A stretch of 64,000 nt of DNA from Ostrinia nubilalis. Taxonomy: Eukaryota > Arthropoda > Insecta > Lepidoptera > Crambidae. A model generated the notes under the pieces. It worked only from the letters and a program-made list of their open reading frames with translations. It was not told the DNA's origin and did no database searches. The position numbers and the translations under genes are program-made. The first letter of the stretch is position 1; every line of letters starts with the position of its first letter. The stretch is taken from contig NC_087118.1 in the NCBI RefSeq assembly GCF_963855985.1, positions 11,180,501 through 11,244,500 of the forward strand, given 5' to 3'. This document shows positions 1-64,000 of the stretch, piece after piece.

Positions 1-1170
1 ATATCAAAAGGTTACACGCTGTATAAATATTAGGTACCTATTTCATGGGTAGTAGGGTAATGGTAGTAGGGTTAATACTAGGACGTTTTAAATTGCTTTT
101 TAAAAGCCCTACTTGCATAAATAAATGGCTTGTTAGTTTTTTTTTTTTCATGTAACTCATAAACTTCACAATTCGTATTGGTGCTAAGGAAGAAATGCCA
201 AACTTCTGCGTATTTTCCTGTAAATAGAGATCTGAAACATTGAATCTTCCAGATAATAAATTAATTCATATTATTTAAAACAAAAACCATAGACTATGAA
301 CCATAGAGCAATGATTCTCATCGACAAAAATATCGATAGTGTCCCAGCGCCATCAGCTGTTACACAAATGTCATTACCTCGTCCCACTCAGGAAATGGCG
401 AAATTTTTTGTATGGAAATAAACGCGCGCTGCTACTCCTGGGTTAATAACTCTATGCACGAAGGTGACGAAAATTTTAGTTTTTTATGAATTATCCTTAA
501 ATTTGAATTTAACGGTTCAAGTCGAATACTACACAAATAAGTCTAACATGTTAAGTTTTCAATGGCAAAGTTTCAATTAAATTGTTTAAATTTTAGAGGT
601 AGAAAATATTGTTCAAGCAAGCGACGGTATGTCTATGGATAATCACAAAAAGTTATGTATTTTTTTCGCGGAGCGACGATCGACCTATCTCACCTCCCCA
701 ATGGTCGAAGCGCGACTGACGTTAACCGAATAGAACGCTGTGATTGGTTGCTGATGTTCGGTTTAACGACAATCTTGTATTATTACTCAAAATTTTAGGT
801 ACCTAAAATCGTGTGACCAACGTATTTCGCTTTCTCAATTCAAAATAATTATAAGAAGATATTTTTTTGACTATTGTGTGGAAAGTATATTTAATTACGA
901 TGATTTTAGTATATGCTACACACAAATTGAATGAAAATTGTGAATGCAGTAACCAAATGTTTCATTGCAACCGAAGGTGTGACACGATGAGAACGCGAAA
1001 AATCACCCCGTTTTTTATCGTTTCATGTGATTTTTTCATATTATTTTCGCTTCTATTACGATAAAATTTATTTTGTATGTAGCTAAATAGATATTTTATC
1101 ATCTGATTTCAAAGTTTTTGTTCTAACTTATACCGTTTATGAACTATTATTGTGTGACCATCAAATTTGA
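1..1170. other. Gene-free AT-rich stretch
   Basis: No convincing gene is visible. The open frame at 867-1064 has no recognisable motif and no coding-like composition. Positions 58-130 hold a diverged LINE 3' end, listed separately. The rest could be unique intergenic DNA or decayed repeats; I cannot tell which. Confidence 0.5.
58..130 (+). mobile_element. Relic of a LINE 3' end (same family as 7.6-11.9 kb)
   Basis: The stretch matches, with scattered changes, the 3' UTR of the CR1/Jockey-like LINE near 11800-11870: GTAGGGTTAATA, then GGACGT, then a run of AAAGCC-type sequence and a final AAATAAATG. Only the last ~70 bases survive, as expected for a strongly 5'-truncated, old copy. Confidence 0.6.
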
Positions 1171-1752
1171 GTGAAAATGAGAAGTACCCAGAGACGAAAC
1201 TTGGTTCTGCAGTCCTCTGAAGATGCTGCTCAGTATCGGCGTCTTAACAGACAGATCTCCAAGTCTTTGACTCGCGACCTACGCCAATTTAATACAGATC
1301 GTATTAAAGAGGCGATTGAGCGTAACAAAGGCTCTAAAGTGTTCGCAAGGGATCTGTCTTTTGGCCAAAGTCAACTGACCAAGCTGAAGACCGAGGATGG
1401 CAGAGACATCTCGTCGGGGCCTGAGTTATTGGAAGAGGTTGAGAAGTTCTACGTACAATTATACACGAGTGTACGTACACCTGTCACAAATCTAGCCGAA
1501 GACCCAAGAGCTAGATTGACCCGACACTACACCGAAGATATCCCGGACGTCAGTCTGTACGAGATTAGAATGGCTATCAAACAGCTGAAAAACAACAAGG
1601 CACCGGGTGATGATGGAATCACGGCTGAGCTTGTGAAAGCAGGCGGAACGCCGGTACTAAAGGCTCTTCAGAGGCTGTTCGATTCCGTCATACTTGAGGG
1701 AAAAACGCCTACGGCATGGCACAGAAGTCTGGTGAAACTTTTCTTAAAAAAA
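1171..1752 (+). pseudogene. RTE-like LINE reverse transcriptase, N-terminal part (broken)
   Basis: The frame encodes the linker after the endonuclease and the first reverse transcriptase (RT) block of an RTE-type LINE. A helical, charged stretch is followed by the RT entry motif LKNNKAPGDDGITAELVKAG (around residues 139-158) and by TAWHRSLVKLFLKK. The endonuclease is missing, so the copy is 5' truncated near 1165. The frame is cut after LFLKK by a hairpin-ended repeat, and the protein resumes at about 3006 with [13 protein letters not shown]; the last 17 codons of the open frame are read from the repeat. This is a dead fragment that once encoded part of a polymerase for target-primed reverse transcription. 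The RTE assignment rests on motif similarity only. Confidence 0.85.
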
Positions 1753-3000
1753 CCGGCCAAGTGCGAGTCGGACTCGCACACCGAGGGTTCCGCCGTACAA
1801 ACGTAGCGGTTTACAATTTATGACGTATTAAATCAAATTACTTACTAGATATCGTTCAAACCAATTGCATGGTAATGCGTAATGCACATCATATATTTTT
1901 TTTAGTTTTAATATTATCTTATTTTGGAAATTACAGAGAGGGGACACATTTTAATACTTTGGAAGTGACTCTCGCGCAAACCGTTCAGTTTAGAACAATC
2001 ATAGTTATGGTAATTTCGTGAGAGTCAACATAGTTAATATATTTTATTTTATAATATAACTAAAATAGTAGGCCAGTACCTTGTAAAAGTTATTTATTTA
2101 CAACATTTTATAGTCATCGTTTTAGAGCGTTTTGAATTTTTGCGTTGATTTAGAATTTTTCACAGTTTACAGGCAATTAGATTTAAGAAGTGTTTGATAT
2201 GAATTTCAACTTTAATATCTCTACGCGTTCATGTGAAAAAGGGTAGGTAGTAAGTTTATGATTATTAAAAAAAATATTTTATGTCATGTAAGCAAAAATA
2301 ATATTTTAATATTTTATGTAACTTCAAATTTATCATTTTCGCATTTTTTCCTTTATTTGTACTATATTATAACGTTGCTTCGTGCCGAATTTCAAGATTC
2401 TGAGTTCACGGGAAGTACCTTGTAGGTTTTGATTCCCTAGCGTGTGACGGAAATTCGTCTAAGGTGTCGGTATAAACTACTGTATCTTTTGATCGCGTTA
2501 ACTCAGAAGTTTGATTTTTTCACTGCTTAAAGGGACAATAGATCTAGGTATTTGGTATAAATTTCAATTTGATACCTTTATTCGTTCGTGAGAAATGAGG
2601 TAGTAAGTTTCATTTTATTAAAATATTTTTATTATATTATAAGATAACTAAAAAAATGTGATTTTCGCAATTTTTCCTATATTTGCATTATATGACAATG
2701 CTTCATGCCAAATTTCAAGATTCTGAGTTTACGGGAAGTATCCTGTAGGTTTTGATTCCTTTGCGAGTGTCGAAAATTTGTTGAAAATATCGACATAATC
2801 GGCTGTATCTTTTGATTGGCTTGGCTTAGAAGTTTGATATTTTCACAGCTTAAAGGGACAATAGACCTGAGTATTTCATGTAAATTTCAGCTTGATACGT
2901 CCACGCGTTCTTGAGATAAAGGGTCTTGACAGACAGACAGACGGACAACAAAGTGATCCTATAAGGGTTCCGTTTTTTCCTTTTGAGGTACGGAACCCTA
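1753..3000 (+). mobile_element. Hairpin-ended non-autonomous repeat, copy 1 (full length)
   Basis: This is the reference copy of a repeat seen three times in the window. Its left end starts ACCGGCC and carries the perfect hairpin GTGCGAGTCGGACTCGCAC followed by GGGTTCCGCCGTAC. Its right end carries a GTCT-type microsatellite (complement GACAGACAGAC) and a second hairpin, GGGTTCCGT...ACGGAACCC, ending CCCTA. A-runs flank both ends (TTAAAAAAA and AAAAAAGG), so the target duplication is a short run of A. It splits an RTE-like reading frame, which proves mobility. No ORF is present. Subterminal hairpins plus a GTCT microsatellite recall Helentron-derived (HINE/DINE) elements, but this class is not proven here. 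Confidence 0.8.
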
Positions 3001-3005
3001 AAAAA

Positions 3006-3418
3006 GGCGACAAAACCTTGTTGAAAAATTTATAGACCCATCTCACTTCTGAGCCATGTCTACAAGCTGTTTTCGAGAGTCATCACGAATCGTCTTGGAC
3101 GCAGGCTCGACGACTTCCAGCCTCCCGAACAAGCCGGTTTCCGAAAAGGCTTTAGTACCATATACCACATACATACGCTACGGCAGATTATACAGAAGAC
3201 CGAGGAGTATAATCAGCCACTTTGGCGTTTGTGGACTATGAAAAAGCCTTCGACTGACCTGAGCAGTGCTACAGTCTCTCCAATGGTACCAAATTGACTA
3301 TAGATACATCGAAGTGCTGAAGGGCTTGTACGAAAACGCCACAATGTCGGTCCGCCTCCAGGATCAGAACTCGAAACTTATCCAGTTGCAGCGAGGGGTG
3401 AGACAGGGAGATGTCATT
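3006..3418 (+). pseudogene. RTE-like LINE reverse transcriptase, central part (broken)
   Basis: This continues the RT interrupted at 1752. The visible order is [20 protein letters not shown], then a stretch with [11 protein letters not shown], then after a frame change FVDYEKAFD (the RT motif with the first catalytic aspartate), and finally QRGVRQGD. At least two frameshifts or small deletions separate these blocks. The sequence stops abruptly after RQGDVI, before the YADD box, so the catalytic core is incomplete. Function is lost. Confidence 0.85.
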
Positions 3419-5147
3419 TTTTGTGGACAGTAGAACAGACTTAACATTCCATTTTATAATAATTATGTTGACATAATGATGTCATACTTCGTTTGGAATC
3501 CATCGAACAAGGATTTTTTTGTAAAGAGACCTTGTTTAAAACACTAAAGCTTTGAAACCAATATAATTAATAAAAAAAGGGATCGTGTAAAAAAAATCAA
3601 AAGTGAAGCACTAGAGCTTTGGGGTCTCATGTGGAGGGATTCAATCGTTAAGTACCTACTTAACCATAAACATTTTCGTTATTTTTTGTTAGCTGGGATT
3701 TTACATTGGTTTCTGACTGCAGCTTTTTAACAAATTTCTCGCAATAAAGTTGATGATCTACACTTAATTTGATAATAATCAAATTAATGTCTGGTATTAT
3801 GCACCGAAAAGAGCAATTTTAGAACATTTCTAGTGCTATCAGATTGTTTTTAATTATGCCATATTATTTTCAAGTCTATTGTAGTGTTCCAATCCAAACA
3901 TTGAATAAATAAACAATGACTATGGTATAATTCGTATTTAGGTAAAAATAAACAGAGATTTGAGAAAACCAAGAACGCATTTCAAAATTAATGTTGGTGA
4001 TTTTGTTTAAATAAGAAAATCATGATAACTGGATTCATGTTAGACCCAAACTATCGTAACTATTTAGGGTCGTTGAATTCTAGTTGTTATAACGAATTTG
4101 AATAGAAGCAATGTAAAAATGAAAATGCATAAGTATTCTCAAAATTATGGACATTGTTATTACACTCGGTTCATTCTTGATGATTGATATTGAGTTTAAC
4201 ATCGTTAGTATTTTAAAATAAGTTTGTATTTAGGACTACTAGGATTGCTAATATTAGATTTGACATTTCCTTTTCTATTATTCTGATCTAGAAATTATGA
4301 AAAAAATAATTGATTCTATTGTAGACATGCCAATATAGTATCGTGTAGTTCAACAATACTCTTGATTCAATAAAAATTTTATCAGTTGTCGCTCTCAGAA
4401 AACTGATAGGTTTTTATGAGCAGTAGCTATCTAAAGTTTGTGTGCAAGTACTAAATTTTGTGATTCCTTCCTGTTTAATTTTGATTTGATTTGATTTTAA
4501 TTAAATTTTGTTTCTGATTGAATTTTAATTTTGATTAAATTTTGATTAAATTTTGAATTTGATTAAATTTTGATTTGGATTAGATTTTGATTTTGATTAA
4601 ATTTTGATTTTATCTAAATTTTAAATTTGAATTTTGATAACGTTTTTTTTTTTAATTAGAGTATGTTTTATTTTGATTTTATGGACTGGTCGTGTCTGAA
4701 TTATTTTTAATGATAACATTCCACACGGTTAGTGACGCCTTATACAACCTATGTAAGTAATGTGTGATCTTTATGTACGAATACTTACATTATGCAATAA
4801 AATTATTTAATTTGTTTTGATTTGAGATAATGACCGATGTGATTTTAAAATCATTAGTCAGTTGTTTATAGAATAGTCAGGTTTAGCCATTGTCGGCGCT
4901 AATGAGACTGAAAATGAATAGTGGAAATAATGATGATATTGTTGTAGTACATTTAACATTTTAATGTGAGTTATGACGAAAATTATGGCTGGTTAACATG
5001 ACTAAGCGTACTCAGGGCCTTGTCTTGTTGTCGATCGTAGGTCGTATTCCTAACCCAATTTAGCTGGTCGGAGACTGCGCGGCGATGCTGAGTAATGAGG
5101 TCATGGGTTTGGCAGTTGATTGAATTTGTTTCGATAACTGCTGATCG
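3419..5147. other. Gene-free AT-rich region with GATTTT-type low complexity
   Basis: No ORF with recognisable content is present. Positions 4480-4640 form a degenerate low-complexity block of repeated GATTTTGATTAAATTTT-like units. The region may be the decayed interior of the LTR-type element suggested by 5766-5805, but nothing in it is diagnostic. Confidence 0.4.
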
Positions 5148-5460
5148 GTCGTGAGTACCGATGGTGAGGCCATGAGAGTGCCTTTGTGATCGGCCATGAG
5201 AGTGCCGTTGTGATCGGTCGTGAGTACCGATGATGAGGCCATGGGAGTGCCTTTGTGATCGGCCATGAGAGTGCCCTTGTGATCGGTCAACAATACCGAT
5301 GGTGAGGCCATGGTAGTGCCTTTGTGATCGGCCAAGAGAGTGCCGTTGTGATCGGTCATCAATACCGAAGGTGAGGCCATGAGAGTGCCTTTGTGTTCGG
5401 TCGTGAGTACCGATGGTGATTGGCCGTGAGTGCCATTGTGACTAGCCGTGAGTGCTGGTG
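5148..5460. repeat. 69-bp tandem repeat (minisatellite)
   Basis: About four and a half copies of a 69-bp unit are present, built from GATCGGTCGTGAGTACCGAT, then GGTGAGGCCATGAGAGTGCC and a shorter half-repeat with GATCGGCCATGAGAGTGCC. The period is a multiple of three, so the minus strand stays open for 106 codons as a 23-residue repeat containing MASPSVL. I read this as a consequence of the period and not as a gene. Similar arrays follow the leaders of LTR elements B and X in this window. Confidence 0.85.
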
Positions 5461-5765
5461 GTATCGGATGGTGATTCAGATGGTCGGATGCGTTCCGACA
5501 GTGCGTGACAGTGTGTCGCGGGTATTAGTTACGTTAACCTTGGCCTTAGTTTTGGTTGAAATAACTTTAAGATTCTAGTTGAAACTAACTAGATTTGTTC
5601 TTGACTGAGTTGAAAACTTTGTAGTTTTGATTTGAATCTGTGGAGACCTGACATTTTGCTGCACGTGTACCTTCCTACTCATAGTGGTATTGTAGGATAG
5701 CCGAACGGTACATTAAGTTACAAGAGTGAGGTTGTCATATTACATGACGACTTAAATGCTGATCC

Positions 5766-6340
5766 ACACGAGGACGTGTGAGAGTCAGGATCGCCGTGTC
5801 GGCGCGCGGGGCGCAATAAATTAAATAACTTAATGTTATAGTTCACACAACACTGGATGTGTTAGCTAATTTATTGCTATGTAATTTTAAGCAACGCCAA
5901 AGCTCTTATGGTCAGAGTTAAGTGCCTGGGAACGAAGGTAACATAAATCTCCATGTTGCCTGACGTAGTTGTGAACCCGTTCAAGTGTAGTATTGATGGA
6001 TTAATAGCTTTACAAAAACTTCAGGTACAGAGCCCTGGAACGTAGAGATTTTGGGAATCAGTTTTAGAGTCATTCTACATTCGGGTTTTGGACGTGGTGG
6101 TGACTGGGCGTGGTTCACAAATTCGTCAATCGCTCCCAAAATTAATTCAGTAACATTGATCTTTCTGTTAAATTTAACTGTGAACAATATTGATTAAATT
6201 ACGAACCAGTCTTTACATTCTAGTCTATAGTAAAGTTAGTCGTTTATAATCAGTGATTATAATTAGTGTTAGTATCCACTCGCACGTGTTCCCTATACGC
6301 CCACATAGGTAGATAGTATGAATTCAATGAGAGACCCTTC
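5766..6340 (-). mobile_element. Possible LTR and leader of a decayed LTR element related to element B
   Basis: On the minus strand, 5806-5766 reads ACACGGC, CCTGAC and TCACACGTCCTCG in order. This matches the sequence directly downstream of the 5' LTR of element B at 44716-44755. If the match is real, 5806 to about 6340 is the LTR and 5148-5460 is a tandem array in the interior. I could not place clean LTR ends, so the boundaries are approximate. Confidence 0.4.
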
Positions 6341-7825
6341 TGGTGCCGTCCGAGAGCCCGACGCTCCGACATATATACAGGGTGTCCCGTAATGTAACGT
6401 CAAGCCGGAACTGGGTGTTGAGGCAAGTTGTGCTGGTTATCAGAAAAATATAAAAAAAATCTATGTGGCATATTTTAAAAATAATAGGCATTAAAAAAAA
6501 TCAAAAAATTCTACTCCAGGTGACGGTTCTTTTGCTCGTGTTGCCACAAATCTTCACTTTTTCCAATTTTTTTTTTGTTATGTAACCCTGAATAATGCTT
6601 CTCTAAATTGTTATCAAAATTACAAAACCAGCTGCTCCAGCTTGGATGAAAAAAATACATTATTCCCAAAAAAAAATTCAAAATAAAAATTTTGCCTAGT
6701 TTAAACTGACTGTACTGAAAAAAAAATGTACTACGCGAGTGTGGCAAGTGACGTCATAATTTGGCGCATTTAGTAAGGATTCCAAAATGGTATAACACTT
6801 GGTAAATTTTTGCTGTAATTGTCGACAATTTTTGGTTTTTTGGAAATAATCCCGTTTTTAACTTTATCTACCTTGGTTAAAAATTATTATTCTAATGTGC
6901 CCAAAATTCAAGTTTCTGTGACTTTTGTCACCATGACAGTAATTAGTAGTTGACATACTGTTACAAAAGTCACCCGTGCGCGCGCGCCTTTACTACCTGC
7001 TCTGCCTGCACTTGTACTTGGTAACAGGGATAATAAGGATATGAAGTTTCGGTTATGGATACGGTTACGGATATTAGAATAATATTATACCGGTTTCGGT
7101 TACGGTCACGGATATGAAATCATTTCAGATTATCCGAAAGTCTCGGATAATTTCGGTTACGGAATTATTAGAATTTCAAAAATGTAGGTATAATTCAAAT
7201 AGCAAGATGCTGCGTGAGCGTGACCCACATAGCTACTTTATGTACCAACTAAGACGACACCTATGTATGATAAAGGTAAAACAGGCTGGCATATTAGATG
7301 GTGCCAGCGAATGCCAGACAAGTTAGTAACAAATATTAAGATTTAAGGTACAATTCCAAGACGGGCCGCAGACCGCAAACTGCAAAACTATGAAATCGGC
7401 AGCGCGGCATTGCAGCTGCGGCGTGTATACTGCAGATTTCATAGAGTTTTGCAGTTTGGCCTTTATCCGAAACTATCCGTAACTTTTGAATCAGTTTCGG
7501 TTACGGTTATGGACATTTTTTTATTTCGGATATCCGATAGTTTCGGTTACGGTTACGAATATCCATAACATCCATAACATAATAATAAGTTCTTAATGAC
7601 AGGCAGCTCTTTACACCTGCCCCAAAGCATAAAATTAAAACTTGCTACTTTGTTAGCATATAATATTATTATATAAATATATTATTAATAAAGTAGCAAG
7701 TTAATATTATTAACTGTGTTATTAACACAAAACTTATTAAACATTTTGATATTATTAGTAGAATTAGTAGAAGTGTATTTCTGTGACGACCTCTGATTTA
7801 AACTGAGAGGGACACAAGAGACAGG

Positions 7826-8575
7826 TCTTTAAAAGGTTTTAATATTGTTCATCAAAATTTACAAGGCCTGGCTGGCAAAGAATTAGAATTAGAATTGTTT
7901 TTAAAAAAGTACAATGTTCACGTATTATGCATAACAGAACATTGGCTTAAAAAATATGAATTAATGTTTTATATAGGTAATTATAAAGTTTGTAGTTCGT
8001 TCACCAGGGAGTCGGCTATTAGAGGGGGGTCACTCATACTATTAAATAACCAATTTAAATGCAAAGAAAGGAAAGATATTGTTTTACTCTCAGTCGAACG
8101 AACTATTGCGCTTGCGTGTGCAGAGCTAGAGCAGTATATAATTGTAAGTGTGTACAAGCCCCCATCTGCAAATTACCAATTATTCGAATCCACTATGGAG
8201 GAAGTCTTAAAAAAAGTATTTAAATCAAATAAGAGAGTGGTTGTATGTGGAGATTTTAATATAGATTTATTAGATAATACTCAATATAAAATAAGATTCT
8301 TAAACCTGTTTAAATATTTTAACTTATTAAACCTCTTCAATGAGCCTACTAGAATCACTCCAACATCAGCTACTTGCTTAGATAATATTTTTTGTAACTG
8401 TAATATTCAAAGTAAATCAATAATTAATTGCCTTAGTTCAGATCATAGTGGACAATTGGCCACATTTGAACACCATCATGTCCCTAGTACAGTGGATGTT
8501 GTTTGTAGGCCAATAACAACTAATCGAATTGACAAATTCGAGAAAAAAAATTGTGATAGTATTGATAAACTATAA
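7826..8575 (+). pseudogene. LINE apurinic-type endonuclease domain
   Basis: The frame is open from before the first methionine (7895) and encodes an APE-type endonuclease, which nicks target DNA for LINE integration. Visible motifs in order are HQNLQGL (metal-binding asparagine), CITEHWL (catalytic glutamate), SVYKPP, CGDFNIDLL, TCLDNIF and LSSDHSG (catalytic Asp-His pair). These cover the normal domain of about 230 residues. The frame stops at 8575 and continues in another phase from about 8580, so there is at least one frameshift, probably in the run of A near 8545. The catalytic residues are present but the polyprotein is broken. Confidence 0.85.
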
Positions 8576-8598
8576 TAAATGACAATAATGTTGATCGA

Positions 8599-8904
8599 AT
8601 GTATGAGGATCTATTCAGTGTAGTGAGTGATGAGTTCAAAACCACATTCCCACAGAAAAGGATCCGAATAAATTCGATAAAATGTAAATTTGACGACTGG
8701 GCTACAACCGGCATTCACAAGAGTAGAAATAAAATGTATGAATTATATAGACTTAAAGCTGATACGCAAGATCCGAATGTTATAGAATACGTTAAAAATT
8801 ACTCGAAAATATTTAAAAAGGTTTGTGTGGCTGCTAAATCGAATCATCTTCGAGACATGATTTTAAATTCTAATAATAAAGCTAAGGCTACGTGGAACAT
8901 CTAA
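8599..8904 (+). pseudogene. LINE linker between endonuclease and RT
   Basis: This continues the same polyprotein after the frameshift. It is lysine- and asparagine-rich, contains KCKFDDWATTGI and ends KAKATWNI, exactly where the SINE block begins. The corresponding protein resumes near 9800 with KSKDNTFSLKVGNE. No catalytic function is expected for this linker. Confidence 0.75.
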
Positions 8905-8907
8905 ATA

Positions 8908-9397
8908 TATAAAAGGAGAAACTGACTGACTGACTGACAGATCAACGCACAGCCTAAACGGCTAAACGTAGGCACTTGAAATTTGGAAGGGACGTAGTTT
9001 AGATACCGTAGAGGTGCACTAAGAAAGGAATTCCCGAAATTCCCACGGGAACGGGAATTAGCGGAAAAATCCTTTTGTATGAAAAATCTAAACCGCTTAA
9101 GTTAGATGCTTGAAATTTGGTGTGCAGGTACCTTAGTTAACTTAAAGCTTAGGTACAACAGGATATCGTAAAATTCCCACGGGAACGGGAGTTAGCGGGA
9201 AAAAACATATGTATGAAAAAATCTAAACTGCGTAAGATAGACGCTTGAAATGTGGCATGCAGGTACCTTAGTAAACTTAAAGCTTAGTTACAACAGGATA
9301 TTGCAAAATTCCTACGGGAAGGGGAGTTAACCGCTGAAGATAGATGAAGGGGGTAAAACGGGATCCACGCGAACGAAGTCGCGGGCGGCCGCTAGCT
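8908..9397 (+). mobile_element. RTE-derived SINE-like repeat, family S1
   Basis: It begins with TATATAAAAGGAGAAACTGACTGAC and ends GAAGTCGCGGGCGGCCGCTAG, an RTE-type 3' terminus. The body repeats a module of roughly 145 bp containing CCCACGGGAACGGGA and GTATGAAAAA, here in about three diverged copies. No ORF is present. The same family recurs at 36.3, 37.5, 46.4 and 47.4 kb with other module numbers. Confidence 0.75.
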
Positions 9398-9402
9398 ATC
9401 AT

Positions 9403-9597
9403 CTATCTATCTATATAAATAAAAATGAATTGATGTTCGTTAGTCTGATTATAACTCGAGAACGACTGGGCCGATTGAGCTGATTTTGGTTTTAAAATGT
9501 TTGTCGTAGTCCAGGTCTAAACGGTGAGTAAATACGCGCGCGATATTATTTTTCTGTGACAGACAAAATTCCACGCGGGCGAAGCCGCGGGCGGAAA
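9403..9597 (+). mobile_element. SINE-like repeat S2, first of a tandem pair
   Basis: It reads from TATATAAATAAAAATGAATTG through GAACGACTGGGCCGATTG to CGGGCGAAGCCGCGGGCGG, another RTE-type 3' end. It is followed directly by an almost identical copy; the one difference I noticed is A versus G in the ATTATTTTTC/ATTGTTTTTC run. Confidence 0.75.
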
Positions 9598-9601
9598 GTC
9601 T

Positions 9602-9795
9602 ATCTATATAAATAAAAATGAATTGATGTTCGTTAGTCTGATTATAACTCGAGAACGACTGGGCCGATTGAGCTGATTTTGGTTTTAAAATGTTTGTCGT
9701 AGTCCAGGTCTAAACGGTGAGTAAATACGCGCGCGATATTGTTTTTCTGTGACAGACAAAATTCCACGCGGGCGAAGCCGCGGGCGGAAAGCTAG
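9602..9795 (+). mobile_element. SINE-like repeat S2, second of a tandem pair
   Basis: This is a near-perfect copy of the preceding unit that ends GCGGGCGGAAAGCTAGT. Tandem duplication or a second insertion at the tail would both explain the arrangement. Confidence 0.75.
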
Positions 9796-10190
9796 TAATA
9801 AATAAACAAACATGTAAAAATAAATCGAAGGATAACACCTTCTCACTGAAAGTCGGGAATGAAGTTATAAATTCAGATACAGATGTTGCAACCACATTTG
9901 AGACATTCTTCTCAAACATTGCGTCCGAAACAACTAAAGCATTGAATTCATCGCCAATTCTTGCAGAGTCTCTCTTAAAATCTAATGTCACCGAGTGCCA
10001 GTCTCTACTCCAGTTCAGGCATATAGATTGTAATACAGTAATTAAAACCTTCAGAGAATTGAATATGAAAAAAACCGAGGACCTTTGGGGAATCTCTGTC
10101 AGTATAATTGGGACAATTATTGACACCATAGCTCCTCACTTTGCATTCATTTTTAACACATGCATTGATCAAGGTTGCTTTCCTAGTTTT
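9796..10190 (+). pseudogene. LINE reverse transcriptase, N-terminal segment
   Basis: After the SINE block the polyprotein resumes with KSKDNTFSLKVGNEVINS, FFSNIAS and MKKTEDLWGISVSIIGTIID, and ends HAFIFNTC-like sequence with GCFP. These are the RT blocks upstream of the catalytic palm. The frame is interrupted at about 10190 by a ~90-bp AT-rich insertion; it continues in phase with the long frame at 10283 once that insertion is disregarded. Confidence 0.8.
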
Positions 10191-10283
10191 ATTTTATTTA
10201 TTATTTATTTATTTAAGACGTACAAAACAGGTTACAGCCAAAATATGATTTAATGTTTAATGTTTAATGATTTAAAAGTTTAA
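10190..10283. repeat. Small AT-rich insertion in the LINE, flanked by AGTTT
   Basis: The insertion holds TTATTTATTATTTATTTATT, a GACGTACAAAACAGGTTACA segment and three TTTAATGTTTAATG-like units. AGTTT occurs on both sides, which suggests a 5-bp target duplication. It looks like a truncated LINE or SINE tail in reverse orientation. Confidence 0.5.
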
Positions 10284-11656
10284 TGAAATTAAGTAAAATA
10301 ATCCCATTGTTCAAGGCTGGTGATAAATGTGACCCCTCTAATTTTCGGCCAATTTCTATTTTACCAGTACTTAGCAAAATTTTTGAGAAAATTATATTTC
10401 ATCAACTTCTTTCTCATTTTATTTTCAACAAATTACTTCACAATAAACAATTTGGTTTTACCAAAGGTAGAAGTACTACTGACGCTGGAGTAGCACTACT
10501 GAAACACGTCTTTGATGCTTGGGAGAGTAAAAAAGACGATGTTGGTATTTTTTGTGACCTTTCAAAAGCGTTTGATTGTGTAGACCACCAAACCTTACTA
10601 AAAAAATTGCGACATTATGGTGTTTCGGATGAGGCACTTGATTTGTTGAACTCGTATCTCACAGGCAGAAAGCAAAAAGTTTGTATTAATGGAACTGAGT
10701 CTTCTGGAGCACCTCTTACCATGGGTGTGCCGCAGGGATCGATATTGGGACCTTTGCTATTTCTTATTTATATTAATGACCTTCCCTACTTTGTAAAAGA
10801 TCTATGTGATATTGTGTTATTTGCTGATGACACATCTCTCATTTTCAAAGTTGATAGAGGTAAAGTAAACCTTGATGATATAAATGACACACTCTCACAG
10901 GTTTTGCATTGGTTTACTGTTAACAACTTATTGTTAAATGCAAACAAAACTAAGTGCATTAAATTTACCTTACCTAATGTGAGGCAGGTTCCCACACAAT
11001 TGATGGTGAAGAATGAACCATTAAATAGCATAAGTTCCACAACATTCTTGGGAATCACTTTAGACTCTAAACTTCAGTGGGGTCCTCATATTGAAACCTT
11101 GTCAGCAAGGCTCAGTTCAGCTGCTTTTGCAGTGAGAAAGATAAGGCAATTAACTGACATTGAAACGGCAAGGCTAGTTTATTTTAGCTATTTTCATAGT
11201 ATAATGTCATACGGCATATTGTTGTGGGGCTCAGCTGCGGACATTGAAACTGTGTTTGTTCTGCAGAAGAGAGCAGTGCGGGCCATTTATAACCTTGGAC
11301 CCCGATTTTCCTTGAGAGAATTCTTTAAGGAGATTAATATACTGACAGTAGCTTCACAGTTCATTTATGAAAACCTTTTATATGTTCGCAAAAATATAGA
11401 GCAATTTACTAGAAAGAGTGATTTACACAAGTTCAATACAAGAAACAAAAATAAACTTGCCGTTCCAAATTTCAGACTGCACAAGATTGGTAATTCATTT
11501 ATGGGGAAATGTATTAAACTTTTCAATAAATTACCACAAACTGTTGTAGAATTGCCCATTCATAAATTTAAAGCACATATCAAAAGCACCTTAATGAAAA
11601 AGGGCTACTATAAAGTTGATGATTATATAAAAGATAAAAATGTTTGGAATGTTTAA
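10283..11656 (+). CDS. LINE reverse transcriptase (CR1/Jockey-like), long open remnant
   Basis: A 457-codon frame encodes the RT palm, thumb and C-terminal region used for target-primed reverse transcription. Motifs in order are SNFRPISILPVLSK, FDLSKAFD-type CDLSKAFDCVDH (first Asp, around residue 95), MGVPQGSILGPLLF and LFADDTSLIF (catalytic Asp pair, around residues 180-190). A conserved C-terminal block with ILLWGSAAD follows. There is no RNase H domain. The frame is intact to its own stop, so this part decayed little, but it is cut off from its endonuclease by insertions and frameshifts. A 5'-truncated relative lies on the minus strand at 48255-49045. Confidence 0.9.
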   Translation: MKLSKIIPLFKAGDKCDPSNFRPISILPVLSKIFEKIIFHQLLSHFIFNKLLHNKQFGFTKGRSTTDAGVALLKHVFDAWESKKDDVGIFCDLSKAFDCVDHQTLLKKLRHYGVSDEALDLLNSYLTGRKQKVCINGTESSGAPLTMGVPQGSILGPLLFLIYINDLPYFVKDLCDIVLFADDTSLIFKVDRGKVNLDDINDTLSQVLHWFTVNNLLLNANKTKCIKFTLPNVRQVPTQLMVKNEPLNSISSTTFLGITLDSKLQWGPHIETLSARLSSAAFAVRKIRQLTDIETARLVYFSYFHSIMSYGILLWGSAADIETVFVLQKRAVRAIYNLGPRFSLREFFKEINILTVASQFIYENLLYVRKNIEQFTRKSDLHKFNTRNKNKLAVPNFRLHKIGNSFMGKCIKLFNKLPQTVVELPIHKFKAHIKSTLMKKGYYKVDDYIKDKNVWNV

Positions 11657-11888
11657 CTACCTAGCTCGCATCAATACTTATGACTATAATTTGTATATTT
11701 TAAAGACTGTAAAACCTTGAAAAGGAGGCTGACAATAGTGACTGAGTTTCTTGCGCTGCTTCTTCTCAGCACTGGCCCATTTATTGTCCCGAAGCAGTGG
11801 TAGGGTTAATATTGGGACGTGTAAAAGCGCTTTTTTAAAGCCTATTTGCAAAAATAAATGAATTTTATGAATTTTATGAATTTTATCC

Positions 11889-12017
11889 CTGCTTGGTAAG
11901 ATGGCCCTCTCCGTCCCGCTCATACCTTTTAAAATGGCTTCTCCACCTCACTTAAGCCAGAAACTTGAATTTTGGGCACATTAGAATAATATTTTTAACC
12001 AAGGTAGATAAAGTTAA
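11889..12017 (-). mobile_element. TIR element 1, middle block of outer copy
   Basis: It runs from CCCTGCTTGGTAAGATGGCC to AGATAAAGTTAA and equals the reverse complement of about 14600-14733 in the inner copy. The last 12 bases (12006-12017) are repeated at 17033-17044 and form the target duplication of the RTE-like LINE. Confidence 0.8.
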
Positions 12018-12252
12018 GGGGGGTAAGGGGGAGAATGGCGATAACATCTAGTCAGCCCCAAGTCAACCTCACCTGCACGACCTGGAACTCATAGGCGAAC
12101 CCAGGTACGACTGTTCTCCAGCGGTCGTGGTGCCCCCTGCTAGATAACGGACGAGGCAATGGCGACCGAGCTGTGGCGGGATAACCACTCACCTGCTCGG
12201 GCAACCGAGAAGAGGAGGCTCCAGCGGCCTTGGGATCTAAATAATCTCAAAA

Positions 12253-14103
12253 ATGTCTGACGCAGAAGGCAAGGGGAAACCACTGCGATCACATTCCCAA
12301 GAAAGTCACATGAGAGCACAGAAAAATGAGACACGATCGCCCTGCGAACCGATTAGCGACCGGCGCTGCGCTGCGTCCGGGGCGCGTGGTGTGAAGTTGG
12401 CTACCGGTCATGGTGGGGTGAGAGACCAGGCCCTCCATGGAAACTCTACTACTGGAAACTCTATTAAACTAAGACGCCTTCAGACGATAGGAACTTGGAA
12501 TGTGCGTGGCTTAAACCAACCTGGGAAACTTAACGTGTTGGAAAGAGAAGTAGTTAGAGTCGGTGTGAACATCTGTGGTCTAAGCGAAACTCACTGGAAA
12601 GGCAGCGGACATTTATTGACAGACCGCCACGTCATTTACTTTTCTGGCAACGACATTAGTAGCAGCAACGGTGTGGCCTTCTTAATACCCGTTCAACAGA
12701 AGAACTGCGTGATGGGGTACGAGCCGGTAAGCGATCGGATTATCAGCATAAAGATAAAAGCTTCACCAATTAATCTTAACATCATCCAGGTATATGCCCC
12801 AACCTCTACCGCAAGCGACGAGAAGATCGAGAAATTTTACTCCGAATTAGGAAATACAATAGCGAAGATACCCAATAGAGAGCTGTTGGTCATCCTTGGA
12901 GACCTAAACGCTAAGATCGGAGAGAGCGCTTATCAACTGGGCAAATGCGCGGGCAGATTTGGGCTCGGAAAGCGAAATGAACGAGGTGAACGCTTGATAC
13001 AGTTTGCTTCAGAAAACGATCTGCTAATTGTGAATAGCCTTTTTCAACACCACCCTCAAAGGCTGTACACCTGGGTATCACCTGATGGAAAAACTCGCAA
13101 CCAAATTGATTACATTATGATCCGGTCGCGATGGAGATCATCTGTAACAAATTCTCGTACGCTACCTGGGGCGGATTGTGGGTCTGACCACCAACTTCTG
13201 ATCTCCAAACTAAAGCTCAAGCTGACTGCAGCTAGAACCACTAAAAAGCAGAGAAAGCTGGAGGTAAGGGACATCCTCAAATTCCGTTCGATTATGGATC
13301 AAAAATGGCCCCAGTGGTCTGAAGCCGATCCAGCTAACGAAACCCCCGATATGCTGTGGGACCGTGCTAAAGCAATCATCACTACAACTGTATCGGAAGC
13401 CGCACCAAAAATTAAGACCTCCAAAAGACAGCACTGGACGACGGATGACACCTTCAAACTCGTCGAGAAACGCCGCAAAATGAAATCAATGGGAGTTGAT
13501 ATCGGGAATCTCAACAAAATGACCGCACAGATACAACTTAAATGCAGGCAAGACCATAATGCCTACCTAAACAATATATGCAATGAAATTGAAACGCACG
13601 CTGGCAGGTATGAGTCAAGAGACTTGTACCAGAAGATCCGCCTCATTACAAAAACACTACCGTCTAAAACCTGGGCTATCGAGGATCATAACGGCCAAGT
13701 ATTCACTGAACTAGACAAAATTTCGAGGGTCTGGAGAGATTACTGTCAGTCCCTGTTTCAGGACCCGCAGTCGCGAGATTTTGCAGCTACGACACCCGCG
13801 AGTGACATGCTTGAGCCTAATATCCTCGAGTCAGAAATAAGAGCTGCTATTCGACATCTTAAAAATGGGAAAGCGACAGGGAAGGATGAGATCCCAATTG
13901 AAACCATCCGAGCACTAGGCGAGCGTGGCGTTCATATATTTCATACCATTTGCAACAAGATATGGCTCACGGGCAAATGGCCCTCTGAATGGTGTCACAC
14001 AGTATTTGTGCCCCTTCATAAAAAAGGTTCCACGAGGAAGTGTGGCAACTTTCGGCTTATTGCCCTAATAACGCACGCTAGCAAAATAATGAGAGTTCAA
14101 TAA
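12253..14103 (+). pseudogene. RTE-like LINE ORF, endonuclease plus RT entry
   Basis: A 616-codon frame starts at an ATG after a leader rich in CACCTGC. The endonuclease spans about residues 75-320 with TIGTWNVRGL (Asn), ICGLSETHWKGSG (Glu), IQVYAPT, ILGDLNAKIGE, NQIDYIMIRSR and CGSDHQLL (Asp-His). RT entry blocks follow: HLKNGKATGKDEIPIETIRA, GKWPSEWCHTVFVPLHKKG and NFRLIALITHASKIM. The frame ends 12 bases before the inserted TIR element. About 60 residues expected between KIM and CFVDFSKAFD are absent, so DNA was lost at or before that insertion. The N-terminal half looks biochemically complete. Confidence 0.88.
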
Positions 14104-14114
14104 GCCGACATATA

Positions 14115-15896
14115 CAGGGTGTCCCGTAATGTAACGTCAAGCCGGAACTGGGTGTTGAGGCAAGTTGTGCTGGTTATCAGAAAAATATAAAAAAAAATCT
14201 ATGTGGCATATTTTAAAAATAATAGGCATTTAAAAAAAATCTAAAAATTCTACTCCAGGTGACGGTCCTTTTGCTCGTGTTGCCACAAATCTTCACTTTT
14301 TCCAAATTTTTTTTTTGTTATGAAACCCTGAATAATGCTTCTCTAAATTGTTATCAAAATTACAAAACCAGCTGCTCCAACTTGGATGAAAAAAATACAT
14401 TATTCCCAAAAAAAATATCAAAATAAAAATTTTACCTAGTTTAAACTGACTGTACTGAAAAAAAATTGTACTACGCGAGTGTGGCAAGTGACGTCATAAT
14501 TTGGCGCATTTAGTAAGGATTCCAAAATGGTATAACACTTTGTAAAATCTTGCTGTAATTGTCGACAATTTTTGTTTATTGGAAATAATCCCGTTTTTAA
14601 CTTTATCTACCTTGGTTAAAAATATTATTCTAATGTGCCCAAAATGCAAGTTTCTGGCTTAAGTGAGGTGGAGAAGACATTTTAAAAGGTATGAGCGGGA
14701 CGGAGAGGGCCATCTTACCAAGCAGGGATGTTATTGATATCCGTAACCGTAACCGAAACTATCGGATATCCGAAATAAAAAAATGTCCATAACCGTAACC
14801 GAAACTGATTCAAAAGTTACGGATAGTTTCGGATAAAGGCCAAACTGCAAAACTCTATGAAATCTGCAGTATACACGCCGCAGCTGCAATGCCGCGCTGC
14901 CGATTTCATAGTTTTGCAGTTTGCGGTTGCAGTTTGCGGTCTGCGACCCGTCTTGGAATTGTACCTTAAATCTTAATATTTGTTACCAACTTGTCTGGCA
15001 TTCGCTGGCACCATCTAATATGCCAGCCTGTTTTACCTTTATCATACATAGGTGTCGTCTTAGTTGGTACATAAAGTAGCTATGTGGGTCACGCTCACGC
15101 AGCATCTTGCTATTTGAATTATACCTACATTTTTGAAATTCTAATAATTCCGTAACCGAAATTATCCGAGACTTTCGGATAATCTGAAATGATTTCATAT
15201 CCGTGACCGTAACCGAAACCGGTATATTATTCTAATATCCGTAACCGTATCCATAACCGAAACTTCATATCCTTATTATCCCTGTTACCAAGTACAAGTG
15301 CAGGCAGAGCAGGTAGTAAAGGCGCGCGCGCACGGGTGACTTTTGTTACAGTATGTCAACTACTAATACTGATTAGAATAATAATAATTTTTAACCAAGG
15401 TAAATAAAGTTAAAAACGGGACTATTTCCAAAAAACCAAAAATTGTCGACAATTACAGCAAAACTTTACCAAGTGTTATACCATTTTGGAATCCTTACTA
15501 AATGCGCCAAATTATGACGTCACTTGCCACACTCGCGTAGTACATTTTTTTTTCAGTACAGTCAGTTTAAACTAGGCAAAATTTTTATTTTAAAATTTTT
15601 TTTGGGAATAATGTATTTTTTTCATCCAAGCTGGAGCAGCTGGTTTTGTAATTTTAATAACAATTTAGAGAAGCATTATTCAGGGTTACATAACAAAAAA
15701 AAAATTTGGAAAAAGTGAAGATTTGTGGCAACACGAGCAAAAGGACCGTCACCTGGAGTAGAATTTTTAGATTTTTTTTAAATGCCTATTATTTTTAAAA
15801 TATGCCACATAGATTTTTTTTTATATTTTTTTGATAACCAGCACAACTTGCCTCAACACCCAGTTCTGGCTTGACGTTACATTACGGGACACCCTG
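14115..15896. mobile_element. TIR element 1, intact inner copy
   Basis: Termini CAGGGTGTCCCGTAATG (14115) and CATTACGGGACACCCTG (to 15896) are flanked by TATA on both sides. The inverted arms are about 520 bp; the middle (about 14735-15295) holds repeated CCGTAACCG/CGAAAC motifs and internal palindromes. Short frames of about 64 codons inside the arms occur in every copy and have no recognisable content. The 1782-bp copy is non-coding and must depend on a transposase encoded elsewhere. Confidence 0.85.
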
Positions 15897-15897
15897 T

Positions 15898-16700
15898 ATA
15901 TGCTTTGTTGATTTCTCCAAAGCATTCGACTCTGTAAAATGGCCAACTTTATGGAGAACTCTACTGGAAATGGGAACCCCCCAACACCTCGTACACTTGC
16001 TCAGAGAACTCTACGAAGGGGGAACAGCTTCAGTGCGGACGGATGACCTCCTCTCGGATAGTTTCCATCCAAGTGCGGGTGTACGACAGGGATGCATAAT
16101 ATCACCTTTACTGTTTAACGTGTACACCGAGCTTATAATGCGTATCACTCTTGAAGACTGGACCGATGGTGTTGCAATTGGTGGATACAAAATTGCGAAC
16201 TTGCGGTATGCCGATGATACTACCCTATTTGCGAGTAACGCTGACCTTATGAAAGAATTACTTCTCAAAATGGAGCGCGTTAGCCTTACGTTTGGGTTGA
16301 AGATTAACCGATCGAAGACCAAGGTTATGATCGTGGATCGCTCTAATGAAAATTCGCCCGAAGTGACACACATTGCGAACTGTGACGTAGTTCAGACCTA
16401 CGTATATCTTGGAGCTCTCATCTCAAATAATGGCGGCTGCGTAGATGAAGTAAAACGTCGTATGGCCATAACCAGAACTGCGATGGAGAAGTTAAGGAAG
16501 TTATGGAGGAATCGCAACATTACCAAAGCCACCAAAGTTAGACTTGTGCGAGTGCTTGTATTCCCCATCTTTCTTTACGCAGCAGAGACATGGACAGTAC
16601 GCGACTTGGAAAAGAGGAAGATAGATGCCCTAGAGATGTGGTGCTGGAGAAAGATGCTCGGGATATCATGGACAGAGTTCCGTACCAATGTATCCAGGAG
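15898..16700 (+). pseudogene. RTE-like LINE ORF, RT palm and thumb
   Basis: The frame continues the RT after the inserted element. It opens with CFVDFSKAFDSVKWPTLW (first catalytic Asp), then GVRQGCIISPLLFNVY and NLRYADDTTLF (catalytic Asp pair). The thumb block KINRSKTKVMIV, YVYLGALISNNGG and the typical C-terminal AAETWTVRDL and WCWRKMLGISWTEFRTN follow. Phase is lost near 16690-16700, where a shifted frame takes over. Apart from that lesion and the missing segment before CFVDF, the catalytic core is preserved. Confidence 0.88.
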
Positions 16701-16994
16701 CTCGGTGTCACTCAGCGTTTATCAACCGTAGTACAGTCGCGCATACTGCAATACTTCGGACATGTTTCGAGGCGGGATGACAACTCCATAGAACGACTGG
16801 TCGTCCAGGAAAAAGTCGAAGGAACCCGATCGCGTGGCAGGTCACCAATGCGCTGGACCGACCAAGTGAAAGCAGCAGTGGGAGACGGCTTATGTGACTG
16901 CACCAGACAGTCTGCCAATAGAGAGAGATGGAGGGAGATCGTGCGGAGAGTTGTATCCGCCTCTACAACCGATGTGTACAACGCCTCAACGTGA
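16690..16994 (+). pseudogene. RTE-like LINE ORF, C-terminal end in shifted frame
   Basis: The shifted frame supplies the natural end of the protein: QSRILQYFGHVSRRDD, then RSRGRSPMRWTDQVKAAVG, WREIVRRV and a stop at 16994. These blocks are typical of the C terminus of RTE-type polyproteins. A 1- or 2-base indel near 16690-16700 separates it from the palm and thumb. Confidence 0.85.
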
Positions 16995-17032
16995 CCACGA
17001 CCGCTCTGCCAAGAGCGTAACGAATAAGAAGA

Positions 17033-17526
17033 AGATAAAGTTAAAAACGGGATTATTTCCAATAAACAAAAATTGTCGACAATTACAGCAAGATTTTACA
17101 AAGTGTTATACCATTTTGGAATCCTTACTAAATGCGCCAAATTATGACGTCACTTGCCACACTCGCATAGTACAATTTTTTTTCAGTACAGTCAGTTTAA
17201 ACTAGGCAAAATTTTTATTTTGATATTTTTTTTTGGGAATAATGTATTTTTTTCATCCAAGTTGGAGCAGCTGGTTTTGTAATTTTGATAACAATTTAGA
17301 GAAGCATTATTCAGGGTTACATAACAAAAAAAAAATTTGGAAAAAGTGAAGATTTGTGGCAACACGAGTAAAAGGACCGTCACCTGGAGTAGAATTTTTT
17401 GATTTATTTTAAATGCCTATTATTTTTAAAATATGCCACATAATTTTTTTTTATATTTTTCTGATAACCAGCACAACATGCCTCAACACCCAGTTCCCGC
17501 TTGACGTTACATTACGGGACACCCTG
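17033..17526 (-). mobile_element. TIR element 1, terminal block of outer copy
   Basis: This is the reverse complement of 14115 to about 14605, ending CGGGACACCCTG at 17526. It closes the outer copy that began at 6378. A 12-base TA run (17527-17538) separates it from TIR element 2. Confidence 0.85.
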
Positions 17527-17538
17527 TATATATATATA

Positions 17539-19668
17539 CACCACTACATTTTTATCACCGAAAAAAACATTCTGGGTAATGAGTTATTGATACTGATCCT
17601 ATTTATGCAAAAAAAAAAAGTTAAAGAAAGCTACTCAAAATTTCATCCCAAAATTGGTAATATATGGACACACGCGTCGCTAGCACTATTTACGCTCAAC
17701 GCAAGGCCGCCCGTTACTATGGAGAGAGATGCGACGTTGCCGGCCGGCGCTCGACGCTTCCAAGGCGGCGGTGTAAGTTTGTTGTGCGGCCATTATCACC
17801 CGCCCGCGGCCCCGCGCCGCCCTCGCTCGCCCGGCCGCCGGCCGCGGTCAGTTGCGCGCGCGCGAGCTCTTGATCGGTCGTGAACTGTCTTGTGAATTGT
17901 ATCAATCAAGTCAATAGTGCCGTGCAATTGTTACGTTGTCTTACCAATTCACCTCACGTGAATACGTGTTAAAGCACAGAATAAGTAATAGTACAGGTAC
18001 AGAAGGATTACTCCGCAAGACGATTTAAATAAATGCGAGTCTTGCTGCGACGCGATAAAGTGGAATTCAGCTCGCACAGCACTACGTACCTACAATTTTA
18101 TTCACCTACAAGTTTTGTCTCTTTCTATCGCGTGTCTCTGAACTCTTCTTACGCTGTTAGGGTTGCTGTCTAGTGAAAAAATAATTAATCTTCTTATATG
18201 TAATGAGGTACGTATGTAGCATTCATGACTCATATGCATTCATTATGGAAAACCTTGGGAGAGGCCTTTGTCCAGGTGTGGACGTCATTTGGCTGAAACG
18301 AACGAACGCATTCTGAGCAGTAGATAGTCATGGTAGGTTAGGTTCCTATCTTAGATTAATTATTGGCTTTATTAATCTAAGGTTCCTATACTATCCTAAG
18401 AATTATTGATTACCTACATGGATAACATACCTTTCAGCATCTCTGGGAAGCGAAAAAAAAGATAAATCCGGTAGATTTCTTTTCGAATTTAAATACCCGA
18501 ACGCCGCACAATATTTCTTTCTCTTTATGTCCATTTTTAAATAATAATTCGATCATAGAATTAGGTACGTACTACAACGCACGCCAGCGTCCTGACGGGC
18601 GCGCGCGTGACACTCGACCGATATAATACCCGCCGGCGGGGCGCTTCGCTGTAGGTAATTATCGGATGTACCGCGCGGAGTGAGCCAGGCCTGGTTAAAG
18701 ATACGTGCATTAGTATTCTTGGCCGGAGAAAATGTGTAGTGCAGTTTTGCGACTGTACCGGGACAGCCACACTTCAGCACGATGCAGGGTGCTTATCAAA
18801 GAATTGAATTTTGCCGGTCCTAAGGCCGATCCTAAGCCCGGGTAAGTATGAAGGAATTATTTTACCTAAGCGCCTACTAAAACCACTATCTAAAACTGTT
18901 CGCACCACTCAGCTGTTATGGCGGATCTTAAATTCACGAACTACGAACGACGCGCGATCTCAATTGGAGTTACACAGTAGGTATTATTATTAACTAGTGT
19001 TAAAAACTCACAGAAATACAACGTGACGTATTACGTAATTACTAAATTACTGTTTTCGTCCTATGCCCTGCGTTTAATTACAATTCTAATTACCTACTTG
19101 AAATGTTGCAATAAAAATGGCCTAAGATAGGTACCTAGCTAAGTAATACATTATTATTATTCTGTGATGATAACACTGAAAGCCGCTGTTTTGGCAGATC
19201 TTTGAATTACATATTTCTTTTAAAGTCGTAGTAGCCTCGTAACGACACATTGGTGTGTATTTGTAACGTATTCACAGTAGGTAGGTATTTCATTGTATTA
19301 TTAACTTATTATTAGTGTTAACAGTCAGAATACAACGTAAAGAAGTACGTAAGTGTAATGAAACACTTATTAGAACTCAAAATTACTTGAAATGTTGCAT
19401 TAAAATGGTCTAAGTTAGTAATAATAACACTGGAAGCGTGGTCAAGGCGTGAGCGAGACAGACAGATCAATGTGCGAGCGCGTACGACTACTCTACTGAA
19501 TGAACGAGCAGCGGAGTGGCCCAGCTGTGACGCGTAAAATACGGACTAAAGAAAATTTAATAAAAAAATTAACTTTATAAAAATAAAAAAAAAATTTTTT
19601 ACTTTAAAATTTTCACACATTTCTACATAACCTGTTAAAATTTTTTCGGTGATAAAAAAGTAGTGGTG
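17539..19668. mobile_element. TIR element 2, 2.1 kb, with CpG-rich interior
   Basis: It starts CACCACTACATTTTTATCAC and ends with the inverted match up to GTAGTGGTG at 19668; the inverted ends agree for about 28 bases with one difference. TATA lies on both sides. The interior has two GC- and CpG-rich islands (about 17650-17890 and 18560-18790) very unlike the AT-rich ends, and no credible ORF. The islands resemble host promoters or 5' UTRs and may be captured DNA. Confidence 0.75.
18249..18310 (+). mobile_element. Short LINE 3'-end relic inside TIR element 2
   Basis: GGGAGAGGCCTTTGTCCAG, then GGACGTC, GGCTGAAACGAACGAACG recalls the 3' end of lepidopteran LINEs, which terminate in short tandem units. 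Only about 60 bases remain. Confidence 0.45.
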
Positions 19669-19672
19669 TATA

Positions 19673-21729
19673 CAGGGTGTTGATTTCAATACCCGCCATA
19701 TTTAGGGAGTTGATTAAGTAGCTTATTCTGATCACGAATCAGCAAAAAAACTGACTTCAATTTTTTTTTAATTATATTTTAAATATCTGCGATTTCCATA
19801 ATCGACCACTACAGTGCAGAATAGTCCCCCAACGCAAACGGCGCGGCGCTCACCCGGTGACCCGGGCAAACGCTGCGCCCCCCGTCCCGCGCCCCACTAC
19901 CCGCGCTCGCCCATGAGTCAGTCAACTATCAGCCACAATCAGCTGTGAGTTCAACGACGACTACTTGACGGAGCTTAATCCAAATCTACCCTAAAAATGT
20001 AATGAGAAAATTAGTTACTTACACCTTATCACGTTACGAGTTTATTTTTTGTTCTAAAAACTAATTAATTAAGTAGGTCTTTAATAAAAAAAACCTTTTA
20101 CACGAATTTGCTTCCTTCCGCAAAATAAAAATTTTTACAGAAGCTACATTTTTTTTTAAATTAAACCATGCTTTTATGTGTGTGATAAGCTTGTACCTAC
20201 TTATCATTCAAAAGTACTGTAAACAGATGACAATAATGCTCTTTCATACAGGTTCGTTATTCCTTACATTTCTAGCTCTCTACCTTAATAACTTTTACGT
20301 CTTTACGATAGTAATTATTAAAATAAAACTTAACTTACCGCAAACTGAACACCTAGAAATAACACACTGGCAAACTCTTGTTCCTTCACTTTCGATAGGA
20401 GATAAGACAAGATTTTGATTTTAAACTCGATTGATTTCAGTATCTAAACAAAATTTCTATCATTTAGCACTTCTTTCATTTAAATACAATAATACCGCCG
20501 CACGGATATCGGGCTCGCACAATACATACTTCGCTCATCTTCGTGTTTCGGGCGTCATCGGCGCTCAATCGTGGATCATCGATTTTCTCCATTCATCAGT
20601 CCGATTTTGCTTCCCACGTTGAGAGGCTGCGCGCACGCTCCGCGAAATCTAGCTCGTATTTAGAATTCCTAGTACTCAATCGCTATTTCTTTATTTCTTG
20701 CCTTGTAACATCAACTTTTCTCTTCCTCTCTGCTTGATAAATGTTTTCTAGTACATAAACTTCTTACTACCGTGTTCTATCTCTGTAAAAATTTGATTTA
20801 AAATAATAACGTAATTTAATTTCTATCGGCGTTTAATTTAAATTCCCTGAACGACTGTTAGGCTGTTAGTTAGGTTCAGGTTAAACTTCCATTCTTCATA
20901 ACTTACATAAAATAATTCATCATCATGTTCGTGATTATTTTAAATGAACTTAATTTCATTACTTACACGAAATAACTATCAAAATGTATTGATATTCTTA
21001 TCGTTTTAATAATAACGATTGAGCTACTACAAATCATTTGCATTTGAGTATTTTGGAAGCTTGCTATAAGAGCATTAATTATGATAGGACGGATCTTTAG
21101 TTAACAAAGATCTTCGGTCATCGAATGTGCAAATTTGCGATTTTTGATTGTTTTCTCGTGCGGTTTTGAGTGTTAGGAATATGCCTAACCATACGTACAG
21201 TGCTCGTGAGTAGATACGTAAACATGGTTTACTGTTACGGGAGGGCACGTGGAAACGCATCTGAAGTCGCATCGGTAAGTACCTAACTCTAAACTTAAAG
21301 GACATTCCTTTTTAATGTAGGAAGTGAATCTGGTAATTTTGTGTAGAAAATACTCCCGCCGTCGCGGTAGGTAGTGGCGGAAAGCGCTCCAATACACTCA
21401 CACACACATAGGAACCAGCAAACTAATTTAACACGAACTTTAACTTTAGTTAGTCAAAGAAAAATACCTATTTACACTACCAACTTTACGTATCCTTCAG
21501 TAGACTATCCAACATGATAAGCGAGCGATCCGCGTAGCTCGATGGGTGCCCGTGCCACAGTAAACGTATATTGCATTATTGCGAGCCATAGTACAGTTGA
21601 TGTTGCACGGAAAATACTCGCTAAAAATTCCACTTTCGTTTGTAATTTATTTTTTGGTGGATAATGCGTTTATGTAAGTCATAATATATCACCTAAATAA
21701 ATATGGCGAGTATTGAAATCAACACCCTG
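19673..21729. mobile_element. TIR element 3, 2.06 kb, with CpG-rich interior
   Basis: Ends CAGGGTGTTGATTTCAATAC (19673) and GTATTGAAATCAACACCCTG (to 21729) are perfect inverted matches, extending with CCGCCATATTTA against TAAATATGGCGAG. TATA at 19669-19672 is shared with element 2, and TATA at 21730-21733 with element 4. The interior has CpG-rich blocks (about 19825-19930 and 20510-20650) and no recognisable protein. The type is non-autonomous; TA-type flanks suggest the mariner group. Confidence 0.8.
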
Positions 21730-21733
21730 TATA

Positions 21734-22837
21734 CAGTGTGAGTCACGTTAAAGTGTACATATGAAAATAGATGAAACTAGATCTATTTTTATCGACAAAA
21801 AAGAGGTCAAAAAATTTTTGAGATTTTTTTTTTAATTTTTTATAGAATTTTTTTTCTTCCAATTACTTATTGTAAAGAAAACGTAATAACTTTTAAACTA
21901 AGCGGTATATCCTGATAAAATAAAAACAGTAATAATGCTAAATAACAGGCGATAGTAAAAAAATACATTAAATACACAATAAAGGCCAACAAATAATAAA
22001 AAATGATACTTTAAAAAAAAAATGCTTTAAAATTCGTGTTTTTTTGGTTATTTGATAAATTTCTCCAAAAAATGCCCCTATAACCGGTGGTTTTTATTAC
22101 TTTGTATTATTCTCTATCGTATTACCTTCGTAAAACCAAAAATCGCATGTCTCTATCCCTATCACAACGTTTGCAATGATCGTTTGAACTAAGCCTCTCC
22201 GGGCGCGCCATTCAAAGCTTCGTTATCAACGAAACTGAAAATGGCTCTAGATTTGTAATTTTGATAAAGACAAGTTAGATTTCAAATAAAAACGAAAGAT
22301 TTCGAAGTAAAATAAGCATTTTAGTTAAAATTAAAATGGTCTCTACCTGTAGCGGAGAATAAAGTTGTGGCAGGCCTTTGTTCAAACGTTCATAGCAAAT
22401 GTTGTGATAGGGATAGAGACATGCGGTTTTTGGTTTTACAAAGATAATACGATAGAGAATAATAAAAAGTAATAAAAACCACCTGTTATAGGGGCATTTT
22501 TTGGAGAAATTTATCAAATAACCAAAAAAACACGAATTTTAAAGCAGATTTTTTTCAAAAAGTATCATTTTTTATTATTTGTTGGCATTTTTTGTGTATT
22601 TTATGTATTTTTTTTAGTATCGCCTGTTATTTAGCATTATTACTGTTTTTATTTTATCAGGATATACCACTTAGTTTAAAAGTTATTACGTTTTCTTTAC
22701 AATACGTATTTGGAAGAAAAAATATTCTATAAAAAATTAAAAAAAAATCTCAAAAATTTTTTGACCTCTTTTTTGTCGATAAAAATAGGTCTAGTTTCAT
22801 CTATTTTCATATGTACACTTTAACGTGACTCACACTG
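21734..22837. mobile_element. TIR element 4, long foldback element
   Basis: It starts CAGTGTGAGTCACG and ends CGTGACTCACACTG. The inverted arms run about 460 bp each with a ~190-bp centre, so nearly the whole 1.1 kb can fold back. TATA flanks it on both sides. A second copy, split by LTR element X, lies at 38537-38677 plus 62178-62277. No ORF is present. Confidence 0.85.
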
Positions 22838-22841
22838 TATA

Positions 22842-23270
22842 GGGGAGGGGGGGTAAAATTGTTGGTGTTTGTTTTAAATTAGATTTTTTGAACCAAAAAA
22901 CAAAATGGCGACCTTTTTTGAGACACGAACTTTTCTGTCTTTGGTCCTGAATTTTTTCTTTTTTAATCGTTGGTTGAGGTTGCCAAGGTGTGCTAAAAAA
23001 TGTGAGAAAAAAACGGAAAAACAAAATGGCCGCGCCGCCATCTTGGATTGAAAATGCGATTTCGGGGTGTTTTTAGGGAGGTGTCATTCCGAGATGCGCA
23101 ATTGTTTTTGAAAATTTCTTTTAAATATTTGTGGGAGATTAATTTATTTTATTAAAAAAATATATCTTAATTTAAATTTAAACAAGGAGTTTACAAACGA
23201 CTTGCTATTCCAACCATAAAAAGCATTACGTGTTCTCCCCACCTTGCCTTGCCGCTTGTTTGTGTGGTAT
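22842..23270. other. Gene-free stretch upstream of a TATA box
   Basis: The stretch holds a G-run, two similar 'caaaatggc' segments and A/T runs. No ORF or known repeat is recognised. Its right end leads into the TATA box at 23271, so it may include an upstream promoter or LTR U3 region. Confidence 0.35.
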
Positions 23271-23278
23271 TATAAAAG
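23271..23278 (+). promoter_or_regulatory. TATA box upstream of a LINE insertion
   Basis: TATAAAAG stands 15 bases before a 5'-truncated Jockey-family insertion. After the insertion the flank reads GAGGCAGTCAGTTG, which contains the arthropod initiator TCAGT. Removing the insertion brings the TATA box and this initiator to about 25 bases apart; a short target deletion would restore the usual ~31. The promoter may belong to an LTR or to a host gene; a CAG|GTAAAC donor-like site follows at about 23480. Confidence 0.6.
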
Positions 23279-23285
23279 CGCCTGT

Positions 23286-23433
23286 GCTCGATACGGCCCG
23301 ATCGCGAACGTCGGTCTGCGACCGACGATCGCCAAACGGCTAGAGTACCTTCTGTACTCGCCACTCTGCCCGGTGAAGCTGGAAAAGCTCCTCAAGCTAC
23401 CAGCGCGCGTCCCTTCAAAAAAAAAAAAAAAAA
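23286..23433 (+). mobile_element. 5'-truncated Jockey-family LINE 3' UTR in a TATA promoter
   Basis: About 148 bases match the 3' UTR of the LINE at 54173-59773, from GCTCGATACGG to CCCTTC plus a poly(A) run of 17. It is in the same orientation as the TATA box at 23271. No target duplication is visible. The right flank begins GAGGCA, sharing the GGCA core seen at the other insertion sites. Confidence 0.85.
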
Positions 23434-25259
23434 GAGGCAGTCAGTTGTTGGCCGACTGCGGGCCCGGACGGAGCTCGTCAGGTAAACTAATTGTATTTTG
23501 TAATGCAATACCTATTTACTGTTGTTATAATTATATTATAATGGCTTGATACATAGAATATTTGGTTGAATAACAAAATGTTATTAACCCTATACTTGGC
23601 AAAGCCGGTTTTGGTTAATATTTGTGATTTACACTGTAAATATTGGATTTAGGACGAGTAAAAATCATGTAAAAAATACGAAAAAAAATCTTAGGTATGT
23701 AGTTTTGGAAATATAGTATGTATCTTTAAGTGCACATTGCCAGCTTTGTAATAAATTAAAACATGGTTTATTTGTTAGTAGAAATTAGTTATTTAAATGA
23801 AAATTACTACAAAACCTTAAGCTATACCTTATTTGAGAAATAAAAAATAAGTATCTTTTACAAAAAACTGAAAACAAAGTAAAAAAACCACTTCAAAGTC
23901 TGTAGCTCCTTGCAAGTATAGCTGCATTTGAATGTATGAGAACCACTCCATCAGCTTCGTTGGAGTACCTCCTGAATCGCAGACCCCTCTTACCATCCAG
24001 GAGATGCAAATGCAGATAGGACATATGGGAATCCTGCAAGACCATTAAAAAATACGAGGGGTATTGACGCCAACTGGTACCGAACTGTGTTCACGTTTTC
24101 GATTGAAGATAATTTGATACCCAACTTGCAGTGGAAACGCAAGATAGCGGAAATGGATCTCTGGAACTCCCTGGGAAACTATTCAGCAGTCGAACTGGCT
24201 GAAATTCTTCAATCACCAGCTTTATAACCAGATACATGCAGCAGCCTGGATAGGCTGCTCGCTTTTTGGGGTGATCTGGCTTGTTTGGAGTAGGAAGATA
24301 ACCACCCAAGAGGATCAGGAGGCTAAAAGCGGTTTCTAATTCATCAGCTGAAGTGTCACCGCTACTGACTTTCGACCTGGTTCCAGATTTTGGAACCGGA
24401 ACTAGGATATTGCGCGCCTGATTTTGTTGCTGATGCACTAAGTTGTCCAAAAAACAACGATTATTTATTACATGAATTAAAAACTCACATCACAAATTAT
24501 AATTTACAGCTTTTAATATTATTAACTAATAACATAATCCCTTTTTTATGCGATAAATCTATAAAAAACCCATAAAACAAAGTCAACGGGAACCTGGCAG
24601 TGTGTCTTTAGAGATACATTCAAAATTGAAAGTATATCATTACGTATCTGACAATGTGCATTTCGAGATACATTCGGACAATCCGCATCGTACAAAATAA
24701 TTATACAAGTTTTGGTTTGAAAAAACAGCACTATCATCAAGAAGCATTTATTTACTATCCATATTACTAGAAATAATCACCAATATTCTTTAAAAAAACA
24801 CCGAAAATAATTAAAATTATCAGCCGGTGCGTAGACGCCTGTCAACGGTCTGACATTTTGAATATTACTGTTAAATCTGTGCAGCCTGTAGCGATTCTAT
24901 ACTGTGTAACACAATCTGTAGTATTTGGGCTAACGTTATATTTAAAAAACATTTGAAAAAAGTATTTGGTTTCTCCTCCATATTTTTGTTTTGGTCAACG
25001 TATCTTTAAATGCACAATGCCAAGAAAAGGGTTAAATATAAATATAATTTTATATGGTTTATAATAATAAATAATACTCGCTGAAGAAACTCTTCACTGT
25101 TTATGTATAAGTCCACTATTGCATGCCGTGGCAACCTATAATTAAGGCAGCACTTAGATTAAGTTAAATACGTTGTAAATATTGATTGTCTTCCAGTGTA
25201 TGTCTTGTTGGTTGTCCTATTAAATAAATAAATAAATAATATAATTAAATACTCATATG
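23434..25259. other. Region without recognisable gene
   Basis: Open frames of up to 119 codons occur (24091-24450, minus) but show no family motif. On the plus strand near 23935 the peptide TTPSASLEYLLN faintly recalls RNase H-linked parts of retroelement polyproteins, which would make this a decayed polyprotein; the match is too short to trust. The end (about 25195-25245) holds GTCTTGTTGGTTGTCC and AAATAAATAAATAA, like a LINE or SINE tail. Confidence 0.35.
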
Positions 25260-25601
25260 TATTTGTAGGAAGTGAGTCGGACAGGATGAATTAATAAGGC
25301 AGAGATATCAAGATATAGCTATTTTTATCATTTATAAGAACAGCAATTTAATAAATGGTAGTGATTCAGTAATTAGTATTAACTAAGTAGCGTACAGCTA
25401 AAACTTCAATTATGGCCAATGCTCAGGCTTTAACCACAAGTGACTTTATTTTAATTAATTATAAAGCGCCTATGGGCATTTTAATAATTAATGATAATAA
25501 TTAACTTAACATTTAAATTAATTATCCAATAGGTCTAGGAACAGCTTAGCAATAGTACAAGGTGTGCACCGTGCCGCGCCAGAGCCAATACTGCCTGCTC
25601 C

Positions 25602-25975
25602 TTTTTTTTTTTTTTTTTTTTTTGAAGGGACGCGCGCTGGTAGCTTGAAGAGCTTTTCCAGCTTCACCGGGCAGAGTGGCGAGTACAGAAGGTACTCTAG
25701 CCGTTTGGCGATCGTCGGTCGCAGACCGACGTTCGCGATCGGGCCGTATCGAGCGCATAAGGCGCCCGATCAGTGGCGAACCCAACTAGAGGGTTGCCCA
25801 CCGCGGTGTTGGACCAAAGTCCAGCCTACGGCGGGCTCACTCTAGTGGACCCGATCGAGGGGACTACGGACGCGGCCTGAGGGCGCCACGGTAGGCTCGG
25901 ACCTCGGCTCAGGCCGTGTCCGGGGGACGGATAGGGGAGAACCGGCCCGGTACATGTCTGTACCGTCCGAAATGG
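25602..25975 (-). mobile_element. 5'-truncated Jockey-family LINE 3' UTR, copy in solo LTR A
   Basis: A poly(T) run of about 22 is followed by the LINE 3' UTR reaching back to GTCCGAAATGGA. The stem-loop module with GGGCTTCGCGAAGCGAAGCCC is missing in this copy. CCTGCTCC lies on both sides (25594-25601 and 25981-25988). Orientation is sense relative to the LTR promoter. Confidence 0.9.
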
Positions 25976-25988
25976 AGACTCCTGCTCC

Positions 25989-26393
25989 TTTTTTTTTTTT
26001 TTTTTTTTTTTTTTCTGAAGGGACGCGCGCTGGTAGCTTGAGGAGCTTTTCCAGCTTCACCGGGCAGAATGGCGAGTACAGAAGGTACTCTAGCCGTTTG
26101 GCGATCGTCGGTGCGCGTGCCGACGAGGCCGAGTGTGGGCTTCGCGAAGCGAAGCCCAGGCTCGTCCGCGTCGGTCGCAGACCGACGTTCGCGATCGGGC
26201 CGTATCAAGCGCATAAGGCGCCCGATCAGTGGCGAACCCAATTAGAGGGTTGCCCACCGCGGTGTTGGACCAAAGTCCAGCCTACGGCGGGCTCACTCTA
26301 AGTGGGCCCGATCGAGGGGACTACGGACGCGGCCTGAGGGCGCCACGGTAGGCTCGGACCTCGGCTCAGGCCGTGTCCGGGGGACGGATAGGG
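25989..26393 (-). mobile_element. Second 5'-truncated Jockey-family LINE 3' UTR at the same LTR site
   Basis: Another poly(T) run and 3' UTR copy, here with the stem-loop module, stands directly next to the first. CCTGCTCC borders it at 25981-25988 and 26397-26404. Two separate insertions therefore used the same target bases, both sense to the LTR promoter. Confidence 0.9.
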
Positions 26394-26420
26394 ACTCCTG
26401 CTCCGTCGCTGCGCGCTCGA

Positions 26421-26426
26421 TTTATA
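26421..26426 (-). promoter_or_regulatory. TATA box of LTR A (solo copy)
   Basis: On the minus strand GGGTATAAATCGAG gives TATAAA at 26426-26421. The duplicated target GGAGCAGG lies about 22-29 bases downstream, where transcription should start. The same arrangement is seen in the other LTR A at 62401. Confidence 0.8.
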
Positions 26427-26553
26427 CCCGTTGCAAAACAATCGTAGTGGAGGTGGGGGAAAAGTGAAAGGCGCTCGCTCTGACGTTGTACGGTGCAGCT
26501 GTTGTTTACGAGTTTGTAACAAGTTCGGCGTGCGATGACGCCGCCGTCATATT

Positions 26554-26829
26554 TAAATATTAAAAACAACGTTATTTTCAAACACTCTCGCTTTTTATTT
26601 TATTTTCTCCCATATCAGAAGTGGGATCTGAACAAAATTAGGGCATCTTGCTCACATATATTCTTGTTTACGAGTTTCAGAGACGCAGCACGATGTCAAG
26701 TCAACAGCACCAGCCTGAATGATGCAGCCGAGACGCCTGAGTCACCTGACCCTGGACTTCAGCGCCACCGGCCTGCTTCCAGCACGCATGGTGCTGGCCG
26801 GCCGAAGTGCTGGTTCAAGCACTAGCGAT
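26554..26829 (+). mobile_element. LTR end, primer-binding region and gag start of a decayed LTR element C
   Basis: TTTTCTCCCA then TA and TCAGAAGTGGGATC (26615) repeats the junction seen after the LTRs of A (63091) and X (39208), so an LTR ends near 26612. A frame with SSQQHQPE follows at 26693, and after a phase change DAAETPESPDPG, a proline-rich gag-like start. hAT element 1 interrupts it at 26830; after that element a short frame (about 28429-28570) may continue it. Confidence 0.55.
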
Positions 26830-28420
26830 TAGGGCATGTAATATCGGAAGGTTTTCAATTCCGATATTGGTTTCCGATATTAGATCTCAATATCGGAATT
26901 CCGATATTAATATCGGAATTGAGTTTATGTGTTATAAATTGAATATTTGGTTATATTCGTAACATTTCTCGATTGTATACAGTAAAATAATGATTTTCAT
27001 CAAAATCTTTAATTTCGTACGAAACAGCACTGCTTAAAATGATAAAATTTAAGTATTTAAAACCATTTTTGTATGATAAGGGTATTCATTGCATTTGGTT
27101 ACTGATAATGAGCCAATAATTATGGACTAGCAAATAATTTAAGTGCTTTTATAAAACAGGTATCAAACAAACTTTTACTCCTTCAACCAACACTGGCAGA
27201 ACGATTTGTAAAGTCATTTATGTTACATGTTACAAAAATTTTAGGTAGTGGTAAAAAACTTGAGTATGCTTGTAATTTGTTTCTTTTTGATTATCGATGT
27301 ACAACTCACAAAACCACGGGCCATCCTCATCATCATCATAAAATTTCAGCCATAGGACGTCCACTGCTGAACATAGGCCTCCCCCAATAATTTCCACAAT
27401 GGCCGGTTGGTGGCGGCCTGCATCCATCGCCTTCCTGCTACCTTTATGAGGTCGTCGGTCCACCTTGTGGATGGCAGTCCTACGCTGCGCTTTCCGGTAC
27501 GTGGCCTCCACTTCAGAACCTTGCTGCCCCATTGGCCGTCAATTTTGCATACAAGGGCGGAATCGCTAGAACACCTCAGCACAATGCTCGAATACCTTAA
27601 TCGAGTCTCCCAACAGGCAGGCCTTCGGATGAAGATGGACAAAACGAAACTTGTGACCATGTTGCACCCTACCTATTTTCGGTTGGGAGCTCGATTCTCG
27701 AGATTGTTAACAGGTATGCTACCTCGGACAAACGATTCAGCTAGGTAGATGCAATTTCAAGAAAGCGGTAAATCGTCGAAACTTACTCGGCTGGGCCGCT
27801 TTCGGGAAACCACACAACATATTTTCGTCTAAAATACCTCAGTGCTTAAAGACGAGTCTTCAATCAGTGTGTGTTACCAGTCATGATATACGGCTCGGAA
27901 AGGTGCCCTCTCAAAGTTGCACAGCATGCTATGCTTGGTGTTTATTTACGAGATCGACGAGAAATGAGCAGCTCCGTAAACGAACTAAAGCCGCTGACAT
28001 AGACCGACGGACTAGCAAGCTGAAGTGACAATGGGCAGCGCACATGTACGCAGAACTGACGGGCCATAGTCCAATTAATGTTTGGAAGGTAGTTGAGATG
28101 TCGTTTTTCATTGCTAAGACCAAGTACGGCAAGTGCTAAAATTGTTTTAGAACAAGTTAAATTAACCATAAATATTTGCAGTGGGACAAAAAGTGATGGT
28201 GAGAGACATGAGAAAATCATTGGTCTGTGCCAATTATGTACTTTGGGCTTTGTGGCTGGTTGTGGCGCGTTTAAACGCTTTGTTTAAAATCTAAATTAAA
28301 ACCTTTATCTGATTCCGATATTACGATATTGGGTCATTCAATATCGGAATTGTAATATCGGATCTCGTACTCCGAGATTCCGATATTACGAGATTCCGAG
28401 ATTCCGATATTCATGCCCTA
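26830..28420. mobile_element. hAT-type non-autonomous element 1
   Basis: TIRs are TAGGGCATG and CATGCCCTA, extended by AATATCGG-type sequence. A perfect 8-bp duplication, CTAGCGAT, flanks it (26822-26829 and 28421-28428); 8-bp duplications are the hallmark of hAT elements. The subterminal parts repeat ATTCCGATATT many times, like transposase-binding repeats. No transposase is present. Inside lies a LINE copy with an internal inversion (27325-28058). Confidence 0.88.
27325..28058 (-). pseudogene. RTE-like LINE copy with 5' inversion (twin priming)
   Basis: A 9-bp duplication ACGGGCCAT flanks it (27316-27324 and 28059-28067). On the minus strand, 27570 to about 27345 encodes the C terminus: KVLKWRPRTGKRSVG, TRWTDDLIKVAGRRWMQAA, GEAYVQQWTS, then a stop and an ATG-rich tail. 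The segment 27570-28058 is in the opposite (plus) orientation and encodes the part directly before it: EYLNRVSQQAGLRMKMDKTK, LGWAAFGK, IFSSKIPQCLKTSL. The two parts meet head to head and together form one continuous 3' region. Confidence 0.85.
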
Positions 28421-28428
28421 CTAGCGAT

Positions 28429-28927
28429 AAGGCGAGCAACCTGGCAGAGTACGCAACTCGCAAATGAAGGCAGTTGGCATTAAGGTGACCGAATCGCATT
28501 TGGTGGAAGCCGTAATACCCAGGTATGTCAGACTTTCATATTTGATCGGACTTGTTGCGACTGACATCTAAAACCTTACCTCAAGTAAGACAAAGCCTGA
28601 ATTCTTACGAACGTAAATATCCAGTGTCTGATGCTGATCGTGGTCATGATATTCCTTTAAAGAAAATGAAATTCGATTAATCTGAATATAAATTGAGGCG
28701 TTGCAAAACATTGAGATATTAACTAGAGAAACAAACCTCATTAAAATGTGTTAAAAATGTTGCTACTGAAACGCGATGACATAGCTTGAAACCACTATAG
28801 AATACCTTTTGTCCACGGCTTGACCCGCGCGAAAGAAGAACGGTCATCTGTGACCCAGGCCCGACAGAAACGAGACATACCTCAGTTTTTTTGTCATGTC
28901 TTAATTAGTTAAATTATATATTTTTGA
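28429..28927. other. Gene-free stretch with a possible gag relic
   Basis: A short frame with MKAVGIKVTESHLVEAVIP (from about 28470) could continue the gag of LTR element C that was split by the hAT element; I do not recognise it. From about 28826 the sequence is an inverted match to 34795-34898. Confidence 0.35.
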
Positions 28928-29266
28928 ATGATCAAACGAACTTACCAAGTGAAGTTCGATCTAAATTATCCTGTTTTCGCCGAAGAGATTTATTTTACCA
29001 TGTAGTACCCCTGTACGACAAGCCAATCCGCACACAATATTCAGCGCAGTAGTAGTAAAAAACAAAAGAGCGGGCAACCCCACCCCTACCACGCTGTGGG
29101 CTCGGTGTCCGAGCGGTCTCATTATATTTAGAGAAGAGATGACATTGACGTTTACCTCCAGGGAAGAAGATATAGAAATCTTCGGGTTGGGAGGGACCTT
29201 AAATCTCTTCGGCGAAAACAGGATAATTTAGATCGAACTTCACTTGGTAAGTTCGTTTGATCATTC
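28928..29266. mobile_element. Inverted-repeat (MITE-like) element
   Basis: The arms (28928-28993 and 29200-29265) match as inverted repeats: ATGATCAAACGAACTTACC, AAATTATCCTGTTTTCGCCG and so on. The centre holds CCTGTACGACAAGCC and GAGCGGGCAACCCC, also found inverted at 33930-34060. Each arm contains a further small palindrome (GAACTTACCAAGTGAAGTTC). No ORF is present. Confidence 0.7.
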
Positions 29267-29329
29267 AATTATCCTGCTTTCGCCTCCGAGATTTATTTTA
29301 CCATGTAGATGTTTAGAGCATGGATCAAT

Positions 29330-30168
29330 GTCCATGTTAAATGGTTAAGAGAGTAAATGTCAATGTACTAAATACATAATAAAGCAATATTTTTGTATTA
29401 TAATCGTATTGCATCACTTATTCATAACAATAACAAGTATCACGGTCTCAACAAGATTTTGTTCATTATAGAGTATTATTATATACATTTATTTGTACTT
29501 CTATTAACTGTTAAGTACGACTACTGATTGTAAAAAGTTGCCAAGACAGTTGACAGAGCATCTTGTCTATCCAGCACACTGGCTAATTGTATCAACGTTG
29601 ACAGCGGCGCAAACCGCAGGCAATACTGCCGCGTGTCGCGTGCTGTGTGGGCCGAACACCCTCGTGTCGACACTCCTTTCCTATATTTATCCAGTTTCAT
29701 CTCAGAACTGAGCTTGACGACGGTAGTGGTTAACACCGAATCGATCACAGTGATTGCAAGGCTAACACTCTGATTGTTATAAAACATAAGCTCACTTGCA
29801 TTTTAATTAAATAAATAAATAATGTGGTTAATTAAAACTTATTAATTTATTTGGATACAGTTTGACCAGTATTCCAAAACAGTATTAATTTGGATTCCAA
29901 GTAACACTGTTGCAAGGAAAAAGTTTGGTTTCTATTTAATAGCACCTTTTAATAGCAATCTTTTGATTCTTGAAACCTGACCTATAAATTATAATATTTA
30001 TTTAAATAATTATATATTTCAATAAATTATATGATTTCACTAACGATATTGCTAAGCGGTGGTTATTTAATGTTATTATAGGATGCACCCGACTTTAGAA
30101 TATGCTAAGAAAATAGAGTAAGGTAGGTACAATGATGTAATTGAGCATTGTAAAAAATATTTATTTGT
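29330..30168. other. Gene-free AT-rich stretch
   Basis: One 88-codon frame on the minus strand (29521-29787) is open but has no recognisable motif and no flanking splice or regulatory context that I can support. The rest is AT-rich and without visible repeats. Confidence 0.4.
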
Positions 30169-30171
30169 CAG

Positions 30172-30425
30172 TCATTTGGTGTAGTGGTTTCGAAACGGAC
30201 TACTATGCCGAGAGGTCCCGGGTTCGATCCCCGTCCGGGCAGAAATTGAATTGATACATTTTAATTTCTGTGATGGGTCTAGGTGTTACTATGTATAATA
30301 TGTACTTATGTATATAAAAACGGTATTTAAGTATGTTTATATCCGTTGTCTAGGACCCATAGCTTTGCCCAGTTTGGGACTAGAAGCGTAGTGTAAAATG
30401 TCGAAGGAAGGATATCCATGTATTA
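30172..30425 (+). mobile_element. tRNA-derived SINE
   Basis: The head is tRNA-like with a Pol III A box TGGTGTAGTGG (30177-30187) and B box GGTTCGATCCC (30221-30231), followed by CCGTCCGGGC. The body contains GGGTCTAGGTGTTACTATG and CTTTGCCCAGTTTGGGACTA, which I recognise as typical of lepidopteran SINEs. A functional tRNA gene is excluded because the head continues into the SINE body and the stems pair poorly. Confidence 0.78.
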
Positions 30426-32173
30426 TTTGCGGAGTGTATAGCGGAGTCTGGTACGTTTTGTTTGATCCGCGACTGCCAAATACAAAACTCACTGCCAAAG
30501 AAAGGTAAGCTTAAATGGGCATAAATGGGCAATATGGTACTACTGATGTACCTGTTGCCCCAGCATTCAATTTTTTTTTATTTTTTTTTATTTTTTATTT
30601 ATTTATTTTTTAGTGAAAAAACGTATTAACGTCTAAAAAAAAATGGTCGCCATTCTAAGGCGAATTAATTGGAATTAATACATGTTAATCGTGTAGAAAT
30701 CTCTACGCCAGACGATAAAATATGAATTATGACTAAATATCAAACAAAGTTCAAGAAACAAAAAATAGGTTTATGTCATGTACTGAAACCAAAGCGTCTA
30801 ACATTTTCTGAGACAATATTGAACCAAGCTCCTACTCCGTGTCTTTATTCAGACACCTTGATTCAGTCAGCTTCAGTATTATGACTGTGATGATTGAATT
30901 TTTATAATCATGCTAAGAAAAAATAACAAATACTAATTCTCAATTTATACTTCATAGAAAGGGAAGAAAGACTCATTCATTATTATGAGTTTGTGGCAGC
31001 GTTATCAATTCGTAAAATAATATCGCATTATTTTTTGGTATTATTAAAAAATGTCCTTAATCTAAACTAAAGGTTACAAGTAGTGGTAGTACTGGTAGGT
31101 ACCTACATAATACATAGTTTATTTTATGTGGTTGATTCGTTCTTTGACTGACCAAAGTCCATTAGTCCGGTTGTTATTACAAGCGGCCCGATTTCTTTTT
31201 TGATGCGTCAATAATTTTCTATTACATTGATTACAATGTAATTATTATTGAATTAAATTTATAAAGGCATAGTTATTATCGCTTTAACGCATAATAAGAT
31301 ACTTTGCTTGTCTAAAAGATTTAGCAAGAGAAATGATTCAATGTATTTCATGATGTCGCATCTCTTCTTATGAGAATTATAACGTTATAACATAAATAAT
31401 TTATACGAACCAATTGTAAAACAGTACATGGGAGTTAAAACTGACCTCTTTTTTTTTTTTTTTTTTAGTAAATAAATAATAATAATGATGATGAAGGCTT
31501 ACTTCGTAAGACTATCAATAGTATTATTAGCATTAATCATACATTGATTAGTAGGTACAAACCTACATAACAATGTTTTTTCAATACAAGAAAAAAATGA
31601 CGTCATCTTATGTACCGATACCGATACAGTTTAAGGAAGCTCTTAGATTTTATCTATTATTTATTTATAGATACAAGCTGGTGAGACGTCATGAATAAAA
31701 AAATAAACTTTGTAAAAATATCAGGGCTAAATAAAGAAAGGCCGCAAAGAGACAAACAAAAATGTTGCCTGTTTGTTCAGATACAAAACAAACATCCGTT
31801 AAAATAAGACCATAATTCTATTTGCTTTTCAGTGGCTATCGTGTTTATGTAATAAACATAAAATATTTTATATTAATAAGTTTCTTTAAACCATAAATGA
31901 ATCTTTTGTTAAAAGTTTAATTGCGGTTAAAATATCATCCCTTTTGAAGTGCTTAAACCACATAAACTTTGTTTAGCATCTTATATAAACGCTATCTAAG
32001 TCCACCATCTAGGAACATTTTTTTTTTTTTTTTTTAAACAAGTGGGTAATCTCAGAATGTACTCGTGTCGACGGATGCGATTAAGAATATTCTTAATATC
32101 AACGTCTCTGCGCCGACGTGTATAATTATTTGTTATGTATAATTAATTATGTTTACTCGCATGGTTATGATGA
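30426..32173. other. Gene-free AT-rich stretch with T-runs
   Basis: The stretch is AT-rich with poly(T)/TTTA runs at about 30570-30615, 31448-31466 and 32020-32037. No ORF, TIR or known repeat is recognised. It could be an intron or upstream region of the possible host exon at 32.3 kb. Confidence 0.4.
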
Positions 32174-32299
32174 TTATGAAAAAAAAACATCTGGGTTCGA
32201 ATCGGGAATCGAATAGGTATCTCGGTACAATAAATTCTGTAACCGAATATTAGGTACATTGCATTTAAAATAACAATATTTTAAGCGGCCAGCACATAC

Positions 32300-32400
32300 C
32301 TGTACATAGATGGCGCGTCGTCTAGGGACGCGGGTTACCTTGGTGTTCTGGTCGGTCTTTAATGGCGCTTCCCGCGGTGCTCTGGCAGCGCTGGGCATGC
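32300..32400 (-). CDS. Possible host first coding exon
   Basis: On the minus strand an ATG at 32398 follows a GC-rich leader (GCCGCCGCCGC) and opens a basic, alanine- and arginine-rich peptide, MPSAARAPREAPLKTDQ onward. After about 33 codons the frame meets TACAG|GTATGTG, a strong 5' splice site at about 32299. Its setting in a CpG-rich island (32280-32560) is unlike the surrounding repeats and typical of a promoter and first exon. I do not recognise the peptide, and no downstream exon could be identified, so this may also be chance. Confidence 0.3.
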
Positions 32401-33334
32401 GGCGGCGGCGGCGCGGCGCTGCGGCGTAAATAACGGCGCCTGCGCTTGTGGAAGGCGGCGTGGTTGCGCCGCGGGCGGGTGATAGGTCTTAGCCCATCAT
32501 ACCATACAGCAGGGCGTAGCTTGTCGGTACGGCCTCTGTATAAAGCCTCGATTCACACAGTTATGCGAACGGCTAAAGCTTAAATTATATATTCAGTGCA
32601 GCAGCCTGGATTAGTTGTCATATCAAATAAATACCTCTTTTCCCGTTTTAGAGGATTATAATGAGTTATAGTTGTCGACCGTCGATGTAATTGGTCGACC
32701 GACCGGAAATGTAGAAAGATCTTTGTAAGTTTCCAACAAAAAAATGTGAGACTGATAAGTACTCACAATCACAATGTCAGTTAATATGAGTCGTTGCATA
32801 GAAAAAACGACATATTGTCATACTTCATATATAAAGTAGGCATTTATTTCCACTTCGACTCGGTTCGGTCAACAAACCGGCCTAAGGTTTATTTAGGATC
32901 ATTTATTCTGACCTTATAATAGCAAGTAACGAATCTACATAAATGCACTTTGAATTTTGATCTGATACTTATTTCTTTCTTACTAGCCTTTGTATTTAGA
33001 CCAATATCGATTGGTGTAATGTATAAAAATACGAAACAACAAAATTATTCAGTTACCCTTTGTAGCATTGAACAATGTGTATGGCCACAGGGTCATCGGT
33101 CGTTATAAAAGCAGGCGGAGGCTCGACTGGGGCGAGTGCGTCCGCGGCGCCGGGTCATCATGCTCCAAGATGGTTGATGGTTCATAAGGTGTAAGGCCAA
33201 GAAGGCAAGCTCTTAATGTGGGTAGTTTCGTACAAACGCAACATTTTTCTGTATGAGCTCATTATGTTCTGTTTTACGGCTTTTAAAAATGGCCGAAAAG
33301 AAGATACTTAAAAACTCGTAAAAGTGAATAATAT
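32401..33334. other. CpG-rich island and flanking non-coding DNA
   Basis: 32401-32560 is CpG-rich with GGCGGCGGCG and GCCGCGGGCG runs. 33104-33111 is a TATAAAAG followed by a second GC-rich block with GCGTCCGCGGCGCCGGG. No complete gene is seen. These look like promoter regions rather than mobile elements. Confidence 0.4.
33104..33111 (+). promoter_or_regulatory. TATA box of a possible promoter
   Basis: TATAAAAG is followed by a GC-rich stretch ending at a short ATG frame that stops after four codons. No LINE insertion is present here, unlike at the other good TATA boxes of the window. Assignment to any gene is not possible. Confidence 0.35.
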
Positions 33335-33710
33335 TACAATACCTGGCTATCTCGGTAGTTAATATCTCGTTTTTACTCGCTAGAGCAAAAAACGGCTACT
33401 GGTTAAAAAATCACCGAACATAAAGTGGCTGCTGGTTAATATCTCGTATTAACGCTACTGGTTAAAAAATGACCCGCAAATATGACCGAATATAAAGTGG
33501 TTGCTGGTTAATATCTCGTATTAACTCGCTAGAGCAGATAATGGCTACTGGGTAACATCTCGCATTACCTCGGAGAAAAAAATGGCTACTGGGTAACATC
33601 TCGCATTACCTCGGAGCAAAAGAATGGCTACTGGGTAACATCTCGCATTACCTCGGAGCAAAAAATGGCTACTAGTTAACATCGCGCGTTAACTTGGAGC
33701 TAAAAATGGG
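33335..33710. repeat. Minisatellite with a ~46-bp unit
   Basis: Diverged copies of a unit built from AATGGCTACTGGGTAACATC, TCGCATTACC and TCGGAGCAAAA are repeated about seven times. The three central copies are nearly identical and the outer ones diverge, which is typical for a tandem array growing from the middle. Confidence 0.85.
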
Positions 33711-34090
33711 TCAAAGTTACGCGTCGTGTCACAACGCTTATAATAAAAATGTACGAGCACTTGCACAAAATAGTTGTAACAACCAACCTTGTGTTGGGTC
33801 TAATTCTCGTCACTACACGGCACAACTTAAAATAATTACGTTTTTTGTCGGTAAAAACGTCCTTGGTGACGTCACTTAAGCATTTTTCTTATACTGCGTG
33901 CGGTCGTTGCGCGTGCGCACAAAGGAATGAGACCGCTCGGACACCGAGCCCACAGCGTGGTAGGGGTGGGGTTGCCCGCTCTTTTGTTTTTTACTACTAC
34001 TGCGCTGAATATTGTGTGCGGATTGGCTTGTCGTACAGGGGTACTACATGGTAAAATAAATCTCGGAGGCGAAAGCAGGATAATTTATAT

Positions 34091-34788
34091 TCGAAATCAA
34101 TGTATAACACCAAAATATTACCCTTTGTTTTTGTTCAGGCGTTATACAAAAACTAATATAAAATGCCTATTTATCACCAAAATTGGTAAGTGTATGTACC
34201 TCAATTGTCATTGCAAAATAATAATCCAATTAATAATTAATTATGTTTTTGACAATTTATATTGTACGTCCGAAATGGATAAATTGTGTACTTTAGCATT
34301 ATGTGCCTTTTATGTAACACCACTGTATCAACACAATTAACAATAAATGCTTATCTTATCTTATCTTATCTTATCAATGTCTATTACAGCTTGACCTGAA
34401 GATACAGCCGGATTATACAGGGTGGAAACGAGAAGTTACGAAATCCAAAAATTCAATGTTACCTACCAGCTTCCATAATCTGTAACCTATTATTGGTACC
34501 ATTTGAAAGAGCTCGTGAAGCACTTTCAGAATCAGTAACTAGTTTTTCGATATCTTGTATAGTTTAGAAATAATCGAGTGAGATCACTTATCGTTCCATA
34601 TGTATAACCACCCTGTATAATCCGGCTGTATCTCCAGGTCACCTAGATACATTCCAAAGCAGCTGTAATAGACATTTAGGTACATACATTTACCAATTTT
34701 GGTAATAAATAGGCATTTTGTATTAGTTTTTGTATAACGCCTGAACAAAAACAAGGGGTAATATTTTGGTGTTATACATAGATTTCGA
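34091..34788. mobile_element. Foldback element, 0.7 kb, ATAT-flanked
   Basis: Ends TCGAAATC and GATTTCGA are flanked by ATAT on both sides. The arms fold back over most of their length (GTATAACACCAAAATATTAC, CAGGCGTTATACAAAAAC, GCCGGATTATACAGGGTGG), around a centre at about 34423-34605. The left arm has an extra ~150-bp piece that ends in five TTATC units. No ORF is present. Confidence 0.75.
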
Positions 34789-34914
34789 ATATAAAAAATA
34801 TATTATTTAACTAATTAAGACATGACAAAAAAACTGAGGTACGTCTCGTTTCTGTCGGGTCTGGGTTTTTTTTTGTATGGGGCGTGACCGTTCTTCTTTA
34901 GTCTGCAACGGATC

Positions 34915-35065
34915 TTCATAAATTATAGTTTATTCTGGGTTATAAACGATAAAACTGTAAATTTCCCCAGAATCCGTTCAGTAGTTTTTGCGTGAAAGAG
35001 AAAAAAATCATAATTACATGTTAACATCCAAACATCCATACAAACTTTCGCATTTATAATATTAC
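34915..35065 (-). mobile_element. Lepidopteran LINE 3'-end relic
   Basis: Read on the minus strand it gives AAATGCGAAAGTTTGTATGG, GGATGTTAACATG, CTTTCACGCAAAAACTACTG and AACGGATTC, a 3' end I recognise from many lepidopteran repeats. No coding part is left. Confidence 0.6.
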
Positions 35066-35189
35066 AATGCAATATAAACAATTAGGTTGAGTGGAACCAC
35101 CTAACTTTGACCACCAGTGTTTTTGTGTGGAGTTTGACAGATATTTTACGTTTGTCAAAGTTAATATCTTTTTAATTGTTGGATAAAGT

Positions 35190-36124
35190 AGGGGAGAGTT
35201 CGGTATATTGTACCGCCGGGTAAATTGTACCACCCTCATATTTCGTAAAGTATTTATTGAATGTCTGTAATTGCAACACTCAGCGATACACAACTAAAAT
35301 AAATTAATATCGGCCATGTGGTTTTTGCCGTGACAACAAACACGTGTGTTTTATTTTGAAAAGTATTTTTTCATTGTTTTCAAGTAACTTTTGACAATAC
35401 ATGTTTAGTTTGTAATTTTGTTAAATTTAACCACAGGGTGTTTCTAATATATTATTTAGAAGCGTAAATTAGTGTGGATTACAATTATTTGAAACATTTT
35501 TCGGTATTTATAAGCTATATTTTTTACCAATTTTTTAAAAGCACTATCACCTAGTCGGCTAAATTGTACCACACCAAGTTGTATAGAACTTTACCAAAGG
35601 ATTTTGAAATTATTTTAGTAAATCATATTTTGAAGTTATAATAGCGTAGTTATGTTTGACTAACAATAAATGAAAGCAAAAGACTGGCAAAGTAGATTAG
35701 GTACAAGTGTGCGTTACGATAATTGGAATTACAAAACTTGTACTCAAAATCGTGATAACGTGTAAAACAATATCGATTGTCTATGTTATTAACTACTGTT
35801 CCTTTTCGTTTCCTAATTTGTTAAGAATGTATCGTATTATATTTTGCCATAGTTTTTTTATAGGCTTGAAATTTATTGAAATTCAATTTAGTAACCCTGT
35901 GGTACAAATTATCCAACCGGTTGGCTAAATTGGACCGAAGCTCTGAACTCGTACTTTGTTGATTTGTGCTAAATATATAACAATCATGTTAATTAATACT
36001 TATGAAATAGTAAGTTGAATAATGTATCTTTTATTATATACCATGGACATTAGCAAAAACAAAAGAAAACTATGTGTAAAATGGGATTGAAAAAAACTGG
36101 TCCAAATTAGCGGACTCTCCCTTA
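35190..36124. mobile_element. TIR-like element with GGGAGAGT ends
   Basis: The left end reads GGGGAGAGTTCGGTATATTG and the right end is an imperfect inverted match (GGGAGAGTCCGCTAATTTGG). The motif TAAATTGTACCA recurs inside (35220, 35570, 35920). TA-type flanks are possible. The largest frames, 73-82 codons, have no motif. Confidence 0.55.
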
Positions 36125-36293
36125 TTTCCAGATATTTTTGTGATCTTGAATCGCACTGTTTCACTGCGCATTTACCCATTTTTGCTATTTTTAGGGTTCC
36201 GTACCTCAAAAGGAAAAAACCGGCCAAGTGCGAGTTGGACTCGCACACCGAGGGTTCCGCCGTACAAACGTAGCGGTTTACAATTTATGACGT

Positions 36294-36684
36294 ACTAGCA
36301 GCCGCCCGCGACTTCGTACGCGTGGATCCCGTTTTACCCGTCTTCATCTATCTTACGCGATTTTTTCATACAAATGTTTTTTCCCGCTAACTCCCGTTCC
36401 CGTAAGAATTTTGCAATATCCTGTTGTAACTAAGCTTTAAGTTTACTAAGGTACATGCATGCTAAATTTCAAGCGTCTAACTTAAGCGGTTTAGATTTTT
36501 CATACAAAAGGATTTTCCCGCTAATTCCCGTTCCCGTGGAAATTTCGGGAATTCCTTTCTTAGTGCACCTCTACGGTACCTAAGCTACGTCCTTTCCAAA
36601 TTTCAAGTGCCTACGTTTAGCCGTTTAGGCTGTGCGTTAATATGTCAGTCAGTCAGTCAGTTTCTCCTTTTATATATTTAGAAG
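36294..36684 (-). mobile_element. RTE-derived SINE-like repeat S1
   Basis: Reverse orientation: it opens with CTAGCAGCCGCCCGCGACTTC, has two modules with CCCGTTCCCGT, and ends in GTCAGTCAGTCAGTCAG and CTCCTTTTATATATTTAG. It matches 8908-9397 closely. Confidence 0.8.
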
Positions 36685-36856
36685 ATTAAATCAAATTACT
36701 TACTAGATATCGTAGTAGTCTTTAAGTTTTGATTCCGTTGTGAGTAGTGGCGAATTTCAAAATATGCGGTATGATTATAGGTAGGTACCTACCTCAGCGT
36801 TTTGAATTTTTGCGTTTATTTAGAATTTTTCACAGTTTAGAGGCAATTAGATTTAA

Positions 36857-37596
36857 CCCTTAACTGGTATCGTGGGGGCCGCGCGGCCCCCACGCATGAT
36901 GTTTTCTTTGATTTCTAAGAGGCTACGCATCGTGGGCATCCAAAATTGTTGGTATTCTCATTTCGGCGCTACTCGCGTCTGGTGCAGGCGTTTCAGCACT
37001 GCATCATTCACCAAGACGAAGATATGCACGTGTTGGGGTCCGCGCGGCCCCCACAATACCAGTTACGTTAGTTTTTTTTTCATGGCAATTTTTATTTGTT
37101 TTTTGTTTTTTCGCAGTATTGATGACTTATAAGTGATAAAACAATAGAAGATACCTAGAATGAAGTTTTTGATGCCAAATTAGTGATTAGTAGCATGTCA
37201 GAAGAAGGATATAGTGATAATTAAATTATAGGCCATTGTGAAGACCCAATAACCAATATTCGGTCGATAATGAGGATTATTGATTCTGATTTTTAAGTTT
37301 TTTCTTCAGAGAGTGAAAATTAAGATGTTGTAGGACCTAGTCAACCCAGCTACTATGAAAAAATAAATACAAGTGGTCTGAAAATCAACCAGCACCTGCT
37401 AATGTTTGTCAACATAATATTATTTATGTTTTTATTTTTATAAAATGCTTATTATCTATACTTATAATAAATCTGTAGAGAGGTCAATTCTGTACATGAA
37501 ATATATTTTCAAAATTACTATCAGGGGGTGATTAGTGATCGATACTGATGCCAAAAATGCAATCAGTAAAATTTTTGTCTGTCTGTCTGTCTGTCC

Positions 37597-37642
<46 letters not shown>

Positions 37643-38355
37643 ATGTTCCTTATAGAAACAAAAACTACTCGACGGATTTTAACGAAACTTGGTACAATTA
37701 TTCTTCTTACTCCTGGGCAGGTTATAGGATACTTAGGAATTCCCACGGGAACGGGCATTAGCGGGAAAATCCTTTTGTATGAAAAATCTAAACCTCTTAA
37801 GTTAGACGCTTGAAATTTGGCAAGCAGGTCCCTTAGTAAACTTAAAGCTTAGTTACAACAGGATATTGCGAAATTCCAACGGGAACGGGAGTTAGCGGGA
37901 AAAAACATTTGTATGAAAAAATCTAAACCGCGTAAGATAGATGAAGGGGGTAAAACGGGATCCACGCGTACGAAGTCGCGGGCGGCCGCTAGTTTTTACT
38001 AAACATTACATTAAAACGTTATTTATTATTAAGTTCACATTATTATGGATCAATCAAAATAATAAGATTTTTGGTTATAACTTTCTAACGATAGGTTTCA
38101 TAGATATTTGTAACGTTAAAAAAATATTACGTAAAAAGTTGTTACTATTATGTAATGTCTTGAAGTATATAAGTAAGAAGATTTAATACAATAAAAACTA
38201 AATGATTACATAGAAAAAGCCTGATATATATCATTTATGAGCATTTATTCAAGTATATAGGTAAAACATGCTTGCTAGAAGCAAACATAGTATGGGGGCC
38301 ACGCGGCCCCCACGATACCAGTTACGTATGTCCAATTTACGATACCAGTTAAGGG
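36857..38355 (+). mobile_element. piggyBac-like element with decayed transposase start
   Basis: TTAA duplications flank it (36853-36856 and 38356-38359). The TIR is CCCTTAACTGGTATCGT at both ends. Next to it stands the GC palindrome GGGGGCCGCGCGGCCCCC, repeated near 37040 and 38300. The interior (about 37190-37440) keeps a broken acidic start: SEEGYSD, DPITNIRS, DSDF, SSESEN, GPSQPSYYEK, like the N-terminal region of piggyBac transposases, with several stops. The empty site can be read from copy 1 of the host repeat (AGATTTAAGAAG). A SINE sits at 37456-37993. Confidence 0.85.
37456..37993 (+). mobile_element. RTE-derived SINE-like repeat S1 with GTCT microsatellite
   Basis: This copy has the long head (TCTATACTTATAATAAATC, AGAGAGGTCAATTCTGTAC) and a GTCT run at about 37577-37641. 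Two modules follow, then the RTE-type end GAAGTCGCGGGCGGCCGCTAG. Confidence 0.8.
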
Positions 38356-38536
38356 TTAAGAAGTGTTTGATATGAATTTCAACTTTATTATCTCTACGCG
38401 TTCATGTGAAAAAGGGTAGGTAGCAAGTTTATAAATATTAAAAAAATATTTTGTCATGTAAGCAAAAATAATATTTTAATATATTATGTAACTTCAAATT
38501 TATCATTTTGGCAATTTTTCCTTTATCTGTACTATA

Positions 38537-38677
38537 CAGTGTGAGTCACGTAAAAATGTACATATGAAAATAGATGAAACTAGACCTATTTTTATCGACA
38601 AAAAAGAGATCAAAAATTTTTTTGATTTTTTTTTTTAATTTTTCATATACTTATTTTTTTTTCTTCCAATTACTTAT
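38537..38677 (+). mobile_element. TIR element 4 (foldback), left part of a copy split by LTR element X
   Basis: It matches 21734-21888 from CAGTGTGAGTCACG to CCAATTACTTAT. The continuation CTTATTGTAAAGAAAACG appears 23.5 kb later at 62178. CTTAT is present on both sides of the intervening DNA. Confidence 0.85.
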
Positions 38678-38681
38678 AAAA

Positions 38682-39205
38682 TGATTTTAGAATTTATATT
38701 GTATTTTATACGATTATTGGTTACTTTTAAATAGTTATTGTAACAATTTTAGTATTTTTATTGTATTTTAGAAGAACCCAAAAACCCATTATCAAATTAA
38801 AACACTGTATTTGATTACTTCCTGGGCATTTTGCAGACATTAGAATGATTTTAGAATTTATTTTGTGTTACATCCAAATATTTCATATTTATAATTTAAT
38901 TTAATGATTTTAGATTTTTATTGTATACATTCTAATATTTTAATTAATTCAAAAACAGCTTATTATGAAATAAGTATTGCATTTGACTAGTTTCGGGGCA
39001 TGCCGTCGATAAGTCGTTTTGAACCGGTCGACTTTCACTGATGGAAGGGGAAGATACCTTATCGCTGGCATGCCGCCGGACAGTCAGTTCGATTTGAGCG
39101 TTCAAAGCAAGAGGTACTATTAAGATGACGTCATAATGTCGGAATTGTGTAAATCAGTGGTGCTGAAATACAAGTTAGGACAACCTACAAGAGTGTTTCA
39201 TTTCA
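38682..39205 (+). repeat. 5' LTR of element X
   Basis: The 524-bp LTR has TGA...TCA ends. The sequence TGATTTTAG recurs three times within it. The LTR is followed after two bases by TCAGAAGTGG (39208), the motif that follows the LTRs of A and C too and that I take as part of the primer-binding region. Confidence 0.85.
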
Positions 39206-39339
39206 ACTCAGAAGTGGTACGTGATCTACAGCTCATAAGGTACGTTTTTATTTATTTGGTTAAAAAGTAATTGATTTTAAAAGTTCAAGTAGAAAAACGT
39301 ATGAATATTTCGTTTAATGCATGAAATAGTTATTTTTAA

Positions 39340-40105
39340 AACGAGGCTAGACGCGCCCTCAGTTTATCAGGCTAGATGCGCCTTAGACTATGACTATGAC
39401 TTTGACCATGACTAAGACTTAGTATAACGAGGCTAGACGCGCCTCCAGTTTAATAGGCTAGATGCGCCTTAGACTATGACTATGACTTTGACCATGACTA
39501 AGACTTAGTATAACGAGGCTAGACGCGCCTCCAGTTTAATAGGCTAGATGCGCCTTAGACTATGACTATGACTTTGACCATGACTAAGACTTAGTATAAC
39601 GAGGCTAGACGCGCCTCCAGTTTACCAGGCTAGATGTGCCTTTGACTATGACTAAGTATGAGACATGTAGAGGCTCCTTATGAGCAAAATATTTGACGAT
39701 TTGTTACTAAACAAATAAAGATATTTCGACTTTGACTTTGACTTTGACTATAACTATGACTATGACTATGAACTATGACTATGACTATGACTATGACTAT
39801 GACTATGACTTAGTATAACGAGGCTAGGCGCGCCTCCAGTTTATAAGGCTAGATGCGCCTTAGACTATGGCTATGACTTAGTATAAAGAGGCTAGACGTG
39901 CCTCCAGTTTATCAGGCTAGATGCCCCATTGACTATGACTAAGTATGAGACATGTAGAGGCTCCTTATGAGCAAAATATTTGACGATTTGTTAGTACTAT
40001 TAATTAGTCTACTAAACAAATAAAGATATTTTGACTTTGGCTTTGGCTTTGACTTTGACTTTGACTTTGACTTTGACTTTGACTTTGACTTTGACTTTGA
40101 CTATA
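39340..40105. repeat. Tandem array in element X (GAGGCTAGACGCGCC unit)
   Basis: Units of about 87 bp are built from ACGAGGCTAGACGCGCCTCC, AGTTTATCAGGCTAGATGCG and a CTATGACTATGAC stretch. Runs of GACTAT and GACTTT are expanded at about 39727-39810 and 40033-40105. The repeats are imperfect and non-coding. Confidence 0.85.
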
Positions 40106-40400
40106 ACTATGAACTATAATAATAATAATAATAATAAAATTGTTTATTTTCACACCTTATATGGCTTAATACATTACATCTAAAGTTACAATTAGAATTA
40201 AACATACATTATGAAGGAACAGAGAATGGTGTGACTGGAGCCTAATGTAGGGCAGCCCTGTATTTCAGGACTCCAGGTCCCACCCGTGAGGTTGAATGTA
40301 TACAATGAGAAGACATGAACAGTGAAAAGACATGAATACAATAATGACATGAATACAATACAATGCAAAGATATTCCGTTAGGAAAAATAAAGATGACGA
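40106..40400. other. AAT microsatellite and possible SINE/LINE tail
   Basis: An AAT run (about 40117-40136) is followed by AAATTGTTTATTTTCACACC and CTAATGTAGGGCAGCCC, resembling the reversed end of a lepidopteran LINE or SINE. The identity is uncertain. Confidence 0.4.
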
Positions 40401-40411
40401 CATTTGCTCCG

Positions 40412-40615
<204 letters not shown>

Positions 40616-40667
40616 ATAAGAAATTATATGGCTGTTGCAAATAGGTATGACATAGAAATAGACTATG

Positions 40668-40915
40668 ACTTAGTATAACGAGGCTAGACACTCCTCCAGT
40701 TTATCAGGCTAGATGCGCTTTTGAATATAACTGAATATAACGAGGCTAGACGCGCCTCCAGTTTATTAGGCTAGATGTGCCTTGGACTATGAGTGTGACT
40801 TAGTATAACGAGGCTAGACGTGCCTCCAGTTTCATCAGGCTACGTGCGCCTTGGACTATGACTAAGTATGACGAGGCTAGACGCGCCTCCAGTTTATCAG
40901 GCTAGATGCGCCTTA
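40668..40915. repeat. Second part of the GAGGCTAGACGCGCC tandem array
   Basis: About four diverged units of the same array continue after the TG run, with a shorter period near 65 bp because the GACTAT runs are reduced. The array ends near 40915. Confidence 0.8.
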
Positions 40916-42222
40916 AGGGCCCCATTGTTTAGGATAGTCTCTAGAATGAAAAGCCTTCTATTACTGACATAACAAGCAAGCCGTCCAGTTGTCACATGAG
41001 TTGTGTGTGAAGGTCGCACCGTATAAAATACAAGTATAAATACAAAATCTTTATTTGTGATGCATATGTATAATAGAAACATGTCACAATGGTATTTTAC
41101 TATACTTTGCTCAGGGAGCATAATAAGTATATAATTATTCGAACAAAAGATTTTTTAGATTTAAATTTTTGAGATTTGGATTTTTGGAAAAGAAATAAAT
41201 CAAATTTTTGCTTAATGAACATAGCTTCCATATTATGATGTTGAGTTGATGCTGGTCAGACACAGTTTATTTCGTCGAGTACTTTATTTCACAGTTGAGT
41301 ACAACGACGACTGAAGATGAAGCTCGTATACCACCAGGGACACCCGTCTGCTGACGATGAAATAAGCGTGCTAAGCGGACGAAGTTGTCGTTGTCGTCCA
41401 GTAAGAAGGCGCCACCACGATCGTCTTCTATGGGGCTAAGGTTGAAGAAAAATACGCAAAGGAACTCATCTTCTTCCAGTTCTACTGAAAGAGCAGTGTC
41501 ACAGGATGTTCGTAAAATTTCTGATAGACCCTAGTGAAGAAAGTATTTTTTTTTATTATTGGTAGTTTTCTTTTTATTGCGCACACATATGGAATATTAC
41601 GCATACCTACAGTAAATATGGGAATATTAGCTTATGTAGTAAATCTTTAATAGTAATAATTAAAGGTAATAATAAATTATTCGATGATAACGTATAAAGG
41701 AACGTTAAAGTAAAAGCGTTAAAAAAAAGATATTTTTAAAAATATTTTTACACAAGTAAAGTGAATTTAATTAATGATTCGTTTATTTTAAAATTGTCAT
41801 CAGTTCGGACTTTCGGTCGGTTCTTTTGCCAAGTACAATATCTTGTCTATCTATAATTCAACTTCAAAAATATACTTCGAATTAACAAAATATAATGACG
41901 TAACTGACTTATTCTGCCGTTAGTCTGACCTACATGTAGTTTCTAGGTGAATTAAGCTTTTTCTTCTAATTTAGTTTTCTCAAAGAACTACATCAGTTAG
42001 TGACCTCGAATAAACACAATATTATATTACTGTAAAAAGTCATAAAAAAAGTCATGCAATTTGTAACTAAAAAAAGAACTTAGTACCTGTACCAAGGTTT
42101 CATAGATAGGTGGTGGATAATACACTTTAATTAATTTTTTTTGGTAGAGCAAAAGATATGAAACGTCAATGTTCCATAAGAGCAGAAGTTTTAAGTTTTT
42201 CTTTTAGTAGTCTTTCATTTTT
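40916..42222. other. Region of element X without a clear gene
   Basis: From about 41285 to 41535 fragments such as PPGTPV and a Ser/Arg-rich stretch (LSLSSSKKAPPRSSS) alternate between frames; this could be a decayed gag. The rest is AT-rich with no motif. Confidence 0.35.
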
Positions 42223-43241
42223 TAGGGTTCCGTACCTCAAAAGGAAAAAACGGAACCCTTATAGGATCACTTTGTTGTCCGTCTGTCTGTCTGTCAAGAC
42301 CCGTTATCTCAAGAACGCGTGGACGTATCAAGCTGAAATTCACATGAAATACTCAGGTCTATTGTCCCTTTAAGCTGTGAAAATATCAAACTTCTAAGCC
42401 AAGCCAATCAAAAGATACAGCCAATTATGTCGATATTTTCAACACATTTTCGACACTCGCAAAGGAATCAAAACCTACAGGATACTTCCCGTAAACTCAG
42501 AATCTTGAAATTTGGCATGAAGCATTGTCATATAATGCAAATATAGGAAAAATTGCGAAAATCACATTTTTTTAGTTATCTTATAATATAATAAAAATAT
42601 TTTAATAAAATGAAACTTACTACCTCATTTCTCACGAACGAATAAAGGTATCAAATTGAAATTTATACTAAATACCTAGGTCTATTGTCCCTTTAAGCAG
42701 TGAAAAAAATCAAACTTCTAAGTTAACGCGATCAAAAGATACAGCAGTTTATACCGACACCTTAGACGAATTTCCGTCACACGCTAGGGAATCAAAACCT
42801 ACAAGGTACTTCCCGTGAACTCAGAATCTTGAAATTCGGCACGAAGCAACGTTATGTAGTACAGATAAGGGAAAAATTGCGAAAATGATAAATTTGAAGT
42901 TACATAAAATATTAAAATATTATTTTTGCTTACATGACATAAAATATTTTTTTAATAATTATAAACTTACTACCTACCCTTTTTCGCATGAACGCGTAGA
43001 GATATTAAAGTTGAAATTCATATCAAACACCTCTTAAATCTAATTGCCTCTAAACTGTGAAAAATTCTAAATCAACGCAAAAATTCAAAACGCTGAGGTA
43101 GGTACCTACCTATAATTATACCGCATATTTTGAAATTCGCCACTACTCGTAAGTAATTTGATTTAATACGTCATAAATTGTAAACCACTACGTTTGTACG
43201 GCGGAACCCTCGGTGTGCGAGTCCGACTCGCACTTGGCTGG
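42223..43241 (-). mobile_element. Hairpin-ended repeat, copy 3
   Basis: This is a complete copy in reverse orientation: it opens TAGGGTTCCGTACCTC, has the GTCT run and the GGGTTCCGT/ACGGAACCC hairpin. It ends with CGAGTCCGACTCGCAC and TTGGCTGG. It is about 230 bp shorter than copy 1 because of internal deletions. T-runs flank both ends. Confidence 0.85.
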
Positions 43242-44109
43242 TTTTTTATGTCAATTTTGCGAGCGCTATTATAATAGCTAATGCAATTAAGAGAAATTTG
43301 TCTTTGACTTAGACATTGCAAAAGTTAGTTGGCCTAGCTAAGAGAACTACGGACGTCTGTTAGAGAAAATTTTGAATCTTACTACTTGAAAGGATGAACA
43401 GTTTACGTAATTATTTTAATGACAAAAAAAAATATGTAAATTCTATGACACTGTTTTGGTAAATGAATTGTTGACGCAAAACTGATGCTGATGTACTAAG
43501 TTTGGCGGATCATTTCGATAACAATTCCAATTGTAAAAGTTGTGGTCAATCAGAGTCAAGTCAAGACAGAGTTTATGGAGCTAATATAAACAAAAATGTT
43601 GATGAGATTGACGCTGTTATAGAAGTATTAGTGATTGATGATGTATAGCAGACTTCACTGACAATGGACGAATGGACACCATTCCCCATTAATTTGATAT
43701 TACAATTTATTAAAAAGACATTCTGATCTCGAAAACGTAATTGGTCTGAAAGGACCTGTAATTACCATTTTTGGTCGCATTGTAGTTGGGAAGGGTGGTT
43801 TGATTGAGTTCACAAAGTAGTGACGTCACTTGCTTGTCGTGCCATACAAAATCTATGGGAGTTTGTTAACAGTTTTTAAAAGTACGTCAATTGACTGGTG
43901 GTGTCAACACGTCTATTGGTCAAAATTTCACGCAACTGCAATTTCTCACGGTTTTGAATACTGACATTCTGAAATTCCTGGTCAGGATACTTTCGAGAGC
44001 CACGAAGATGACGGACACAAGTGAATATCAGTTAACATAAATTTCTAGTTTAAGATAATTTCTGGCGTTTAGAGTTGCCTTTCGATTTATTTAAAAAAAT
44101 ATATATATA
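43242..44109. other. Region of element X with an unidentified coding relic
   Basis: On the plus strand near 43500-43735 the frame reads SLADHFDNNSNCKSCGQSES, then VDEIDAVIEV, a stop, and TMDEWTPFPINLI. It is acidic and cysteine-containing but too short to assign; a decayed transposase start is one option. No other feature is seen up to LTR B. Confidence 0.35.
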
Positions 44110-44300
44110 TGTCGGAGAACGGTCAGAAGGGGCAGGTCATTATGTTTCACCAGGAAGTTAAATAAAACGATGTATAGTTTTTACACTATAGATTGTTGTA
44201 TTTCGGTAAGAATACAATAATAACAATAATAATATTTGAGCAGCCTCACACACAGGACCGAGACAATACCGAGCGGCGGGTAAGGCCAGAATGCCACGAC

Positions 44301-44462
44301 TATTTTTTTTTTTTTTTTTTGGACGCGCGCTGGTAGCTTGAGGAGCTTTTCCAGCTTCACCGGGCAGAGTGGCGAGTACAGAAGGTACTCTAGCCGTTTG
44401 GCGATCGTCGGTGCGCGTGCCGACGTTCGCGATCGGGCCGTATCGAGCGCATAAGGCGCCCG
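44301..44462 (-). mobile_element. 5'-truncated Jockey-family LINE 3' UTR in LTR B (left)
   Basis: TA plus a poly(T) run is followed by 3' UTR sequence reaching to GCGCCCG. The duplicated target is TGCCACGAC (44292-44300 and 44463-44471). A stem-loop module is shortened in this copy. It occupies the same target as the full-length LINE in the other LTR, within one base. Confidence 0.9.
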
Positions 44463-44488
44463 TGCCACGACTACGGTCGTGCTCGTTC

Positions 44489-44495
44489 TTTTATA
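44489..44495 (-). promoter_or_regulatory. TATA box of LTR B (left copy)
   Basis: TATAAAA on the minus strand (44495-44489). The target GTCGTGGCA follows 24-33 bases downstream, with the A of GGCAT at position +32 from the first T, the normal start-site distance. Confidence 0.8.
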
Positions 44496-44865
44496 CAGCC
44501 ATCCCCACCCAAACCGGCTAGCAGGTAGCGCCCGACCTGTCTCAGTACGGTCAATACAACTCCTTTTACTTACTGCAAACTATTTTATAACATAACTAGA
44601 CATTTACAATAAATCAAATTATAATTTATTACATTTAAAATTAATGTTGTTATTATTATTTGGTTTTATTTTTATTAAAATGATTACTAAGTAATTACAT
44701 GACAATCAATATTCTACGACACGGCCTTCCTGACGCTTCACACGTCCTCGGGTGATGAGTACTCTTGAAAATCATCTGCAAATGAGATAAAATTTATGGA
44801 TTATATTGCTCGGCCAAACCTGACTTCAAAAAATTAGGGTACTTTCTACTCAGAGTTTTTATTCT

Positions 44866-45030
44866 ACTTACTCAAAGGGTACATACTACTCAAAGGGTTC
44901 ATACTACTCAAATGGTTCATACTACTCAAATGGTTCATACTACTCAAATGGTTCATACTACTCAAATGGTTCATACTACTCAAATGGTTCATACTACTCA
45001 AAGATTTCATACTACTCGAAGATCTTATAA
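44866..45030. repeat. 18-bp tandem repeat
   Basis: About eight copies of TTCATACTACTCAAATGG stand next to the leader-like sequence after LTR B. The outer copies are diverged. Confidence 0.9.
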
Positions 45031-45169
45031 ATGATCAACAGAAAGGAAATTCTTCAATAAAACTAAAATTGTATTTTATATCTTCTATACACAAAATTGA
45101 CACAAGTTACCGAATACCTAGCGCAGGTTGCCCAACCCGGTGTTACCCGAGGCAGCCACCGCCACCCAA

Positions 45170-45545
45170 GGCAGCCTCCGCTCCACACAGGAGCCCCCGC
45201 TCCACACAGGAGCTCCGCTCCACACGGGAGCCCGTCATAGTCATAAGTCATCTCCACACAGGAGCCAGTCGCAGTCATAAGTCGCCTCCACACAGGAGCC
45301 AGTCACAGTCATTAGTCACCTCCACACAGGAGCGCCCCACACAGGAGCCCCGCCCCACACAGGAGCCCCGCTCCACACAGGAGCGCTCCACACAGGAGCC
45401 TAATCATAGTCATAAGTCACCTCCACACAGGAGCGCCCCACACAGGAGCCTAATCATAGTCATAAGTCATCTCCACACAGGAGCGCTCCACACAGGAGCG
45501 CTCCACACAGGAGCGCTCCACACAGGAGCCAGTCACAGTCATAAG
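45170..45545. repeat. Minisatellite with CCACACAGGAGC unit
   Basis: About twenty copies of a 13-15 bp unit (CTCCACACAGGAGC) are interspersed with CAGTCATAAGTCA spacers of about 25 bp. The 174-codon frame through it is a repeat artefact. Confidence 0.9.
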
Positions 45546-45574
45546 TCATACGCAAGTCGTGTGTCGTGTGGTAA

Positions 45575-45735
45575 TCATTATCCACAATGGTAGATAAGAC
45601 CCCCACAGCTCTACCAGTCATAGTCGCAAGTCATGAGTCTTGTATAAGTCATAAGTCACTTATTCCACTAACAAAATACATTGTGCGGGATCATTATCCA
45701 CAATGGTAGATAAGTCCCTCACAGCTCTCCCATGC
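45575..45735. repeat. Short direct duplication
   Basis: ATCATTATCCACAATGGTAG with ATAAG and a CACAGCTCT end occurs at 45575-45615 and again at 45690-45730. It is part of the repetitive interior of element B. Confidence 0.75.
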
Positions 45736-46370
45736 TAGCCCAGATCGTCACCCAATAGAGCAGGTGAGACCCCTTCAGCAATAATCAACATCAGTTTGAC
45801 GTGATAAGGTATTTTCAGACTAGGTTTTAAAGGTATTGCCCGGAAAGCTCTATAACTGTGCTTTATTACATTTGAATTAAATTACCAACGTATGAGACTA
45901 TTACATTGTATACAAATTTTAAAAACAGTTTTTTACTTTTTGTTAATTAAAATGTATTATACAGTGAATGACTTTTTAAAAAATAGAATGATGTGACATC
46001 GGTAATGAAACTTAATTTGACATTTACAATTAATTTAAAAGTTTTTTTTTTCTTGAAATTAGCAATTCAAATTTTGTATCCTGACATTTATTGTATTGTT
46101 ACTGTCATGGTATATGAAAAACAACTACAAGTATTTTGAGTCTAAAACTAAATGTAGCAATAATAATTAACATAACTATTGTATTATTATTATGCTGCTG
46201 TTATGTAATAAGAGCTGTGGTTTTCTGAATAAAGAAAAATTGAATAAAAAAATAAAACTATAAGAACAAGAACTTTTGCACGTCGCATGCGACAGAATAT
46301 GCTGCAATTAACTAAATTAACACCAATCTGTAAGCATGTTCCTGCAAATAAATGATTTTATTTATTACTA
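45736..46370. other. Gene-free AT-rich stretch inside element B
   Basis: No ORF, TIR or known repeat is recognised. Confidence 0.45.
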
Positions 46371-47256
46371 GCGGCCGCCCGCGACTTCGTACGCGTGGAT
46401 CCCGTTTTACCCCCTTCATCTATCTTACGCGGTTTAGATTTTTTCATACAAATGTTTTTTCCCGCTAACTCCCGTTCCCGTTGGAATTTCGCAATATCCT
46501 GTTGTAACTAAACTTTAAGTTTACTAAGGTACCTGCATGCCAAATTTTAAGCGTCTAACTTACGCGGTTTAGATTTTTTCATACAAATGTTTTTTCCCGC
46601 TAACTCCCGTTCCCGTGAGAATTTTGCAATATCCTGTTGTAACTAAGCTTTAAGTTTACTAAGGTACCTGCATGCCAAATTTCACGCGTCTATCTTACGT
46701 GGCTTAGATTTTTTCATACAAATGTTTTTTCTCGCTAATTCCCGTTCCCGTAGGAATTTTGCAATATCCTGTTATAACTAAGCTTTAAGTTTACTAAGGT
46801 ACCTGCTTGCCAAATTTCAAGCGTCTAACTTAAGCGGTTTAGATTTTTCATACAAAAGGATTTTCCCGCTAATGCCCGTTCCCGTGAGAATTTTGCAATA
46901 TCCTGTTGTAACTAAGCTTTAAGTTTACTAAGGTACCTGCATGCCAAATTTCACGCGTCTATCTTACGTGGCTTAGATTTTTTCATACAAATGTTTTTTC
47001 TCGCTAATTCCCGTTCCCGTAGGAATTTTGCAATATCCTGTTATAACTAAGCTTTAAGTTTACTAAGGTACCTGCTTGCCAAATTTCAAGCGTCTAACTT
47101 AAGCAGTTTAGATTTTTCATACAAAAGGATTTTCCCGCTAATGCCCGTTCCCGTGGGAATTCCTAAGTATCCTATAACCTGCCCAGGAGTATGAAGAATA
47201 ATTGTACCAAGTTTCGTTAAAATCCGTCGAGTAGTTTTTGTTTCTATAAGGAACAT

Positions 47257-47309
<53 letters not shown>

Positions 47310-47428
47310 AATTTTACTGATTGCATTTTTGGCATCAGTATAGATCACTAATCACCCCCTGATAGTTATTTTGAAAATATATTTCATGTACAGAATTGAC
47401 CTCTCTACAGATTTATTATAAGTATAGA
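46371..47428 (-). mobile_element. RTE-derived SINE-like repeat S1 with expanded modules
   Basis: Reverse orientation from CTAGCGGCCGCCCGCGACTTC to TTATTATAAGTATAGAT. It carries about five to six consecutive modules with CCCGTTCCCGT and GTACCTGCATGCC, against two in the neighbouring copy, and a CAGA run at about 47260-47306. Module copy number therefore varies between insertions. Confidence 0.8.
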
Positions 47429-47429
47429 T

Positions 47430-48232
<803 letters not shown>

Positions 48233-48254
48233 ACTCGGTATTTACTAATCGGTC

Positions 48255-49045
48255 GGTACTAAATTCATTTATTTTTGCAAATAGGCTTTTAAAAAACGCT
48301 TTTACACGTCCCAATATTAACCCTACCACTGATTCGGGACAATAAATGGGCCAGTGCTGAGAAGAAGCAGCGCAAGAAACTCAGTCACTATTGTCAGCCT
48401 CCTTTTCAAGGTTTTACAGTCTTTAAAATATACAAATTATAGTCATAAGTATTGATGCGAGCTAGGTAGTAAAACATTCCAAACATTTTTATCTTTTATA
48501 TAATCATCAACTTTATAGTAGCCCTATTTCATAAAGGTGCTTTTGATATGTGCTTTAAATTTATGAATGGGCAATTCTACAACAGTTTGTGGTAATTTAT
48601 TGAAAAGTTTAATACATTTCCCCATAAATGAATTACCAATCTTGTGCAGTCTGAAATTTGGAACGGCAAGTTTATTTTTGTTTCTTGTATTGAACTTGTG
48701 TAAATCACTCTTTCTAGTAAATTGCTCTATATTTTTGCGAACATATAAAAGGTTTTCATAAATGAACTGTGAAGCTACTGTCAGTATATTAATCTCCTTA
48801 AAGAATTCTCTCAAGGAAGAACAAACACAGTTTCAATGTCCGCAGCTGAGCCCCACAACAATATGCCGTATGACAAATAAACTAGCCTTGCCTTTTCAAT
48901 GTCAGTTAATTGCCTTATCTTTCTCACTGCAAAAGCAGCTGAACTGAGCCTTGCTGACAAGGTTTCAATATGAGGACCCCACTGAAGTTTAGGGTCTAAA
49001 GTGATTCCCAAGACTACATTTTGTAATTTGGTGTCACGAAGCAAA
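48255..49045 (-). pseudogene. 5'-truncated CR1/Jockey-like LINE, C-terminal RT end
   Basis: Minus-strand relative of 10283-11888. It starts inside the protein at about LGITLDPKLQWGPHIETLS, passes QLTDIEKARLVY and REFFKEINILTVASQFIYEN, and ends with the shared 3' UTR (CCTACCACTGATTCGGGAC in plus orientation). A frame change at about 48815 and an early stop (LMKKG region) make it non-functional. Sequence similarity to the 10-kb copy is very high, so both are fairly young. Confidence 0.88.
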
Positions 49046-50454
49046 TCGAAAGTAGCTGGTAAATGCTATGCCATCATAGAATGTGCGGTAGCCAAGTTGA
49101 AAAAAAAAAGAAAAAAAATGACACGGTCCTCTATTTCAAGCAACTTATGTGCTTTCAGAAATGAGGAAACTTAACTTTCAGTACTACTAGATACTCTTTC
49201 TACAACTAGTTTCCTATACTCTATCCACTCTTTAAAATAAAAGCCATCCAAGTAGATGTCTAGTGATACTAACTAGTAACCATAGCTATCTATTAGAAAC
49301 TACCTAGCTTTTAGAAATCCAATCATTACTATTCACAATTCCTAATAATTGCTACATTGAAGTCACTAAGGCCATGTGGTACATCATCATTACCAAAAAT
49401 TACTTTAAAAATTGAATGAGTCCCAATTCACAATTGCGGTCCACATTTTGATACCCTACCTCGGGAGCCTAAGTCAACCAATGACTTCATACTCTTAGCT
49501 ACACACGGCCAGATCCTACTGCACCACCCAGAACTATCGCACTACCTAATTCCCAGGGACTACTCAGAACAGATACCGGTTTCTAATAGGATACGGCTAC
49601 GATATTCCGGATCCGACCTAACAATTGAGAAAACTGCTTGCAGTTAACGAGAAGGGATATTAAATAATGTAGTATTTTCTAAAATTTACACTTAACATTT
49701 AAGAACATAGAAGGAGCCAGGGCTATGTAACACTTCAATAATGTTAGTCACTAATAAATTCGTAGGACTAGATACTCGAGTGGAGTATCTCCATTTCCCA
49801 CACTAATCACCATTACTGAAACTGTACCATTAAGTACTTATGATATCACAACACTGTGTGCATCACCCATCGACTACACACTACGATTTACGGCTCAAGA
49901 GCAAATTCGAGTTCCCATTACAGAAAAATCATCATCACCGCTACTGTGAACAGCATGTACCTACCTCGACTTCAACTTTTGACTGGTACAAAACCCTATG
50001 GCATTCTTCTCAATTGATCATGAATAGGTAAGCAAGTGTAAAGTGGCAAAGCTGCTACTTTCCCGAGATAAAATCTTATTTTAAGCCTACCGCCCGTATT
50101 CTATTAGACGAGTACCTACTACAAGGTAAACCGATATTGAATTCAGGAAGTTTAAGCGATTCTAATAGTTTCAGTCTATTTACATCCGTCACGATAATAT
50201 TCAGATCAGTGGTGAACCGTGATAGGTTCAAATAGTTTACAATAACATTTTTCACTCAATGCACGTGACGTAATTTATTGCATGTTCATAATGGCGCACT
50301 TTTTTTGATACTATTTATACCACTGAGCCAAACTAAAAATTGTTTTGAGTTAAGATTAAATTATCACTTATGATTGGATGTAATACTAATTTGCAAACTA
50401 CTACCTTTAACCATAATTATGGTAAAACATGAATATTCATCAACTGAAAACTAC
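49046..50454. other. Region inside element B without recognisable gene
   Basis: AT-rich. Near 49090-49135 AAAAAAATGACACGGTCC resembles AATAATAACACGGGCC near 53775, so this is probably element B interior. No coding content is seen. Confidence 0.4.
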
Positions 50455-50644
50455 ATACCCCTTTCAGCACGGATTGTACTAAACTTGCGTTGACACTCAA
50501 AAAATTCTAGAGGTCGCGGATTTTGATTTTGCTGCGCAGAAACGGTCTCGATCGTTTGTGCATTACCTATTCTAACCGTAAGAACATACGCGCGGGGGGA
50601 AATACTTGCCAGTGACGCGTCAGGACTTGTGCAAGACAGGAGTC

Positions 50645-51288
50645 ATGTTTGTTGACGGCCGAGGAAGACGTGAGTGTTTTGTTTCTATATTTAATGTGAT
50701 ATTTATGTTATGAATCGTATTTATTTCATTTGTTTATATATCCCTTAATTTTATAACAAAAAAAAAATACAGTATTTATCAACATTTTCTTATAAAAAGA
50801 GCCATTTAGTTGCGAGCGCACGATCGTGCGTTGTCGTTTTATGTTGTGCTTTTAGGTAACATTGAAATAATACTAAAATGTTATATTTTTCAACAGGTTG
50901 TGCTCTAAACGAGAATCTGGTGGAACAACTGATCGGAAATGGGTGCACATCTGACTTGGAGGAGGAATCGGACGAGGAACAACTAAGCGAAGCTTTTCTG
51001 TTTCTGGAAAATGATGCAGATAGTCCACACAACGGTGAAGGGAATGAGTCTGATGAAGAAATGGGAGTCCCCTTAGCACAATTGCGGCAATTAAATGTGA
51101 CAGAGCCTAGAAACCAGCCAGCAGCCTCTACCAGTGGTCTACCAATGCAAGAAAGACGCAGAATTTGGCGCGCAACTAACTTTGAAAACAAATGCCATGA
51201 TTTTCCACCAAGAGTAACAGCTGGTGAGGTGAAGAAATTAAGGCTAAGGACTTGCAGTGGTTCAGATTGGACCTTGCTGATGCTCTGA
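50645..51288 (+). pseudogene. piggyBac-type transposase N terminus, two exons, catalytic part deleted
   Basis: The ATG at 50645 opens MFVDGRGR. A 5' splice site (GAC|GTGAGT at 50669/50670) and a pyrimidine-rich 3' site (TTTTTCAACAG at 50896) remove a 227-bp intron and join R-CALNENLVEQLIGNG in phase. The product has an acidic N-terminal domain (SDLEEESDEEQLSEAF, GNESDEEMG) and then RRRIWRATNFEN, as in piggyBac transposases. The DDE catalytic core is absent: after FPPRVTAGEVKK the frame shifts into the C-terminal part and stops at 51288. In the shifted frame QWFRLDLADALIASVPQ and a basic end close at 51404. It could still make a short protein, but not an active transposase. Confidence 0.7.
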
Positions 51289-51404
51289 TTGCTTCGGTTC
51301 CTCAGGCTGATCAAGTTTTAGAAGATGAAGCTCCTATTTCTGAACCATCAACTAAAAGATATAGACCAGCTGTGGTTCCATCGTCAGATAAACGATTGGA
51401 CTAA
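51225..51404 (+). pseudogene. piggyBac-type transposase C terminus (shifted frame)
   Basis: From GEEIKAKDLQWFRLDLADAL to a stop at 51404 the frame gives the helical C-terminal segment that in piggyBac proteins follows the catalytic domain, then ADQVLEDEAPISEPS and a basic tail. It joins the N-terminal exon at the internal deletion point. No cysteine-rich finger is visible after it. Confidence 0.6.
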
Positions 51405-52131
51405 TTTAACCATTCCCTGATCTCACAAGTAGTAGAAATGTAGGTTTGAGAACTGCACGTCTTCCACTACTATCCGTTGCACAAAATTCAACGTTCATTT
51501 GTGCCTTGTTAGGAATAAAAATTGCTTCCTAGCATGTCATACCACCAAATTTTCTATTTGATTAATATTGTTACTAAGAAGACTGATTTGTTTCATTAAA
51601 AATGGTAGGAAATATCTTTGTTTGTTTTTGATTAATTTTATTGTTCAATAAAGGTGTCATAATGATGTTACTCGAAGTAATTCTGTTTTTAAGTCTAAAA
51701 ATATCGAAGATGATATTGAAGAGATATTTTTAAAAATTCTTGTCATTAAAATGTAATTAATATGCGAGATTAAATACTTATGTTGATGAGACTGATAAAT
51801 AAGGCTATAATAAATAAAGTACTTATAATTAAACAAACTTTGTGTGATTTATTATGGAATGCACGATCCTGCGTTAGCTGAGTAGAACCTGGAACGCACG
51901 TACGTGCGATGTCTATTGGGGGGAAACTAGAGGGGGGGGATTTTTTTTACTATTTTTGTTGGGTACTTTGATTGCTATGGGTTACATATAAATACAAGTT
52001 TTTTCAAGTTTTCACTTTTTGTTCTGTCGTGCTGAAAGGGATACTATAACGAAAATAAAAGATAAAAGCCAAAAAGTACAAGTGCATTTTAGTCAAATAT
52101 AAAGAAAGCATCATGAATAGTAGGTATGCAA

Positions 52132-53657
52132 TAGGGTGGAGCGAAAATTTTTTTTTCAGATAACTGTAATGTAATAGTCAAAATTTTGTGCCTTTAGGGC
52201 TTAAATGAAGTCATGCAAAATATTAATCAATTCGGTTTAGAGTAACTGCCTCCGCATCGACACTGAATTTATAAAAAAAGTTGGTTTTAGACCTCACTTA
52301 GGCGCCACATATCTGTGCAATATTTGAATAAAAATACTATTTTTTTATCACAAATCGTTTACTGATATGCTATATTTTCAATGTAAAATACACAAAAAAG
52401 CCAGGCTTTGGGTTTATAATTTTAATAAGGGCAGTGAGGGAGCGCGAGAAGAGAATTTTTCTGGCCCTTTTCGCGACTCGTGTCTTTGTCAGATAGTCTA
52501 CTGGAAAAGCTCTGGAAACATGTGAGAAACTGCCTATCTATAAATTTGAACAAATTGAAGTACAAATGTGATCAGAAATGGCCAATTATCTGAGTACTGA
52601 TCAGCAGAACTTGCATAAAATTGCTTCGGCGGTAATTAGGTGTATTCTCACAAAATCTCGCAATAATTTCTCCTGGTGAATTGTAACATGCCCGTTAGAT
52701 CACACGAGCGTACCGAATACTACGTTTGTATTGTAGGAACTTAAAATCCAATAGAAATTTTGATACCACTGGCTACTATTGTGGTTAAAGTCTATGCTTC
52801 GTCCTGGTTTTTGATTAAGAACAAAACCATCATGCAAAGATGGCACCCGTCATCTGTTTAAAATTATTATGGCCTCGAGAGGCCTGCCAGATACCCTATG
52901 AAAGATTAAAGAACTAGTTACCCGGAGAAAAAGCTATTACGAGTATCCTGATAGCAGTCTTCTTACGATGTCAGAGAGCTGGCCGCTCGTCGCATACTAA
53001 AGTCACACAGTACAAGTCACCCTTCAATACCTAGAATTTTTTAAGTACCAGTGATACACTTTAATGCTATTTTATATATTGATTTAATTTACTTAACCGA
53101 ACAGCCGCTTTTGAGATATTTATTTGACTAAGAAATTCAGCACATTGTCAAATCTGGTGGTGAGAGCAAACCTTTGTTTTAAGGCTTCTCTACCTCACTT
53201 AAGCTGTTGAGGGACCTGTGAAGATTACGATCAAAGATTCTATTTCTCACTGCATCCAGAAAGTCACTAATAAGGTGCAATAAAAGTCAAGTTGGAATCG
53301 CGAAACGTGATGCCTAAATTTTGATTAAAAAAGGATTTTCAAGCATAATAATTAAAGTAATTTATCTAATTCTTGTATGTATTTCTTGTTATATTACCTT
53401 AGTAAATATCTAATCTATAAATTATCTGTTATTTAATACCTTCTTACTAATAAATAGAGCGCAATATTTCACCTTAGACGACTTTCAACTTTAAATAAAA
53501 TTTTAAAATTTTGAAGTCACTGCGGAGGCAGAAGATATTCATTAAATGGGATAAAAAATTACAGTTATTTATACTTTCATATAAGGCACAAATCCCCCCC
53601 TATTAGAACTTCGAAACTAAAAAAAATTTTTTTCCCATACAACCGTGCTCCACCCTA
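52132..53657. mobile_element. hAT-type non-autonomous element 2
   Basis: TIRs TAGGGTGGAGC (52132) and GCTCCACCCTA (to 53657) are flanked by a perfect 8-bp duplication GTATGCAA (52124-52131 and 53658-53665). The interior of 1.5 kb has no transposase frame. It lies inside element B. Confidence 0.88.
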
Positions 53658-54172
53658 GTATGCAAGTGCCACAACGCCCACAACTCTGAAAGCCATCCCT
53701 GTGACTATAGATTTCAAAATAATGTAATCATCCCTGTGATTTCGAACATGGTGATAGTCAATTGAAAAAAAATAATAACACGGGCCTTCTATTTCTGCAT
53801 TTCGGTGTTTGAAGGGCTCCAGAACAGCCGATAAATGACTTAGCGGAGTAAAATTGACGTGAGGGTTGTTAGAAATATTTTAAAAACATGGCCATAATGT
53901 TCCTTGAGTTTTGCCTGTACGGCAGAAAGGAGAAAAAAAATTGAAGTGGGCTGGCCTTCTTTATCCCGCTTCTGATATCGGAGAACGGTCAGAAGGGGCA
54001 GGTCATTATGTTTCAACAGGAAGTTAAATAAAACGATGTATAGTTTTTACACTATAGATTGTTGTATTTCGGTAAGAATACAATAATAATAACAATAATA
54101 ATATTCGAGCAGTCTCACACACAGGACCGAGACAACAATACCGAGCGGCGGGTAAGGCCAGAATGCCACGAC

Positions 54173-54543
54173 TTTTTTTTTTTTTTTTTTTTTTTGAATG
54201 GACGCGCGCTGGTAGCTTGAGGAGCTTTTCCAGCTTCACCGGGCAGAGTGGCGAGTACAGAAGGTACTCTAGCCGTTTGGCGATCGTCGGTGCGCGTACC
54301 GACGAGGCCGAGTGTGGGCTTCGCGTAGCGAAGCCCAGGCTCGTCCGCGTCGGTCGCAGACCGACGTTCGCGATCGGGCCGTATCGAGCGCATAAGGCGC
54401 CCGATCAGTGGCGAACCCAACTAGAGGGTTGCCCACCGCGGTGTTGGACCAAAGTCCAGCCTACGGCGGGCTCACTCTAGTGGGCCCGATCGAGGGGACT
54501 ACGGACGCGGCCTGAGGGCGCCACGGTAGGTTCGGACCTCGGC
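54173..54543 (-). other. 3' UTR of the Jockey-clade LINE
   Basis: The 3' UTR has stem-forming blocks: GTCGGTCGCAGACCGAC-like, GGGCTTCGC...GCGAAGCCC and CGATCGTCGG. Copies in the window differ by presence or absence of whole modules between these. This is the only part kept in the truncated copies and is probably the RNA signal recognised by the LINE protein. Confidence 0.8.
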
Positions 54544-57480
54544 TCAGGCCGTGTCCGGGGAACGGATAGGGGAGAACCGGCCCGGAACATGTCTGTACCG
54601 TCCGAAATGGAAAGCAGGGCCTCGTACTCGCCGGCGAGTACGGTGTAACGAGCTACTGTGTTGTGGAGTAGTTGGCGTGCTTAAGGCAGTGATGTCTGTG
54701 TTCAGAAATTCGGTAATAGGATCGTCCGGGTCGTCTAGGACATGCCTAGGTCGTCGGTATTGGGCAGCGACATCTTTCTGGGGTGTATACGTGGCGGCGC
54801 TAACGATAAGAGGGTTCTTGTGGTTGATCGCTTTATCAAAGTAGCGGCGAGAGGCTTCTTTCATAAAGTGATCAATCGATGGGATCTCGAAATCTCTATG
54901 GAGATTCGTATTACGCACGAACCACGGGGCATCCGCGGCTCGGCGTAAGAATTTGTTTTGGAGGGTCTGGAATTTCTTAAGGTCTGTGCAGGAAGTGTGA
55001 GCAAACACCGGACTGGCGTAAGTCAACACTGGACGGATGCAGGTTTTGTAAATTGTCAACTTATTTCTAAGTGACAATTTACTTTTCCTTCCAACTAGGT
55101 GGTAGAGTCGGTGGATGTAGTGGTTCGCACGGCTCAAGACGCGTCTGAGGTGCGGAGCGAACGATAATCTCTGGTCGAGGGTGACACCTAAGTACTTGGC
55201 CTCACTTTTCCAAGGAATAGTTTGGTCAAATAAGGTGAGATGGGTGGGGACATTAGGACGAGTGCGAACCGGAGGACGTTTCGCAGACAAAGCCCTAGAA
55301 AAGTACACTGCTGCACTTTTTTCGGGATTTACCTCGATACGCCACTTCCTGAACCATTCGCCTAATTGTGTGACTGCGCGTTGGAGCGCCAAGATGACGT
55401 AATTCCGATTACGTCCGGACTTGTAGAGTGCGGTGTCGTCCGCAAAGAGGGCTAAATCCGTATTCGGATATTTGGGGATGTCATTGACGTACAATGAAAA
55501 GAGGATGGGCGAGAGCACGGAGCCCTGGGGGACTCCGGCTCTTATGGGGCGGGGGGAGGAGAGGGAGCCATCTACTCGGTAACGAAAGGTGCGATTCGAT
55601 AAAAAGTCACGTAAGATGTGCACGAGACTGTCCGGCACACCGAGTTCGTAAAGCTTGTAAATCAAGCCATTGTGCCAGACTTTATCAAATGCCTTCGCTA
55701 CGTCGAAGAATAGCACTCCTGTCCCTACGGGTGGCTTAGCAGTAAGGCCGCTAAGTATGTGCTCCGTTAAGCGGTGCACCTGTTGTACGCAGGAATGTGA
55801 GGCGCGGAAGCCAAACTGTTCGTTTATTAAGAGATTATTAGAAAAAACATAATCTCTTAATCGAGAGACAATTATACGTTCGTATAACTTACCCATGGTC
55901 TTTAAGAGACTGATGGGTCTGTAGCTTGTGGGGTCAGCCAGTTTCTTACCGGGCTTCGGGATGCCAATGACTTCTGCCTCTTTCCACGCGTCGGGAAAGA
56001 TGCAGTGAGACATGGCCGCGTTGAAAATAGCAACCAAGAGGTATACTAGGGGGGCGGGCAGGGCGCGTAAGACTCTATTAGAGATACGGTCCGGGCCGGG
56101 GGCTTTGTTGGGACGGAAACCTTTGATTATCGTTCGCACCTCGTCGACGTTGGTCGGGTCTAGGGTTGTGGTCGGAGGGAGGGCGGCTCTACGTTCGACT
56201 TCGCTGTCCACCATGCGGAGGTGGGCAGAGTCTACTGGGAGGGTACTGGGGGAGCACTGTGCTTCTAGACTGTCGGCTAGACATTCGGCTTTGGCGTCGT
56301 CGTCAAACGCAAGCGTTTGATCGGGACGTAAAAGCGGTGGCGTAGACGCTACGGTGTCAGACTTAAAGGCTCTCGTCAACTTCCAATAGGCTTGGTGAGA
56401 TGGCGAGATTTCTTTAAGTAGATCATCCTACTGATTGTTACGGAGTTCCGCGATACGAGCCTTGACAGCGCGCTGTAAGGAACGTAGGCGGACTCTGTTT
56501 TCCTCGGTTGGATAAGCGTCATAATCGCGAGTGGCTGCGTTCTTTGCCCTCAATAGTTCTCGCGCGTCGTCCGGCAACCTGAGACGGTGGTTAGCCATCG
56601 CAGGCACTTGCCTAGACGAGTCGCCGATGGCGACCGAGATGTGACTAGTGAGCGCATCGATCGCGTGAATAGTTTCGTGAGGCGAAACTATATCGTCGGG
56701 GATTGAGGACAGTTGTGGGCTCTGACAGTTCCCAAGTTTTACCTTGAGTTTGTCCCAGTCCACAATTGTCTTCATAGTGGGTGTAGACTCAGGAGAGCCT
56801 AGTTGTAGTACGACCGGGCGATGGTCAGAAGTGAGCGCGTGCATGGTTTCTATAGAGTGTAGGCGGAGGCCTATATTCTTTAGAATTGCCATGTCCAGAA
56901 TGTCGGGCCGATGCTCGACATTGTAAGGATAGTGAGTGGGCGTCATAGGGACTAAGATGTCAAAGATGAGTTCCTCAGAGAGTTCGCTTAACATGTTGCC
57001 ATTGGCAGTGGATGTTACGCAACCCCAATGAGTGTGTTTGCTATTAAAGTCGCCGCCAAGAATGACTGCACTATTCATAGCAAAGAGGGCCTGAAAGTCG
57101 CTCCTTAAGGGAGTCTTGTTCGGGGAGAGGTAAACCGAGCCGATGAGGATGGGCTCGTGTCCAGTCATGGCTAACCGACAGAGTGAGACTTCTAGGTTAG
57201 AGAGAGAAGGGGGATCGACTAAAGCACAGTGCAGAGAACGCTTATAATAAATAAGCGTGCCGCCGCCACGTGTGGGCCTATCGTGTCTAATGATATTGTA
57301 GTTCGCTATCCTAGGATTGCGAATAGAGGGTGTTAGGAGGGTCTCTTGAACCAGAAAGATGTCGACCTGGTGGTCGGTAAGGAACTGAGTAACCTCGTCC
57401 TTCTGCTGTCTAAGACCGTTAGCGTTGAAAAATGCTAAGGTGATTGACCGGGGTTTGATCCTAGCGGTGGGATTAGCCAT
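54544..57480 (-). pseudogene. LINE ORF2, endonuclease and reverse transcriptase, one nonsense codon
   Basis: The ATG at 57480 overlaps the ORF1 stop as TAATG. The 978-codon frame encodes an APE endonuclease (about residues 8-235: LAFFNANGL, LVQETLL, GGDFNSKHTHWGC, LTSDHRPV). The Jockey-type RT follows (about 440-700: SYRPISLLKTMGK, FFDVAKAFDKVWH, AGVPQGSVLSPILF, LFADDTALY) with a C-terminal region including YASPVFAHTS. All catalytic residues are present. An in-frame TAG at 56430-56428 (codon 351, after ELRNNQ and before DDLLKEI) splits it between the two domains. Unless read through, the RT is not made. No RNase H domain is seen, as usual for Jockey. Confidence 0.92.
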
Positions 57481-57482
57481 TA
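57478..57482 (-). promoter_or_regulatory. TAATG stop-start overlap between ORF1 and ORF2
   Basis: The last base of the ORF1 stop codon TAA is the first base of the ORF2 ATG. In the Bombyx LINE SART1 the same UAAUG arrangement is known to support termination-coupled reinitiation, so ORF2 is probably translated that way here. Confidence 0.75.
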
Positions 57483-59081
57483 CGGAGCGTGGAAAGAGGA
57501 GATAGCGTAGCAAAAGTCTACGTGTTCGGCGAGGATAGATAACCTATCCATGATGTTGCCTTCGCCATTAGTCGCGCGCAGTTTTGCGGCGATCACAAAC
57601 ATCTCGCCGACATTAATTTGGCCAAAGAAGTCTCTGACCAACTTAATGTCAGCCGCAGGTGAATGTGAAGGCTGGGGCTTGGCCTGAGGGGCCGGGACTT
57701 TGTGGGCTGGTGCCTTAGGGGCAGGGGGACTTGGGTTAAGCGCCTGTTGGGTAGGTGCCTTTGGCGTAGCCTTAGGGGCTGGGTGGGGTTGAGGAGCCTG
57801 CTGGAGCGCGGGTGGGGCCACAGCTGTTTGGGTGGGTGTGGGAGTAAGGCTGGCAGCCTGGGTGTAGGCCAGAGGTCTAGCCCAAGCATTGGGCCTGTTG
57901 GGGCGGAGGCTAGGAGCCTCACTTGCTACCGCAAAGTTGCGAGTAGCATTGATCTGCCTGGGGGCAGAGGGGATGGGGGCACGCGGCTGAGTGCGTGGAG
58001 CCCGGGGACAACCGCGATAATTCGCAGGATGACCCTGGCTACCACACAGTATGCAGCTCGGTGGTTCGGTGGCTGTGGCCTTGTCACGGACACAGTCGGC
58101 TGTGCCGTGATCGCCTAGGCACTTAACGCACCTAGGACGGGCGTGACAATTACGGGCAGCGTGCCCGTAATGTTGACAACGGTGGCACTGGCCGGGAGCG
58201 CCGCGCTTTCGGGGTGGCTCAACTTTGAGCCCGGAGATGAAGCAAACCGTTTTCAAATTGAAAATCGATTTCGCTTCGTTGGAATAGTCCAAGACTACTT
58301 GGACAAGGTCAAATGGTTCACGTGTACGAGTCCTGTACAGACGGTGAACCTGTTTGACGGGAAAGTTTTGTGCCTTGAGGTCGGCCAAGATGGAGGCAGA
58401 GTCTAGCTCCTTGGGAAGGCCACGGATAACAACCCGGAGCTCCCTTTCCTCCTCGCGAGGGAAGGTATGATAACCGATACGGTTTTCATCTAGGAAGCGA
58501 GTTAGGGCTCGGTGCTCGTCCGAGGTGGACAAAGACACCTTAATGCCTACGTTGCACGACTTTGCGTGCGAGAAATTGATGTGGCGCTCCTTGAGCGCGC
58601 CGGAAATCTTGTTCCAGGACGCCTTGTCCTGGACAAAGACTGGGGGGACTCTGGCAGTCCGCCCGGTGCTCGACTGCGAGCCGGAGGGCTGGGAAGATTG
58701 CGAGGGCTGAGAGAGGCCCGAGTTGGCCTTCAGCGCCTTCGCAGGGGGGGAAGGAGGGGGAGAGGCCGCGGATTTGCGGGTCCTCTTCGGACGACTGACG
58801 GTGGTGAAGCCACCGTCATCGGCGTCTGAGACAGAGTCACATTCCATGTCCCCACTGGGGGCATGGGATTGGTGATCTATCACAATAGAGTGCTCGTTCG
58901 TGAGCGGGATTGGTAGAGGGGCCGAGTTCGGATCGCACATGGCGTCCTCGGGACATGACGGGGAAGCAGGCTCCTCATATACGGAGCTTGCGAGGGATTT
59001 TGCCCGTATGTGGGCTTTAAACCCGGAGAGGACCTCCGGGTGAGTGACCCGGAGGAACTTTAGGAGTTCCTCCGTGTCCAT
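57480..59081 (-). CDS. LINE ORF1, gag-like nucleic-acid-binding protein
   Basis: I chose the ATG at 59081 (MDTEELLKFLRV), because the upstream extension has no ATG. The 533-residue protein has an acidic linker and a PRE_C2HC-like domain (around residues 210-290: VVIRGLPKELDSASI, VHRLYRTRTREPF). Three zinc knuckles follow (CHRCQHYGHAARNC, CVKCLGDHGTADC, CILCGSQGHPANYRGC), then a long Pro/Ala-rich stretch and a C terminus with DFFGQINVGEMF. Such proteins coat LINE RNA in the particle and help target it. The frame is fully intact. It ends TAATG, coupling it to ORF2. Among the alternatives a Gag from an LTR element is unlikely, given the ORF2 next to it. Confidence 0.92.
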   Translation of the reverse strand: MDTEELLKFLRVTHPEVLSGFKAHIRAKSLASSVYEEPASPSCPEDAMCDPNSAPLPIPLTNEHSIVIDHQSHAPSGDMECDSVSDADDGGFTTVSRPKRTRKSAASPPPSPPAKALKANSGLSQPSQSSQPSGSQSSTGRTARVPPVFVQDKASWNKISGALKERHINFSHAKSCNVGIKVSLSTSDEHRALTRFLDENRIGYHTFPREEERELRVVIRGLPKELDSASILADLKAQNFPVKQVHRLYRTRTREPFDLVQVVLDYSNEAKSIFNLKTVCFISGLKVEPPRKRGAPGQCHRCQHYGHAARNCHARPRCVKCLGDHGTADCVRDKATATEPPSCILCGSQGHPANYRGCPRAPRTQPRAPIPSAPRQINATRNFAVASEAPSLRPNRPNAWARPLAYTQAASLTPTPTQTAVAPPALQQAPQPHPAPKATPKAPTQQALNPSPPAPKAPAHKVPAPQAKPQPSHSPAADIKLVRDFFGQINVGEMFVIAAKLRATNGEGNIMDRLSILAEHVDFCYAISSFHAP

Positions 59082-59773
59082 GGCATGGAGTTGAGATTCG
59101 CGACGCGTGAATCTACACCGGTTCGCAAGTCGCAACCACCGAGAAGAGCCGGCAAGAAACTCGGTGGTTATAGCGGTGTGTAAGTCCCGCACAGTCGGTG
59201 TAAACCGAGCGGGGTGTGTCGGAAAAGTGTGCCCTAGCCAATGTAACTACGCCGCAACGTAGCAACGCCGCGACGTAGGGTGAGTACCTACTCCTAGCAG
59301 TCCTTCAGGAGGGCCCCGGTCGTAAAAACAACCAGGGATACGCTCCTTCAGGGATGGAAAGTAGGGAGGGGTAGGGGGGGTCACGCCCGGCAGTGAGAAG
59401 ACTGTGAAACCGAGTGTCTCAAGGGCGAGGAGGAACGCCTCACCCTCTCAAACGTGCCTTCCAGGAGGCCAAGGTTCACAGCCTAATATACCGGCGGCGG
59501 CAGGAAATTTCAGCGCCTTGAAAAAGGCACTGTCGGTCGCTCCCAATCGAACCGAACCGCCTTTAGAAAGGCGTTTAACTACGCTTGTTCGTTATCACCG
59601 TTAGGTATCCCAAGCGCAGCCGCGGGCAAGCCACGTAATTGTGACAAAACACCACAGAAACAAGACTCGCAGAGCGAGGGCGATAAGCTCGAGGAACTCG
59701 GAGCGCAGCGCATGCGAGCGGGCGGGCGAGGCGGAGCGCACGTCCGTACCGTGCGAGCGATGCGAAGCGAATC
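59082..59773 (-). other. 5' UTR of the Jockey-clade LINE
   Basis: GC-rich, with many CpG and short stems (CCTTCAGGAGGG, GCCTTTAGAAAGGC). From its 5' end it reads GATTCGCTTCGCATCGCTCG; no TCAGT initiator is at the start. GGACG stands 29-33 bases downstream, close to the position of a DPE (RGWYV), which could be chance. Confidence 0.7.
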
Positions 59774-59800
59774 ATGCCACGACTACGGTCGTGCTCGTTC

Positions 59801-59807
59801 TTTTATA
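59801..59807 (-). promoter_or_regulatory. TATA box of LTR B (right copy), upstream of the full-length LINE
   Basis: TATAAAA on the minus strand (59807-59801). The predicted start (about 31-32 bases downstream, the A at 59775) lies in the duplicated target GTCGTGGCAT, two bases before the first base of the LINE at 59773. Confidence 0.8.
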
Positions 59808-59880
59808 CAGCCATCCCCACCCAAACCGGCTAGCAGGTAGCGCCCGACCTGTTTCAGTACGGTCAATACAACTCCTTTTT

Positions 59881-60651
59881 ACCCGACTACGGCAAAGCAA
59901 AAGGAGGGTTATGATTTTGACAGGCTATGTATGTATGTATGTATGTATGTATGTATGTATGTATGTTCATGTGTACCCTCGTAACTTCTAAACTACTTAT
60001 CAGAATTCGACAAATGACATATCATTAGAAGCGTCTTAATTGTCCGCTGGTTATAGGCTATATGGGGCTTCACAAAATCTAATGTGGCGCCCTCTAGCGG
60101 ACAAAACATACAGAGTAAAAAAATAAAGTTAAGATAAATATGCCGTGTTTGGTATCATTTGAAAGCGCTTTACTTGTACATTTTGAATATATATATATTA
60201 CTAGCATTTGCTTGTGACTTTACCTGTATTCATGGGCTAATTGCATATAATTCACATCTTTTCGTTCATAGCTTCTTTACTACTTATTAGTTCATCAATT
60301 TAACTTTTGTTTTCACAAATACACTTTATCACCAAAATAGTACAAATAATAAAAAGTAAAAAAACTAAAACCCAACTACGACAAAAAACGACGCTGAAAA
60401 AGTATAAAACAAGATTTTCAGAATACTGAACTGAACAAAGTTGCTAATGTAGTTGCATAGTAATTTTCATGTTTGGAAAGGCGTAGTCACACGTTACATA
60501 TACCTACCTACCGTAGCACTTTGACAACGTGTGACTGCGGTTTTCCAAACATGAAAATTACTATGCAACTACATTAGCAACTTTGTTCAGTTCAGTATTC
60601 TGAAAATCTTGTTTTATACTTTTTCAGCGTCGTTTTTTGTCGTAGTTGGGT
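59881..60651. mobile_element. Element with ACCCRACTACG ends and a large hairpin
   Basis: The left end ACCCGACTACGGCAAA is matched by the inverted right end (ACCCAACTACGACAAA on the minus strand). It splits LTR B at TTTT(A). Inside lie a GTAT microsatellite (about 59928-59964) and, on the right, an inverted repeat of 110-bp arms (60369-60479 and 60541-60651). No ORF is present. I recognise the GACTACGGCAAAGC start from lepidopteran repeats but do not know its class. Confidence 0.7.
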
Positions 60652-60652
60652 T
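60369..60652. repeat. Near-perfect 284-bp hairpin
   Basis: Arms of about 110 bases are complementary essentially throughout (CGACGCTGAAAAAGTATAAA, GATTTTCAGAATACTGAACTG and so on). They extend by an imperfect inner stem (GTAGTCACACGTT against AACGTGTGACTGC) around a loop of about 25 bases. Confidence 0.9.
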
Positions 60653-60809
60653 TTATACTTACTATAAACTATTTTATAACATAACTAGACATTTACAATA
60701 AATCAAATTATAATTTATTACATTTAAAATTAATGTTGTTATTATTATTTGGTTTTATTTTTATTAAAATGATTACTAAGTAATTACATGACAATCAATA
60801 TATAACTTG

Positions 60810-60865
60810 ACACCTGGCGAGCTTAAGGCCGTGGGTTCGATTCCCGCCTTAGGCGGTTCTATATT
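60810..60865 (+). repeat. tRNA-like fragment with B box
   Basis: GTGGGTTCGATTCCCGCC gives a T arm with a Pol III B box (GGTTCGATTCC, 60834-60844). No A box or acceptor stem is found, so this is a SINE or tRNA remnant at the outer edge of element B and not a working tRNA gene. Confidence 0.55.
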
Positions 60866-61653
60866 TTCAAGTGATAAAAAAAATATATACAGGGGATGTT
60901 TAGATAAGCTTTATACTCTTTTGTGAAACTATCGCGATTGTATTGCTATAAATCTGACTGAGATAGGACGTACACGTGCAGTCTTTGATGTCAGGACGGA
61001 AAATAATGTGAAAATATCACCATTACCAGTTCTCATTACAAAAGGGAAAAGGGTTCAGAAATCTATAGATAACTAACTTGATCCATAGCTGCTTATCAAT
61101 ATTATTCAGGACTCTAAATCATATTTAAGTCGGATCTTGATGATAAAGAGAAAAGTCTTCAAAGTTCTGTACCAGTCACGTACTTTAGTCAACCCACAGA
61201 CAGACGACCCCTGAGACCCATGTAAACATCTAATGGACGTGTATTCGTGTAAAATAAATGAATTTGATTTAAAAAGAGAATTTTCCAATATATTCGATAT
61301 GAGAAGTTTTGAGAAAATTATAAAGTAAAACGATTAATATCTGAATTTCGTGCAAATATCCGCTGTTGGTTATGAAATAAGTCATTACGAATAATATAGA
61401 TTTGGTGAAAATGGATAGTGTGTACAAGTACAAAAATTTTCTCCCTTTCTTAACGTTTGTTTAATATGAAGAATATAGTTTCTAAAATGCATTATTAATA
61501 TTAAAACACCTGTTAACAAGTTGTCATAGAATTGTTTATCATATACTATAAATGCTTCATATTGTTTTGAAAAGTAATATTAATGATTTTAGAATAAATC
61601 CTTATTAGACGTGAATGCCGGGAGGCATCACGGTGTCGGATGGCCGAATGTAA
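60866..61653. other. Element X interior before its 3' LTR
   Basis: AT-rich, no ORF of note. The end reads GCCGGGAGGCATCACGGTG, TCGGATGGCCGAATG before the 3' LTR; a clear polypurine tract is not visible. Confidence 0.45.
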
Positions 61654-62177
61654 TGATTTTAGAATTTATATTGTATTTTATACGATTATTGGTTACTTTT
61701 AAATAGTTATTGTAACAATTTTAGTATTTGTATTGTATTTTAGAAGAACCCAAAAACCCATTATCAAATTAAAACACTTTATTTGATTACTTCCTGGGCA
61801 TTTTGCAGACATTAGAATGATTTTAGAATTTATTTTGTGTTACATCCAAATATTTCATATTTATTATTTAATTTAATGATTTTAGATTTTTATTGTATAC
61901 ATTCTAGTATTTTAAATAATTCAAAAACAGCTTATTATGAAATAAGTATTGCATTTGACTAGTTCCGGGGCATGCCGTCGATAAGTCGTTTTGAACCGGT
62001 CGACTTTCACTGATGGAAGGGGAAGTTACCTTATCGCTGGCATGCCGCCGGACAGTCAGTTCGATTTGAGCGTTCAAAGCAAGAGGTACTATTAAGATGA
62101 CGTCATAATGTCGGAATTGTGTAAATCAGTGGTGCTGAAATACAAGTTAGGACAACCTACAAGAGTGTTTCATTTCA
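61654..62177 (+). repeat. 3' LTR of element X
   Basis: 524 bp, same length as the 5' LTR, with about eight differences. It is followed by the CTTAT duplication and the right part of foldback element 4. Confidence 0.85.
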
Positions 62178-62277
62178 CTTATTGTAAAGAAAACGTAATA
62201 ACTTTTAAACTAAGCTGTATATCCTGATAAAATAAAAACAGTAATAATGCTAAATAACAGGCGATACTAAAAAAATA
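62178..62277 (+). mobile_element. TIR element 4 (foldback), continuation of the copy split by X
   Basis: CTTATTGTAAAGAAAACG to GGCGATACTAAAAAAATA matches 21888-21967. It is cut again at 62278 by LTR element A. Confidence 0.85.
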
Positions 62278-62400
62278 TGACGGCGGCGTCATCGCACGCC
62301 GAACTTGTTACAAACTCGTAAACAACAGCTGCACCGTACAACGTCAGAGCAAGCGCCTTTCACTTTTCCCCCACCTCCACTACGGTTGTTTTGCAACGGG

Positions 62401-62406
62401 TATAAA
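62401..62406 (+). promoter_or_regulatory. TATA box of LTR A
   Basis: GGGTATAAATCG. Joining the flanks of the LINE fragment gives GGAGCAGGCATTCTTGG, where GCATTCTT fits the arthropod initiator KCABHYBY and its A lies 31 bases after the first T of the TATA box. This is a textbook promoter spacing. Confidence 0.85.
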
Positions 62407-62432
62407 TCGAGCGCGCAGCGACGGAGCAGGCA

Positions 62433-62752
62433 GTTCCCCCTCGATCGGGCCCACTAGAGTGAGCCCGCCGTAGGCTGGACTTTGGTCCAACACCGCGGTG
62501 GGCAACCCTCTAGTTGGGTTCGCCACTGATCGGGCGCCTTATGCGCTCGATACGGCCCGATCGCGAACGTCGGTCTGCGACCGACGCGGACGAGCCTGGG
62601 CTTCGCTTCGCGAAGCCCACACTCGGCCTCGTCGGCACGCGCACCGACGATCGCAAAACGGCTAGAGTACCTTCTGTACTCGCCACTCTGCCCGGTGAAG
62701 TTGGAAAAGCTCTCCAAGCTACCAGCGCGCGTCCCTTCAAAAAAAAAAAAAA
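62433..62752 (+). mobile_element. 5'-truncated Jockey-family LINE 3' UTR in LTR A
   Basis: 320 bp with a poly(A) run of about 14, including the stem-loop module. The perfect 10-bp duplication GGAGCAGGCA stands at 62423-62432 and 62753-62762. It is sense to the LTR promoter and placed at the predicted start site. Confidence 0.93.
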
Positions 62753-63147
62753 GGAGCAGGCATTCTTGGCTCTGGCGCGGCACGGTGCACACCTTGTACT
62801 ATTGCTAAGCTGTTCCTAGACCTATTGGATAATTAATTTAAATGTTAAGTTAATTATTATCATTAATTATTAAAATGCCCATAGGCGCTTTATAATTAAT
62901 TAAAATAAAGTCACTTGTGGTTAAAGCCTGAGCATTGGCCACAATTGAAGTGTTAGCTTTACGCTACTCAATTAAGACTAATTGCTGAATCACTACCATT
63001 TATTAAATTGCTGTTCTTATAATTAATAAAAATAGCTATATCTTGATATCTCTGCCTTATTAATTCATCCTGTCCGACTCACTTCCTACATCAGAAGTGG
63101 GATCGGCTCCACCCCCACATTATAGTCAGACCGACACAAGCAGTGAA

Positions 63148-63903
63148 ATGTCTCAACAACAAATGTCTCTTTTCTTTGGCATGGAGGCCATTTTCCGCAA
63201 AATTGCAGATAGCATGAGTTCACGACAGAGCTCTTCATCTATTCCAACAATGTTGGTATCTTTTGATCCAGATGCTTCTGAGTCCGATATCACCAATTGG
63301 TGCACGTTAAGCGAAATGATTATTGAAAAAAGGAATATAGAAGGTGTTGACCTGATCATCGCACTTACACACTGCCTTAAGGGCCGTGCTGCTACCTGTC
63401 TAACAAAAATACTTGACAAAATTTCTTGGCCTGCCATCAAGGACATGCTTATTTCCAATTTTTCCAAACCCATGATGATGCAAGATCATTTTGACCAAAT
63501 AATTAAGTTTCGCCTTGGTAATAAGGACAGCCCAGCCGATGCAGGCTTGCGCCTTTGGCGACTTATAGAAAAAAATCCTGACGCTAACTTACCCGAACAC
63601 GTTATCACAGGTTTCGTGGTATCAGTTTTATCTCAATGCAACGATACAATTCGGCGTGAACTTAATTCTGTAGTCGTGAACGATAAGCACCAACTCTTCC
63701 GTATATTGAGAGGTTTCACACTTAAAAGTTGTAATGACACTTCTGAAATTGATACTGCTGGTTCTAGTACTTTGACTGCAGAAAATGTTAACTATCATGC
63801 TACTAGGTCACGTACAAGTTCAACAGATTCTGTGAATTCCATTTCCGTATATTCTGAACCTATAAATATTGTAACACAAGCTGATGCTAATGATAGTGAT
63901 TAA
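63148..63903 (+). CDS. Gag-like protein of LTR element A
   Basis: I chose the ATG at 63148 (MSQQQMSLFFGM), 58 bases after the LTR. The 251-residue frame has a helical capsid-like core, with DPDASESDITNWCTL, IALTHCLKGRAATCLTKI, SWPAIKDMLISNFSKP and GLRLWRLIEKNPDANLPEHV, then a Ser/Thr-rich tail to a stop at 63903. Such Gag proteins form the particle that packages the element RNA. The position right after LTR and primer-binding region supports this. No zinc knuckle is present before the stop. The family (Ty3/gypsy or other) cannot be decided because pol lies beyond the window. The frame is intact. Confidence 0.75.
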   Translation: MSQQQMSLFFGMEAIFRKIADSMSSRQSSSSIPTMLVSFDPDASESDITNWCTLSEMIIEKRNIEGVDLIIALTHCLKGRAATCLTKILDKISWPAIKDMLISNFSKPMMMQDHFDQIIKFRLGNKDSPADAGLRLWRLIEKNPDANLPEHVITGFVVSVLSQCNDTIRRELNSVVVNDKHQLFRILRGFTLKSCNDTSEIDTAGSSTLTAENVNYHATRSRTSSTDSVNSISVYSEPINIVTQADANDSD

Positions 63904-64000
63904 CTCATGTTTCACAATCATTTATTGTAGGGCATAGCCGGGCCAATAATGACTAAGTAAAAAAAAAAAAAGAGGTTTTGAAGGGCTTTTATGTAACCGG
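63904..64000 (+). other. Start of the region after gag, cut by the window end
   Basis: GGGCATAGCCGGGCCAATAATG and an A-run of 13 are seen, but no coding content in the 97 bases available. Confidence 0.4.

Follow-up and report, generated by a model that had tools for sequence, protein, structure and literature searches.

Putative TATA-spaced promoter starts as preferred insertion targets of a Jockey-type LINE in Ostrinia nubilalis

Introduction

Known site-specific LINEs read one repeated sequence, for example in rDNA or telomeres, and R1, R2, TRAS, SART and SLACS/NeSL are sequence-specific LINEs that each hit one DNA sequence. Jockey-clade LINEs include jockey, Doc, F and BS as well as the telomeric HeT-A/TART/TAHRE. 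Elements at Pol III genes are established cases of host-guided homing, and Tf1 and similar elements are inserted by an integrase upstream, in broad windows and not at the start base. We know of no Jockey-clade or other LINE located at Pol II start sites, and the literature searched, outside which most subscription journals and preprints lie, gave no account of one aimed at them.

The yeast LTR retrotransposon Ty3 integrates within 1-4 nt of the transcription start and requires a functional promoter (PMC5911963, PMC8632968, in excerpt). TRE5/TRE3 of Dictyostelium and related non-LTR elements target tRNA (Pol III) genes, the Dictyostelium elements inserting ~50 bp upstream of these genes or 100 bp downstream, and one of them ~4 bp upstream (PMC5006619, in excerpt), and Tf1/Tf2 are placed in promoter regions (PMC4600332, in excerpt).

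The LINE described here resembles Ty3, as the excerpts present it, in its insertion near what would, by TATA spacing, be a promoter start; Ty3 is an LTR element with an integrase that uses Pol III promoters, whereas this LINE would enter Pol II-type promoters by target-primed reverse transcription. With TRE5/TRE3, within the same limits, it shares a non-LTR nature and a set distance from transcribed units, which are tRNA genes in Dictyostelium and Pol II-type promoters here. It shares a promoter preference with Tf1 and similar elements but is found at a TATA-spaced start instead of in broad upstream windows, and it differs from the dispersed or telomeric members of the Jockey clade by its location at TATA-spaced Pol II-type starts. 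The precise, repeated position and fixed orientation of R1, R2, TRAS, SART and SLACS/NeSL are seen here as well; those elements hit one sequence, while this LINE was found in 44 unrelated sequences that share mainly promoter geometry.

Results

Structure and class of the LINE

We analysed a 64-kb stretch of DNA (the window) and the 495-Mb genome from which it comes, the targeting analysis covering this one genome. The full-length copy of the window has the following features.

54173..59773, minus strand: full-length LINE copy, 5' end at 59773, poly(A) starting at 54173 (sequence and BLAST)
54163..54172, minus strand: target-site duplication (TSD), 3' copy, 10 bp, GTCGTGGCAT on the LINE strand (sequence)
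59774..59783, minus strand: TSD, 5' copy, 10 bp (sequence)
59800..59807, minus strand: LTR A TATA box TATAAAAG, which begins 24 nt 5' of the TSD
57480..59246, minus strand: ORF1 (gag-like) frame with a PRE_C2HC domain (Pfam PF07530, E 4.5e-14)
56428..57543, minus strand: 5' part of ORF2, APE-type endonuclease (Pfam PF14529, 9.4e-16; PF03372, 3.2e-15)
54544..56427, minus strand: 3' part of ORF2, reverse transcriptase (Pfam PF00078, 4.1e-44; related proteins found)

The genome contained 655 LINE copies with a 3' end, and the exact 5' end was present in 128 copies. ORF2 was open over 999 codons in 14 of the 15 full-length copies read; in the copy listed above it is not. The LINE has both a reverse transcriptase domain (PF00078) and an APE-type endonuclease (PF14529, PF03372), and its ORF1 has PRE_C2HC (PF07530), a domain associated with the Jockey clade; Jockey-clade LINEs likewise combine an ORF1 with PRE_C2HC, an APE-type endonuclease with reverse transcriptase, and a poly(A) tail. 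Named protein relatives, which are matches by name and not a tree placement, include 'mobile element jockey' of Papilio and Eumeta. A PDB search with the reverse transcriptase part matched R2 and L1 proteins, and one with the endonuclease part gave 0 matches. Judged by its sequence, the element is a young LINE of Jockey type. Identity as Ty3/gypsy or another LTR element was ruled out by the poly(A) tail, the TSD of 7-14 bp (median 11) and the 5' truncation seen among its copies, and by the finding of no integrase domain among the Pfam matches of its three frames. No relatives with flanking DNA were found in the viral contigs searched.

Six copies and five targets in the window

BLAST within the window found all six LINE copies that the first-pass annotation had placed 3' of a TATA box and in the orientation of that box, and confirmed both statements for each copy. 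The six copies represent five targets, since the tandem pair at 25602-25976 and 25994-26393 shares one promoter.

44303..44462, minus strand: 5'-truncated LINE copy in the second LTR A, TSD TAGTCGTGGCA at 44292-44302 and 44463-44473 (BLAST)
44488..44495, minus strand: TATA box of the second LTR A (position checked)
62437..62752, plus strand: 5'-truncated LINE copy in LTR B, TSD GGAGCAGGCA at 62423-62432 and 62753-62762 (BLAST)
62401..62408, plus strand: TATA box TATAAATC of LTR B (BLAST, position checked)
25602..25976, minus strand: truncated LINE copy in LTR B, the downstream one of two arranged head to tail (BLAST)
25994..26393, minus strand: truncated LINE copy, upstream member of the pair in LTR B (BLAST)
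26419..26426, minus strand: TATA box TATAAATC of the LTR B with the head-to-tail pair (position checked)
23283..23433, plus strand: 5'-truncated LINE copy behind TATTATAAAAGCGCC, with a short deletion of the target and lacking a TSD (BLAST)
23271..23278, plus strand: TATA box TATAAAAG upstream of the 23283-23433 copy, in a promoter closely like that of site L023

The plus-strand copy at 23283-23433, behind TATTATAAAAG, showed no target duplication, and its short target deletion was recognized by comparison with the related site L023.

TATA box, spacing and orientation across the genome

We rebuilt 60 junction pairs with a TSD, 4 of which were the window copies that had prompted the idea; 3 that lay behind another LINE copy were set aside, and the other 57 were collapsed to 44 independent target families. 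Controls were other windows of the same sites (438 control windows). In the nine-position stretch from 19 to 27 nt 5' of the TSD, an exact TATAWA was present in sense in 15/44 targets, in antisense in 0/44 and in 2/438 control windows. When one mismatch to TATAWAW was allowed at these positions, the motif was found in 29/44 targets versus 24/438 control windows (p 2.6e-21). The counts were 27/42 versus 22/418 when LTR B, which was seen in the window only, and L136, a target chosen after TATA had been noticed there, were left out, and 26/41 versus 22/408 when LTR A was left out as well. A position weight matrix (PWM) for TATA recognized 34/44 targets versus 1-6 in seven other windows, and 34/44 versus 15-22 when it was retrained in every window. 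The TATA box is the one strong motif of the targets.

Counted from the T of TATA, the TSD started at +22 to +24 in 25 of the 29 TATA-bearing targets and ended at +33 to +35 in 19 of them, a span of about -9 to +3 of the Pol II start as judged by TATA spacing, and repeated hits on a target used almost one same base. Genome-wide, 48 of the 128 exact 5' ends had a sense TATAWA 20-50 nt upstream, three of these loci, on one contig, looking like one duplicated locus; the adjacent bin held 6 loci, 4 of which proved on reading to share this geometry, their 5' leaders being long. The reversed motif was present at 7 of the 128 ends, 6 of which carried the sense motif too, and stood by itself at 1/128. 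The proposal that a Jockey-type LINE inserts at promoter starts in a fixed orientation is supported by these copies outside the window with the same TATA spacing, the start being judged from that spacing and from a moderate enrichment of CA described below.

TATAWAW at one mismatch was lacking in 15/44 targets, several of which had by eye an AT-rich stretch in the same place. By eye, a TATA box was upstream in 4 or 5 of the 13 junctions without a TSD. TATA-spaced insertion is thus a strong preference and not an absolute rule.

Random insertion followed by multiplication of only those copies that are transcribed from a promoter upstream would make the pattern one of survival and not of targeting. 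The LINE could be transcribed from a captured promoter, and two long leaders match the start region of another target. The cuts nevertheless have a narrow spacing, with repeated hits at nearly one base, and TATA is also present in 6/9 families of 5'-truncated copies, from which no multiplication is expected. We therefore rejected this explanation, with the truncated copies amounting to only nine families, and consider it very improbable.

Target sequence at the nicks

Comparison of the 44 targets showed no conserved word at either nick, and no one conserved target DNA sequence of the kind that defines a sequence-specific LINE was found among them. The first base at the junction was poor in A because the poly(A) boundary imposes this lack. 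The first-pass annotation had noted a shared GGCA and taken GGCA|TTCT as the target; this word is common to LTR A and LTR B and belongs to them, and since the 44 targets are unrelated in sequence it is not a general rule. That it is the true target, present by chance in several LTR start sites, is ruled out by the lack of a conserved nick word and has next to no probability. Insertion at LTR promoters was upheld for LTR A and LTR B. With hits in 44 independent target sequences, the targets appear, as far as can be told, to extend beyond LTR promoters. No host gene was identified in the downstream sequence of 13 sites.

CA was found at TATA+30 to +32 in 14/29 TATA-bearing targets, other triplets of positions giving 2-10. 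CA[GT]T occurred in 9 and 12 of 44 targets at 0-7 and 8-15 nt after the TSD start, respectively, and in 1-7 in other 8-nt windows. TCAGT was directly 5' of the LINE at 9/128 ends versus 2 in the control bin, the families not being collapsed in this count. No clear enrichment was seen in the TSD region for YYANWYY (5 and 3 of 44 versus 1-6 elsewhere) or for [CT]CA[GT]T (6 and 3 of 44 versus 1-4).

LTR A as a favoured target

The 28-bp promoter of LTR A had 102 copies at no more than 2 mismatches and 92 exact copies; among the exact copies there were 26 same-strand neighbours at less than 13 kb, of which 13 were spaced 4.4-5.0 kb. LTR A thus behaves as an LTR, given its 102 promoter copies and the 4.4-5.0 kb between 13 of the 26 neighbours. 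The LINE was inserted at the LTR A start in at least 15 of the 92 exact copies, by ~13 events. The genome contained 56,464 TATAAAAG sites, of which LTR A accounts for 92, and ten other TATAAAAG sites stood before an exact LINE 5' end. TATA alone is insufficient for targeting, because 56,464 such sites exist and yet the 92 of LTR A bear at least 15 LINE copies.

This excess bears on two explanations. The LINE's own protein could read TATA-box DNA, by sequence or shape, and cut two to three turns downstream with no transcription factor. R2-type proteins read their target DNA in this way, site-specific LINEs can bind DNA upstream of the nick, and TATA is the one strong motif, at a fixed distance and orientation. 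Such reading would not readily account for the load of LTR A (~13 events in 92 copies) when ten of the other TATAAAAG sites precede exact 5' ends; moreover, the box varies much as TBP, which tolerates variation in the TATA box, would allow, and CA recurs at TATA+30 to +32. We consider direct reading of the box unlikely, though it deserves the most weight among the alternatives. Insertion could also follow open chromatin at promoters of any kind, with TATA promoters as the sharpest case and the precision coming from a DNA step exposed there. The 15/44 targets without a clear TATA box and the over-hitting of LTR A agree with this, but the TATA spacing, which for most TATA-bearing targets stays within ~3 nt, and the nearly always sense orientation are far tighter than it predicts, which makes it distinctly improbable.

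Proposed mechanism

We favour target-primed integration by a Jockey-type LINE aimed at Pol II core promoters through the promoter-bound initiation machinery, and consider it likely. The LINE protein-RNA complex would dock on that machinery (TBP/TFIID or the open complex) and would not read a DNA word. By TSD geometry and the standard target-primed scheme, the first nick falls near -9 on the transcription-template strand and the second cut near +2 or +3 on the opposite strand, counted from a start 31-33 nt after the first T of TATA; the two cuts would bracket the DNA melted by Pol II at initiation. The fuller version, in which the Pol II initiation complex is the address, the endonuclease cuts both edges of the promoter bubble and sense self-insertion both keeps and captures the promoter, is in our judgement somewhat less secure, the balance leaning in its favour.

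If initiation machinery does guide this LINE, its homing to Pol II initiation would, to our knowledge, be new among non-LTR elements and convergent with that of Ty3 to Pol III genes, and the basal transcription machinery could steer target-primed reverse transcription on dozens of unrelated sequences. This would explain the repeated placement of the LINE behind promoters, would let its copies serve as a natural record of where germline transcription starts, and would be relevant to LINE proteins used for writing DNA at chosen places.

The LINE 5' end, leaders and arrays

The jockey, Doc, G, I, F and other elements have a DPE at about +28 to +32 (PMC4748587, in excerpt), and the DPE-like motif of this LINE at +28 matches the position given there for the five named elements.

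59740..59772, minus strand: LINE 5' end, the A of ATTCGC (59772) being the presumed +1, with DPE-like GGACGT at +28 to +33 (59740-59745), no other RGWYVT match lying within the first 200 nt

The base before ATTCGC was C in 19, G in 18, T in 6 and other in 3 copies (n=46), and an Inr-like CATTCG was found in many copies. The LINE is presumed from these motifs (CATTCG and GGACGT at +28) to keep a Jockey-type internal promoter; an early idea that it had none was given up after the match at +28.

Fifteen leaders were tested as donor tags, of which 13 were not clearly above shuffles and 2 long ones were clear. The latter, of L125 (10 nt) and C30:3662560 (11 nt), matched the promoter start region of L042 (0/300 shuffles each), as if the RNA of these two copies had begun on a captured promoter. 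The TATA box remains upstream of the inserted LINE, which would leave the same start open to new hits and give head-to-tail arrays. Such arrays were found at L024, L105 and L117, and same-strand places 5.6 kb apart amounted, among the matches listed, to 2 pairs per set of 100.

The LINE and its copies

The full-length copy of the Jockey-type LINE in the window was placed as follows.

54173-59773, minus strand: full-length LINE, flanked on each side by a 10-bp target-site duplication (TSD)

ORF1 of this LINE carries a PRE_C2HC domain and ORF2 an APE-type endonuclease and a reverse transcriptase (RT), and the insect-named proteins among the best 120 relatives listed were all from Lepidoptera, several being titled mobile element jockey. 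A lepidopteran host is thus the most likely. Two related LINE proteins (P0022 and P0084) are filed under Acinetobacter baumannii in the public source and are probably insect DNA contamination. ORF2 is broken in the window copy. In the 15 full-length copies read, a set biased toward those most similar to the window's, ORF2 was open over 999 codons in 14 and an ORF1-size frame was present in all 15, which showed that the copies are young. The eukaryotic genome holding the window (495 Mb) contains 655 copies of the LINE 3' end with two mismatches at most and 128 exact copies of its 5' end.

Position of the TATA box at the targets

The copies sampled were those of the window (4 of the resolved sites, which had prompted the idea), 30 of the remaining 39 top matches to a 1-kb piece of the LINE, the 30 exact 3' ends that come first in contig order, and full-length copies on contigs C5 to C11 whose two ends were listed about 5.5 kb apart. 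The target played no part in picking them, except for sites L135 and L136, which were added once a TATA box was known there. The junction pairs comprised 60 with a TSD, 13 without a TSD and 7 without a flank; three of the 60 lay behind another LINE copy and were excluded, and the other 57 gave 44 target sequences at 70% identity. Sixty of the 655 copies were thus resolved, in one genome, with windows rather than a second LINE family as controls. Pieces of other LINEs in the window with endonuclease or RT domains (7802-8575, 10271-11656, 12241-14103 and 15838-16731) could act as a control family.

When the 44 targets were aligned on the TSD, the sole strong feature was a TATA-like box located some 22 nt upstream of it. 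Exact TATAWA at positions -27 to -19, counted 5' of the TSD, was found in sense in 15 of 44 targets and in antisense in none, versus 2 of 438 windows used as controls. When TATAWAW was allowed one mismatch, the counts were 29 of 44 versus 24 of 438; they were 27 of 42 versus 22 of 418 when LTR B and L136 were removed, and 26 of 41 versus 22 of 408 when LTR A, the other LTR family hit in the window, was removed as well. A PWM retrained separately for each window matched 34 of 44 targets at the TATA position versus 15-22 in other windows. The TSD began 22-24 nt after the T of the TATA box in 25 of the 29 TATA-bearing targets and ended 33-35 nt after it in 19. The box was present at full-length (23 of 35 families) and 5'-truncated copies (6 of 9), and one third of the target families had no clear box. 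The first-pass annotation had claimed that the LINE inserts in sense at transcription start sites, downstream of a TATA box; targeting as such is close to certain.

The genome-wide counts at the 128 exact 5' ends agreed with the pattern of the resolved sites. TATAWA lay in sense 20-50 nt upstream of the 27-mer at 48 loci (50 rows, two being doubled by TATATA), which, read by eye, represent some 24 distinct promoter sequences. LTR A and its close variants account for about 16 of these loci; three of the LTR A-type loci, on contig C31, share one leader (extra nucleotides 5' of the LINE) and look like a single duplicated locus. The next 31-nt bin gave 6 loci, and at 4 of these, by reading, the geometry is unchanged apart from a long 5' leader. 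The reversed motif was found at 7 loci, 6 of which carry the sense motif too. TCAGT adjoined the LINE 5' end in 9 of 128 cases, versus 2 in a control bin.

Nature of the targets

LTR A behaves as an LTR, since its 28-bp promoter has 102 copies in the genome and 13 of its 26 same-strand neighbours closer than 13 kb are spaced at 4.4-5.0 kb; some neighbours are about 10-11 kb apart, as expected with the 5.6-kb LINE inside. Among 92 exact promoter copies, 65 were uninterrupted, at least 15, representing about 13 events, carried the LINE at the start site, and 12 were unclassified. On C31, the window's 12.4-Mb contig in this 495-Mb genome, lie 35 of the 92; at a guess, C31 may be a repeat-rich sex chromosome.

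The other recurrent targets (L013/L018, L025/L067, L044/L103, L056/L101/L115 and L058/L097) are probably repeats. No host gene promoter was identified in the sequence downstream of 13 sites. The genome contains 56,464 TATAAAAG sites, so TATA alone is not the address of the LINE.

Head-to-tail LINE pairs were found at L024, L105/L106 and L117/L118, in the window (25602-26393, copies at 25602 and 25994), and also 5.6 kb apart, as would result from repeated insertion at one start site. Opposite-strand neighbours within 12 kb numbered 0 and 2 in two listed sets of 100 places each.

Leaders and the LINE 5' end

The start region of the promoter at L042 shares 10 nt with the leader of L125 and 11 nt with that of the copy at C30:3662560, and none of 300 shuffles equalled either match. 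Both leaders may be read as RNA begun on that promoter; 13 other leaders tested gave nothing clear. At L107/L108, where no TSD was found, the flank 5' of the LINE is similar to the sequence immediately 3' of the L032 promoter start and is perhaps a 5' transduction. Fragments of the LINE 5' end recur within the leaders of L009, L101 and G000:C32:2482332, perhaps through template switching.

A single DPE-like GGACGT lies at +28 of the LINE 5' end, and the base before ATTCGC is C in 19 of 46 cases, giving an Inr-like CATTCG. Together with the DPE described for insect LINEs in PMC4748587, these motifs suggest that the LINE need not depend on a captured promoter and has a putative Inr/DPE-like promoter of its own.

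Discussion

Under the standard target-primed scheme, the template strand would be nicked at the TSD start, where it would serve as primer for copying the LINE RNA into DNA, and the opposite strand would be cut at the TSD end. CA was present at +30 to +32 from the TATA box in 14 of the 29 TATA-bearing targets, other triplets giving 2-10; if this CA is taken as the start, the cuts would fall near -9 and +2 or +3, positions that roughly match the boundaries of the Pol II bubble. The targets showed no clear enrichment of longer initiator words, and the placing of the start therefore depends chiefly on the TATA spacing. We infer that the LINE docks on the initiation complex or on the DNA melted by it. 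Insertion leaves the TATA box upstream of the new copy, so that the same start can receive a further copy.

In the literature searched, no report was found of a LINE that targets Pol II starts. PMC5911963 places Ty3 integration within 1-4 nt of Pol III starts and states that it requires a functional promoter, and the abstract of PMC5006619 describes non-LTR elements located around tRNA genes. The element studied here remains a LINE.

Two further repeats were seen in the window: a long array of an 8-bp unit at 47703-48100, beside copies of a further repeat, and an array of GGCTAGATGCGCC-type units interspersed with GACTATGACTATGA-like repeats at 39301-40914.
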